Below, piece by piece: positions 1-47,905 of a DNA stretch of 47,905 bases. A program made the translations under genes and the position numbers. Location of the stretch: NCBI GenBank assembly GCA_021740785.1, contig JAIOZI010000036.1:1-47905 (forward strand). Reading direction: 5' to 3'. Below the pieces are notes generated by a model. It did no database searches, had not been told where the DNA came from, and saw only the letters and a program-made list of their open reading frames with translations. Each line of letters opens with the position of its first letter. The stretch's first letter is position 1. The stretch is from Melioribacteraceae bacterium. Lineage in GTDB: Bacteria > Bacteroidota > Ignavibacteria > Ignavibacteriales > Melioribacteraceae.

Positions 1-89
1 TCAAAAAGATAATTCCAACAATCGTCTTCGGTCTTGAATTGATGAAGAAACTCCTGAAAATCTTTTGGATATCTTTCTTGAGCAATCAT
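1..89 (-). CDS. IS1595-family transposase, N-terminal fragment (runs off window)
   Basis: On the minus strand an ATG at 89 opens a frame that stays open to the window edge, giving 29 residues that start MIAQERYPKDFQEF and continue HQFKTEDDCWNYLF. This resembles the segment just before the zinc ribbon of IS1595-type transposases, where a Phe/Tyr-rich stretch and an acidic-Cys-x-x-Tyr-Leu-Phe motif precede a Cys-rich finger. The zinc ribbon, the catalytic domain and the left end of the element lie outside the window, so I cannot say whether the element is intact. No clear ribosome binding site precedes the ATG, and I found no terminal inverted repeat in the 140 bases to its right. The call rests on a short match remembered from the family. 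Confidence 0.5.
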   Translation of the reverse strand, partial: MIAQERYPKDFQEFLHQFKTEDDCWNYLF

Positions 90-228
90 ATACAAACATA
101 ACGAATATTAGCAACTTGGCCTAAGCAGACTAGCAGTTTTATTGATATGCACAGAGAAAAAATATGGGCAGAGAGTGATGAAAATACCGGCAGTAAATTT
201 TCATTTACTCTGCAAGGAGAGAATGGAC

Positions 229-3200
229 ATGAAATCTAAAGACAAGAAGAATATAATAGCAGTGCCTAATAAATCAATTTCAAAAAATGACTTGAACCCG
301 GAGAAAGTAGAAAATAATTTCTTCGAAAACATTGTAGACACTGTACGCGAACCATTACTTATTTTAGATGAGGATCTGAGAGTAGTAAAAGCAAGCAGAT
401 CTTTTTTTGATTTCTTCAAAGTCAGCCCCGGTGAAACAATCGGAGCTCTTATTTATGATCTTGGGAATCAACAGTGGAACATTCCTAAACTTAGAGAATT
501 GCTCGAAACAATCCTTCCCGAAAAAGCAGAATTTGATAACTATGAAGTTGAACATTTATTTTCTACAATCGGTAAACGTGTCATGCTTTTGAATGCCCGG
601 CAAATTGAACAAGCCCTTGGTAAAGAGAAGATAATTCTACTTGCATTTGAGGATGTCACTGAACGGCGAGGTGTTGAAAAAGCATTAAGTGAAAAAAGCC
701 GTTTAACCGACGAGTATCTGAAAATACTTTTGGATCATGCACATGCACCAATCATTATCTGGAACTCTTCATTTATTATAAAACGGTTTAACAATGGTTT
801 TGAAAAACTCAGCGGTTATAACGCGGCTGAAATGCAGAATAAAAAAATCGATATTCTTTTTCCCAAAAATAAAATTGTGTCTACAATTGAGTTAATAAAA
901 AATAATATTACCGACGAAAATTCGGAAGTTATTGAAATAGATATTTTAACGAAAGACAATAGAATCAAGACTGTCTTATGGAACTCAGCCAATATTCTGG
1001 ATAAAGAAGAAGAAAAAATTGTTGCAACCATAGCACAGGATATTACAAACCGCAAACAGACAGAAGATGCGCTTACAATTTTAGAAACACGTTATAGACG
1101 ACTTTTTGAATCGGCAAAAGACGGTATTCTTATCCTTGATGCGGAAAACGGTAAAATTATTGATGTTAATCCTTTCTTGTGTGAGCTGCTCGCTTATTCA
1201 AAAGATAAATTTATTGACAAAGAATTATGGCAAATCGGGTTCTTTGATGACATAGCCGCCAATAAAGAAAAATTTTTAGAACTCCAGCAAAAAGAATATG
1301 TACGTTATGAAGACTTACCACTTGAAACTTCTGATGGGCGCCGCATTAATGTTGAGTTCGTGAGTAATGTTTATAAGGTAAATCGAAATGAAGTAATTCA
1401 ATGTAATATTAGAGACATCACCGAACGGATACAAACAAAAAACAGACGGACTTTTGTAACATCTATTTTATCAATATTGAACAGACCGAATGATTGGAAA
1501 CTGTTAGTCAAAAATATACTTGAAGAGATAAAAGAATTTACCGGGATTGAAGCTGCGGGTATTCGTTTCAAGGACGGTGATGATTATCCTTATTATGAAA
1601 CTATAGGGTTCCCTGCTGATTTTGTTGAGAAGAAAAGATTTCTTTGCTCAAAAGACTCGGACGGCAAGGTAATTTGCGATACAAAGGGCAATCCGGTTTT
1701 GGAATGTATGTGCAGTAATGTAATCTCCAAACGCACTGATCCGTCATATCCGTTTTTTACAAAAGGGAGAAGTTTTTGGACTAATTCTACAACAAAGCTT
1801 CTTGTATCCACTTCGGAGAAAGATCATCAATTCCGCACCCGCAACCGCTGTAACGGGGAAGGGTATGAATCAGTCGCTTTAATACCACTTCATTCCGGCG
1901 AAGAAGTTATGGGTTTACTTCAACTAAATGATAAACGTACCAAAATGTTTACATCAGAGCTGATTCAAACGATGGAAGAAATCGGCGCAACAATTGGAAT
2001 TGCTTTCAAAAGGATGGAAATTGAAAAACAAATTAAAGAAAGTGAAGAAAAATTTCGAATCATTACGGAGAATTCGGCAGATGCAATATTTATTACTGAT
2101 GATCAAGGAAGATATTCATATGTAAATACTAAATCTGTTCAAATGCTGGGTTACTCAAAAGAAGAAATGTTGCATCTCACGATTGCTGATATTTCGCCAA
2201 AAGACAAAGTTGATGAGTACTTTCTAATATTTAAACAACTGTTAAATGTCGGATTTGCATCAACCGAGATTGATTTAGTAGCAAAAGATGGCAATTTAAT
2301 TCCAGTAGACTTAAACGCTGTTGTGCTGCCAAACGGATTTATTTTTACAAGTTGCAGAGATATAAGCGAACGCATTGAGATTCAGAATAAAATTAAATTT
2401 CAGGCGGATTTATTATCTAACGTTGGTCAAGCTGTAATTGCTACCGACTTAGCCGGCAAAGTTGTTTTTTGGAACAATGCTGCAGAGAGTATCTATGGTT
2501 GGACTACTGATGAGGCTATGGGAAAAAATATTATCGATCTAACACCTGCCGAACAAACCCAAGAACAAGCCTCAGAGATAATGAAACAATTAACAGCCGG
2601 CAATTCATGGTCGGGAGAGTTTTTAGTAAAAAGAAAAGATGGAAGTTCATTCACGTCTTATGTTACAGATGCACCAATTAATGACTCTAATGGAAAGTTA
2701 TTGGGCGTCATAGGAATTTCTAGTGATATTACAGAAAAAAAACGCGCCGAATCGGAATTATTAATAAGCGAAGAAAGATACAAAACCATTTTTAATAATT
2801 CGCTTGAACTAATTTACATTATTGATTTGGAAGGACAAGTTCTCGAAGCAAATGCTCATGCTTTAAATCTTTTAGATTACACACTTGAGGATATTAAAGG
2901 ATTAAAATATTCTGATGTATTAGATCCTGTTGATTTACCGGAAGCTTCTAAAAATATTGAGTACGTAGTAGTAAATGGTGTAAATCAAGGTCTGCAAGAA
3001 TATAGGATACGAACAAAAAACGGGGGGGAAATAATTATTGAAACCACCTCGGTCAGGTTGGATAGGGATGGAAAACCATATGGTATAATGGGAATTGCCA
3101 GGAATATTACGGACAGAAAACATACTGAAAACGAAATGATTAAAGCAAAAGAAAAAGCCGAAGAATCCGATAAAATGAAATCGGAATTTCTCGCGCAGAT

Positions 3201-3876
3201 GTCACACGAAATCCGCACGCCGATTAACGTAGTGTTAGGATATACCGAGTACCTGAATGATTTGATAGGTGACAAAAAAGATTCCGAAACGGACGACTGT
3301 TTTACTGGTATTAATCTTGCTTCAAAAAGAATTATTAGAACCATAGATTTGATACTGAATGCCGCCGAATTGCAAACAGGCACTTATCAGCCTAATTTTG
3401 TTACACTTAATCTTGATACGGAAATCCTTAATAAGATATATCGAGAGCAACGGTTGACTGCTAATCATCGAGGATTAGAATTGATATATAATTGTGAATT
3501 AAATGACCCTGAAATATTTGCAGATGATTACAGCACCACACAAATTTTTGCGAACTTGATAGATAATGCGATCAAATACACAAAAAAGGGCAGGGTAGAA
3601 ATTCTTATAACAAATAATATAGACAGTAATATTGTTGCTGAGATAAAAGATACGGGAATAGGAATTGCCGAAGAGTTTCTTTCCAAACTATTTGATCCTT
3701 TCACACAGGAAGAACAGGGCTATTCAAGAAGTTTTGAAGGAAATGGACTGGGGTTATCTCTGGTACAAAAATACTGTGAAATTAACCATGCAAAAATTGA
3801 AGTGGAAAGCGAAAAAAATGTAGGATCAACATTTAGAATCATTTTTGATAAAAAGTTTACCGGAAACAAAGTTTGA
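229..3876 (+). CDS. Multi-PAS/GAF sensor histidine kinase (orphan)
   Basis: This 1215-residue kinase has no membrane segment and is probably cytoplasmic. The order is PAS (about 34-150), PAS (162-280), PAS (288-402), GAF (404-600, with a Cys-rich insert around LECMCSN), PAS (604-720), PAS (720-843), PAS (846-967), HisKA and HATPase_c. The H box reads MSHEIRTPIN, with the phosphoacceptor His near residue 993. The ATPase shows an N box (NLIDNAIKYT), G1 (DTGIGIAEEF) and G2 (GNGLGLSLV). The frame is open from 142, but I chose ATG 229 because AAGGAG at 214-219 sits 9 bases upstream; ATG 223 would leave only 3 bases. No response regulator is adjacent and there is no C-terminal receiver, so the partner is elsewhere. 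Ligands cannot be told from sequence. Confidence 0.9.
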   Translation: MKSKDKKNIIAVPNKSISKNDLNPEKVENNFFENIVDTVREPLLILDEDLRVVKASRSFFDFFKVSPGETIGALIYDLGNQQWNIPKLRELLETILPEKAEFDNYEVEHLFSTIGKRVMLLNARQIEQALGKEKIILLAFEDVTERRGVEKALSEKSRLTDEYLKILLDHAHAPIIIWNSSFIIKRFNNGFEKLSGYNAAEMQNKKIDILFPKNKIVSTIELIKNNITDENSEVIEIDILTKDNRIKTVLWNSANILDKEEEKIVATIAQDITNRKQTEDALTILETRYRRLFESAKDGILILDAENGKIIDVNPFLCELLAYSKDKFIDKELWQIGFFDDIAANKEKFLELQQKEYVRYEDLPLETSDGRRINVEFVSNVYKVNRNEVIQCNIRDITERIQTKNRRTFVTSILSILNRPNDWKLLVKNILEEIKEFTGIEAAGIRFKDGDDYPYYETIGFPADFVEKKRFLCSKDSDGKVICDTKGNPVLECMCSNVISKRTDPSYPFFTKGRSFWTNSTTKLLVSTSEKDHQFRTRNRCNGEGYESVALIPLHSGEEVMGLLQLNDKRTKMFTSELIQTMEEIGATIGIAFKRMEIEKQIKESEEKFRIITENSADAIFITDDQGRYSYVNTKSVQMLGYSKEEMLHLTIADISPKDKVDEYFLIFKQLLNVGFASTEIDLVAKDGNLIPVDLNAVVLPNGFIFTSCRDISERIEIQNKIKFQADLLSNVGQAVIATDLAGKVVFWNNAAESIYGWTTDEAMGKNIIDLTPAEQTQEQASEIMKQLTAGNSWSGEFLVKRKDGSSFTSYVTDAPINDSNGKLLGVIGISSDITEKKRAESELLISEERYKTIFNNSLELIYIIDLEGQVLEANAHALNLLDYTLEDIKGLKYSDVLDPVDLPEASKNIEYVVVNGVNQGLQEYRIRTKNGGEIIIETTSVRLDRDGKPYGIMGIARNITDRKHTENEMIKAKEKAEESDKMKSEFLAQMSHEIRTPINVVLGYTEYLNDLIGDKKDSETDDCFTGINLASKRIIRTIDLILNAAELQTGTYQPNFVTLNLDTEILNKIYREQRLTANHRGLELIYNCELNDPEIFADDYSTTQIFANLIDNAIKYTKKGRVEILITNNIDSNIVAEIKDTGIGIAEEFLSKLFDPFTQEEQGYSRSFEGNGLGLSLVQKYCEINHAKIEVESEKNVGSTFRIIFDKKFTGNKV

Positions 3877-3903
3877 ATCAACTCCGAAGGAGAATAGCTT
3901 TTC

Positions 3904-4010
3904 ACCAAAAGATGTAGTCCCTTTTTCACACCTTTGCCCGATTGTTTTAACAACCCTCTCTATATAACTTCCTCCAAGTTTAGTAGAAAAATCATTTTGA
4001 TTTTCACTTA
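3904..4010 (+). repeat. Intergenic repeat, copy A
   Basis: This is one of three related intergenic stretches, all in the same orientation. Copy A shares long blocks with copy B (5652-5760), including CAAAAGATGTAGTCC and CTTTGCCCGATTG, a TCTCTAT box, and a matching tail. Copies A and B flank the cyclase/YbbR gene. I see no coding potential in it. The function is unknown; it could be a degenerate mobile element, an RNA or a regulatory region. Confidence 0.75.
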
Positions 4011-4096
4011 GAGACGTTTGATCGAAAAAAGGAATAAAAACCAAACTACTCATATTCAAGAGTATAACAATCATATTTTACTGAAAGAGACGCTGA

Positions 4097-5542
4097 ATGT
4101 TCGAAACAATAACTTCATTTTTGGAAAGTATTATTATCAATTTTCGGTTTACGGATTTTATTGATATTACTATAGTCACAATTGTTGTATACTTCGTTTT
4201 CAAGTGGTTCCGGCAACAAACATCCAAAAATATAATTATTGGGATATCCCTGTTACTTCTTACTTTTATTCTATCTCAAAAATATAACCTCTATCTTACA
4301 TCTATATTCTATCAGGCAGGATTTACAGTATTATTAGTTGCGTTAGTTATAATTTTTCAACAAGATCTTCGACGAATGTTTGATAAGATTTCCGCATGGA
4401 GTTTCAAAAATCCCCGTGCAGTCTTTGAGCAAGCTCCTATAATTATTGACGTGTTGGTTGAAACAATTTCACAATTAGCTAAGGATAAAATTGGTGCGTT
4501 AATTATTATTAAAGGACGCGAGCCGATTCATAACCATGTAAGGGGTGGAATTGAATTAAACGGCAAGATCAGTCTACCGCTTTTGGTTAGTATTTTTCAT
4601 CACGATACACCAGGGCACGATGGTGCACTAATAATTGAAAATGGTATTGTTACCAAGTTTGGTGTTCACCTGCCCCTTTCAACGAATTTACAAGAAGTAG
4701 GGCAAAGTGGAACACGGCATACTGCGGGATTAGGTTTAGCCGAACTTTGTGACTCGGAAGTTATTATTGTTTCCGAAGAAAGAGGTACAATTACAAATGC
4801 AAGCCAGGGTAAACTCGTTCTCGTTAAATCAGCAGCTGATCTTAAAGAAAGACTTACACTTTTCTTTAAACAAACCGGTTATTTTGGAACCATTGTTAAA
4901 AAAAGAAATCTTGTTACAGGTTACCTCAGTATAAAAGTTTTTGCATTGTTTACGGCAATACTGCTTTGGCTTTTGTTTGCATTTCGTGTTGAGACAATAC
5001 AAAGAACTTTCGAAGTACCTATTGAGTATCGTAATATTCCCGATACATTATTGTTGGACAGTAATCGTCCATCCAAAGCTGAAGTTAATCTTACCGGACC
5101 GGAAAGAAGTTTTGATACTGAAAGTGAAAATATTGTTATTTCTTTAGATATGGCTAATGTTAAACCGGGTTTACAGAAAGTGGTTATTACAAGTGATGAT
5201 ATAAATGGAAGTACAAATTTATTGGTTGAACAAATAAATCCGCAAACACTCAAAATCATAACTTATAAATTAATCCATGCTATTCTACCTGTGAGTATTA
5301 CAACAATTGGGAAATTAAAAAGTGGTCTTAAATTAATCGAATTAACAACCGAATCCAAATCAGTTAACGTGCTTATTGTGGAAGAAAAAATTGGTTTGAT
5401 CGATAAACTAAAAACCGAATCGCTTGATCTGAAAGAAATAAGTGAGGGCGGAGTTTTCAGTCTTAGTCTTATTATTCCGGAGTATGTAAAACTTATTTCC
5501 GACGATGAAAAAGTTGTTACAGTCTCTGTTAAAGTTAAGTAA
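4097..5542 (+). CDS. cdaA: Diadenylate cyclase (CdaA-type) fused to YbbR-type regulatory domain
   Basis: This 481-residue inner-membrane protein should convert two ATP to cyclic di-AMP. Three membrane helices (about 20-40, 47-65, 73-92) precede a DisA_N/DAC domain (about 100-270). The domain holds HDGALII near residue 174 (the DGA motif) and SGTRHTAG near 205 (the RHR motif, here RHT), then IIVSEERGTI. A fourth helix at about 281-300 leads to an outward-facing C-terminal region of about 170 residues that reads as YbbR-like beta-strand repeats (EVPIEYRNIPD, VNLTGPE). In Bacillus and Listeria, CdaA and its YbbR regulator CdaR are separate neighbouring proteins; here they are one chain. The third residue of the RHR motif is Thr, so activity should be tested. 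Intergenic repeats lie on both sides of the gene. The family call is firm and the activity is inferred. Confidence 0.88.
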   Translation: MFETITSFLESIIINFRFTDFIDITIVTIVVYFVFKWFRQQTSKNIIIGISLLLLTFILSQKYNLYLTSIFYQAGFTVLLVALVIIFQQDLRRMFDKISAWSFKNPRAVFEQAPIIIDVLVETISQLAKDKIGALIIIKGREPIHNHVRGGIELNGKISLPLLVSIFHHDTPGHDGALIIENGIVTKFGVHLPLSTNLQEVGQSGTRHTAGLGLAELCDSEVIIVSEERGTITNASQGKLVLVKSAADLKERLTLFFKQTGYFGTIVKKRNLVTGYLSIKVFALFTAILLWLLFAFRVETIQRTFEVPIEYRNIPDTLLLDSNRPSKAEVNLTGPERSFDTESENIVISLDMANVKPGLQKVVITSDDINGSTNLLVEQINPQTLKIITYKLIHAILPVSITTIGKLKSGLKLIELTTESKSVNVLIVEEKIGLIDKLKTESLDLKEISEGGVFSLSLIIPEYVKLISDDEKVVTVSVKVK

Positions 5543-5651
5543 CCGGTTAGAATTATTTTTACCTTCTATAAATTTTAAAGTATGGTCATCTCGGCTACCT
5601 TAGCTAAAACTTATGCGACACTCTCTTCAAGCAAAGGGGTTTTATTTCCTA

Positions 5652-5760
5652 ACCCAAAAGATGTAGTCCTTTTTTCATCCCTTTGCCCGATTGAATTACC
5701 CCTTCTCTATTTATAACTTTTTTCAAGATCAATAGAAAGATTATTTGGGTTTTACTTTAG
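5652..5760 (+). repeat. Intergenic repeat, copy B
   Basis: This is the second copy of the repeat seen at 3904-4010, in the same orientation, inside the 300-base gap between the cyclase gene and the M48 peptidase. The strongest blocks are AAAAGATGTAGTCC, TTTGCCCGATTG and the TCTCTATTTATAACTTTT region. The rest of the gap (5543-5651) shows nothing I can name. Confidence 0.75.
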
Positions 5761-5842
5761 GAATATTCGTTGAAAATATCATTCTGTTTTATTGATTGAA
5801 ATAAACAACCGATTTATTGATGAACATAGGTGGGAAGTAATC

Positions 5843-6649
5843 ATGAAATATATTATTAATTTTTTATTACCGCTCTTTGTTTTCTCTTTTATATTAATAT
5901 CGTGCAGTACGGTCGCCATAACAGGTCGAAATCAATTAAATATTATTCCCAGTTCCGAAATGCTTGCGGCAAGCTTCCAGCAATACGATGAATTTATGCA
6001 TGCTAATAAAACCAGCTCCAACACAAACGAATCTAGAATGGTTAAGCGAGTAGGTCTAAATGTTCAGAATGCCGTTCAAAGATATTTTGCAGCTAATAAT
6101 TTGACCGACAGACTTGCCGGGTATGAATGGGAATTCAATTTAATAGAAAGCCCGGATATAAATGCCTGGTGTATGCCGGGTGGTAAAGTAGTTGTTTATA
6201 CGGGCATTCTTCCGTTAACTCAAGACGAAAGTGGTCTTGCAGTTGTAGTGGGACACGAAATAGCTCATGCTGTTGCCGATCATGGCAGTGAAAGAATGAG
6301 TCATGTTTTGTTAACTCAATTAGGCGGAATGGCTTTATCCGAAGCGATGAGTTCACAACCCCAGCAAACTAGCGATTTACTGCTCGGATTATATGGTATA
6401 GGCGCACAAGTCGGGGTTCTCCTCCCTTATAATCGAACCCAGGAAAGTGAGGCTGATAGACTCGGATTAATCTTTATGGCGATGGCAGGATATAATCCAA
6501 ACGTTGCGGTTGATTTTTGGGAAAGAATGGCAGCCGAGAAACAGGGACAACAACCAATCGAATTCTTGAGTACTCATCCATCTGATAGAACGAGAATTGA
6601 AGATATAAAAACGCATATGCCTGAAGCAATGAAATATTTTAATAAATAA
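5843..6649 (+). CDS. M48 family metallopeptidase, lipoprotein
   Basis: This is a 268-residue zinc endopeptidase of the LoiP/YggG/Oma1-like M48 type. The signal peptide ends in a lipobox (FILISC|S), so it should be a lipoprotein facing the periplasm. The catalytic zinc motif is HEIAH within VVGHEIAHAVADHG, and the third ligand lies in ESEADRLG. The C-terminal THPSDRTRIEDI is the usual end of this family. I use ATG 5843 rather than the upstream ATG 5792 because the signal peptide begins directly at MKYIINF and the 17 extra residues look unrelated to export. The likely role is turnover of damaged or misassembled outer-membrane proteins. The next two genes also encode exported proteins. Confidence 0.88.
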   Translation: MKYIINFLLPLFVFSFILISCSTVAITGRNQLNIIPSSEMLAASFQQYDEFMHANKTSSNTNESRMVKRVGLNVQNAVQRYFAANNLTDRLAGYEWEFNLIESPDINAWCMPGGKVVVYTGILPLTQDESGLAVVVGHEIAHAVADHGSERMSHVLLTQLGGMALSEAMSSQPQQTSDLLLGLYGIGAQVGVLLPYNRTQESEADRLGLIFMAMAGYNPNVAVDFWERMAAEKQGQQPIEFLSTHPSDRTRIEDIKTHMPEAMKYFNK

Positions 6650-6748
6650 ATGTTGTGTAGGATTTTGATTTCTATGAAGTGTAAAAATACCGGAAAACTA
6701 ATTGAGTTATTCCATTTCCTAATTCTAAATAAAATAAGAGGAGCAGTA

Positions 6749-7177
6749 ATGAAAACACGATTAACATCTGGATTAATTATTATGTTGTTTGTCCTATCAA
6801 GCACTGTTATTGCGGGCGGAGAAGGCGAACTTCAAAAATACTTTAATAAAACTGCCACAGAAGTAAAAGCAGCAGAAGATGCTTCCGCAAAGCGCGGAAT
6901 TCTTAATGAGTCATTTACAAACATGCTCAAAGTACTGAATAAAATTCAAAATTCGGGAATGCTCTCTGAAGAAGAAAGCACGGGTGTAGGTAATTTCAAA
7001 ACTACAATACAAGAAAAACAAGACGAGCTTAACGGCAAAAATGGTTTCGAACGAGTACCAAATTCGCAGCTTAATAATTTTGCCGATTACGCTGTTCAAG
7101 ATATTGAACAGGCATCGTTAACTATAAGTCTTGTTGCGTTGGTTTTGATTGCTATCTTACTTGTTCTGATATTATAG
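6749..7177 (+). CDS. Small exported protein with C-terminal membrane anchor, unknown function
   Basis: I do not recognise a family. The 142-residue product has a signal peptide (MKTRLTSGLIIMLFVLSS, probably cleaved near VIAGG), a helical charged middle (about 30-115) and a strongly hydrophobic tail (SLVALVLIAILLVLIL) that ends the protein. That makes a periplasmic helical domain anchored by its C terminus. AAGAGGAG at 6736-6743 lies 5 bases before ATG 6749, which decides this start over the in-frame ATG at 6650. It follows the M48 peptidase by 99 bases and may be co-transcribed with it. Confidence 0.7.
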   Translation: MKTRLTSGLIIMLFVLSSTVIAGGEGELQKYFNKTATEVKAAEDASAKRGILNESFTNMLKVLNKIQNSGMLSEEESTGVGNFKTTIQEKQDELNGKNGFERVPNSQLNNFADYAVQDIEQASLTISLVALVLIAILLVLIL

Positions 7178-7212
7178 ACTAGGTTTTCGAGAACTTACTA
7201 TCTTGGTATTCT

Positions 7213-8325
7213 ATGTTATACTCCAATACCCGTTTTGTTAGGAAAGTTAAATATTCTAATTCTTTCAAGAAGTCAATATATACGGCGCTCCTAATTTTTA
7301 TAGCTTCGTGCAGCTCTGATTATACTATTCAGCATGAAGCTCTGCTTACGGAAAAAAGCGACTACTCACTTGTATTCATTATTCATGGTGATGGCGGTTA
7401 TTTTTATCACGATACGAATGGTAATGAATACAAAGCAGATGAGGTAACTTTAGAAAAGGCAAAAAGGATTGCAGGACAAAATCTCAATGCCGAGGTTTTT
7501 ATCTTTCATCAAAAACCCAAGCGAAATTTCTTGTTATTTTTTCCTCTTAAAGATGGAGAGTTCTACTATTACCGGAATGGACAGCTTATAGCAAACGAAA
7601 AGTATTGGCGCGATCAGGAAGAATCAAACTTTGACTTTGAGGTGGATATCTATTGCAGTTTACACGCAGGTAATCAATACGAAATGATGAAAATGTTTCT
7701 CTATTTTGGTCATGAAATACCTGAGCTTGGCGGCACCGGTTATGATGCATCTTATCCCAACCGTGAATTCACTGTTCATAATCTTGCGAACGGGCTTAAA
7801 GATTTCACAGGTGATTCTACAAGATTTGATCTTGTGATTCTCTCGACTTGTTTTGGTGGTACGCCTTATACAATCGGAACACTCGCTTCTTATGCTAGAT
7901 ATATAATAGCATCTCCGGAGAATCTTCACTTATCTTATTTTGATATCAATTTGTTGGAGCGGTTGGATTTGAATTTAAGCGATACCGATATACATACCTT
8001 TGCAAAGAAATTTGCTAACAAAACATTTGAACGGTTATCCAATGAAGTCCAAACAGAAGTAAGTGTTGCGGTTTATGATGTTGATCGTGCACAGGATTTT
8101 TTAAACTCCGTCCATAATATTTATGAAAGTTCTTTAAAAACTTTGAGAGGAGAAGGGCGGGTTAACCCGGCAGGAGTTGAGCATTGTGATTGTGCCGATT
8201 TGGTTGATTACGCATCCCCAACAATAAGTGATGGAGTAGATATATTTTACCGCCCGGCACGTTTCGGGCGATTAAAACACAAGCAAAAACACTCCGGATG
8301 GCAATGCTGGAAGAAAATTGATTGA
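7213..8325 (+). CDS. Putative caspase/clostripain-like lipoprotein peptidase
   Basis: This 370-residue lipoprotein has a lipobox at FIASC|S after a long basic N terminus. The body looks like an alpha/beta fold related to clan CD cysteine peptidases. An early strand with LVFIIHGDGGY is followed by YFGHEIPELGGTGY, a candidate catalytic His, and then by a strand ending VILSTCFGGTP, a candidate catalytic Cys. IIASPENLHLSYFD follows, resembling the segment after the Cys in clostripain (C11) proteins. The C-terminal part has Cys-rich EHCDCADL and ends in SGWQCWKK. The assignment rests on motif order only; an inactive or differently folded protein cannot be excluded. The ribosome binding site is weak, and no better start is seen. 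Confidence 0.5.
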   Translation: MLYSNTRFVRKVKYSNSFKKSIYTALLIFIASCSSDYTIQHEALLTEKSDYSLVFIIHGDGGYFYHDTNGNEYKADEVTLEKAKRIAGQNLNAEVFIFHQKPKRNFLLFFPLKDGEFYYYRNGQLIANEKYWRDQEESNFDFEVDIYCSLHAGNQYEMMKMFLYFGHEIPELGGTGYDASYPNREFTVHNLANGLKDFTGDSTRFDLVILSTCFGGTPYTIGTLASYARYIIASPENLHLSYFDINLLERLDLNLSDTDIHTFAKKFANKTFERLSNEVQTEVSVAVYDVDRAQDFLNSVHNIYESSLKTLRGEGRVNPAGVEHCDCADLVDYASPTISDGVDIFYRPARFGRLKHKQKHSGWQCWKKID

Positions 8326-8587
8326 AAATTTTCAACCCATCAAAGTAAGGCAGCAATACATATAGTTAACTGATTTAGTGTCATAAAAAATTAAGCGATC
8401 ATTATATGCATGAATTGAAATTCAGGTTGAGCAGTTGTTAGCAGCTACGTCATATTTTGGTTTCCCAAAATGTTCATGAGTTTAGCGAAGAGTTTATTAA
8501 ATTTGCAGTAATATGAACTGTGTGACGAATCCCAATGAATTTAACTACAGTTTGTTTTTAATAATGCCCTAATTAAAGTATAGTAAA

Positions 8588-9196
8588 ATGGAAATTACTT
8601 TTTTTCTTCAAGGAGCGCTTATTGGTTTTTTGACCGCAGTACCAATTGGACCTATCGGAATAATTTGTATACGGAAAACACTTACCGAAGGCTGGATTCG
8701 CGGACTGATCGTAGGACTTGGTGCGGCAACTGCAGATTTGCTTTATGGCTTTATTGCTGCATTCGGGGTAACTTTTATTTCGGATACGGTTGATGATCAG
8801 CGAGTTTGGATTCGATTGATCGGTGGAGTAATTCTCCTTATACTCGGATTCAGAACTTTTCGAACCAAACCGGCTGATCCGAAAATTCAAATCAGCGGCG
8901 GGAAGTTAAAATCTTATATTTCGATTTTTTTTCTAACGCTTACAAATCCGTTAACTATTTTTGCATTTATCGCTGTGTTTACCGCACTCGGGTTGGCGAA
9001 AGGGCTTACTTTATTCTCTTCAGCGCTTCTTGTTGCCGGAGTTTTTACAGGATCGGGTTTGTGGTTTCTGCTTTTAAGTTCCACCGTTGTTCTCTTTAGA
9101 AAGAAACTTGATTTTGTGGGGCTGAGATGGGTTAACAGGGTCGCCGGTATCTTTATATTTTGCGCCGGCATTATTGCCATGGGAAGTTTGATATGA
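8588..9196 (+). CDS. LysE-family amino-acid/metabolite exporter
   Basis: This 202-residue inner-membrane protein has about six hydrophobic helices. The N terminus GFLTAVPIGPIGIICIRKTL carries the Pro-x-Gly-Pro signature of LysE/RhtB translocators, and TNPLTIFAF in the middle is the second family motif. The length is typical (about 200). Substrates in this family are amino acids or related small molecules, and the sequence does not specify which. The gap before it (8326-8587) shows nothing I can name. It looks like a single-gene unit. Confidence 0.85.
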   Translation: MEITFFLQGALIGFLTAVPIGPIGIICIRKTLTEGWIRGLIVGLGAATADLLYGFIAAFGVTFISDTVDDQRVWIRLIGGVILLILGFRTFRTKPADPKIQISGGKLKSYISIFFLTLTNPLTIFAFIAVFTALGLAKGLTLFSSALLVAGVFTGSGLWFLLLSSTVVLFRKKLDFVGLRWVNRVAGIFIFCAGIIAMGSLI

Positions 9197-9246
9197 TTGG
9201 TTGTTTATCCCGCGTGCTTATAGATAAGACCTACTGTTTACATATC

Positions 9247-9300
9247 TAAAGAACTAGTCCCTTTTTCATCCTTTCGATCGATTTATTACTGTTTTTAATT
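9247..9300 (+). repeat. Intergenic repeat, diverged copy C
   Basis: This short relative of the repeats at 3904 and 5652 shares CTAGTCCCTTTTTCATCCTTT, apart from minor differences, and then decays. It has the same orientation. It sits in the 453-base gap between the LysE gene and the radical SAM pair, which also contains the hairpin cluster at 9434-9487 and otherwise nothing recognisable. Confidence 0.5.
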
Positions 9301-9433
9301 TAATATCTTCTCCTAATGACAATTGCTTACAATCAAATCATTGTTATCAATTCGTCGCTAAAGTTATAACTCAGCATTTGCAGAGTTTGTTATTGGCAGC
9401 GGAACGAAGCGGAGTGTCTGCAGGTCGACAGAT

Positions 9434-9487
9434 CGTTAGATTCCGTAGAATCTAACGGATTCTACGAACTCCGAAGCGTCTTTCGGA
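9434..9487. repeat. Cluster of overlapping perfect hairpins
   Basis: CGTTAGATTC (9434-9443) pairs perfectly with GAATCTAACG (9448-9457) across a 4-base loop. CGTAGAATC (9444-9452) pairs perfectly with GATTCTACG (9458-9466), so the two stems exclude each other. A third stem, TCCGAA/TTCGGA, follows at 9470-9487. The stretch 9451-9473 also resembles the 14-bp tandem repeat at 24728-24769. There is no U-tract, so it is not an ordinary terminator. It is probably a piece of a repeat element. Confidence 0.8.
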
Positions 9488-9649
9488 CTCTACGAGACTC
9501 ATATGGAGAAGAATCTCCAAATTTCGAATAAGCATTATTTTGAAATATTTCGCCCGCCGGTTGACGGTCTCAACATGACAGAGGTTATTCTTGTGCATAA
9601 GAACGAGTTATAAGTTAACTCAAAACTTAACATGAAAGCAGGTACATGT

Positions 9650-11194
9650 ATGAAACAAAAATTAAAAATTGGGATTATAGATTTAGTATCAAAAAAACCT
9701 AACGAAAATTTGTGGGCACGAATTATGAATGCAAACTTTGCCAGCATAATGCCCCAAGTTATCGGGGTATGGTGTGAAGAACAGGGGCATGATGTAACCT
9801 ATGTCTGTTACACGGGCAAAAAGGATTTAATCGGTGAATTGCCGCTGAATGCAGACTTAGTTTTTATTGGTGCCTTTACCGAAGCAGCACAAACAGCTTA
9901 TGCCCTCAGTAATATACTCCGGTTGGATGGAGCCGTAACAGTTTTGGGAGGACCCCACGCACGATGTTACCCCGAAGATGCCCTTAACTATTTTGATTAT
10001 GTTACCGGTTTTACAGATAAAAAAATTATTTCCGAAATACTGCAGGATTGTTCTCCTCATCGCCCGGAAGGAATTCATCTCTCTGCAAAAAACCAGCCTT
10101 TTTTTCTTCCCGGTGTTAAAGAACGATGGAAGTTTATCGAACCGACTCTTCAAAAAGCTCCGTGGATTAAGATGGTGCCGATGATAGGCAGTTTAGGCTG
10201 CCCGTATACTTGCAGTTTTTGTATCGATTCAACCGTCGCTTATAAGCCTTTGGATTTTGATGTTTTGAAAGAGGATCTCTCGTTTTTGCTTACAAAGTTC
10301 AAACGTCCTCTCGTTGGATGGCACGATCCGAACTTTGGTATCCGGTTCGACGACTATATGAATGCAATCGAAGAAGCAATACCGGAAGACAGCATAGATT
10401 TTATAGCCGAGAGCAGTCTATCGGTTTTAACCGAACCACATGTTAAACGCTTAAGACGAAATGGATTTAGAGCTATGCTGCCGGGTATAGAATCATGGTT
10501 CGATCTCGGCAACAAATCCAAAACCGGTAAAAATACGGGGATGAAAAAAGTAGAACTTGTTTCCGAACAGATTAATATGATACTGCGTTATATGCCGTAC
10601 GTTCAAACCAACTTTGTGCTCGGTCTCGATTCGGATATAGGAGAAGAACCATTCGAGCTTACAAAGAAATTTATAGACCTTACTCCGGGTGCCTTCCCCG
10701 GTTATTCGCTTTTATCTGCATTCGGCAGAGCAGCTCCGCTTAATTTGGAATATCAAGAAGCAAATAGAGTTTTACCTTTTCCATTTCATTTTCTCGATAA
10801 TAATCACGCAATGAATGTTAAACCGGCTAACTATACATGGCATGAATTATATACAAATATTATTGGTTTAGGTGAACACACATTTTCGTGGCATTCTATA
10901 TTGAAGCGTTTAGCAGCAACTAAAGGCTTTATACCCAGATGGATAAATGTTGTCCGCGCTGTTTCTTCGGAGGGTTTCGGAAGACTCGCATATAACAAAC
11001 TAATACTCGAACAGCTTAATTCAAATAAGAAATTCCGGGATTATTTCGAACAAGAAACCGACGAACTTCCGAAATTCTATTACAATATGATAAAAGAAGA
11101 TCTCGGTCCACTATGGGAATATCTTCCTGAAGGTGCATTATATCACGACCAAAATGCATACTTGAACAAGAACCGCGAAAGGATTGCAGTATAA
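9650..11194 (+). CDS. B12-binding radical SAM protein
   Basis: This 514-residue cytoplasmic enzyme has an N-terminal cobalamin-binding-type Rossmann domain (about 1-140, with LVFIGAFTEAAQTAYAL and VTVLGGPHARCYPE). A radical SAM barrel follows, with its 4Fe-4S motif LGCPYTCSFC near residues 182-191. Tail features such as LPGIESWFD belong to the barrel. SAM radical chemistry with B12 usually means methylation or ring rearrangement at unactivated carbon; the substrate here is unknown. I prefer ATG 9650, where AGG at 9640-9642 is correctly spaced, over ATG 9632 with no upstream site. The next gene, 24 bases on, encodes a second enzyme of the same broad class, so the two probably act in one pathway. 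Confidence 0.85.
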   Translation: MKQKLKIGIIDLVSKKPNENLWARIMNANFASIMPQVIGVWCEEQGHDVTYVCYTGKKDLIGELPLNADLVFIGAFTEAAQTAYALSNILRLDGAVTVLGGPHARCYPEDALNYFDYVTGFTDKKIISEILQDCSPHRPEGIHLSAKNQPFFLPGVKERWKFIEPTLQKAPWIKMVPMIGSLGCPYTCSFCIDSTVAYKPLDFDVLKEDLSFLLTKFKRPLVGWHDPNFGIRFDDYMNAIEEAIPEDSIDFIAESSLSVLTEPHVKRLRRNGFRAMLPGIESWFDLGNKSKTGKNTGMKKVELVSEQINMILRYMPYVQTNFVLGLDSDIGEEPFELTKKFIDLTPGAFPGYSLLSAFGRAAPLNLEYQEANRVLPFPFHFLDNNHAMNVKPANYTWHELYTNIIGLGEHTFSWHSILKRLAATKGFIPRWINVVRAVSSEGFGRLAYNKLILEQLNSNKKFRDYFEQETDELPKFYYNMIKEDLGPLWEYLPEGALYHDQNAYLNKNRERIAV

Positions 11195-11218
11195 ATTTTT
11201 AAAAAGAAGAGGAAAATC

Positions 11219-12700
11219 ATGAACATTCTACTTGTTTACCCGATGTACCCGGATACATTTTGGAGTTTTAAGCATGCATTAAAATTTGTATCGAAAAAGG
11301 CAAGCTTTCCACCCTTGGGACTTTTGACAGTTGCGGCAATGCTGCCGGAGGGATGGAATAAAAAATTGATCGATATGAATACGGACGATCTCAACGATGA
11401 AGATATTATTTGGGCTGATTTCGTTTTCATAAGCGCAATGTCTATTCAAACCGAATCGGCAAATACAGTTATTGAAAGATGCAATAAACTGAATGCAAAA
11501 ATTGTTGCCGGCGGTCCCTTGTTTACCAGTAGTCCTGAATATTATGATAATGTAGACCACCTTGTATTAAACGAAGCCGAGATAACTCTTCCGTTATTTT
11601 TGTCTGACCTCGAAGCCGGGGAGCTAAAACATAAATACACTTCGGAAGACTGGGCTGTGATTACTTCAACTCCTCTGCCGCTTTGGGAACTTGTTCCGAT
11701 TAATAATTATACTTCCATGAATCTCCAATATTCACGCGGTTGCCCTTATGATTGTGACTTTTGTGATATCACCGTTCTGTACGGAAGAAACCCGCGCACG
11801 AAATCCAAAGAACAAGTAATAGCCGAATTAGATTCTTTGTACTCAACCGGGTGGAAAGGTCCCGTATTTTTTGTTGACGATAATTTCATCGGCAATAAAG
11901 TAAAACTGAAGAAAGAAATTCTTCCGGCAATTGCCGGGTGGATGGATGAAAAAAATCACCCGTTTTATCTAAATACGGAAGCGTCAATTAATCTTGCCGA
12001 TGACGATGTGCTTATGCATCAAATGGTAAATGCAGGTTTTGAAGCAGTATTTGTCGGCATAGAATCGCCTAACGACGAGAGTCTGGTTGAATGTAATAAG
12101 GCTCAAAATAGAAACCGTGATATGATTTCAAGCATAAAGAAAATTCAAGATTTTGGCCTGGAAGTTCAGGGTGGATTTATAGTCGGTTTCGACAATGATC
12201 CGCCTAAAATATTTGATCAATTAACAGACTTTATACAAAAAAGCGGAATTGTAACTGCTATGGTCGGTTTGTTAAATGCACCCAAAGGTACAAAGCTTGA
12301 AAAAAGATTGATCAGCGAAGGGAGGATGCTTAGCGATTTTACAGGAAACAACACTGATTTTTCAATTAACTTTGTTCCAAAGATGGATTCCGATGAACTT
12401 CTCACCGGTTACAAAAACGTATTACATAAAATCTATTCACCTAAATATTTTTATGAACGCGTAATGACATTTTTAAAAGATTTTGAACCGAAAAAGAAGA
12501 AAGTTTTTCATCTTAACCCGAATTACATTCTTGCTCTTTTTAGATCAATAGTAAAACTTGGTGTAATCGGCGAGGAACGGATTTATTACTGGAAATTATT
12601 TTTGTGGACACTGTTCCGTAAACCGCAGTTATTTTCGCTCGCGATTCTGTTTACCATTTACGGGTTTCATTTTAAAAAGATATCAAACGGATTTTATTGA
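11219..12700 (+). CDS. B12-binding radical SAM protein, DUF4070/HpnP-like
   Basis: This 493-residue enzyme has a cobalamin-binding N domain (MNILLVYPMYPDTFWSFKHA, FISAMSIQTESA, VAGGPLFTSSPEYY) and a radical SAM barrel with RGCPYDCDFCDI near residues 173-183. VFFVDDNFIGNK, EASINLADDD and FVGIESPNDESL are typical of the DUF4070-type group that includes the hopanoid methylase HpnP. The basic C-terminal tail (about 420-493) may be membrane-associated. AGAAGAGG lies just upstream of the ATG. No squalene-hopene cyclase or other hopanoid gene is in view, so I do not call it HpnP. It is surely co-transcribed with the preceding radical SAM gene. Confidence 0.87.
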   Translation: MNILLVYPMYPDTFWSFKHALKFVSKKASFPPLGLLTVAAMLPEGWNKKLIDMNTDDLNDEDIIWADFVFISAMSIQTESANTVIERCNKLNAKIVAGGPLFTSSPEYYDNVDHLVLNEAEITLPLFLSDLEAGELKHKYTSEDWAVITSTPLPLWELVPINNYTSMNLQYSRGCPYDCDFCDITVLYGRNPRTKSKEQVIAELDSLYSTGWKGPVFFVDDNFIGNKVKLKKEILPAIAGWMDEKNHPFYLNTEASINLADDDVLMHQMVNAGFEAVFVGIESPNDESLVECNKAQNRNRDMISSIKKIQDFGLEVQGGFIVGFDNDPPKIFDQLTDFIQKSGIVTAMVGLLNAPKGTKLEKRLISEGRMLSDFTGNNTDFSINFVPKMDSDELLTGYKNVLHKIYSPKYFYERVMTFLKDFEPKKKKVFHLNPNYILALFRSIVKLGVIGEERIYYWKLFLWTLFRKPQLFSLAILFTIYGFHFKKISNGFY

Positions 12701-12850
12701 TTAACTATAGTTAACCGCCTTCTAAAATGGGCTATTGTATATGTCTGAATAGCACGTGGTTTTAGAGTTAGTTGCACAAGTTTTATTTTGAAAAATTACC
12801 GTCGGTTTCAGAGTATGTTGCAGAGCTTGAGTTTTTACATTTTATAAACG

Positions 12851-12972
12851 AGAACTCACCCTTGCCACAGGCATCCCTTTGGGAAAATCCCTCTCTTTGA
12901 AAGAGAGGGACTTAAAAACGGGGCGAAATCACCCCTTCTCTTTTTAAGAGAAGGGGCAGGGGGATGAGTTCT
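12851..12972. repeat. Palindromic miniature element (122 bp)
   Basis: The ends AGAACTCACCC (12851-12861) and GGGATGAGTTCT (12961-12972) are inverted copies with one mismatch. Inside are two near-perfect hairpins: TCCCTCTCTT/AAGAGAGGGA (12888-12910) and CCCCTTCTCTT/AAGAGAAGGGG (12932-12956). No coding sequence or clear target duplication is seen. This is the main content of the 494-base gap between the radical SAM pair and the glycosyltransferase. Confidence 0.8.
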
Positions 12973-13038
12973 TATATATTTGATAGTTATACTACACACT
13001 CTTCAACCGACGGAGAATGAAAACAAGAAAAGAAAAAG

Positions 13039-13096
13039 GGCTTTAGTCCCCTTAAATATGGGAAATGAGGTCTGCATTAGACAAGCTAAAGTCCGG
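13039..13096. repeat. Short inverted repeat of the 'gctttagtcc' type
   Basis: GGGCTTTAGTCCCC near 13039-13052 is an imperfect inverted copy of GCTAAAGTCCGG at 13085-13096. The same CTTTAG/CTAAAG theme recurs in the hairpins of the element at 24881-25085, so this may be a fragment of that family. Confidence 0.5.
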
Positions 13097-13194
13097 ATGG
13101 ATTATAGCCGGCAAATTACTTTGTTAAAAAAATGATATGGAGTTTTATGAACATAAACCAATGGAATAATTATTGAAAAGGAAGGTTACCAATA

Positions 13195-15477
13195 TTGAAA
13201 TCTAGTAAAACAAAATCTCCCATTAACCGTATTGCCTTCATTGGGAATTATTTACCAAGGCAGTGCGGCATTGCAACATTTACTACCGATTTATGCGAAG
13301 CGATTGATTTGCAATTTAAAGGTACAACTTGTATTGCACTCCCTATTAATGATATTGCAGCCGGTTATTCTTACCCGGAAAAAGTTCGGTTTGAAATCAC
13401 CGAGAAGGACATCGATTCTTACTTAAGAGCAGCGGATTTTTTGAATCTTAACAATGTCGATCTCGTATGCCTGCAGTTCGAATATGGAATATTCGGCGGT
13501 AAAGCGGGAAGCTATATTTTAGCACTCTTGCGGGAATTACGAATGCCTATTGTAACAACCCTGCATACAATATTAAAAGAGCCTGACGCTGATCAAAAAC
13601 ACGTACTGGAAGAAGTTGCCGCTTTATCGGATCGTTTGGTAGTAATGAGCGAACGCGGTTCTGAATTTCTTCACGATGTTTATGATATACCACCGGATAA
13701 AATTGATTTAATTCCCCACGGTATACCTGATGTACCTTTTGTCGATCCAAGTTTCAATAAAGATCTATTCGGTGTAGAAGGGAAAATTGTTTTATTAAGT
13801 TTCGGTTTGCTTTCCTCGAGCAAAGGAATCGAAACCGTTATTTCCGCTCTTCCACGGATTGTCGCCCGTTATCCTGATTTGGTTTATATAGTAGTTGGGG
13901 CAACACATCCGAATGTAATTAAACATGAAGGTGAAACTTACCGTTTATCATTACAATGGCTGGCTCAGCAAAAAGGTGTGGAAAATAATGTAATATTTTA
14001 TAACAGGTTTGTAAGTCACGAAGAACTAATTGAATTTATCAGCGCTGCGGATATATATATTACGCCTTATCTCAACAAGGCACAAATAACTTCCGGTACG
14101 CTGGCTTATACATTGGGAGCCGGGAAAGCAATAATTTCAACTCCTTACTGGTACGCTCAAGAATTACTTTCAGAAGATAGAGGGGTTTTGGTTCCGTTTA
14201 AAGATAACGACGCTATGGCTGATCAAGTTATAAATCTTTTGGAAAACGAAGCAGAGCGTCATGCAATGCGCAAACGTGCTTATATGTTCGGCAGAGAAAT
14301 GATTTGGTCTGAAGTGGCGCAGCGATATATGGAAAGCTTTGAGCGAGCGCGTATCGAGCGCCGGCATTTTATCCATCCTGGAATTATTGCAAGAGCCCGC
14401 GATAAATACCAAGGCGAACTCCCCTCTTTAAAACTAGATCATTTGGAACTTATGACTGATTCAACGGGGATTTTCCAACATTCACTTTTCACGGTTCCTA
14501 ACTATTCTCACGGATATACAACCGATGACAACGCACGGGCGTTATTGGTAACTGCGCTGCTTCATGAATTCGGAAATGTAGAGTTGGAAAAATTAGCGCC
14601 GCGGTACCTTGCATTTCTTGGGTTCGCATTCAATTCCGAAAAAGGTCGGTTCCGGAATTTTATGGATTACCAGCGTAACTGGTTGGAAGAGAAGGGTTCT
14701 GATGACAGTCACGGGCGCGCTTTGTGTGCATTGGGAACAGTATTAAATCGAAGCAACACACCGGCGCAGCATGGAATGGCAGCGTGGCTATTCGAGCAAA
14801 CCTTACCTGCTATTCTGTCAACCTCCAGTCCGCGTGCATGGGCATTCGCTCTCATCGGTATAAATGAATATTCACAAAAATTTGCCGGTGACAGTAGATC
14901 CGGTCAAGTACGGAATGAATTAGCAGCGCAACTTATGAGATTATATAAAAGTAATCGTTCGGATGAATGGTGTTGGTTCGAAAAAGAACTTTCATACTGT
15001 AATGCCGTAATACCGCATGCATTGTTATTATGCGGTAGTTCAATGTCGAATAAGGAAATGATAGATGTCGGATTGGAATCGCTTGACTGGTTGGCAAATT
15101 TGCAAAAGTCTGGCAAAGGACATTTTGTTCCGATAGGATCAAACGGATTTTTTTATATGGGCGGAGAACGTGCCCGTTTCGACCAGCAGCCGGTTGAAGC
15201 TCAAACGATGGTTTCCGCTTCTCTTGTTGCTTATAATATTACAGATGATGAACGATGGAATAAAGAAGCTAGAAGAGCCTTTGAATGGTTCCTCGGGCGG
15301 AATGATTTGAATCTTTCACTTTACGATCCAACAACAGGCGGCTGCCGGGATGGTTTACACCCGGACCGGGTAAATGAAAATCAAGGTTCGGAATCGACCT
15401 TAGCTTTTCTTCAATCTCTCTTGGAACTCCGTTTGGTTGAGCAATCTCACCTATCAATTAAGGAGCCGGTTAAATGA
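13195..15477 (+). CDS. GT4 glycosyltransferase fused to helical toroid-like domain
   Basis: This protein of about 760 residues has a GT-B, family 4 glycosyltransferase in its first 400 or so residues (IGNYLPRQCGIATFTTDL at the N terminus; LLSFGLLSSSKGIETVI and ITSGTLAYTLGAGKAIIS in the nucleotide-sugar half). The remaining 350 or so residues look like an alpha/alpha-barrel of the kind seen in glycoside-processing proteins (HGYTTDDNARALLV, DSHGRALCALG, ENQGSESTLAFL). The start is TTG at 13195, supported by AAGGAAGG at 13179-13186. The stop overlaps the next gene's start (ATGA), so translation is coupled. With the GH130 neighbour this suggests synthesis or trimming of a mannose-type glycan. Donor and acceptor are unknown. 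Confidence 0.85.
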   Translation: MKSSKTKSPINRIAFIGNYLPRQCGIATFTTDLCEAIDLQFKGTTCIALPINDIAAGYSYPEKVRFEITEKDIDSYLRAADFLNLNNVDLVCLQFEYGIFGGKAGSYILALLRELRMPIVTTLHTILKEPDADQKHVLEEVAALSDRLVVMSERGSEFLHDVYDIPPDKIDLIPHGIPDVPFVDPSFNKDLFGVEGKIVLLSFGLLSSSKGIETVISALPRIVARYPDLVYIVVGATHPNVIKHEGETYRLSLQWLAQQKGVENNVIFYNRFVSHEELIEFISAADIYITPYLNKAQITSGTLAYTLGAGKAIISTPYWYAQELLSEDRGVLVPFKDNDAMADQVINLLENEAERHAMRKRAYMFGREMIWSEVAQRYMESFERARIERRHFIHPGIIARARDKYQGELPSLKLDHLELMTDSTGIFQHSLFTVPNYSHGYTTDDNARALLVTALLHEFGNVELEKLAPRYLAFLGFAFNSEKGRFRNFMDYQRNWLEEKGSDDSHGRALCALGTVLNRSNTPAQHGMAAWLFEQTLPAILSTSSPRAWAFALIGINEYSQKFAGDSRSGQVRNELAAQLMRLYKSNRSDEWCWFEKELSYCNAVIPHALLLCGSSMSNKEMIDVGLESLDWLANLQKSGKGHFVPIGSNGFFYMGGERARFDQQPVEAQTMVSASLVAYNITDDERWNKEARRAFEWFLGRNDLNLSLYDPTTGGCRDGLHPDRVNENQGSESTLAFLQSLLELRLVEQSHLSIKEPVK

Positions 15478-16418
15478 ACAATCAACATATAGAACTTTTT
15501 CATCGACATAAATTAAACCCGATTCTTACTGCACAAAATTGGCCGTATCCCGTCAACAGCGTTTTTAACGCGGGTGCAACGTTGCTGCAGGATGGAACGA
15601 CATTACTACTTTGCCGTGTAGAAGAACGCAGCGGTCTTTCACATTTATGTGCAGCACGTTCTACCAATGGTATTGATAATTGGGAAATTGATGAGCAGCC
15701 GACGTTAATGCCTGATGTCGAAAACTTCCCGGAAGAGAGATGGGGTATCGAAGATCCGCGAATTACTTTTGTACCCGAATTAAAAAAATATGCAGTTGTC
15801 TATACTGCATTTACCCGCGATGGTCCCGGGGTCGCATTAGCATTAACGGAAGATTTTAAAGATTTTGAACGTTACGGTGTAATCATGCCGCCGGATGATA
15901 AGGATGCCGCTTTACTTCCTCATAGAATCAACGGGCAATGGGCTCTAATTCATCGCCCCGTCAGCGCAGCCAGAGCGCATATGTGGATTTCATATTCACC
16001 GGATTTGAAAAACTGGGGTAAACATATTTTAATGATGAATGCACGGAAAGGCGCTTGGTGGGATGCAAATAAAATCGGTCTTTCACCGCCGCCTATCGAA
16101 ACCTCCGAAGGTTGGCTGGTAATTTATCACGGTGTCAAAATATCTTGCTCCGGCTGTATTTATAGATTAGGTCTTGCACTCTTTGATTTAGATAACCCGG
16201 AAGTTATAATTAAAAGAAACAGAGATTGGTTCTTTACCCCTGAAGAACCTTATGAATTAAACGGTGATGTTGGTAATGTTGTTTTCCCGTGTGGTTTTAC
16301 TATCGGTGATGACAAAGACACAATCAATATATATTACGGCGCTGCCGATACAAGCATTGCTTTAGCTACCGGCAGTATTAAAGAGATGCTCAAATGGCTT
16401 GATAAAAATAGTATTTAA
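15474..16418 (+). CDS. GH130 family glycoside phosphorylase/hydrolase
   Basis: This 314-residue enzyme should be a single five-bladed propeller with no signal peptide, so it is cytoplasmic. NSVFNAGATLLQDGTTLLL, WGIEDPRITF (the Asp near residue 94 is the expected catalytic acid), DKDAALLPHRI, WWDANKIGL and the late YYGAAD are GH130 hallmarks. GH130 members phosphorolyse or hydrolyse beta-mannosides, and the sequence alone does not choose between the two. It overlaps the GT4 gene by 4 bases and is followed by a 27-residue peptide gene with a strong ribosome binding site. The three form one transcription unit. Confidence 0.9.
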   Translation: MNNQHIELFHRHKLNPILTAQNWPYPVNSVFNAGATLLQDGTTLLLCRVEERSGLSHLCAARSTNGIDNWEIDEQPTLMPDVENFPEERWGIEDPRITFVPELKKYAVVYTAFTRDGPGVALALTEDFKDFERYGVIMPPDDKDAALLPHRINGQWALIHRPVSAARAHMWISYSPDLKNWGKHILMMNARKGAWWDANKIGLSPPPIETSEGWLVIYHGVKISCSGCIYRLGLALFDLDNPEVIIKRNRDWFFTPEEPYELNGDVGNVVFPCGFTIGDDKDTINIYYGAADTSIALATGSIKEMLKWLDKNSI

Positions 16419-16432
16419 AAAGGAGAAGTATA

Positions 16433-16516
16433 ATGAGAACAAGAAGTAAGAAACCGATAATAATTGCGTTTGCTGTTGTAGCTGTAATTGCCGTCATTAT
16501 TTTTGTTTTAATGTAA
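16433..16516 (+). CDS. 27-residue single-pass membrane peptide
   Basis: This ORF is very short but well supported. AAAAGGAG ends 7 bases before the ATG, one of the best ribosome binding sites in the window. The product MRTRSKKPIIIAFAVVAV then runs IAVIIFVLM and stops at TAA 16514-16516. A basic cytoplasmic head and one hydrophobic helix make a typical small inner-membrane protein. It begins 14 bases after the GH130 stop and may help anchor or regulate that pair. I know of no named family. Confidence 0.7.
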   Translation: MRTRSKKPIIIAFAVVAVIAVIIFVLM

Positions 16517-16823
16517 AAACATTCTTTATCTAATCCAACAAATTAGAGTTTTTTCCATTGCCCGGCTGCTTTATTGGTTCAGCAATGATTAATCAAAAAT
16601 AAGAAGGTCTTCACAATTGGAAATGCGTCGGATTATATTTTGTGACAACACTATATTCATCAATAGGTACTGATAAAAATTAAAGTGTCTTAGTAACAGT
16701 CATTATTAAATCTCTTTGGAAATTTTGAATTCCAATTCACTTTCCTAATGATGAGTCTGCTCACGCTTGAATGATATCGGAATTCAATTACTGTTCAGCA
16801 AATATTAAACTTGGAATTAAAGC
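16517..16823. other. Intergenic stretch with no recognisable gene
   Basis: These 307 bases lie between the membrane peptide and the nos-island promoter. I see no open frame with a ribosome binding site, no RNA gene and no strong hairpin. Confidence 0.6.
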
Positions 16824-16852
16824 TTGACATCGTGTCCCATATTAATTATCTT
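16824..16852 (+). promoter_or_regulatory. Candidate promoter of the nos island
   Basis: A perfect TTGACA (16824-16829) is followed 17 bases later by TATCTT (16847-16852). Transcription would start a little upstream of the Rrf2 ATG at 16876. The -10 box is only a 4/6 match, and promoter rules in this phylum differ from E. coli, so this is a candidate. Confidence 0.45.
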
Positions 16853-16869
16853 TAATCAGAATAATTAAT
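16841..16869. promoter_or_regulatory. Perfect 9-bp inverted repeat, likely Rrf2 operator
   Basis: ATTAATTAT (16841-16849) and ATAATTAAT (16861-16869) are exact inverted copies separated by 11 bases. They overlap the proposed -10 box and end 6 bases before the Rrf2 start codon. The position fits autoregulation by the Rrf2 protein, repressing in the resting state. Its AT-rich make-up lowers the weight of the match. Confidence 0.5.
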
Positions 16870-16875
16870 CCGATT

Positions 16876-17286
16876 ATGAAAATGCTTCCACAAAGAATCA
16901 AATATGGTGTTAAGGCTTTGGCTTACATGTCCTTTAAAAAAGGCGGAACACTTTGCACAGCGAGAGAAATTTCATCGGAGCTAAATATTCCCAAAGAATT
17001 TATATCAAAAATATTGCAGACCCTGGTTAACAACCATATTTTGTTTTCTAAAAAAGGTCACCATGGGGGTTTTTACTTTACGGAAACAACCGAATCCATT
17101 ACACTTCACCAGGTATATTCCGCTCTTGATTATAAACCCGATAATGAAGATTGTTATTTGGGAATGGAGGCGTTGTGCACACAAATTTTTTGCGATTTAT
17201 GCAATGACCGGGAAATTCTTCACAGGAAGTTTGAAAGTATTATCAAAAAAATCACAATAAAGGATCTTAGAAAAATCGAGCTTTGA
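16876..17286 (+). CDS. Rrf2-family transcriptional regulator (nos island)
   Basis: This 136-residue winged-helix protein has the Rrf2 N terminus (QRIKYGVKALAYMSFKKGG), recognition region (LNIPKEFISKILQTLV) and wing (FSKKGHHGGFYF). The sensing part carries four close cysteines, in EDCYLGMEAL, LCTQIF and CDLCND. Rrf2 proteins such as NsrR and IscR hold Fe-S clusters through Cys here; spacing in this one differs from both. It lies at the head of the RIC and nos genes, so a role in sensing NO or redox state is likely. The operator candidate is directly upstream. ATG 16882 is an alternative start. Confidence 0.88.
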   Translation: MKMLPQRIKYGVKALAYMSFKKGGTLCTAREISSELNIPKEFISKILQTLVNNHILFSKKGHHGGFYFTETTESITLHQVYSALDYKPDNEDCYLGMEALCTQIFCDLCNDREILHRKFESIIKKITIKDLRKIEL

Positions 17287-17349
17287 TCAAAAAACTTTAC
17301 AACTAAATAAGACATTATGTTCTGAATATATTATAATAAGGAGAAAGAA

Positions 17350-18102
17350 ATGGAACACACAAATAAATATACACTTGAAACTTTATCTAATTATTTGATT
17401 AAAGACCTGGTTGCGGCAAACTATAAGGCTGCGGGAATATTTGAAAAGTACGGTATAGATTTTTGCTGCAACGGCAAGAGGTCTGTCAGAATTGCGATAG
17501 AAGAAAAGGGCATAGACAAATCCGAACTTTTCAATGAGCTTCAATCAGTACTTAATACAGGTAAAAAAATCTCTAACAATTTCGACAAGATGAATCTGAA
17601 AGATTTGGCTAATTATATTGTTGATACTCATCATGAATATATTAGAACCATAGCTCCGCAAATCATAACTCATCTAAAAAAGATATCCGAGGTTCATGGA
17701 AAAAATCATCCATATCTCAAAGATATTTTAAACTCGTTTGAACAGCTTGAAGAAGAGTTGACATCACACATGCAAAAAGAAGAAAGAATTTTGTTTCCAA
17801 TCATAAAATACCTGCACGAAGTTGCTAAAGCCAACGAGAAGCCCAAAACAGGCGGTTACGGAACGATTCAAAATCCCATCAACATGATGGAAAGAGAACA
17901 TGACGGCGCAGGGGATCTATTAAAAAGCATCAATGACTTATCTAATAATTTTACTATTCCGGAAGATGCTTGCACTACCTTTCAAATAACATATAAAGAA
18001 CTACGTGAATTTGAAGAGGATTTACACATTCATATTCATCTTGAAAACAACATTCTTTTTCCCAAATCCATTGATCTGGAAAATAAACTGACCAACAAAT
18101 AA
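17350..18102 (+). CDS. ric: RIC-type di-iron Fe-S cluster repair protein (YtfE/ScdA)
   Basis: This 250-residue cytoplasmic protein has the ScdA_N domain first (about 8-60, with KYGIDFCCNGKRS carrying the paired Cys). A hemerythrin-like four-helix domain (about 80-245) follows, with di-iron ligands in HHEYIRT, HMQKEERILFP, MEREHDGAG and HIHLENNILFP. RIC proteins repair Fe-S clusters damaged by NO or oxidation. AAGGAG at 17338-17343 is ideally spaced. It lies 63 bases after the Rrf2 gene and 11 before the cytochrome gene, which ties NO repair to N2O reduction. Confidence 0.93.
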   Translation: MEHTNKYTLETLSNYLIKDLVAANYKAAGIFEKYGIDFCCNGKRSVRIAIEEKGIDKSELFNELQSVLNTGKKISNNFDKMNLKDLANYIVDTHHEYIRTIAPQIITHLKKISEVHGKNHPYLKDILNSFEQLEEELTSHMQKEERILFPIIKYLHEVAKANEKPKTGGYGTIQNPINMMEREHDGAGDLLKSINDLSNNFTIPEDACTTFQITYKELREFEEDLHIHIHLENNILFPKSIDLENKLTNK

Positions 18103-18113
18103 AAGGAGCTGAA

Positions 18114-18590
18114 ATGAAAAAAATATTATTCACAGTTTTACTTGCGTTGCTTGTTCTCTGGGGATGCGGTACCAAAGAAGAAAGCGCAGGTTCAACGCCA
18201 AATACCGATTTTAAGGAGAAGGTGGCTGCAAAATTTGGTCTCACCTTATTTGAATTGGATAACGGGATCGGACCGATAAAAGAGAAAATTAATCTCACAA
18301 ATCAAATTGATCAAATAATGGCGAAATCAGGCGAAGACGTTTTCGTTCAAAAATGTGCACAATGTCATAAACTTGATGAAAGATATACAGGTCCCGCCCT
18401 AAGAGGTGTAACCGAGAGAAGGTCACCGGAATATATAATGAACATGATATTAAATCCCGAAGAAATGACGAAGCGTCATCCCGAGGCAAAGAAAATGCTG
18501 GCGCAATATGCAAATCAAATGACGTTTCAAAATGTAACGGAAGATGACGCAAGAAATCTTCTGGAATATTTACGTTCGGTAAATCAATAA
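18114..18590 (+). CDS. Lipoprotein monohaem cytochrome c, putative NosZ electron donor
   Basis: This 158-residue protein has an MKKILFTVLL signal and lipobox (LWGC), so it is anchored by lipid. After a linker, a class I cytochrome c domain carries CAQCH near residues 80-84. TGPALRGV and the later Met residues (KMLAQYANQMTF) offer the sixth ligand. Clade II nos clusters commonly pair NosZ with such a cytochrome. An ideal AAAAGGAG precedes the ATG, and nosZ follows 17 bases downstream. Its donor is probably a quinol-cytochrome c route encoded elsewhere, since no nosR, nosG or nosH is present. Confidence 0.88.
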   Translation: MKKILFTVLLALLVLWGCGTKEESAGSTPNTDFKEKVAAKFGLTLFELDNGIGPIKEKINLTNQIDQIMAKSGEDVFVQKCAQCHKLDERYTGPALRGVTERRSPEYIMNMILNPEEMTKRHPEAKKMLAQYANQMTFQNVTEDDARNLLEYLRSVNQ

Positions 18591-18607
18591 TAAACTAAGA
18601 GGAAAAA

Positions 18608-20551
18608 ATGAAAAAAATAAGTCTAATTGTCAGTCTAGCAGCTTTAATAGCTATCTCTTCGGCATTATACAATTGTGCCGGTCCCGGCGACGAAACAGGT
18701 TATGCCGATGCTGCACAAAAAGTTTATGTTGCTCCTGGTCAATACGACGAGTTTTACTCGTTTATGTCGGGTGGATTTAACGGACAGGTATCCGTTTACG
18801 GGTTGCCTTCCGGGAGAATGTTCAAATCGATTTCCGTCTTTTCTCAGAATCCCGAAACCGGTTACGGCTACACACCCGAAACCACCCCAATGCTTGAAAC
18901 CTCATACGGAATGGTTCCTTGGGACGACGCACATCATCCCGAACTTTCACAAACAGACGGGATTCCCGATGGTCGATGGCTGTTTATTAACGGGAACAAC
19001 ACCCCGCGTGTAGCTAGAATTGATTTGCGAACATTTGAAACCGCCGAAATTTTGGAAATCCCAAACTCCGCAGGAAACCACGGATCACCTTTCGTTACAA
19101 TGAATACTGAGTACGTGATTGCTTCAACAAGATTCAGCCTGCCGATTCCGCAGCGGGATGTAGCAATTTCTTCTTACAAGGAAAATTTCAAAGGTACCCT
19201 GACATTTATCAGAGCCGATAATGAAACCGGCGATATGGAAATTGCATTCCAAATACTTGTGCCCGGGTTTGATTATGACTTGGCACATGCAGGCAAAGGA
19301 CCTTCACACGGTTGGGCATTCTTTACATCATATAATAGCGAACAGGCAAATACACTTTTGGAAATAAATGCTTCGAGAAACGACAAAGATTTTGTGGCTG
19401 CTGTAAACTGGAAAAAAGCAGAAGAATATTTAAAGGAAGGAAAAGGAAAACGCGTAAAAGTTGATTACACAAATAATTACTATGATGAAGAAGAACATCA
19501 AGCCCATTCCGAAATGCGAAATGAAGTAACCGTAATTTACCCGGAAGACTGCCCGGGACTCATTTACTATCTGCCGACACCAAAATCTCCTCACGGCGTT
19601 GATGTTGATCCATCAGGTGAATATATCGTGGCTGGCGGAAAGTTAGCCACTGTAATTCCTGTTCATTCATTTTCTAAAATGTTGACTGCAATCGAAAACG
19701 AAGAATTCGAAGGGGATATCGATGGCATTCCCATATTAAAATATGAATCCGTTAATGCAGGTGAAGTCGAAAACTGCGGATTAGGACCGCTTCATACTGA
19801 ATTCGACGGAAAGGGTTATGCGTATACTTCGGCTTTTATTTCTTCAGAAATTGTTAAATGGAAAATCGGAACATGGGAAGTTGTTGATAGAATTCCTACA
19901 TACTATTCCATTGGTCATTTGATGATTCCCGGCGGCGACAGTAAAGAACCATGGGGCAAATATGTTGTAGCGCTTAACAAAATTACAAAAGATAGATATC
20001 TTCCAACTGGACCCGAACTCTGCCAATCAGCACAACTGATAGATATTTCAGGCGACAAGATGAAGCTGCTTCTTGATTTCCCCACTGTCGGCGAGCCTCA
20101 CTATGCGCAGGCTATTCCCGCTGAAATTTTGATGAATAACACAAAACGATTTTACGAGTTAGAGAAAAATAAACATCCCTTTAAAACCGGCGGTGAGGCT
20201 GAGGCACGAGCTGAAAGAACCGGCTCGGAAATTCATATTTATATGACGGCTTCACGGACACATTTCAAACCGGATAATATTGAAGGAGTAAGGGTTGGCG
20301 ATAAAGTATTCTTTCACGTTACTAATCTCGAACAGGATTGGGACATACCTCACGGCTTTGCTGTGAAAGGAGCGTTAACATCCGAACTGCTTATTATGCC
20401 GGGCGAGACCAAAACACTGGTTTGGTATCCTAAAAAAGAAGGTGTTTTTCCGTTTTACTGTACTGATTTCTGCTCGGCTCTTCACCAGGAAATGCAGGGT
20501 TACATTCGAGTTTCACCGGCGAACAGCAATGCTGCTGTTTCATACAATTAA
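18608..20551 (+). CDS. nosZ: Nitrous oxide reductase, clade II
   Basis: This 647-residue copper enzyme reduces N2O to N2 in the periplasm. The N terminus is a Sec-type signal with a lipobox-like LYNC and lacks the twin-arginine motif of clade I. The propeller (to about 520) supplies CuZ histidines, including DDAHHPE (about 107-108), GNHGSPF, SHGWAF, SPHGVD, LHTEFDGKGYAY and GEPHYAQ. The C-terminal cupredoxin domain has the CuA site: DIPHGF and FYCTDFCSALHQEMQGY (two Cys, His and Met near 617-630). The length is typical. An AAGAGG site is correctly spaced. The downstream gap contains a perfect stem-loop (20568-20628). Confidence 0.97.
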   Translation: MKKISLIVSLAALIAISSALYNCAGPGDETGYADAAQKVYVAPGQYDEFYSFMSGGFNGQVSVYGLPSGRMFKSISVFSQNPETGYGYTPETTPMLETSYGMVPWDDAHHPELSQTDGIPDGRWLFINGNNTPRVARIDLRTFETAEILEIPNSAGNHGSPFVTMNTEYVIASTRFSLPIPQRDVAISSYKENFKGTLTFIRADNETGDMEIAFQILVPGFDYDLAHAGKGPSHGWAFFTSYNSEQANTLLEINASRNDKDFVAAVNWKKAEEYLKEGKGKRVKVDYTNNYYDEEEHQAHSEMRNEVTVIYPEDCPGLIYYLPTPKSPHGVDVDPSGEYIVAGGKLATVIPVHSFSKMLTAIENEEFEGDIDGIPILKYESVNAGEVENCGLGPLHTEFDGKGYAYTSAFISSEIVKWKIGTWEVVDRIPTYYSIGHLMIPGGDSKEPWGKYVVALNKITKDRYLPTGPELCQSAQLIDISGDKMKLLLDFPTVGEPHYAQAIPAEILMNNTKRFYELEKNKHPFKTGGEAEARAERTGSEIHIYMTASRTHFKPDNIEGVRVGDKVFFHVTNLEQDWDIPHGFAVKGALTSELLIMPGETKTLVWYPKKEGVFPFYCTDFCSALHQEMQGYIRVSPANSNAAVSYN

Positions 20552-20567
20552 TTATTGAGTGAGGTAG

Positions 20568-20628
20568 GCTGTTTCAAATTATCTTTTTATACGGATGTAT
20601 TTTTTCAACCTGCTGTATTTGAAACAGC
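20568..20628 (+). promoter_or_regulatory. Stem-loop between nosZ and the next gene
   Basis: GCTGTTTCAAAT (20568-20579) is the exact inverted copy of ATTTGAAACAGC (20617-20628), with a 37-base loop. No U-tract follows, so it is more likely a transcript-processing or stabilising hairpin, which would leave nosZ mRNA more abundant than the accessory genes, than a terminator. Confidence 0.6.
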
Positions 20629-20652
20629 TCTACTTTATCGAAGAGGAAAATA

Positions 20653-21237
20653 ATGACAAAGAAAGAAAGATTGATAATGACAATTGCTTCGATGATACTA
20701 ATCGGGACTTTCTTTTTCCCGATATGGAAAATTGATCTGCAAGCGCCTCAATACCCCGAAGGAATTGGTCTGCGAATTTGGGTTAATAAAATTACAGGCG
20801 CAAGCAAACATGATCTCGATAATATTAACAAGCTGAATCATTACATAGGGATGAAAGAGATTAAGCCGGAGTCCATCCCGGAATTATCCGTCATGCCTTT
20901 TATAATCGGCTTCTTTATTGTGACAGGATTAATCGCTGCATTTTTAAAAAAGAAGCCGCTTGCATCGGGCTGGCTTGCTCTATTTATTATTACTCTTATC
21001 TACGGTTTCTATGACTATTATTTGTGGGGATATGATTACGGGCATAATTTAAATCCCAACGCACCAATTAAAATTCCGGGAATGGTTTATCAGCCCCCGT
21101 TATTCGGCTCAAAACAACTGCTTAATATGCTTTCAGTCTCTCTGCCCGGTACCGGGAGTTTTTTAATTGGAGTTTCTATCATGCTGGTATTATATGTTTT
21201 ATTCAACAATAAATTCAAGAGGTTTCAACTCAGATGA
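20653..21237 (+). CDS. nos-cluster inner-membrane protein (NosB-like position)
   Basis: This 194-residue protein has about four hydrophobic helices: one at the N terminus (IASMILIGTFFFPIW), MPFIIGFFIVTGLIAAF, GWLALFIITLIYGFYDYY and a C-terminal FLIGVSIMLVLYVLF. A periplasmic loop follows the first helix. A membrane protein directly after nosZ is standard in clade II clusters (called NosB in Wolinella); its biochemical role is not established. AAGAGG precedes the ATG, and the stop overlaps the nosL start by 4 bases. Confidence 0.75.
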   Translation: MTKKERLIMTIASMILIGTFFFPIWKIDLQAPQYPEGIGLRIWVNKITGASKHDLDNINKLNHYIGMKEIKPESIPELSVMPFIIGFFIVTGLIAAFLKKKPLASGWLALFIITLIYGFYDYYLWGYDYGHNLNPNAPIKIPGMVYQPPLFGSKQLLNMLSVSLPGTGSFLIGVSIMLVLYVLFNNKFKRFQLR

Positions 21238-21680
21238 AAAAATCAATGCTTGTATCAGCAATCATTCTAATCGCATTAACAGCTTGCTCTTATGAACCGG
21301 AACCCATTAGATATGGAGAAGATAATTGCGATTTATGCAAAATGCAGATTTCAGATCATAAGTTCGGGACAGAAATTCTTACATCCAAAGGAAAAGCAAT
21401 TAAGTTCGACTCTATCGAATGTATGGCGGATTATTCATCAAAATTGAATCCTGATCATATTGAATCATTTTGGGTTACCGATTTTTCCAACGCAGGGAAA
21501 CTTATCAGTATTGAGGAAGTTAAGTTTTTAAGAAGCGATGAACTGCGAAGCCCGATGGGTTTAAGTTTACTTGCACTTTCCGACGAAACTGAGTTGAGAG
21601 ATCTGACTAATAAATTCGGCGGTGAAGAACTGAGCTGGAATGAAGTGCAAGAATATGTAAAGAAAGAATGGCATGATTAA
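21234..21680 (+). CDS. nosL: NosL copper chaperone lipoprotein
   Basis: This 148-residue lipoprotein has a lipobox at LTAC|S. CDLCKMQISD (Cys and Met ligands, about residues 32-41) is the Cu(I)-binding motif of NosL, and FDSIECMADY is the second conserved block. It delivers copper to apo-NosZ in the periplasm with NosD/F/Y. It overlaps the membrane-protein gene by 4 bases and nosD by 8, indicating coupled translation. The family call is secure. Confidence 0.93.
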   Translation: MKKSMLVSAIILIALTACSYEPEPIRYGEDNCDLCKMQISDHKFGTEILTSKGKAIKFDSIECMADYSSKLNPDHIESFWVTDFSNAGKLISIEEVKFLRSDELRSPMGLSLLALSDETELRDLTNKFGGEELSWNEVQEYVKKEWHD

Positions 21681-22920
21681 TCTTAGTAAGCATATAATCT
21701 TTTTTTGTGTAGCTGTTTTATTCACTCAGTTCAACCTTACCGGGGGTGAACTGCAAGTTGGGAAATCTTTTCAATACAAATCCGTTGCTTCCGCAATAAG
21801 CGCATCGGTTAACGGCGATACAATTATAATTAACGGGGGCTTTTATAAAGAAGCAAATTTAGTGATTCGAGAAAAAATTATTCTTATCGGTAAGAACAAT
21901 CCAATAATAGACGGCGAAAGCAGGTATAATATCTTAAGTATATTCTCCGATTCGGTTACAGTTGAAGGCATTACTTTTCAGAATGCCGGAATAAGTTTCA
22001 TCGAAGATAACGCCGCAATTAAATTAGATTCAGTGAAACACTGTATCATAAGAAACAATACCTTTATCAATAATTTTTTCGGTGTATATCTTGCCGAAGC
22101 ATCTTACTGCACAATTACAGGCAATTCAATCAGCGCTCAATCGAAAAAGGAAACACAGTCCGGCAACGGAATTCATCTCTGGTACTGCAAGAACATTCTA
22201 ATTGAAAACAACAGCATCGAAGGTCACAGAGACGGTATTTATTTTGAGTTTGTTGAGAGCAGTATTATAAAACACAATTTTAGTTTCGAAAATTTGCGTT
22301 ACGGTTTGCACTTTATGTTTTCGGATAGCTGCACATATTCTGAAAATAGATTTGAAGATAACGGCGCTGGCGTTGCGGTTATGTTTACACACCGGATTAC
22401 AATGGTTAACAACGAGTTTATCCACAATTGGGGCAGCGCTTCATTCGGGATTTTACTTAAAGAAATAACAGACAGCAAAATTGAAAATAATTATTTCTAT
22501 AAAAACACCAGTGGAATTTATCTCGAAGGCTGCAACAGGATAATCATTGCAAATAACGATTTTATTGAAAACGGCTGGGCGCTCAGACTAATGGCAAACT
22601 CGATGGATAATATTTTTAGAGAGAATAATTTTATAGGCAATTCATTTGATATTGCAACGAACAACACAAAAAACTATAACCTATTCGAATACAATTATTG
22701 GTCGGAATACAGCGGCTATGATATCAACAAGGATGGTATTGGTGATATTCCTTATCGACCGGTTAAATTGTTTTCCCTTATTGTTGAACGGAACAAACCG
22801 ACATTGCTGCTGCTCAGAAGCTTTTTTGCTGAAATTCTTAATTATGCCGAACGAGTCTTCCCGGCATTAACTCCAAAAAAATTGGTTGATAATAGTCCCG
22901 CTATGCAGAGGCTGCAATGA
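21673..22920 (+). CDS. nosD: NosD, periplasmic copper-site maturation protein
   Basis: This 415-residue protein has an N-terminal signal followed by right-handed parallel beta-helix repeats (about 90-350) of the NosD/CASH type. Repeated turns such as NNTFINNFFGVYLAEA, ENNSIEGHRDGIYFEF and ENNYFYKNTSGIYLEG show this. DINKDGIGDIPYRP is the usual end of the helix. The C terminus may pack against the membrane transporter NosFY. It matures the CuZ centre of NosZ. The start lies inside nosL and the stop overlaps nosF (ATGA). Confidence 0.94.
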   Translation: MINLSKHIIFFCVAVLFTQFNLTGGELQVGKSFQYKSVASAISASVNGDTIIINGGFYKEANLVIREKIILIGKNNPIIDGESRYNILSIFSDSVTVEGITFQNAGISFIEDNAAIKLDSVKHCIIRNNTFINNFFGVYLAEASYCTITGNSISAQSKKETQSGNGIHLWYCKNILIENNSIEGHRDGIYFEFVESSIIKHNFSFENLRYGLHFMFSDSCTYSENRFEDNGAGVAVMFTHRITMVNNEFIHNWGSASFGILLKEITDSKIENNYFYKNTSGIYLEGCNRIIIANNDFIENGWALRLMANSMDNIFRENNFIGNSFDIATNNTKNYNLFEYNYWSEYSGYDINKDGIGDIPYRPVKLFSLIVERNKPTLLLLRSFFAEILNYAERVFPALTPKKLVDNSPAMQRLQ

Positions 22921-23627
22921 TAAATATAAATAGATTGGTGAAAAATTACGGTCGGTTTGAAGTACTTAAAAATATTGATCTCTCAATCGAGAAAGGGAAA
23001 ATAAATTATATTGTCGGTCCTAATGGTTCAGGTAAATCCACGCTGATAAAAATAATACTTGGACTTGTTAAACCAACCGGCGGCGAAGTTTTCATCGGCG
23101 AACACAAAATAAACAGCGATTCCGATTATCGCAGTAAGATCGGCTATATGCCTCAGGCTGCGAGCTTTCCTGAGAATCTTAAGGTTAGAGAAGTAATTGA
23201 AATGGTAAAAGATTTGCGAAACCACAAGAGTGATTTCGATCTTGACTTAACAGAAAAATTCCGGCTTGAGAGAGAGATGAGAAAAAAATTGTGCGATTTA
23301 TCCGGTGGAACGCGTCAAAAAGTCAATGCCGCTATCGCGTTTATGTTCAACCCCGAATTATTGATTTTAGATGAACCGACTGCAGGCTTAGATCCTGTAT
23401 CGAGCAGCATATTAAAAGACAAAATTATAAAAGAAAGGAATGCCGGGAAAACAATTATTCTTACGTCTCACATTCTAAGCGAATTAGAAGAGCTGGCAGA
23501 TAATGTAATTTTTCTGCTGGAAGGCAGAATTTATTTTTACGGTACGCTGTCGAAACTAATACTAACTACCGAACAAAAAAATCTCGAGCGGGCAATTGCT
23601 TCAATCATGAATGGAGCCCCTGTATGA
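22917..23627 (+). CDS. nosF: NosF, ABC transporter ATPase
   Basis: This is a 236-residue cytoplasmic ATPase. Walker A is GPNGSGKSTL (about residues 39-48), the Q-loop is in GYMPQAASFP, the signature is LSGGTRQKV, Walker B is LLILDEPTAGLDP and the switch His is in LTSHILSE. It pairs with NosY to form the exporter of the NosDFY complex that supports copper-centre assembly. It is coupled on both sides by 4-base overlaps. Confidence 0.95.
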   Translation: MININRLVKNYGRFEVLKNIDLSIEKGKINYIVGPNGSGKSTLIKIILGLVKPTGGEVFIGEHKINSDSDYRSKIGYMPQAASFPENLKVREVIEMVKDLRNHKSDFDLDLTEKFRLEREMRKKLCDLSGGTRQKVNAAIAFMFNPELLILDEPTAGLDPVSSSILKDKIIKERNAGKTIILTSHILSELEELADNVIFLLEGRIYFYGTLSKLILTTEQKNLERAIASIMNGAPV

Positions 23628-24415
23628 GAACACTATCAAAAATAATTAAGTATCAACTGAATGATGTTTTTCGAAGCAAATGGGTAGTAGTTTATACTGC
23701 TTTCTTCTTTCTCATTTCATATGGTTTATTAACATTTTCACATGATTCTTCTAAAGTATTAGTAAGCCTTCTGAATGTTATTATAATTGTTATACCACTT
23801 ATAAGCATCGTCTTCGGAACAATATTTTTATACAATAATAAAAACGCTATAACCTTTCTTCTCTCGCAACCTGTTGAGAGGAAACTGCTTTACATCGGTC
23901 TTTATCTTGGACTTATAATTCCCTTAACTCTAAGTTTTATTATTGGAACAATAATCCCGGTCATCATTTTTTTTAAAGTATTCAATGAAAACTTCACAAC
24001 ATTTTTATTATTAATTGGGGCAGGAATTTTTCTTACAATGATTTTCGGGGGAATTGCATTTCTTATATCAACATATAATGAAGACAGGCTAAGGGGATTG
24101 GGAATTTCAATCTTTACATGGCTGCTGCTCTCCGCATTATATGACGGGATTGTTCTTCTGCTTCTGCAGGTTTTCCAAGAGTATCCATTAGAAAAAGTAT
24201 CAATTGCATTAAGCATACTAAACCCTGTTGATCTTGCAAGAATTATCGTTATCCTAAAATTTGATGTATCAGCTTTGATGGGTTATACAGGTGCGGTTTT
24301 CCAAAACTTTTTTTCCGGTGGATTGGGATTTATAATTGCATCCTCTGCTTTATTAATTTGGATAATTCTGCCGCTCTTTATGGGAATGCGGAAATTCATA
24401 AAAAAGGATTTCTAA
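23624..24415 (+). CDS. nosY: NosY, ABC transporter permease
   Basis: This 263-residue membrane protein has six predicted helices, including YTAFFFLISYGLLTF, IVIPLISIVFGTIFLY, GLIIPLTLSFIIGTIIPV and a final IIASSALLIWIILPLF. LNPVDLARIIVI is a conserved NosY block. It forms the channel of the NosDFY transporter with NosF. It is the last gene of the island; I see no strong terminator before the repeat element that follows. Confidence 0.93.
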   Translation: MRTLSKIIKYQLNDVFRSKWVVVYTAFFFLISYGLLTFSHDSSKVLVSLLNVIIIVIPLISIVFGTIFLYNNKNAITFLLSQPVERKLLYIGLYLGLIIPLTLSFIIGTIIPVIIFFKVFNENFTTFLLLIGAGIFLTMIFGGIAFLISTYNEDRLRGLGISIFTWLLLSALYDGIVLLLLQVFQEYPLEKVSIALSILNPVDLARIIVILKFDVSALMGYTGAVFQNFFSGGLGFIIASSALLIWIILPLFMGMRKFIKKDF

Positions 24416-24727
24416 TGATTTGAAAATTTTTGTAATGGTTGTAACTATTATGCAGAACATTTATGTGAAAAAGGAATCAAGCTCCCGCCTAACGTAGCGA
24501 ACTCAAAATCAATTTGCAGATTGAAGAAACCGGAACATCAATAGAGAATGTTGCTGACCTGTTGTGACCACTTAATAGAAATATTATTAACTCACGTTAC
24601 GCAGAGTTTGTATTGAATGACCCCGACAGTTAAAGATTGTGTGAAAATGTTAATTGTAGAGCCCGTCTGCTCGTCAGTCGTCAGACCTCGACGCACCCTG
24701 TCGGGATTACGATCGTCAGATTACGAC

Positions 24728-24769
24728 GAATTCTGTCGAACGAATTCTGTCGAACGGATTCTGTCGAAC
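24728..24769. repeat. Three tandem 14-bp units
   Basis: GAATTCTGTCGAAC occurs twice exactly (24728-24741, 24742-24755) and a third time with one change (24756-24769). The third unit and its flank resemble 9451-9473 in the radical SAM upstream gap, so the two loci share a repeat family. Confidence 0.85.
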
Positions 24770-24880
24770 GCCGAGTTTACCCGACTTTGGCGAGGCAGGC
24801 GAGATTCATCTCGCCGATTATGAATTTAGCACATTCTAACAACATCCTAGAGCGAAATAAATTTCGCCTACCTCGGCTGC

Positions 24881-25085
24881 CAATGCTGTCAACTTAGTAC
24901 ACCTAAGAATGCGGCTAAAGCCGAATGATTTTTCGGATATTAAATCCGTTCGCTAAAGCGAACGGCTATATAAAACCATAATAGCCGTTGCCTTAAGCAA
25001 CGGGACTAAAAAATTAAACCCAAAGTGGCTTTAGCCTGTCTGCCGATAGGCAGGCCACATTTTTTATCTTAAGTTGACAGCATTG
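24881..25085. mobile_element. Inner miniature element with 9-bp target duplication
   Basis: The ends CAATGCTGTCAACTTA (24881-24896) and TAAGTTGACAGCATTG (25070-25085) are perfect 16-bp inverted repeats. CTCGGCTGC lies directly on each side (24872-24880 and 25086-25094), which is a perfect 9-bp target duplication. The interior is a string of hairpins: CGGCTAAAGCCG, CCGTTCGCTAAAGCGAACGG and CCGTTGC/GCAACGG. It has no coding sequence, so a transposase would have to act in trans. Confidence 0.88.
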
Positions 25086-25128
25086 CTCGGCTGCAGACGG
25101 GCTCTACAATTTTCACACAGTCTCTTTA

Positions 25129-25413
25129 GGGCGTGGGGAATAAATATACCCAATATTCACAGGGGTTTTCCCGTTGGTTCACTGCGTGCTAACCCCTTTC
25201 CTCAGAAGGCGATCAACTTGAGCAAACTAATTCAACAATAGAGAATAATGTTAGTAGTAAAAAATGATTTTAAAACTTTTCGCGAACTACATTTGATAGA
25301 ACATCTAAAAAATCCTCTCTTCAAAGTGATTATGTTTTTTATTTTACAGAATTTAATTGACTATTAACTTCATTTTATTATTTTTATAAGTTTTGACGTT
25401 CCCTTATATACAC
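25129..25413. other. Intergenic stretch upstream of the phosphate symporter
   Basis: An inverted repeat AGGGGTT/AACCCCT spans 25161-25197. The rest is AT-rich and probably contains the symporter promoter, which I cannot place. A 39-codon frame at 25248-25367 has no ribosome binding site and is not called. Confidence 0.5.
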
Positions 25414-27537
25414 ATGAAAAAACTGTTGTTTTTAATATTACTCTTTCCGGTGCATTTAAATTTATATGCTCAATTAGATTCGCTTAATTTAAAGCTTGTC
25501 TCCCACGATCAGAATAGATTTACCGAATCCGTATTTGCAACCGCTGAAAAAGATCTTGAAAAACCGCTAACATTGTATGTTGTTGACAGCAGCGGTTCAG
25601 CCGTTCCGAACATCCCGGTTATCTTTGAATTAATTTCACGACCTGAAAATGAATCCGGCACCGTAATTCACAATGCAATTGTTTTTACAGATTCAACCGG
25701 TCTGGCAAAAACCGATGTTGCTATTGGTTCTGAAGATGGCACGTACATTTTTTCTGCAACAATTAAAGGTTACTCCAAAAACATAACCCCATTATATTAT
25801 ACTGTAACTGCACGTAAGAGTAATTGGGTGTTTTTGTTAATCAGCGGCATGATCGGTGGATTGGGTTTGTTTTTATTCGGCATGTACTTGTTGAGCAACG
25901 GACTTAAAAAAGCAGCCGGCAGTAAGATGAGGTCAATCCTAAGTGCAGTTACAAATAATCGTTTTGTTGCCGTAGGTATTGGCGCTGCAGTAACGATGAT
26001 TGTACAAAGCTCAAGTGCAACTACTGTTATGCTTGTTAGTTTTGTACGTGCGAAATTGATGAATTTTGTACAAACACTTGGAATAATTCTAGGCGCTGCA
26101 ATCGGAACAACGGTTACCGTTCAGCTCATAGCATTTAAAATAACCGATTATGCTTTGTTGATAATCGGAATAGGTTTTATTGTTTATTTTTTCCCTAATT
26201 CAAAAAAAGCTAAAAATGTCGGAGAAGCGCTGCTGGGTTTCGGAATTTTATTTTTTGGAATGTATATAATGTCGAGTGCAATGTCTCCGCTGCGCACATT
26301 GAATTTGTTTGTTGAAATTCTTCTTCAATTGGAAAACCCGTTATTAGGAATTTTAGTTGGAACTCTATTTACAGCAATGATTCAAAGCAGCGCAGCTTTT
26401 TTGGGTATTGTGCTGATTCTCAGCATGCAGGGCTTAATAACCCTGGAAGCCGCAATTCCGCTTATCTTCGGGGCTAATATTGGAACATCCATAACAGCTA
26501 TTCTCGCAAGCATAAATGCAAACAGAGACGCAAAACGCGTGGCGCTTGCGCATACATTATTCAAAATTGTTGCAGTAATTATTTTCGTTTGGTTCATCCC
26601 TTCATTTAGTGAGTTTGTTAAAATGGTTTCGCCTACATTAAACGGGTCTGAATTAATCAATGATACAAACGGGAATGTAATACCGCGACAAATTGCAAAC
26701 GCACATACAATCTTTAATGTGTTATTTACATTTATCTTTCTCCCCTTTCTAACTCCTATTTCAAAATTGATTTATAAAATTCTGCCCGATAAAGAGATTG
26801 AGGATATTTCTCCGTACAGTACAAGATTTTTGGAAGATTCGCTTATCTCCACACCTACTCTTGCTCTCAATCTTGCAAAAGCCGAAGTGCTTGCATTTGC
26901 AATGAAAGTTAAAGAGATGACGGAAAAAATCATCATTCCTTTTTTTGATGATAAACCGGATGTGCTGAATGAAATTAAAGAAATGGAAAAGGAAATTGAT
27001 TTTCTTCAATTTAAAACAGCTAAGTATCTTACAAAAATAAGTCAGCGCGATATTGACGAGGACAGCGCCGAGGAATCATTCCAGATACTCCAATGTTCCG
27101 CTGAATTTGAATTTATTGCCGATCTGATTTCATCACGGCTGCGATCCCTGGCGAAGAAAAGAATAAAATATAATTTAAAATTTTCGGAAGATGGGCGCGC
27201 TGAATTATCCAAGTTTCATCTTAGAACAGTAAAGCAGGTTGCCCGTGCTATTGAGGTTTTTAAGGATACAAAATATGAACGGGGAAAAAAGCTGGAGCGC
27301 AAGTACCAGAAATATAAAGCGGGGGAACTCAACCTAAAACGCGCTCACTTCGAAAGACTTAGGCAAGATATTCCCGAAGCAATTCAAACAAATGAAATGC
27401 ACCTTGAAATGATAGACCTGTTCTTGCGTATTAATCGTCATGCTGCAACTGTTGGCAGAATTATGATGGGCGAGATTGAATCAGAAGATAAAGATGAAAA
27501 TGGGGATGATAACGGATCAAAGAAAGAGGAACAATAG
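25414..27537 (+). CDS. Na/phosphate cotransporter with periplasmic Ig-like and PhoU-like domains
   Basis: This 707-residue protein has a signal peptide (MKKLLFLILLFPV, cleaved near YAQ). A roughly 100-residue Ig-like domain follows (LTLYVVDSSGSAVPNIPVIF, TDSTGLAKTDVAIGSEDGTY). The Na_Pi cotransport core (about 140-460) has its two repeats marked by VQSSSATTVML and IQSSAAFLGIVL. A cytoplasmic PhoU-like helical domain (about 480-690) ends in an acidic tail. Family members move phosphate with sodium. The exported Ig-like domain in front is unusual. ATG 25414 is chosen over the TTG at 25393 because the signal peptide starts there. Confidence 0.88.
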   Translation: MKKLLFLILLFPVHLNLYAQLDSLNLKLVSHDQNRFTESVFATAEKDLEKPLTLYVVDSSGSAVPNIPVIFELISRPENESGTVIHNAIVFTDSTGLAKTDVAIGSEDGTYIFSATIKGYSKNITPLYYTVTARKSNWVFLLISGMIGGLGLFLFGMYLLSNGLKKAAGSKMRSILSAVTNNRFVAVGIGAAVTMIVQSSSATTVMLVSFVRAKLMNFVQTLGIILGAAIGTTVTVQLIAFKITDYALLIIGIGFIVYFFPNSKKAKNVGEALLGFGILFFGMYIMSSAMSPLRTLNLFVEILLQLENPLLGILVGTLFTAMIQSSAAFLGIVLILSMQGLITLEAAIPLIFGANIGTSITAILASINANRDAKRVALAHTLFKIVAVIIFVWFIPSFSEFVKMVSPTLNGSELINDTNGNVIPRQIANAHTIFNVLFTFIFLPFLTPISKLIYKILPDKEIEDISPYSTRFLEDSLISTPTLALNLAKAEVLAFAMKVKEMTEKIIIPFFDDKPDVLNEIKEMEKEIDFLQFKTAKYLTKISQRDIDEDSAEESFQILQCSAEFEFIADLISSRLRSLAKKRIKYNLKFSEDGRAELSKFHLRTVKQVARAIEVFKDTKYERGKKLERKYQKYKAGELNLKRAHFERLRQDIPEAIQTNEMHLEMIDLFLRINRHAATVGRIMMGEIESEDKDENGDDNGSKKEEQ

Positions 27538-27556
27538 ATAATTTGGTATAAGACTT

Positions 27557-28138
27557 ATGGGATTAACAATTCATTACAACGGTAAATTCAATCCTTTATC
27601 ATCACTTAATAAAATGATTGACGAAGTCGCAGACATTGCGCAAATACATAATTGGAAACATACTGTTTTCGAAACATCTTTTCCCGAAAGGGCTTTTAAC
27701 AAAAAGGAATTTAACAATAAGATTTACGGGCTATTTATCATTCCACCCAATTGTGAACCTTTTAATTTTACTTTTCTTTCTAATGGAAGAATGGCATCCC
27801 CTGCCGGATTGGAATTTTGGAGCAATTATAAAAATGATGAAAAAGAGAAGTATTTATATATGCTTTCAACCAAAACACAATTCGCCGGAAGTGAATTGCA
27901 CAAGCTGATTATTCATCTTCTAAAATATCTCAGACCGAAATACTTTTCGGAATTAAATGTTATTGATGAAGGTAAATATTGGGAAACAGAAGATGATAAA
28001 TTACTTGAATCAACCTTCGCAGAATATAACTCTGCCATTGATATTGTTAGTGCGGCAATTGAAAACATTCGGATAAACCCGGGAGAAACTTACGATGAAT
28101 ACTTCGACAGAATTTTAAACAGAAAAAAAAATAATTAA
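27557..28138 (+). CDS. Conserved-looking hypothetical protein
   Basis: I do not recognise a family. The 193-residue product is soluble, with no signal or membrane segment. It starts MGLTIHYNGKFNP, carries aromatic-rich strands (FETSFPERAF, FIIPPNCEPFNFTF) and ends in a charged helix (DEYFDRILNRKKNN). It lies 19 bases after the symporter stop, so it is probably co-transcribed. I cannot assign a role. Confidence 0.7.
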   Translation: MGLTIHYNGKFNPLSSLNKMIDEVADIAQIHNWKHTVFETSFPERAFNKKEFNNKIYGLFIIPPNCEPFNFTFLSNGRMASPAGLEFWSNYKNDEKEKYLYMLSTKTQFAGSELHKLIIHLLKYLRPKYFSELNVIDEGKYWETEDDKLLESTFAEYNSAIDIVSAAIENIRINPGETYDEYFDRILNRKKNN

Positions 28139-28279
28139 TCCCGAACGCTGTATCCAACGCCAAAAATTCAACTGCTTTTTTTCTATTAAATTTGCACGCT
28201 AAAGAGAGTTGATTTTTTTTGAACGCAAACTTCGGCGCAAATTTATTTAGAAGCCATAATTAGAGATGAAATGATCTTT

Positions 28280-28711
28280 CTACAAATTAACCAGCTTCTG
28301 AAGAGTTTTCTCTTTTAATTGTTCCAGTGTTTCTGTAGAAAGCATCTTGTAAGCATCTTCTCTCAGTCTGCCCCACTTATTGTGAACGGGACATGGGTTT
28401 TCATTCGAACATCCCGGGAAACCCAGCACGCAATTTTCAAACACTGATTTACCGTCAATCGCTTCCACAATATCAATCAACCGAATACTGCTCGGACGTT
28501 TTGCCAAATAGAAGCCGCCGTTTTTTCCCTTTTTCGATCCGACAATGCCGCTGTCTGTTAAAATCTGCAGAACTTTTGAAACAAATTCCTTGGGAACTTT
28601 TAACTCGTTTGAAACTTCAGTAGCATTAAAAATGAGTTTCTCTTTTTTTATTGATAAAAATAGAACCGCTTGTAATCCAAGTTCGCACTTCTTTGAGAAT
28701 ATAACCGTCAT
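28280..28711 (-). CDS. Rrf2-family regulator, NsrR/IscR-like
   Basis: This 143-residue winged-helix regulator has an Rrf2 N terminus (SKKCELGLQAVLFLSIKK), recognition helix (LKVPKEFVSKVLQIL) and wing (GSKKGKNGGFYLAKRP). The cluster loop is CVLGFPGCSNENPC (Cys-x6-Cys-x5-Cys, then PVH), close to the Fe-S-binding arrangement of NsrR and IscR. It is the last gene of the minus-strand channel cluster, 66 bases after an MscS gene. It could control that cluster, the nos island on the other strand, or both. It differs from the Rrf2 at 16876 in its Cys spacing. Confidence 0.88.
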   Translation of the reverse strand: MTVIFSKKCELGLQAVLFLSIKKEKLIFNATEVSNELKVPKEFVSKVLQILTDSGIVGSKKGKNGGFYLAKRPSSIRLIDIVEAIDGKSVFENCVLGFPGCSNENPCPVHNKWGRLREDAYKMLSTETLEQLKEKTLQKLVNL

Positions 28712-28777
28712 TTCAGAACATTTACTCCGATTTTTATAAACAATATTAACAAATTCGCAGGTATAAATTCAATCATT

Positions 28778-29692
28778 TTATTTTGGTTTGGTTCCGGGTT
28801 TACCTTCGGATTCGTTGTTGTAAAATCGCTTTGTGGGATATGCAAAATCAATATCATCATGCTTTGCAAATTGTTCAAGAATTTCTTCCCAAATCGATTC
28901 CTCGGTTCCGCGTCTTTGTCTTGCATGGCATAAATACCGAATTGTTAATAGTACGCCGCTGTCTTTAACGCTTGTATAAACTCTCGGAGTAAGCTTTGTA
29001 TAAAAAATTAGAAATTGTTTTGCCGCTTCCTTTATTTGTTTTGCCGCTTCCGTACTTAATGTTAGACCATGCTTTGTAACCGCCTCGGTTAAAATTTGCT
29101 TAGCCAATTTCCAATCACTTTCAAAAGTAACAAGCACCGGAATTTCGTTCCATATATATTCGAAGCCCGCAGTATAATTAGCTTGAGTTTTAGTGAAAAC
29201 CATTCCGTTTGGAATATGAATTATCCTGCCTGTACTTTGATCGGCATCAACCCAATTGCCCACTTCCATTACCGAAAATTGAAAGATTCGCACATCAATC
29301 ACATCGCCGGTTACATCACCAATCTGCACACGGTCTCCGACTCTTAATGGTTTTCTGATCATTATAAAAATCCACCCGACCAGATTAACAAGTAAATCTT
29401 TAAATGCGATTGCCAATCCCGCCGAGAGTAAACCAAAATATGTTGCAAGCGAACCAAACCCACCGAACCAGACACGCGTTAAAAAAAGTAATGCGATAAA
29501 AACAGTAGAGTATTGAACGATTTTCTGCCATTGGTAACGGACTGTCATATCATCGATTTTTTCAACAACAAATTTTTTCAGCAGTCTCAGGATCACCCAG
29601 AACACAAGAATAATTACGAAAGAGTATAAGAACTTTAACTGTGTGTCTGGAGCAACCCCAAAAAAATCTTCAATGATTTGATGTGTGTTCAT
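28778..29692 (-). CDS. MscS-family mechanosensitive channel (short form)
   Basis: This 304-residue inner-membrane channel has three or so hydrophobic helices (FLYSFVIILVFWVILRLL, YSTVFIALLFL and the pore helix LLSAGLAIAFKDLLVNLV). A beta domain follows (LRVGDRVQIGDVTGDVIDV; IHIPNGMVF) and a cytoplasmic C domain. MscS proteins release solutes when membrane tension rises. It overlaps the preceding MscS gene by 4 bases. The tail ends in a charged stretch. Confidence 0.92.
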   Translation of the reverse strand: MNTHQIIEDFFGVAPDTQLKFLYSFVIILVFWVILRLLKKFVVEKIDDMTVRYQWQKIVQYSTVFIALLFLTRVWFGGFGSLATYFGLLSAGLAIAFKDLLVNLVGWIFIMIRKPLRVGDRVQIGDVTGDVIDVRIFQFSVMEVGNWVDADQSTGRIIHIPNGMVFTKTQANYTAGFEYIWNEIPVLVTFESDWKLAKQILTEAVTKHGLTLSTEAAKQIKEAAKQFLIFYTKLTPRVYTSVKDSGVLLTIRYLCHARQRRGTEESIWEEILEQFAKHDDIDFAYPTKRFYNNESEGKPGTKPK

Positions 29693-30765
29693 TCAACAAC
29701 TTCAGAATTTATTGTTCGATCCTCTTTATTTAAATAGAGCGTTTGTGTTGGATATGCAAATTCAATTCCCTCTTTATTAAATTCCTCATAAATACGTAGA
29801 TTAATTTTTTGCTGTACATCCATAAACAAAATATAATCGTTTCCGAGTACATAATATACACTTTCGAAATCGAGACTGAAATTCCCGTATGATTTGAAAT
29901 GCGACCTGTCAAAAACCGCTTTTTCATCCTCTTCAATAATTGATTTTATAATTCCGGGAATTCTTTTCACCTTTTCATAACTAGTCTGATATACAACTCC
30001 AATTGTAAATACAACTCGTCTTCTTTCCATTTTCTTGTAATTATGAACCCTCGATGATGTTAGATTCGAATTCGAAACAACCAGAATTTCTCCTCCTAAT
30101 GTTCTTATCTTTGTTGTTTTTATTCCGATTTTTTCAACCGTGCCGAACTTATCGTCAAAATTTATAAAATCTCCCAATTGAAAAGGCTTGTCGAAAAATA
30201 TTACAAAATAGCTGAACAAATCACCAAGAATACCCTGAGCTGCAAGTGCGACTGCAATACCGCCTATTCCTAAGCCGGCTACTATAGAAGAAATTTCGAA
30301 ACCGAGATTATCAAGTAAAAAAATTATTCCGAGAATCCAAATAAAGAAATTAAGAAAGGCTGTTATGGGTTTAATGGTTCTTTGCTGATCTTCATTCTGA
30401 AATTTTTCCATATACTTCTTCAAAGAATAATCGACGGCAACGATTATAAACCTTATCACATAATACGTTGCGATTACACTGAAACCTATGTTAACAACTT
30501 TGCTTATTTTTTCTGAAAAGTGAAGCGTTTCAATGGCAATATAGACCGAGCCGAGAGTAAGAACAGGAATAAGAAGTTTTTTTATTGTTGCGGAAATAAA
30601 TTCATTTCTTCTTTTGTTATTCTCATTTGTGTCTTTGTCAAGTTTCCTTAAAATGAGCTTTTTTATCAAGCGAACGAGAATCCCTGCAATGAGTATAATC
30701 CCAACCGCTATGATGTATTCTTGAACCGTGTTGTTAAAATATTCTTTTGCTAAAATCTCTTTCAT
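29689..30765 (-). CDS. MscS-family mechanosensitive channel (five-helix form)
   Basis: This 358-residue protein has about five membrane helices, the last being the pore helix IVAGLGIGGIAVALAAQGIL with the Gly/Ala-packed face of MscS. The beta domain has FQLGDFINFDDKFGTVEKIG and EILVVSNSNL. AAGGTG is placed 8 bases before the ATG. It is coupled by a 4-base overlap to the next MscS gene and begins 20 bases after CorA ends. Confidence 0.92.
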   Translation of the reverse strand: MKEILAKEYFNNTVQEYIIAVGIILIAGILVRLIKKLILRKLDKDTNENNKRRNEFISATIKKLLIPVLTLGSVYIAIETLHFSEKISKVVNIGFSVIATYYVIRFIIVAVDYSLKKYMEKFQNEDQQRTIKPITAFLNFFIWILGIIFLLDNLGFEISSIVAGLGIGGIAVALAAQGILGDLFSYFVIFFDKPFQLGDFINFDDKFGTVEKIGIKTTKIRTLGGEILVVSNSNLTSSRVHNYKKMERRRVVFTIGVVYQTSYEKVKRIPGIIKSIIEEDEKAVFDRSHFKSYGNFSLDFESVYYVLGNDYILFMDVQQKINLRIYEEFNKEGIEFAYPTQTLYLNKEDRTINSEVVE

Positions 30766-30785
30766 AAATTCATCACCTTTTTATT

Positions 30786-31868
30786 TTATAACCAATTCTT
30801 TTTCTTAAAAAACAGCAGCAGAACTACGCCAACTAATAACATCAGAAAAAGCACAACCGGGTAACCATATTCCCATTGAAGTTCCGGCATATTGTTGAAG
30901 TTCATACCATAGAGCCCGGCAATAAATGTTAATGGAATAAAGATTGTTGCAATTATTGTAAGCACCTTCATTACCTCATTCATTCTATTGCTTACGCTGG
31001 AGAGATAAACGTCAAGAAGAGTAGTTAATGAATCCCTGTCATTTTCAAAAGTTTCCATTAGGTGCACTTGATGATCAAGCGTATCCCTGAAATAAACATT
31101 AACGGTTTCGCAGACAATTTCAGTGTCGCCTCGTAAAATAGAAGCGAGAATATCTCTTACCGGGGAAATGGTTGATCTTAATTTTTGAAGCTCTGATTTC
31201 ATTTTTCGAATGTTTGTGAGATCCTTTTCTTCCGGGTTGAATAATAATTTATCTTCCAGTTCTTCTAATTTTTCGGAAAACTCCTCGGAGATAATGCTGT
31301 ATTGATCGACAATTATATCAATCAATACATAGAACAAATAATCGCTCTTTTGTTTACGGAAAATATTCTTGCCGAATTCAATCCTTTCATACACCGGTTT
31401 GAACATATCATTTCCGCCATCCTGAAAGGTTACTACAAGAGTCTCACTGAAAAATATACTGACATGGCTCATTTTTATTTCACCATCCGGTGTAAACTCA
31501 GGATACTTTGCAATTACATTTGAGTAATCGTCAAACAAATCTATTTTGGGACGATGATATGCATTTAATACATCCTCTATAACCAGAGGATGTATTTTCA
31601 TAATTTCCCCAATCTTGGAAATAAGCTCTGCGTCTTGGATTCCGTTTACATTCAGCCACCTAACTTTACTATCTCCACTGCTATCAAGTTCTTTTTTTAA
31701 TTCATCTAAACCGGTAATTTTTTTTGAACTAAAATACTCTTCGTTATATTCAACAAAGTTTATCTCTGTTTTCTCCACTTCACTTTCACCCATGTACAAT
31801 AAAGTTCCCGGCGGTTTTCCGGCTTTATGTTTTATAAACTGTTTTCGTTTTCTTTTCTTTTTAGCCAT
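30786..31868 (-). CDS. corA: CorA-type divalent-cation channel
   Basis: This 360-residue protein has the large cytoplasmic N domain of CorA and two C-terminal helices (TIIATIFIPLTFIAGLYG and VVLFLMLLVGVVLLLFF). The ion-selectivity motif GMN is in YGMNFNNMPEL. It carries Mg2+ or Co2+/Ni2+ inward as a pentamer. The basic head (MAKKKRKRKQFIKHK) is a minor oddity. AAGGAA precedes the ATG. CorA embedded among three MscS genes is the unusual part. Confidence 0.94.
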   Translation of the reverse strand: MAKKKRKRKQFIKHKAGKPPGTLLYMGESEVEKTEINFVEYNEEYFSSKKITGLDELKKELDSSGDSKVRWLNVNGIQDAELISKIGEIMKIHPLVIEDVLNAYHRPKIDLFDDYSNVIAKYPEFTPDGEIKMSHVSIFFSETLVVTFQDGGNDMFKPVYERIEFGKNIFRKQKSDYLFYVLIDIIVDQYSIISEEFSEKLEELEDKLLFNPEEKDLTNIRKMKSELQKLRSTISPVRDILASILRGDTEIVCETVNVYFRDTLDHQVHLMETFENDRDSLTTLLDVYLSSVSNRMNEVMKVLTIIATIFIPLTFIAGLYGMNFNNMPELQWEYGYPVVLFLMLLVGVVLLLFFKKKNWL

Positions 31869-31902
31869 TGTTAATTCCTTATGAGAATTAATGTGTGCTC
31901 AT

Positions 31903-32916
31903 TTAATTGTTTAATGGAACCAATCCGTTTAGTTCCTCTTTTGAAACAATACCTTTACTAATAATTTCTTTAAGTGTCAACTCTGTCATTTCGCTCATAA
32001 ATGGAAACTCAAACCGAATATCAAAAACATATGCTTTCAATCTCATTTTTAGAACGGACCTATCCTGTGAAATTTCATTTTTAAAGATCACGGCTACCGG
32101 TTTATTTAAGTAAACATATTTTGAAACCTGTGCCGCCCTAATTGCGATTTGTTTCACTTTTTCGGTATCGACATAAGCAGGTAAAAATATCTCTGCAACA
32201 ACCTGGCAATTCGGTTCGCCGCTGTTTGAGTTCGAAATCGATTGAGAAACTATCTCGGCGTTTGGAATAACAACCATTGAGTCGTCTGCAGTAACAATTC
32301 TTGTCGACCTTAATCCAATCCCAATCACTTCACCGTAGTGAGAGCCAACCTGTATTTTATCGCCCACTTGAAATGCCCGGTCAAAAATTATCATTATACC
32401 GCCGAAAATATTTTTTAATATATCCTGGGCTGCAAATCCTATTGCAATACCGAGTGACCCGGCAACTAAAACAACCGTCTCAACCGGCGGTCTGAAAATT
32501 CCCACTATGACGAGTAAAATAATTGCCGTCCAGCCAAGAATACGAAAAATTGGAATGAGTCCCTTAAGAGTAATTCTATACTTTGTACTTCGTTCAGAAA
32601 ATCTGTTCAGAAGGGTTGTTATTAACTTAATTACATAGAAGCCGACAACAAAAAAGATAACCGACCATATCACCTTACTAAACGAAAACAACTCCTCAAA
32701 CTTTACCGGTGGTTTAAGATTTCTTTCTATTATGCCCTTTGTTGTCGAATCCTTTTCAGCCGGCTTCTCTTGTTCAATTACTTTTATTGTATCGGCGGCA
32801 ACCACAATTGTATCGGCTGCAACCGTATTTGAATCGCCTGCCGGTTGATTCTCCTGAGCGCTGAGAATTAAAGAGCTAAGAAGAAAAACTATTTTTAATA
32901 AATGATTTATTTTCAT
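31903..32916 (-). CDS. MscS-family mechanosensitive channel with exported N terminus
   Basis: This 337-residue protein begins with a signal peptide (MKINHLLKIVFLLSSLILS, cleaved near AQE) and a short periplasmic Ser/Thr/Asp/Val-rich segment. Two helices follow (VIWSVIFFVVGFYVI, LGWTAIILLVIVGIF), then the pore helix (VAGSLGIAIGFAAQDIL). The beta domain carries QVGDKIQVGSHYGEVIGIG and VIPNAEIVSQSI. It lies 8 bases downstream of the ATPase gene's stop, which ties it to that ATPase. Confidence 0.92.
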   Translation of the reverse strand: MKINHLLKIVFLLSSLILSAQENQPAGDSNTVAADTIVVAADTIKVIEQEKPAEKDSTTKGIIERNLKPPVKFEELFSFSKVIWSVIFFVVGFYVIKLITTLLNRFSERSTKYRITLKGLIPIFRILGWTAIILLVIVGIFRPPVETVVLVAGSLGIAIGFAAQDILKNIFGGIMIIFDRAFQVGDKIQVGSHYGEVIGIGLRSTRIVTADDSMVVIPNAEIVSQSISNSNSGEPNCQVVAEIFLPAYVDTEKVKQIAIRAAQVSKYVYLNKPVAVIFKNEISQDRSVLKMRLKAYVFDIRFEFPFMSEMTELTLKEIISKGIVSKEELNGLVPLNN

Positions 32917-32924
32917 ATCGATCT

Positions 32925-35900
32925 CTAATGAAGAATGTTTTTGCTTTTTAACATTTTTATTACATAACCATACAGTAAAAAATTTATTGCATATACATCA
33001 CCGCGCTTAATTAAAATGCCGTCATCCAGCATCGATAAAAGCATCAGCCTGCTTTCACTTTGTGAGACATGAAAAACCTTTGAATGCTCTTCAACAGTTA
33101 ATCCATTGTGAATAATTAACGCCATCAAGACGAATATTTTTTCGGGACTTAAATTTATGAGAAATGAAAAATCTATTTCATTCAAAGAAGTGATTTCAAT
33201 TTTTTCGTTGGAAATACTCTTGATAGATCGCAGCCAGAATAATTGGGCGAGAGCTATATTACTCTGACACATATCATTCAAAGAAGAAAAGAATTTCTTC
33301 TTCAAAAATATTTGTTTTTCCTCTTCGCTTAATTTTTTATATGCTTTCTGGTTTTTATCAATAGCTGAAGGTAAGAATATTAATTGATAACCGCTCACAT
33401 TATGTCTTCTCATTATCACATCTTCAATTTGAGTATCCGTTAAAGATTTAAGGCTGACTATTGAAGAAAAATAATCTCTTATCTGCACAACTTTATCAAG
33501 ATAGTTCCACGAGTAAACATTGCATGTTGCGATCCACAATACATTTTTACTCGTACTGTTTATTATTTCAAAGAACTTGTGAATAACATTAAAACCGTCG
33601 ATAGAACGAATAAATAATTCTTCCAGATTTTCAATTACAGCTATTCGTTTATTATCAGAAGCTTCCAAATTTTCCTTGAACTCCTGCAAATTTGCAGCAT
33701 GATCCAACTCAAACAATTCAGATAAATATTGAATTAAACTTTCCGGAGTATTAATTGTCTTCTTCAGAATTTTCCTGTAAAGCACAACATCGTTCGAAAA
33801 AATACTGCTGATGTAATTGATTAATGAAGATGCACCTTCTCCCTTTTCACCGGTAATTACAACGGATGAAAATCTTCCCGCTTTCCAATAGTTGTAGGCG
33901 ATATTAATCATTTCTATCTCTCTATCTCTGGCAACAAAAAATCGCATGTCATCCAACGGTTCATTTCTGAAAAGCCTTTGATAAATAAATGGCAGTTTGT
34001 TGATTAATGAATCGGTTTGGATTAGATAATCAGAAATCTCTGCAGAAATACTTTTTGCCTGTTCTTTTAGCCCGACTCTTTCGGTAATCTTTGTAATTTG
34101 GTCTGACGAGGATTTGTACCAGTTCTTAATCCGGAGTATTACTACAGGAACAAAATTCTTAACTTGTTTCATTCCAAAAATAATTGCTTCAATTGCTCTT
34201 TTCTTCGCCTTAGTTTTGGAAAGTTGGATTTTCAATCTAAGCAGTTCCTCTGCTTTATTCAACCGGGTTATCTCTTCATTAAACTGCTTTGTGCTTTTCG
34301 CAATTGTTTGTAATGATTGATTTGTGATCTCTGTAAGCTTCTTCCTTATTTGTTCAACCCGGCTTGCAGCTCTCGTCAATCCCTCAATTGCCGTAGATTT
34401 AGCATCTTCAAACTTTTGTTTATCCTTTTCAATAATAGAGGCGGCGCTGTCTAAACTATATTCGGCTACCTGACCAATATCAAGAATCGAAGGTTGAATT
34501 TTTCTTATTCCGAGTTTAGCATTTTCTGCAGTGTGGTTTAGATCACTAATAAAGCGGTAAAGTGAAATGTTTTCAATTATATCTTTAATATCAACTGGAT
34601 TGAAATCATTCATTTTAATTGCGGAATTGAGGTCATTAGTTTTTATTATGTTATAAGAATTATTTAAGGTAGATACTTTTTTCTTCAAATCTTTCTTATG
34701 CCGCTCAATATCCGATGTTACATTTTCAAACGGCAGGCGCTCAACTAATCCTATTATAATTTTATCATTAATTATCTTTCTAACCGATTCTTTATTCTTT
34801 CGAATTGTATCAAGAAGCAATCCGGTTTCAGCATTTTCAATTGAAGCAGCAGCCTCTTTTATTTTTTGATCCATCAACTGAAAATCCTTTTCAATGAATC
34901 CGGCAAGATTTTGCTTCGTAGATTCAACCAGTTGAAGCTGTGATGCGACTGTAAAATATTTTAATGAAGCTAGAGTTGAAAACAAAACCCCCTTTTCATT
35001 AATACCTGTATGATATGTATTCAGTGAGTTTTTTTCTGAAACATAAATATTGTTGAGCTGCTCTACCAAGTTAAAAATCCGGTCACCAGCATAATTCGAT
35101 AACGGCAGCTCGATTGTATCTGCCAATTCGTAATCAGTAACAAAACTGCTTTGTACCTGTTCAAGTTGATTATATATTTCATCAACCCATTTTATATGTG
35201 CTTGTTTTATATCGTCAATAAGTGAATCGAATTTCCCCAGCGATACGTTTTTTAATTTTTCTAATCTTTCGGTTTCGTTGAATGCTTTTTCATTAAAAGA
35301 AATAACTCTATAAAGTTCGTTATCAGTTTCATCTACTATTTTTAATGCTCTTAACCGGCTATTGTTCAAAAAGATGTTTGCTTTAGTCAGTACAGCAATA
35401 AATTTTACGGGAAAAAGAAAATGAAAATATTTTTTGCAGAAGTTTCCGTACGGTATAGACTGCTCCCACCTCGGCATTGGTTTTTTCTCTTTACCAAAAG
35501 CGCTGAACAGCTTATTTCTGATTTTTCCATAATACTGCGAAATATGAAATGCAAGATTTTTGAATACAATCAACAGGCACAATCCAATATTCTTTGAGCC
35601 CGAACACTTGAATCTCTCTGTCGATTGTTCAACTAAATGATCACTTAATGAATCAAATAATTCAGATGTGCCGAGATAATAATCTCGAAAATCTTCACTG
35701 AAAGTATTGCTTGCTTCATCTTCTTCCGGTTGAATCAACAGTTCTTTCAAATCATTCTGCATCTCTTCGGCAAGTCGTGCACATTTTACTTTGTCTTTAT
35801 AATTCGCATTAATTTTATCCAGCCCGCTTGCAATCCGCATCTGAAATAATTCGAACAGTTTATTAATTCCATTGAATTTAACATCAACCGCTTGTTGAAA

Positions 35901-35960
35901 TTCTTTTTCAACTATCTCTTTAACCTTACTAAAAATTTGTGCGTGCTTTTCTTCGTTCAT
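32925..35960 (-). CDS. Large coiled-coil P-loop ATPase of unknown function
   Basis: This 1011-residue protein matches no family I know. Residues about 1-650 are mostly helical with long charged coiled-coil stretches and a few hydrophobic patches (GLCLLIVFKNLAF, FLFPVKFIAVLT, FVPVVILRI). An AAA/STAND-like NTPase follows: an entry motif FVARDREIEMI, Walker A ITGEKGEGASSL near residue 703, a Walker B-like IAVIENLEE near 773 (Asp replaced by Glu-Asn) and a sensor-like VLWIATCN near 805. The C terminus looks like a winged helix (about 945-1000). No signal peptide is present. It is flanked by an aldehyde dehydrogenase (15 bases) and an MscS channel (8 bases). It could gate or assemble the channels, which is inference. 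Confidence 0.85.
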   Translation of the reverse strand: MNEEKHAQIFSKVKEIVEKEFQQAVDVKFNGINKLFELFQMRIASGLDKINANYKDKVKCARLAEEMQNDLKELLIQPEEDEASNTFSEDFRDYYLGTSELFDSLSDHLVEQSTERFKCSGSKNIGLCLLIVFKNLAFHISQYYGKIRNKLFSAFGKEKKPMPRWEQSIPYGNFCKKYFHFLFPVKFIAVLTKANIFLNNSRLRALKIVDETDNELYRVISFNEKAFNETERLEKLKNVSLGKFDSLIDDIKQAHIKWVDEIYNQLEQVQSSFVTDYELADTIELPLSNYAGDRIFNLVEQLNNIYVSEKNSLNTYHTGINEKGVLFSTLASLKYFTVASQLQLVESTKQNLAGFIEKDFQLMDQKIKEAAASIENAETGLLLDTIRKNKESVRKIINDKIIIGLVERLPFENVTSDIERHKKDLKKKVSTLNNSYNIIKTNDLNSAIKMNDFNPVDIKDIIENISLYRFISDLNHTAENAKLGIRKIQPSILDIGQVAEYSLDSAASIIEKDKQKFEDAKSTAIEGLTRAASRVEQIRKKLTEITNQSLQTIAKSTKQFNEEITRLNKAEELLRLKIQLSKTKAKKRAIEAIIFGMKQVKNFVPVVILRIKNWYKSSSDQITKITERVGLKEQAKSISAEISDYLIQTDSLINKLPFIYQRLFRNEPLDDMRFFVARDREIEMINIAYNYWKAGRFSSVVITGEKGEGASSLINYISSIFSNDVVLYRKILKKTINTPESLIQYLSELFELDHAANLQEFKENLEASDNKRIAVIENLEELFIRSIDGFNVIHKFFEIINSTSKNVLWIATCNVYSWNYLDKVVQIRDYFSSIVSLKSLTDTQIEDVIMRRHNVSGYQLIFLPSAIDKNQKAYKKLSEEEKQIFLKKKFFSSLNDMCQSNIALAQLFWLRSIKSISNEKIEITSLNEIDFSFLINLSPEKIFVLMALIIHNGLTVEEHSKVFHVSQSESRLMLLSMLDDGILIKRGDVYAINFLLYGYVIKMLKSKNILH

Positions 35961-35975
35961 AATTATTTCCAGGTA

Positions 35976-37388
35976 CTAAAAATATTTTACTGTTAAGTCA
36001 ATAAGTTTTTTTACAATTGGTGTGTAAGGTGGATAAAGAAATCTCAACGAAGTTAGTTTCGGTTGTTTCATTAAGGATTTTTCATTTGAAAATTCTCTAA
36101 AGCCGTAATAACCATGGGCTTTTCCCATACCGCTGGTTTTTCTGCCGCCAAAAGGAAGGTTATAATTTACAAAATGAACGACTACATCGTTCACTGCTGA
36201 ACTGCCGGCAGGAATTTCCGAAATAATTTTTTTAATGAATTTTTTATCCTTTGCAAAAACATACAGCGCTAAAGGATCGGGATTATTATTTATTATTTCC
36301 GTTAACTCATTATAGTCAGAATATGTTATAACCGGAAGTATTGGTCCAAATATTTCTTCCTTCATAATTCTTGAATCAAGGGAAACATTTGTGATGAGAG
36401 TTGGAGAAATATATTTATTGTCTTCTTCAACAATACCTCCGAATTTTATTTCAGCGCCATGTTCAATTGCACTCTGCAATATATCATTCAATCTTTTATA
36501 ATGATCATCGTTTATCAGCCTGCAGTAATTTGCATCTTCTTTAATCTTCTCAACTTTGCCAAAGTATGACTCAACCGCAGATTTCACTAGATTAATAAAT
36601 TCATCCTGCATTTCCGTTTTTATCAAAACATAATCAGGAGCAATACATGTTTGACCGCAGTTCATAAATTTTCCCCATGCAATTCTATAAGCGGCTGATT
36701 TAAGATCGGCGCTTTGATGAATTATCGTCGGCGACTTACCTCCAAGTTCAAGTGTAACGGGCGTTAAATTTTGAGCTGCTGCGGTCATAACTTTCTTCCC
36801 AGTCTCAGTACTGCCCGTAAAAAATATGTGGTCAAAAGGCAGCCTGACCAACTCCTCGGCAATCACGTGATCACCTAAAATAACCGCTACTTCCTTTTCG
36901 TCGAATAGCTCCGATAAAAATTTATAAAGAAAGGCTGATGTATGCGGACTCTTTTCCGAGGGTTTTAATATTATTCTATTCCCCGCGGCTAAAGCAGAGA
37001 CAATTGGTCCTAATGCCAATTGAAAAGGAAAATTCCAGGGTGCAAGAACAAGTACAGTCCCTTTGGGTTCGTAAAACACCTTATTTGAAGAGCCGAAAAA
37101 TGTAAGCGGAGTTTTTACCCTTTGAGGTTTAGTCCATTTTTTTAAATGCCGAATCGCATGTTTAATTTCTGATGTGACGGTGAAAATTTCCGTCAGCTTT
37201 ACTTCTGCCGCCGGTTTTTTGAAATCCTCGTATACTGCTTTTTGAATTTCGAGCTCACTTTCAAAAATCTTCCTTAATAATTTTTTTAGGTTTGCTTTTC
37301 TTTTTTCAACCGGGATAAAGGGATTTTTAGCGGATTCTTTTTTTTGCAGATCGAATAAACGATTCACTTCACTGATTGTGTCATTCAT
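35976..37388 (-). CDS. Aldehyde dehydrogenase, class 3-like
   Basis: This 470-residue NAD(P)-dependent enzyme oxidises aldehydes to acids. APWNFPFQLALGP and FTGSTETGKKVM shape the cofactor site, the catalytic base Glu is in VTLELGGKSP (about 212), and the nucleophile Cys is in NCGQTCIAPDY (about 245). The late NLPFGGRKTSGMGK is typical. The hydrophobic C-terminal stretch (LRFLYPPYTP, VKKLIDLTVKYF) resembles class 3 enzymes that act on fatty or aromatic aldehydes at membranes. It is the first gene of the channel cluster. Confidence 0.94.
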   Translation of the reverse strand: MNDTISEVNRLFDLQKKESAKNPFIPVEKRKANLKKLLRKIFESELEIQKAVYEDFKKPAAEVKLTEIFTVTSEIKHAIRHLKKWTKPQRVKTPLTFFGSSNKVFYEPKGTVLVLAPWNFPFQLALGPIVSALAAGNRIILKPSEKSPHTSAFLYKFLSELFDEKEVAVILGDHVIAEELVRLPFDHIFFTGSTETGKKVMTAAAQNLTPVTLELGGKSPTIIHQSADLKSAAYRIAWGKFMNCGQTCIAPDYVLIKTEMQDEFINLVKSAVESYFGKVEKIKEDANYCRLINDDHYKRLNDILQSAIEHGAEIKFGGIVEEDNKYISPTLITNVSLDSRIMKEEIFGPILPVITYSDYNELTEIINNNPDPLALYVFAKDKKFIKKIISEIPAGSSAVNDVVVHFVNYNLPFGGRKTSGMGKAHGYYGFREFSNEKSLMKQPKLTSLRFLYPPYTPIVKKLIDLTVKYF

Positions 37389-37589
37389 TAATATTCCCTG
37401 TAATAATTATTTCTAAAAATAAGTAATAATAAAATGACAAAATCAAATAAATAAAATCGGGCTGCCTTCTGAACTTATTCGATGTGTTGAGTACCGGGCG
37501 CATGATATCTCTTCACATCAAACAAAGTCATACAACAGCCCAACAGAGAAGATGCCCGGCATAGCGCCGAGCCCACATGCCCTCTTCTT

Positions 37590-40124
37590 TTAGGGAGTCA
37601 GTTTATAACCAGAAATTTCTTCATCATTTATTGTAAAAAAGAATGAGTTGTTTGGCGATAAGAAAAATCTTGAATCTTCAGATTCGTCTGTGCGCCAAAT
37701 TTCACTGCCGTCTGTTAGATTTAACAATACCAATTCTTCATCCATACAGTAAAGTATTTTATCACCAATAATTTTAGGCACATATTGAACTGCAGTTTCA
37801 TCATAATCCCATTCTTTCTGCCATTTTGATTTTCCATCGCTGGAATTAACCAAAGCAATTCCGTCGGGACCAAATACTAAAATAAGTTCGCCGCCGTAAA
37901 GAACCCGGAGGCATCTCTTTGCGGTAACACCCCAAATATTTCCCCATGATTCATAGGTGGTTGAAAGTTCGGAGCCTGCTGCATCTTCAAGGAATGTGGA
38001 AGTTTCTTCAACATCCAAACCGCCGGATTTTGTTGTGGTTGTCATAACCCAGCCGCCGCCAATGTATGTGCTTGTTGAATGCGATCTAATTTTTGATCCA
38101 ATCCACTTTTCAGTAACAGCAAAAGTTTCATCGTATTCCATTTCGCCTGTTCCGTTATCATCGAAGTTGAATTTCCAATCGTAACTTCCGCCCTCCCTTC
38201 CGAGTTTTAGAGCATAAATATTCATTTCATCGGCAAAGTATAAACGGTGGTTTGATTCATCGTAGTAGTTTGCAATTGAGAACTCCGGTGTTACCAAACC
38301 CGGGTCGCTTTCAGTTTTAATCGTCCAAATTATACTTCCTGTTTCCGGATCGATTGCATGAAATCCGAAAGGATCTTCATCAAAATTCATTTTAACTTCA
38401 ACTTCGTTTTCTTTCAAACCAACACCATATTCCTGCTTTCCGAATTTAGCATAAAGCGCTCCGTCTATTAAAGCAAGATCGGAAACAAAACCAACATTCT
38501 CTCCAATTTCCCACTTCTTCTCACCGCTGGTTATATCAAATAGAACAAGTCTTTCATTCCCGGCAAGAACGAGTTTATCATCAGTAAAATAAGGCTGCGC
38601 CAAAGAATTAAATTCCTTTTCATTCATTCCGGCTGCGATATCCATATAGGCAGCATATTCAATTTTACCTGTTTTAGGATCAACCTTTACAATCCCTTCA
38701 CCGCCGTCTTCCCTAGTTTTCGGATTGAACATTTGGTGAATTGTCTGTTCAACAAAGAAAACATTTCCATCCTCAACAAAGACATCATATTCAAACCCGA
38801 TATTCTGATATCCCATCATATTGTTAACCATATCCATTGCTTGCGAAGCCTGCCCTGCTCCCACGCCTCCCGAACCGACGGTAACGAATGTAGAAAAGGC
38901 TCCTGTAATTACCTTAGCAAGAGTTCTTTGAAAATCCATAAGAGCAACTCTTGATCCCAACACAGCCGTTTTATAATTCAGTTTTCCAGTCAAACCATCC
39001 ATACTCATAAGGAATAGGTAAGTGCCGTTTTCTTCAGCCATCATCAGCGCTCTGTTTTGAACGAAAATTATATTGTTCCCGTCCTGCATTACATATTTAT
39101 GAATATATCCCTCGTATGTTTCATCGTCTTCTGCTGTCTGCCATAAAATTGTTCCGGCAACCAAATCGATTCCCGCTATAACGTCTTCGAGTGAAACCAC
39201 TAAAATATTTTTCCCCGAAATTTCATAGGAATAAAATGTGCGTATATCATCCACCGGGAATTCAAGTTCAACAACGCTTCCGGTATTGAAATTAAAGTGA
39301 ACAATTTTTTCATCACCCATTACGGCACAGCCGATTGCCGTTGGCAGCAGAACATTAATTTCACCGTCTATTGAAAACTCTTTTCTGATTAATTCTTTAT
39401 TGTTTGCAACATCAATTACAGCGGCGCCGTCTTCCAGTACCAATAGAACATATTTATGTTCCGGGGATTTGTAAAGCCACGGATTTGAAGATGCAATTAG
39501 TTCCCTGTTGATATCATAATCTTCACCTTTATACAAACGTTCCCCGGTATTGATATCATACAGTACAGCCAATTCGTCATCTTCCATCACAAGCATTTTC
39601 TCTTGATCATAAAGAACAGAATAATTAAACGTACCCAGATCAACCAGTTCGCCCCAGTATTCGATCTCCATTCGGTATAATTCATTGCCGTTATTTAAAT
39701 CAATACCAATATGATCTTCGCCGTATCTAAACACAGCATTGTTTTCAATGAATTCAAAACTAGAATAATCATCTTGATCAATGCCGTCGTATTCATTTTC
39801 CCATAAGAGGTTTCCGGTAAGTGCATCGTAAGCTTGAAGTTTATTATCAGAGTTGGTTAGGTACATTTCACCGAGAAGATAACTTATACCTTCTTCTGCA
39901 AAACCATCTATCTCCATATCCCATACTTTTTCTCCGTTCTCAACATTATAGCACCAGGCATATTCTTCGCTATTAAAGAATAGGTATTTGTCGTTATTAA
40001 TAAAATTATAATCCTTGATAGGTTCTCCGAGATCAATCATCCAGGTTGGGGCTTCTTGTCCGTAGACAGATAATGAAAATATTAGAGTAATAAAAAAAGA
40101 GAAGATTTTTTTTTGATTTTTCAT
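37590..40124 (-). CDS. Secreted PQQ-type beta-propeller protein
   Basis: This 844-residue protein has a signal peptide (cleaved near SVYGQ). It contains at least eight PQQ-like blade motifs with the pattern D-x-x-(T/S)-G-x-x-x-W, such as DALTGNLLWENE, DITSGEKKWEIG, DPETGSIIWTIK and NLTDGSEIWRTD. A Gly-rich loop (VTVGSGGVGAGQASQAM) interrupts the propeller at about 410-440. No haem motif or quinoprotein Cys pair is evident, so a binding or scaffold role is likelier than dehydrogenase activity. It stands alone; the gap upstream (37389-37589) has only a weak GGGCTG/CAGCCC inverted repeat. Confidence 0.8.
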   Translation of the reverse strand: MKNQKKIFSFFITLIFSLSVYGQEAPTWMIDLGEPIKDYNFINNDKYLFFNSEEYAWCYNVENGEKVWDMEIDGFAEEGISYLLGEMYLTNSDNKLQAYDALTGNLLWENEYDGIDQDDYSSFEFIENNAVFRYGEDHIGIDLNNGNELYRMEIEYWGELVDLGTFNYSVLYDQEKMLVMEDDELAVLYDINTGERLYKGEDYDINRELIASSNPWLYKSPEHKYVLLVLEDGAAVIDVANNKELIRKEFSIDGEINVLLPTAIGCAVMGDEKIVHFNFNTGSVVELEFPVDDIRTFYSYEISGKNILVVSLEDVIAGIDLVAGTILWQTAEDDETYEGYIHKYVMQDGNNIIFVQNRALMMAEENGTYLFLMSMDGLTGKLNYKTAVLGSRVALMDFQRTLAKVITGAFSTFVTVGSGGVGAGQASQAMDMVNNMMGYQNIGFEYDVFVEDGNVFFVEQTIHQMFNPKTREDGGEGIVKVDPKTGKIEYAAYMDIAAGMNEKEFNSLAQPYFTDDKLVLAGNERLVLFDITSGEKKWEIGENVGFVSDLALIDGALYAKFGKQEYGVGLKENEVEVKMNFDEDPFGFHAIDPETGSIIWTIKTESDPGLVTPEFSIANYYDESNHRLYFADEMNIYALKLGREGGSYDWKFNFDDNGTGEMEYDETFAVTEKWIGSKIRSHSTSTYIGGGWVMTTTTKSGGLDVEETSTFLEDAAGSELSTTYESWGNIWGVTAKRCLRVLYGGELILVFGPDGIALVNSSDGKSKWQKEWDYDETAVQYVPKIIGDKILYCMDEELVLLNLTDGSEIWRTDESEDSRFFLSPNNSFFFTINDEEISGYKLTP

Positions 40125-40292
40125 CCTTCCTCCAATTGTGGTTTAGTAAATTATTACAAAGACTATACCAGCAGAAAGAAGCGGGAAAAATTCTGAATAA
40201 TGTAATAAAATTAAAATACGCGATTCGATTTGTTGCATTTTTCCGACAGCAGATAAGAGTTAAATGTCGCTATTTAACAAGATGAGAGAGAA

Positions 40293-40334
40293 CAAAAAAA
40301 AGCGGTACCTTTATTCAAGATACCGCTCAAAAAA
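40293..40334 (-). terminator. Rho-independent terminator after the outer-membrane barrel gene
   Basis: AGCGGTA (40301-40307) pairs with TACCGCT (40321-40327). On the minus strand an eight-base T-run follows the stem directly. It lies about 16-50 bases past the barrel gene's stop at 40350. An A-run on the other side makes it potentially bidirectional. Confidence 0.85.
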
Positions 40335-40349
40335 ACAAATTCAGAAAAA

Positions 40350-40907
40350 TTATAATGAGAATCTGTAAGCTACTCTAGCGCCGACGTAAGAAATTCCGCT
40401 TCCAGCGCCTTCGTATTTAGCATTTAAATCCAATGAATTTGCACCCATAGGAATTTCATAACCAAAGCCTAGACCGTATGAAAATTCGGTTGAACTTGCA
40501 TCCACAGTCAATGTAGACGTGTATCCCACAGCAGGAGTGTATGTTCGCACATATTCTGCTGTCCACATATGGAATCCGGTTTCAGCCATTGTATAGAATC
40601 CGGCTGAACCCAGATAATATTTTGCACCGGCTAAAATTGTGATTGCCGACCAAGACCAATCATCTTTTAAACCACCACCGAAATCTACCTCTTTACCGCC
40701 GTATGTTAAATAACCAACGGTCAGCATACCGTTCATGTTGTCTGACAATTCGAGTTCGCCTCTAACTGATCCGCCGAAGCCCATACCAGCTTGATCACCA
40801 AAGGTACCCATCGGCAATGACAGCTCAGCACCAACGCCTAAACTCTGGGCATTTGCAAATCCTACAAACAAAAATAATCCGAGAACTGTAACAAATATTT
40901 TTTTCAT
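40350..40907 (-). CDS. Small outer-membrane beta-barrel protein
   Basis: This 185-residue protein has an MKKIFVTVLGLFLFVG signal cleaved near NAQ. Alternating strands follow (GVGAELSLPMG, FGGSVRGELELS, MLTVGYLTYGG, GLGFGYEIPMG) and the chain ends ARVAYRFSL. It has the size and pattern of an 8-stranded OmpA/OmpW-like barrel. A strong AAAGGAG precedes the ATG, and the terminator at 40293-40334 makes it a single-gene unit. The ligand is unknown. Confidence 0.82.
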   Translation of the reverse strand: MKKIFVTVLGLFLFVGFANAQSLGVGAELSLPMGTFGDQAGMGFGGSVRGELELSDNMNGMLTVGYLTYGGKEVDFGGGLKDDWSWSAITILAGAKYYLGSAGFYTMAETGFHMWTAEYVRTYTPAVGYTSTLTVDASSTEFSYGLGFGYEIPMGANSLDLNAKYEGAGSGISYVGARVAYRFSL

Positions 40908-41007
40908 GGAGCAACTCCTTTTTGTTATTAAGTGTGTTTGTTTGAATCTTCTATTAAATGTTACTAATAGCTAAAGCCCTACTTTATTTCGCAATCAAAA
41001 TATAATT

Positions 41008-41038
41008 AAAAGAATCAACAGTTGATTAAGATTCTTTT
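41008..41038 (-). terminator. Hairpin, possible terminator of the lipoprotein gene
   Basis: AAAAGAATC (41008-41016) and GATTCTTTT (41030-41038) are exact inverted copies. AATCAACAGTTGATT, an alternative stem, is nested between them. On the minus strand T-rich sequence follows. It could instead be an operator for the barrel gene's promoter about 100 bases downstream. Confidence 0.45.
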
Positions 41039-41124
41039 CATGGCAAAGTTAAAGAACAAAACAACTCTCATCAAGAAAAATCTTAGAATTTATTTTAGGA
41101 ACGGCGTTAAACCACCCCAAAATT

Positions 41125-41895
41125 TTAATTAACCGTAACCGTAACGCTTTTCACTATTTCGGCGATCATTACATAAGTTTTGCCACCGGCATCAGCAGTG
41201 TTGTATGTATACTTTACAACTTGTATCATTGTCTCACCGCTTATGCTGCCGAGCTCTGAAGCTGATAGAGTATGGTCACCATCATTTTCCAAATCTTGAA
41301 CAATCACCGGGTCGCCGCCAGACATTGGGATAACCGATATTAAAACTTTCGCTGTTCCGCCGGTACTGTTCCACGTAATATTTAATCCGTCTGCTTTTGA
41401 AACCGTTACACCGCTGGCAGGACTGTTAATTGTAAAAGTAGAAGGACTAATAACACTTCCGCTCATTGATGGAATATCACCGTTTCCCGATACCGACCAA
41501 TTGTGCGCCGATCCGTTAAAGCTTACTCCGTCTAATGTGGCTGGTGGATCTGTTGCAAAATCGGGAGCCATATAGTAGGTTGAGCCGTCTGAAGAATTTT
41601 TTGTAAGCGTGTTTCCGTTTACACTAACATTGCCGCCGTCTGCTCCACCAAATGAAGCAAATCCCATTGCCAAATTCATATCGAATCCGCCGAATGAATA
41701 TCCATACTGAATAGCAACCATAACGCCGGCAAAGTCTTCACCTTCGAAACTCGGTAACGGCTGGCCTGTTGGATTTGTTGTGCCGTCTGTGGTTCCGTCA
41801 CCGGTTGGTTCTGCCGGACCTTCATCTTTATTACATGCCACAAAAACCAATGACGACATAAGTAAAATAAAAAAGAGTTTGTAATAGCGTTTCAT
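41125..41895 (-). CDS. Secreted lipoprotein, unknown function
   Basis: This 256-residue lipoprotein has a lipobox at VFVAC|N. A Gly/Thr/Pro-rich linker (GDGTTDGTTNPTG) is followed by Gly/Ser-rich beta structure, ending in a possible Ig/fibronectin-like segment (FTINSPASGVTVSKADGL, ITWNSTGGTAKVLIS). I recognise no family. CGGAGG is well placed before the ATG. It is in line with the barrel gene and possibly co-regulated. Confidence 0.75.
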   Translation of the reverse strand: MKRYYKLFFILLMSSLVFVACNKDEGPAEPTGDGTTDGTTNPTGQPLPSFEGEDFAGVMVAIQYGYSFGGFDMNLAMGFASFGGADGGNVSVNGNTLTKNSSDGSTYYMAPDFATDPPATLDGVSFNGSAHNWSVSGNGDIPSMSGSVISPSTFTINSPASGVTVSKADGLNITWNSTGGTAKVLISVIPMSGGDPVIVQDLENDGDHTLSASELGSISGETMIQVVKYTYNTADAGGKTYVMIAEIVKSVTVTVN

Positions 41896-41910
41896 GTATC
41901 CTCCGATAAT

Positions 41911-42114
41911 TTATTTTGATGTGTTATTTTGAATTTTCAAATTAATGTTTGCTGTTTCAGATAAAATATAATCGACTTCAATACTTCTGCAAATATTCAC
42001 TGCTGTTTCAATATCAGTAGCTGTCATAATACTATATCCTTCTTTCGAAAGAATTTCCCTCAGATTTCTCAGCTCTTTTTTATCAGGTTCAATTACAAGT
42101 ATTGTTTTTTTCAT
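41911..42114 (-). CDS. Truncated receiver (CheY-like) domain
   Basis: This 67-residue product starts MKKTILVIEPDKKELRNL and ends DYILSETANINLKIQN. The first half of a receiver fold is there (beta1, LREILSKEGYSI, TAVNICRSIEVDY), but the chain stops where beta3 would end. Where the phosphorylated Asp belongs, the sequence reads YILSE, with Glu in place of Asp. A full receiver is about 120 residues. It is either a degenerate remnant or a small decoy domain. It sits between the lipoprotein and the sigma-54 activator genes. Confidence 0.6.
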   Translation of the reverse strand: MKKTILVIEPDKKELRNLREILSKEGYSIMTATDIETAVNICRSIEVDYILSETANINLKIQNNTSK

Positions 42115-42279
42115 AATCCTTTCAATTCCAAAATTACTTGCTGATTTTAACCAGTTACACAAAGCATACCAACTCACATTCTGCGAAAGAACACCAATTA
42201 ATATGAGATTTATTTAATTGTGTTGCTATGATGCGACAAATAATTGTAAGCTGCTGTCTATTTATAACGACAAAAACCG

Positions 42280-44016
42280 CTAATATTTAATTCCAAGTTG
42301 TGATAACAGCTTATAAAAATGAGTGCGATTAATCCCGAGCATTTTTGCTGCTTCGGATTTAGATGAGGCTCTTCTCAAAATTTTCATTATATACATTCTT
42401 CTAAAATCAGTTTCTGCTTCAAGTAAAGTTTTGCCCGCAGCAATTTCCATTTCCTCATCCCTGTCTTCAATAATTTCAGGCGGCAAAAAAGATTCATCAA
42501 TCATATTTGATTTTGCCAAAACAATACAACGCTGTATAACATTCTCAAGTTCTCTAATGTTGCCGGGCCAATTATATTGTTCTAAAATTTCCAAAGCTTC
42601 ATGTGTTAGAGTATATGCCTGACATTCCCCGGAATGTTTTTTTAGAAAAAATTCTGTCAACTCTTCAATATCCTCTCTTCTATCTCTGAGCGGGGGCATT
42701 TTGACTTCAATAACTTTCAACCGGTAATAGAGATCTTCCCGAAAGGCTTTCTTCTCAATCATTTCAGCGACATCTTTATTAGTTGCTGCAATAAAACGGA
42801 CATCAATTTTTTTGCTGGTGATTCCGCCAAGTCTTTCAATTTCTTTTGTCTGAATAATACGTAATAGTTTTGCCTGAAGGTTTACGCTGAGCTCAGCAAC
42901 CTCATCTAAAAATATTGTGCCGCCCTCTGCTAGTTCTAATCTACCGGGCTTGCTCTTTGTTGCACCGGTAAACGCACCGCTTTCATACCCAAAGAGTTCC
43001 GATTCTAATAAATCCGAAGGAATTGCCCCGCAGTTAATTGCTATAAAAGGTTTGTCTTTCCTTGAACTGTTATTGTGAATTGCTCTTGCCAGTAAATCTT
43101 TTCCTGTTCCGTTTTCACCAAGTATAAATACCGATACATCAGTTTCCGAAACTTTTGATGCCAGTTTAAGTACTTCGAACAGCTTCTTGCTTGAACCAAT
43201 TATCTCGGGACAACTGAACTGCTCCCTGAATTCATTAAACTTCATATTAGATTCAGCCGACAACTTATTTTCAAGCGAAGAAATTTCTAAGGATATTTCA
43301 ATTCCCTTCACAATTTGTTTGGCAAAAGAAATTAGAAATTTTAAATCCGTTTCGTTGAACGGATTTTCTCTTTTTCTTCGATCCAGGTAAACAGCCCCGA
43401 GAACTTTACTTCCTGATATCAAAGGGACACACATAACCGCAGTAAGATTCAAACTTATTACGCTTGTATGATGTGCAAATGCCTGTTCCGATTTTAGATC
43501 GTTTATCTGAGCCGGTTTTAATTGCTTGATTGTACTTTTGATTACTGTTGTACTCAACTCCTTTGCACTTGGGTCTTTATCGGGATCCATGTTTTTCGCA
43601 ACGATGGTATCTATATCGCCCGCTTCATCTACCAACACAATAAAGCCCTCATCGGCTGCTAATTCTTTAACTACAGTATCAATAGCTTTTTCCATTAATT
43701 GCTTCATCTCGGTTTCAGATAAGAATAAAATTCCCGATGCATATAGAATTTCCAGCCGGCGTTTCTCTTCTTTCAATCGATCTAAATTATCGGAATATTT
43801 TTCACAACCTTCAAAGATGTTGTTGATTTCATTATTGAACATCCGGTTGAAGTCAAGAAGCTTTCTGAAAATTTTATCAACTTCTTTTTGAATTTCCGGT
43901 TCAACATTTCCCGACTTTATCTTTTGAGAAAGAGTCATAAAATTATCGGAAATCTGACTTATATAATCTCCGAATTTTCGATTAAGAGACTGTCTTGATT
44001 CGCTTAGATTTATCAT
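42280..44016 (-). CDS. GAF-containing sigma-54 enhancer-binding activator
   Basis: This 578-residue regulator has an N-terminal coiled-coil (about 1-90), a GAF domain (95-235), an AAA+ domain (265-495) and a Fis-type HTH (about 540-578). The AAA+ shows [10 protein letters not shown] near residue 305, GAFTGATKS near 347 (the sigma-54 contact) and [12 protein letters not shown] near 367. The HTH reads [18 protein letters not shown]. It has no receiver domain, so it is not an ordinary two-component regulator. The gene is 9 bases downstream of the Ser/Thr kinase gene on the same strand. I saw no sigma-54 promoter in the window. Confidence 0.94.
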
Positions 44017-44025
44017 AATATATTT

Positions 44026-47000
44026 CTATTTAATATTTTCAACGGCTTCTAATATTTCGGAAATATTATTATATCTATCCTTAGGTTCTTTTGCAATAGA
44101 TTTTATAACTATTTCATCGAACCGGGGATCGAGATTAGAATTTAATTCCGATGGTTTGAGCGGATGAGTATTGAAAATTGAATGGATCAATGCAATTTCA
44201 TTTTCACCTTTGAACGGCATTTGGTTGGTTAACAATTCATACATAACAACACCGAAAGAAAAAATATCGGTTCGTTTATCGACATCGATACTGGTCACCT
44301 GTTCCGGTGCAACATACCCAAGCGTTCCCACAACTGTTCCGAGTGATGTCATCGTAGAAACCAGCGGAGATTTTGATAACCCAAAATCCATTATGCGAAT
44401 TTTACCTTTGTCATCAAACATTACATTCGGAGATTTGAAGTCGCGGTGAATAACTCCTTTTTCGTGAATTGCCTCTAAGCCCTTACACATCTGAATAATT
44501 ATATCGATTAGTAATTCTTTGCTAAGCGGGAAATTCCGGTCAATATAATCCTGCAGCGTTCCGCCCGGTAAATATTCCATTGCAATAAAACTATGTTCCT
44601 CGCTTTCGCCAACCTCAAACACCTTAACAATGTATGGATGATTCATCATTGCCAGAAGTCTGCCTTCATTACTTAATCTTCTCCTGTTTTCGGGATCGTT
44701 CATTAACCGCTGATTCAAAACTTTTAATGCCACTATTTCTTTGCTTTGTGTATCGATGGCTTTATACACGCGTCCCATTCCGCCTTCACCGATTATTGAA
44801 TCCAACTTAAAATGAGATATGTATTTGCTCTCTTTTAATTCAATGGCTTTGCCGTAAGCAATTACTGATCCGAAAGACAATGCGGCAATTGCTGCAAGCG
44901 CTGATACAGCAGATTCAACCTGCCCATTCTCTATTGTGAAATGAGTAATCAAAATATAGCCGATAATTAACAGTGGATAGTAGTAAAACGAAACAAGAAG
45001 TTTTTTTGATTTACTTTTTCTAAAGAAGTAATAAACTATTCCGAAAAGTATAAGCAGAATTATCAGTTTTATTATTTCATTCATTGTTTGAAGATGCAGT
45101 ATTGATCGGTTTACTGATTTTAAAATAAGCGCATAATTGTGAGTTATTATATCCGATTCATTAATTTCTATAAGTGAGTTCGGTTTTATATCATCAATCA
45201 ATTTTTGTTCGCCGGATGGGAATTTAACTTCAGCGGTATAATGATAAATATCCTGCAGCCCGAAAGTAATATTTCCAACAGGTTTGTTGCTAATGGGACT
45301 TGAACCCAAACCAACCTGGTATAAATTTTTATAAACCGGTGCGCCCTTTTCATCAGCGGCATTAATAATTATTTGTGTTCCGACACCGCTTCTATTGCTT
45401 TTATCCGGATTGAGTTTAATTTTAAGAAAATTATTCGCAATAAGATTGTTTCTAAAAAGAGCGGCGCGTATACCTTCTCCCATCGACATTTGACTGCTGC
45501 CGAGGAACAAATCGTAATCACCATCATTATCCGTATCGGCAAAAACAGGATTCCCGGCAAACTGCAATCCAACTTGATTAGCAGTCTCGGTGAATTTCAT
45601 TTCAGAGTTATTAAGAAATAATCTTGATCCGACAAACAAATCAACCCAGCCGTCATTATTAATATCTGCGGCATTTATAATTCCATTGCCGGGTTCAGGG
45701 TGGAACATAGAATAATTCAGTCCGGCTTGCACAGCTTTATTTTCAAAAGATGCAGTTCCGTCATTAATCAACAACCGAACGGCGCCCCCGTTGTTATACA
45801 TAAAAATATCAGAGTATCCGTCGTTATTAAAATCCTCGGCGATAGTAGAAAAAGTAAGAATCGCTATTGAAGAATTGAAATTGGGGTCATGCTTTTTATA
45901 AAATCTAAAATTACCTGTGTTGAGAAAGAGATCAAGATGTTTCTCCCCGATATTAATTCGATAGGGAATAAGAACATCAACCAGCCCGTCGTTATTAAAA
46001 TCGCTGAAGGTCGCGCCAAAAGACATTGCATTTAGAGATTTATTAATTCCCGTGGAACCGGATACATCTGTAAATTTACCGGTGCCGTCATTTTTAAAGT
46101 ATCTGTCAATTGAGTTAAAGTTGGAAACGTAGAGATCAAGATTCCCGTCATTATCAAAATCAATAAGATCGGCAGAAATATGTGAGCCGGCTTCGATGTA
46201 ATCCAGTTTTATATTGCTTCGCTGCGTAATGTCTTTGAAATCCAAATTTCCGTCACCAAGCAGCAGACGAAAATTCTGATTGTCCTGAATTTCAAATAGA
46301 TCGGGATTCCCGTCATTATTTACATCTCCTGTTGCAGCCGCCAGCACCCATTTAAGTTTATGTTCGGTAATGGTTTCCGATGAAGATTCACGAAAATTAT
46401 TCCGCCCGGTATTTTCAAACAAGAGCGCTTGTCCGGCTTCATTAAGAACTAATAATTCGGGAAGATCATCGTTATTAAAATCAGTAAAAAGACCGGCTTT
46501 ACCAACCGTACGCAATGCAGATTGAAGCGTAATATTAGTAAATGAAAATCCAAGCGCTTGCGAAGTTGTATAAATTCCGGCATTTCCTATGAGATAAAGA
46601 TCTAAACCGCCGTCAGGATTTTCAACAACTTCTATATCTCCAAAATCATCATCATAAATTTTAACTTGTTCAATTTCTTCCCATTCAGTGCCGTTAAATT
46701 CAAGCAATGTTGAGTTTGAGCCGGAAACATAGATTTGATCTTCCGAGAGAGCTTTAATCCCCACAAGACTTTCATTGATGTTCAGATTTACAATTTCCCA
46801 TTTTCCGTTTGTTAATTCCAGGAAAGTTCCGCGCTCTCCAACGATATATCCTTTTGAACTGTTGAGCATATCTACATCTAAAAGCTGCATACTGACGGGA
46901 GATTCGTACCTGATCCATTTTCCATCAGAGTATTTTAGAATTATCCCGTTTTTCCCTGCCGCCCATCCTTCGTTTTTATTTATCATATCGATGTTGTTAA

Positions 47001-47592
47001 GATCGCCGGCGCTGAAATTTTCAGCATCGAATTTTTTTACGGGGCTGAATACCTCAATCCATTTTGTTCCGTCGTAATAAATTATATGTCCCTGCTGACC
47101 TACCATCCATGCTGTGCCGTCATCATTAACATGCAAATCCTTCCACATAACATAATCAACAGCATCCCACATAATTTTCGGCAGGGGAATTTCGGTTTTC
47201 TTTCCATCTTTGTATTGGAAATGTCTTGGACGGTAATCACCATGATGCGTTTCGTGAAATACGTACCAAATGGATTCGTCGTTATACTTTTTAACTAACG
47301 GATAATCCGAGTAGTCATGCTCGGCAATAGATTTCCACTTATTGTTTTCAAAAATATAAACACGACCCTTAACGTCTTCTCCTCTTCCGCGCGAAATAGC
47401 ATATCCTAGATCCGTACTTTCCATTTCAATACGTGTACCGAGATCAACGGTTAATTGTTTATACCACACCATTAAATCATCGGGTGCTTTTTCTTTTTCA
47501 TTAAGTTTTGTGATCTTCACGTCGGAACATGCAGAGAGGAATGCAAAAATAATTACTGATAACAATACTTTACGCAATAGAAAATAATCCAT
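44026..47592 (-). CDS. Lipoprotein-anchored transmembrane Ser/Thr kinase with propeller/FG-GAP sensor
   Basis: This is an 1188-residue mosaic. It starts with a lipobox (FLSAC|S). A YCF48-like propeller (about 140-290) has repeated GKWxxxxxxxxxxLxxVDMxN units. Seven or so FG-GAP/VCBS calcium-type repeats follow (DFNNDGLVD, DFDNDGNLD, DINNDGWVD), then an ASPIC/UnbV-like domain (about 720-805). Three membrane helices (about 844-862, 867-884, 891-911) lead to a complete protein kinase at the C terminus: GEGGMGRVYKA, VALKVL, HRDFKSPN, DFGLSKS and APEQ. The topology puts the sensor outside and the kinase inside. It precedes the sigma-54 activator by 9 bases. Both ends of this architecture are ordinary, but the combination is not. 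Confidence 0.93.
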   Translation of the reverse strand: MDYFLLRKVLLSVIIFAFLSACSDVKITKLNEKEKAPDDLMVWYKQLTVDLGTRIEMESTDLGYAISRGRGEDVKGRVYIFENNKWKSIAEHDYSDYPLVKKYNDESIWYVFHETHHGDYRPRHFQYKDGKKTEIPLPKIMWDAVDYVMWKDLHVNDDGTAWMVGQQGHIIYYDGTKWIEVFSPVKKFDAENFSAGDLNNIDMINKNEGWAAGKNGIILKYSDGKWIRYESPVSMQLLDVDMLNSSKGYIVGERGTFLELTNGKWEIVNLNINESLVGIKALSEDQIYVSGSNSTLLEFNGTEWEEIEQVKIYDDDFGDIEVVENPDGGLDLYLIGNAGIYTTSQALGFSFTNITLQSALRTVGKAGLFTDFNNDDLPELLVLNEAGQALLFENTGRNNFRESSSETITEHKLKWVLAAATGDVNNDGNPDLFEIQDNQNFRLLLGDGNLDFKDITQRSNIKLDYIEAGSHISADLIDFDNDGNLDLYVSNFNSIDRYFKNDGTGKFTDVSGSTGINKSLNAMSFGATFSDFNNDGLVDVLIPYRINIGEKHLDLFLNTGNFRFYKKHDPNFNSSIAILTFSTIAEDFNNDGYSDIFMYNNGGAVRLLINDGTASFENKAVQAGLNYSMFHPEPGNGIINAADINNDGWVDLFVGSRLFLNNSEMKFTETANQVGLQFAGNPVFADTDNDGDYDLFLGSSQMSMGEGIRAALFRNNLIANNFLKIKLNPDKSNRSGVGTQIIINAADEKGAPVYKNLYQVGLGSSPISNKPVGNITFGLQDIYHYTAEVKFPSGEQKLIDDIKPNSLIEINESDIITHNYALILKSVNRSILHLQTMNEIIKLIILLILFGIVYYFFRKSKSKKLLVSFYYYPLLIIGYILITHFTIENGQVESAVSALAAIAALSFGSVIAYGKAIELKESKYISHFKLDSIIGEGGMGRVYKAIDTQSKEIVALKVLNQRLMNDPENRRRLSNEGRLLAMMNHPYIVKVFEVGESEEHSFIAMEYLPGGTLQDYIDRNFPLSKELLIDIIIQMCKGLEAIHEKGVIHRDFKSPNVMFDDKGKIRIMDFGLSKSPLVSTMTSLGTVVGTLGYVAPEQVTSIDVDKRTDIFSFGVVMYELLTNQMPFKGENEIALIHSIFNTHPLKPSELNSNLDPRFDEIVIKSIAKEPKDRYNNISEILEAVENIK

Positions 47593-47905
47593 ATTTGTAA
47601 ATAGAATAATGAATGCCCTCTTTTACAACCCTCCATTGCAGTTACTGTTTAAACATATTGATTTTTCAATTAAACAGGAATAGCCAAATGAAATAAAATA
47701 ACACATGCCAACCATAAACTTAGTCTTACAATCTCCTTACCATTTTATATGAAATGCAATAACTCTATAACGCCGAACCACCTCCCGGCAGTAAAACATT
47801 GTTTTAGTATCAAGGAATGACCCTTGAAAGATTGATGCTTATTTGGGGACTGCCCGGAATGATTTATTAACAACTGGAGGAGGTGCCCTGAATATATTTT
47901 ACACC
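47593..47905. other. Terminal non-coding stretch
   Basis: This region lies upstream of the kinase gene (minus strand) and must hold its promoter. CTGTTTAA (47645-47652) and TTAAACAG (47670-47677) form a perfect inverted repeat that could be an operator. GGAGGAGG near 47876 resembles a ribosome binding site on the plus strand, but the window ends too soon to call a gene. Confidence 0.5.

Follow-up and report, generated by a model that had tools for sequence, protein, structure and literature searches.

MscS-family channels are usually viewed as passive tension valves. Cyclic-nucleotide-gated MscS-like channels (bCNG) carry a fused cyclic-nucleotide domain. Might some bacteria instead pair an MscS-type protein with a separate AAA+ partner? 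No description of an AAA+/MscS module appeared in the portions of the literature returned by our searches, and a word search of PMC7159879 and PMC8195603 for MscS, mechanosensitive, antiporter, and ion channel found no instance. We analyzed a 47,905-nucleotide stretch of DNA from a Melioribacteraceae bacterium (hereafter, the window), in which such a pair lies within a larger gene cluster. Comparison with related loci suggests that this pairing, together with the fusion of some relatives to transporters, reflects an undescribed form of bacterial control of ion flow and cell volume.

The cluster consists of seven adjoining minus-strand genes at 28280-37388, in agreement with the preliminary description of this DNA. 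In transcription order, they encode an aldehyde dehydrogenase (35976-37388; PF00171, 1.2e-98); a P-loop protein of 1011 aa (32925-35960), taken from the open reading frame list and with a sub-threshold match to AAA_16; an MscS protein of 337 aa, here called MSC1 (31903-32916; PF00924, 1.9e-21); a CorA Mg2+/Co2+ transporter of 360 aa (30786-31868; PF01544, 1.7e-67; TIGR00383, 3.2e-89); a second MscS protein of 358 aa, MSC2 (29689-30765; PF00924, PF21082, and PF21088); a third, MscS-like protein of 304 aa, MSC3 (28778-29692; PF00924, 6.2e-14); and an Rrf2-family regulator (28280-28711; PF02082, 1.7e-28). By open reading frame coordinates, the successive gaps are 15, 8, 34, 20, -4 (an overlap), and 66 bases, and the next upstream gene starts at 37590, 201 bases from the aldehyde dehydrogenase. 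Neither promoter-like sites (41 vs. 35.5 in shuffles) nor terminator-like sites (6 vs. 5.7) were in excess across the cluster; a scan at chance level neither backs nor breaks a single transcript. Three of the genome's six MscS-domain genes lie here, as does its sole CorA match, which exceeds the TIGR00383 equivalog cut-off (299.5 vs. 200.75 bits; NCBIfam was applied to the window proteins only).

How much of this arrangement is shared with other genomes? We addressed this question in loci that form part of the positives from a homologue scan. Using MSC1 alone as the query, we found the P-loop gene next to MSC1 in all 80 of the best 80 of 239 relatives; within these best 80, it was always on the same strand (79 upstream, 1 downstream), and the gap was -14 to 38 bases in 78. 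When the search was run from the P-loop side, an MscS-like gene adjoined the P-loop gene in 83 of 84 informative loci, a count that omits seven loci cut by contig ends (L036, L037, L082, L107, L243, L246, and L247). The one miss, the distant relative L229, is ambiguous, as its neighbor has a sub-threshold MscS match (PF00924, 14.9 bits vs. 20.2). Three seeming exceptions (L224, L235, and L245) arose in open reading frame calling, where other reading frames masked the MscS gene; tblastn places it immediately ahead of the P-loop gene in the same orientation. Four weak matches (E 1e-4 to 1e-3) were set aside as nonmembers: L215, L216, and L218 do not match the AAA+ HMM, and L217, which matches it only at E 3e-4 and has no adjoining MscS gene, would be an exception if counted. 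The family occurs in cultured hosts (e.g., Aquimarina muelleri and Fulvivirga species).

Within the order, MSC1 was found in 14 of 164 genomes, and the soluble P-loop protein was found in the identical 14. The distance matrices of the two proteins also agree (r = 0.77, against values of at most 0.17 in 1000 permutations), an agreement to which shared organism phylogeny contributes. The comparison across genomes thus shows that P-loop and MscS genes are inherited together as direct neighbors, in either order, in several bacterial phyla. Conservation of the neighborhood beyond close strains, a point raised in the preliminary description, holds for this pair, with CorA as a recurrent accessory. 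Judged by gene order, the core unit is two genes, the P-loop protein and MSC1, and is smaller than the seven-gene cluster. Neighboring loci speak to gene pairing alone, from which neither contact nor direction of control follows. We lean toward the reading that the pair constitutes a dedicated AAA+ switch/MscS module that serves to keep ions or cell volume in balance, in which we infer the physical coupling and its direction.

Is the module linked to other ion-transport proteins? Some relatives of the P-loop protein, 1500 and 1700 aa long, carry an N-terminal Na+/H+-exchanger domain (L027; PF00999, 3.7e-21) or an SLC12 domain (L034; PF00324, 5.3e-48, and PF03522, 7.4e-07), and the MscS-like neighbor is retained in all of the exchanger- and SLC12-type loci seen. 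TrkH-TrkA lies downstream in 14 of 20 exchanger-type loci, and in L125, L127, and L129 a separate Na+/H+-exchanger gene is directly followed by the soluble form. Among 81 loci, 17 have any ion-transport gene in the predicted operon, and in the remaining 64 the predicted operon holds no other recognized one. The exchanger and SLC12 fusions support a connection between the "ATPase" and ion transport.

MSC1 itself begins with a signal-peptide-like start followed, in the alignment, by a variable head of ~50 residues. In its hydropathy profile, three segments (residues 1-21, 73-107, and 115-168) are hydrophobic. The protein also has the MscS beta domain, and the pore-lining helix before that domain is rich in small residues (Gly/Ala; GSLGIAIGFAAQD). 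Among soluble-type partners, small residues occupy a mean of 7.4 of 14 pore-helix positions (range 6-9, n = 81), and 73 of the 81 have the strict motif—strong conservation, of the kind that a working channel should show. The corresponding means are 2.95 for partners of exchanger-fused forms (range 1-5, n = 20, after removal of an unrelated MscS and three partners of the soluble type) and 3.6 for partners of SLC12-fused forms (range 0-9, n = 10). Because the small-residue pattern is lost in the former and mostly lost in the latter, these partners may be something other than pores, and pore gating by the AAA+ protein becomes less convincing as a common theme. The MscS-fold protein could instead be a sensor or membrane anchor that reports tension to the AAA+ protein, which would then control transport through the fused exchanger or cotransporter or through a nearby CorA or MscS. 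Consistent with this alternative, the MscS-like gene is still kept beside the exchanger fusion when the small residues of its pore helix are gone, and PMC6261518 reports a plant MscS-like protein with a nonconducting function. However, the pore helix of the soluble form, with the strict motif so widely kept, fits a working channel, and we regard a sensor role as unlikely, if worth weighing.

What kind of protein is the partner of MSC1? None of the Pfam AAA or STAND families scored above its gathering threshold for the 1011-aa protein (AAA_16, 21.4 bits vs. 32.6); the relative L027 passes AAA_22 (32.5 vs. a cut-off of 27). A structure model based on a 70-sequence alignment (m8a7a55695db5; pLDDT 87.7, pTM 0.68) replaced a poor 8-sequence model (pLDDT 63.6) and is laid out as a helical region (~1-630), an AAA+ core (~654-930), and a C-terminal winged-helix-like part (~930-1011). 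Over residues ~654-1011, it matches ORC/Cdc6 and TnsC chains with Z about 14 to 16. The top match, to 7jgr (a Drosophila ORC-Cdc6 entry; chain G), reaches Z 16.2 across 246 residues, and we count as tied any match within 1 of that Z; the fold searches cover the AAA+ part and hardly probe the helical N-terminal region. The protein is predicted to have an AAA+ fold, similar to those of ORC/Cdc6 and TnsC, behind a helical region of ~630 residues. Its P-loop, GEKGEGASS (residues 704-712; 33825..33851 on the minus strand, as computed from residue numbers), has alanine in place of the Walker A lysine of GxxGxGK[ST]. In the alignment, 14 of the 70 soluble-type proteins retain this lysine and 56 lack it, whereas all 9 of 9 aligned transporter-fused relatives have it. 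With the lysine missing from the window protein and most of its soluble relatives, nucleotide binding is uncertain, and the term ATPase, used in the preliminary description, is doubtful as a statement of activity.

The Walker A motif also bears on whether the AAA+ protein might be an assembly or quality-control factor for the MscS oligomer, a role for which MoxR/RavA-like AAA+ proteins provide the analogy. The predicted AAA+ fold would suit such a role, as would the very short or overlapping gaps with the AAA+ gene first in 79 of the 80 loci (best 80 of 239). A working remodeling ATPase, however, would be expected to have the Walker A lysine that most soluble-type members are without, and the exchanger and cotransporter fusions suggest a stable component; we think this role improbable. 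A defense or abortive-infection pair, in which a STAND-like protein detects infection and opens the MscS pore, appears very improbable. Foldseek matches do include Avs4 (with the 8-sequence model), Avs5, and the Roq1 resistosome, and among eight family members two weakly match nSTAND1 and one matches S_4TM, the SMODS-associated effector domain (0.0013). On the other side, PADLOC models are matched by none of the eight, window protein included, at E 0.01; one query of modest sensitivity found no match to the P-loop protein in phage or plasmid collections; flanking gene lengths are alike in many f43 loci; and the transporter fusions point to ion homeostasis.

Which of the other five genes belong with the AAA+/MscS module? 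The predicted operon of the pair also holds CorA in 13 of 81 loci and an extra MscS in 9, the order ATPase-MscS-CorA-MscS recurs in L024/L114 (one genome), and MSC3-type genes lie near a few other loci. By this measure, CorA and the extra MscS (MSC2, which has more hydrophobic N-terminal stretches by hydropathy) are recurrent accessories, and MSC2 and MSC3 are optional. Neither the aldehyde dehydrogenase nor Rrf2 formed a neighbor cluster of at least four loci among the 81 (single cases, L174 and L182); the former is possibly cotranscribed, and both fall outside the conserved unit as defined by neighboring genes. That all seven genes form one osmotic, ion, or redox stress operon under Rrf2 is highly improbable, and we reject them as a functional unit: They share one strand, tight packing, and a gene order seen again in one genome, but the aldehyde dehydrogenase and Rrf2 do not recur in the 81 loci, and MSC2 and MSC3 are not constant members. 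What survives of the multichannel stress response first proposed is the ATPase-MscS pair, the CorA accessory, and the ion link; the seven-gene unit does not, and the single pointer to a redox role is Rrf2.

How might a dedicated AAA+ switch act on its MscS partner? We infer that the AAA+ protein and MscS assemble into one complex at the inner membrane, where the nucleotide state of the AAA+ domain—probably through binding more than turnover in the window lineage—would act with the helical region to set how active the attached transport protein is. For the window, this points to the MscS pore, perhaps along with the adjoining CorA and second MscS, and the likely purpose would be ion and cell-volume homeostasis. 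More tentatively, the MscS-fold subunit and AAA+ switch may be the conserved sensing core of a cell-volume controller of an undescribed kind, wired in turn to a pore (MscS itself), a Na+/H+ exchanger with TrkH/TrkA, or an SLC12 cation-chloride cotransporter. Animal cells regulate their volume with the same transporter classes. If the switch/MscS reading is true, some bacteria have a nucleotide-dependent (or nucleotide-shaped) switch with which they actively regulate MscS-type proteins, and a widespread protein family with only weak Pfam AAA matches gains a testable function.

The proposed module shares parts with several known systems. As in MscS-family channels, the beta domains of MSC1, MSC2, and MSC3 score above the PF00924 cut-off (76.4, 72.2, and 52.3 bits vs. 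20.2), and MSC1 has a Gly/Ala-rich pore helix; what sets MSC1 apart is its dedicated AAA+ gene partner and the variable head behind its signal-peptide-like start. In the profile search, PF21082, the MscS C-terminal domain, was matched by MSC2 alone among the window MscS proteins, with no match in MSC1. The P-loop protein resembles ORC/Cdc6, TnsC, and STAND AAA+ proteins in its modeled P-loop core and C-terminal winged-helix-like part, but differs in its long helical N-terminal region, in the loss of the Walker A lysine from most soluble-type members, and in genes tied to MscS, with certain relatives fused to transporters. Na+/H+ exchangers (PF00999), SLC12/amino-acid permeases (PF00324 and PF03522), and TrkH/TrkA are represented by N-terminal domains or neighbors of these relatives, which join a transporter to the AAA+ protein, whereas the window protein contains none. 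Finally, although the AAA+ protein of the window is separate and brings no fused cyclic-nucleotide domain, the module would, by analogy, resemble bCNG channels in placing an MscS pore under the control of a cytoplasmic nucleotide-binding module.

How constant is the association between the P-loop gene and its MscS neighbor? ORF calling confirmed a cluster of seven minus-strand genes at 28280-37388, and profile searches of the seven proteins bore out the families assigned in the preliminary description: Rrf2, three MscS-like proteins, CorA, a 1,011-aa P-loop protein (32925-35960), and an aldehyde dehydrogenase. Three of the six MscS-domain matches in this genome lie inside the cluster, as does its one CorA match, and the P-loop protein finds only itself in the genome. 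We searched for relatives of the P-loop protein in four overlapping genome sets, the window's own genome among them: 15 of 58 genomes were positive, as were 31 of 164 in the order (one later set aside), 34 of 391 in the class (two later set aside), and 73 of 395 in the phylum. We fetched 95 loci with their surroundings, two from some genomes; apart from four weak nonmembers, seven contig-end cuts, and one ambiguous locus, this gave 83. An MscS-like gene is the immediate same-strand neighbor of the P-loop gene in 83/83, including three loci (L224, L235, and L245) where it was recovered by tblastn only. The P-loop gene comes first in most loci. The order is reversed in 14, all inside one 16-row clade of the tree; contig ends truncate the loci in the clade's other rows, L243 and L246.

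We also surveyed the pairing from the side of MSC1, the MscS partner adjoining the P-loop gene in the window (31903-32916, minus strand; 337 aa). A scan of the GTDB genome collection with an alignment of eight MSC1 proteins, made without the P-loop protein, yielded 239 confirmed relatives. Among the best 80 of these 239, from which neighborhoods were taken, the P-loop gene directly adjoins MSC1 in every locus (in several it is cut by a contig end), upstream in 79 and downstream in one SAR324 locus (L179). With ORFs begun at the first start codon, the gap between the two genes is -14 to 38 bases in 78 loci and 117 and 129 bases in the remaining two. The hosts comprise Ignavibacteria/Melioribacter, many Bacteroidota (with the cultured Fulvivirga, Aquimarina muelleri, Reichenbachiella, and Sunxiuqinia), Calditrichota, KSB1, Latescibacterota, Gemmatimonadetes, and SAR324; several genomes are common to both locus sets. 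Within the order, MSC1 is matched at E 1e-60 in 14 of 164 genomes, the very 14 that encode the soluble, ~1,000-aa form of the P-loop protein. Pairwise distances of the two proteins are correlated (r = 0.77 over 70 pairs; permutation maximum 0.17), in part because of common descent, and MSC1 is far better conserved than the P-loop protein (mean identity 53 vs. 25%). Overall, these surveys show a tightly linked, old gene pair that has changed its order yet been kept together, with transporter fusions.

Does the rest of the cluster travel with the pair? Within five genes on either strand, an extra MscS gene was found in 20 of 81 loci and CorA in 19 (window counted). On the same strand with a gap <300, CorA is present in 13, an extra MscS in nine, both in eight, and a recognized ion-transport gene of any kind in 17 of the 81. 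The order ATPase-MscS-CorA-MscS, which the preliminary description had proposed looking for in relatives, recurs exactly in L024/L114—one genome in two collections—and in six other loci (L122, L128, L145, L149, L151, and L153) the extra MscS precedes CorA. Among the printed cluster representatives for the 81 loci, neither aldehyde dehydrogenase nor Rrf2 formed a neighbor cluster of at least four; an ORF resembling aldehyde dehydrogenase occurs once, in L174, and one resembling Rrf2 once, in L182. Zn_protease (PF05618), RimK ATP-grasp, and AstE/AspA-like genes form neighbor clusters of eight, nine, and seven loci, respectively, and immediately precede the pair in L143 (4699-6990), with similar cases elsewhere.

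The P-loop protein occurs as a soluble form of ~1,000 aa, a form of ~1,500 aa with an N-terminal Na+/H+-exchanger domain, and a form of ~1,700 aa with an SLC12/amino-acid-permease domain in that place (Pfam was run on one example of each fused form and custom HMMs on all others). We counted 20 exchanger-type loci, including L078, whose N-terminus lies beyond the contig. SLC12-type loci number 11, some of them incomplete or interrupted. The SLC12-fused gene is split over several ORFs in L108 and L099, where the MscS-like gene is intact. Fourteen of the 20 exchanger-type loci have TrkH and TrkA after MscS; the six exceptions are L093-L098, and L098 stops at the contig end. Directly upstream of the exchanger-fused gene, in 17 of 17 visible cases, the upstream-gene comparison placed a ~414-aa protein of one family (e.g., L027 13380-14624). 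The custom exchanger HMM matches 11 of the 17, PF00999 scores above cutoff in L094 and not in L027 or L031 (three tested), and the KD pair of most fused exchangers is absent at the aligned position. Separate transporter genes also accompany the soluble form: a Na+/H+ exchanger gene, adjoined by TrkH, directly precedes it in L125, L127, and L129 (PF00999 2.5e-17 to 4.8e-23), and an SLC12-like gene lies nearby in L153 and also in L125, where the contig stops within it (PF00324 5.4e-17; SLC12 domain subthreshold). Eight loci of one family (f43) carry a short form that has scarcely anything beyond the AAA+ part (298-433 aa when begun at the first start codon; open frames 440-466 aa), with MscS still adjoining. 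A tree of 111 AAA+ domains, on which L229 and L223 have very long branches, needs one change each for the SLC12 and short forms and two for the exchanger form. The AAA+ protein of L139, labeled Rickettsiales, groups with Marinoscillum, and this genome is probably a misbinned or misnamed MAG. The AAA+ gene in L023 (7344-9092) is cut at its 5' end, where the translation resembles a translated sequencing adapter, presumably an assembly artifact.

Is the window's P-loop protein an ATPase, as the preliminary description called it? It matched no NCBIfam or PADLOC model and no solved structure in a sequence search, and its Pfam match to AAA_16 is subthreshold. A confident model from 70 sequences (pLDDT 87.7, pTM 0.68) predicts long helices up to residue ~630, then an AAA+ core, and at the C-terminus a part resembling a winged helix. 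In structure searches it comes closest to ORC/Cdc6 and TnsC chains, with NSF and other AAA+ chains close behind (top match Z 16.2, 246 residues, rmsd 3.3, several others tied); STAND proteins are among the Foldseek matches, and the helical region was scarcely probed by fold searches. The window's P-loop reads GEKGEGASS, without lysine at the Walker A position. That lysine is kept in 14 of 70 soluble-type proteins and in 9/9 aligned transporter-fused relatives (L027-L035); 49 of the 70 have a lysine two places past the first glycine, and 62 have hhhhE[N/D] in the Walker B region. Because of this P-loop comparison, "ATPase" is best taken to describe the fold of the window protein and not what it does.

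MSC1 begins, by alignment and hydropathy, with a signal-peptide-like start and a variable head of ~50 residues, followed by hydrophobic stretches at 73-107 and 115-168; we take the head to lie outside the inner membrane, as fits ordinary MscS topology. Small residues are plentiful in the pore helix of soluble-type partners, which have them at 7.4 of 14 positions on average (range 6-9, n = 81). Exchanger-type partners do not share this richness (mean 2.95, range 1-5, n = 20), and SLC12-type partners mostly do not (mean 3.6, range 0-9, n = 10). This difference hints that the MscS-like subunit forms the pore in the window, and that beside transporter-fused proteins it might instead serve as a sensor or an anchor.

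Elsewhere in the window, domain matches identify a diadenylate cyclase (4097-5542, plus strand) that joins a CdaA N-terminal membrane part, DAC, and a YbbR-like domain in one protein, ~23 kb from the cluster; its product, c-di-AMP, controls K+ and osmolyte transport. Also on the plus strand are a nitrous-oxide-reductase propeller protein and a NosD-like beta-helix protein (18608-22920), probably of a nos cluster, and a Na+/phosphate cotransporter with an Ig-like head (Big_1, subthreshold) and a C-terminal PhoU domain in Pfam (25393-27537). A 1,188-aa protein on the minus strand (44026-47592) combines FG-GAP repeats with a C-terminal Ser/Thr kinase domain.

What might the pair do? That it serves ion or osmotic homeostasis is strongly suggested; we infer that the AAA+ and MscS proteins touch directly and that the AAA+ domain regulates transport, and likewise the direction of this regulation. 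A defense system, for which weak STAND and S_4TM matches count slightly, is disfavored: none of eight family members, the window protein among them, matches a PADLOC model (E 0.01), and a search of modest sensitivity with the window protein as the one query found no match in phage or plasmid collections. Searches of open-license PubMed Central papers yielded no description of the pair or its fusions; the superfamilies to which both proteins belong are already known.
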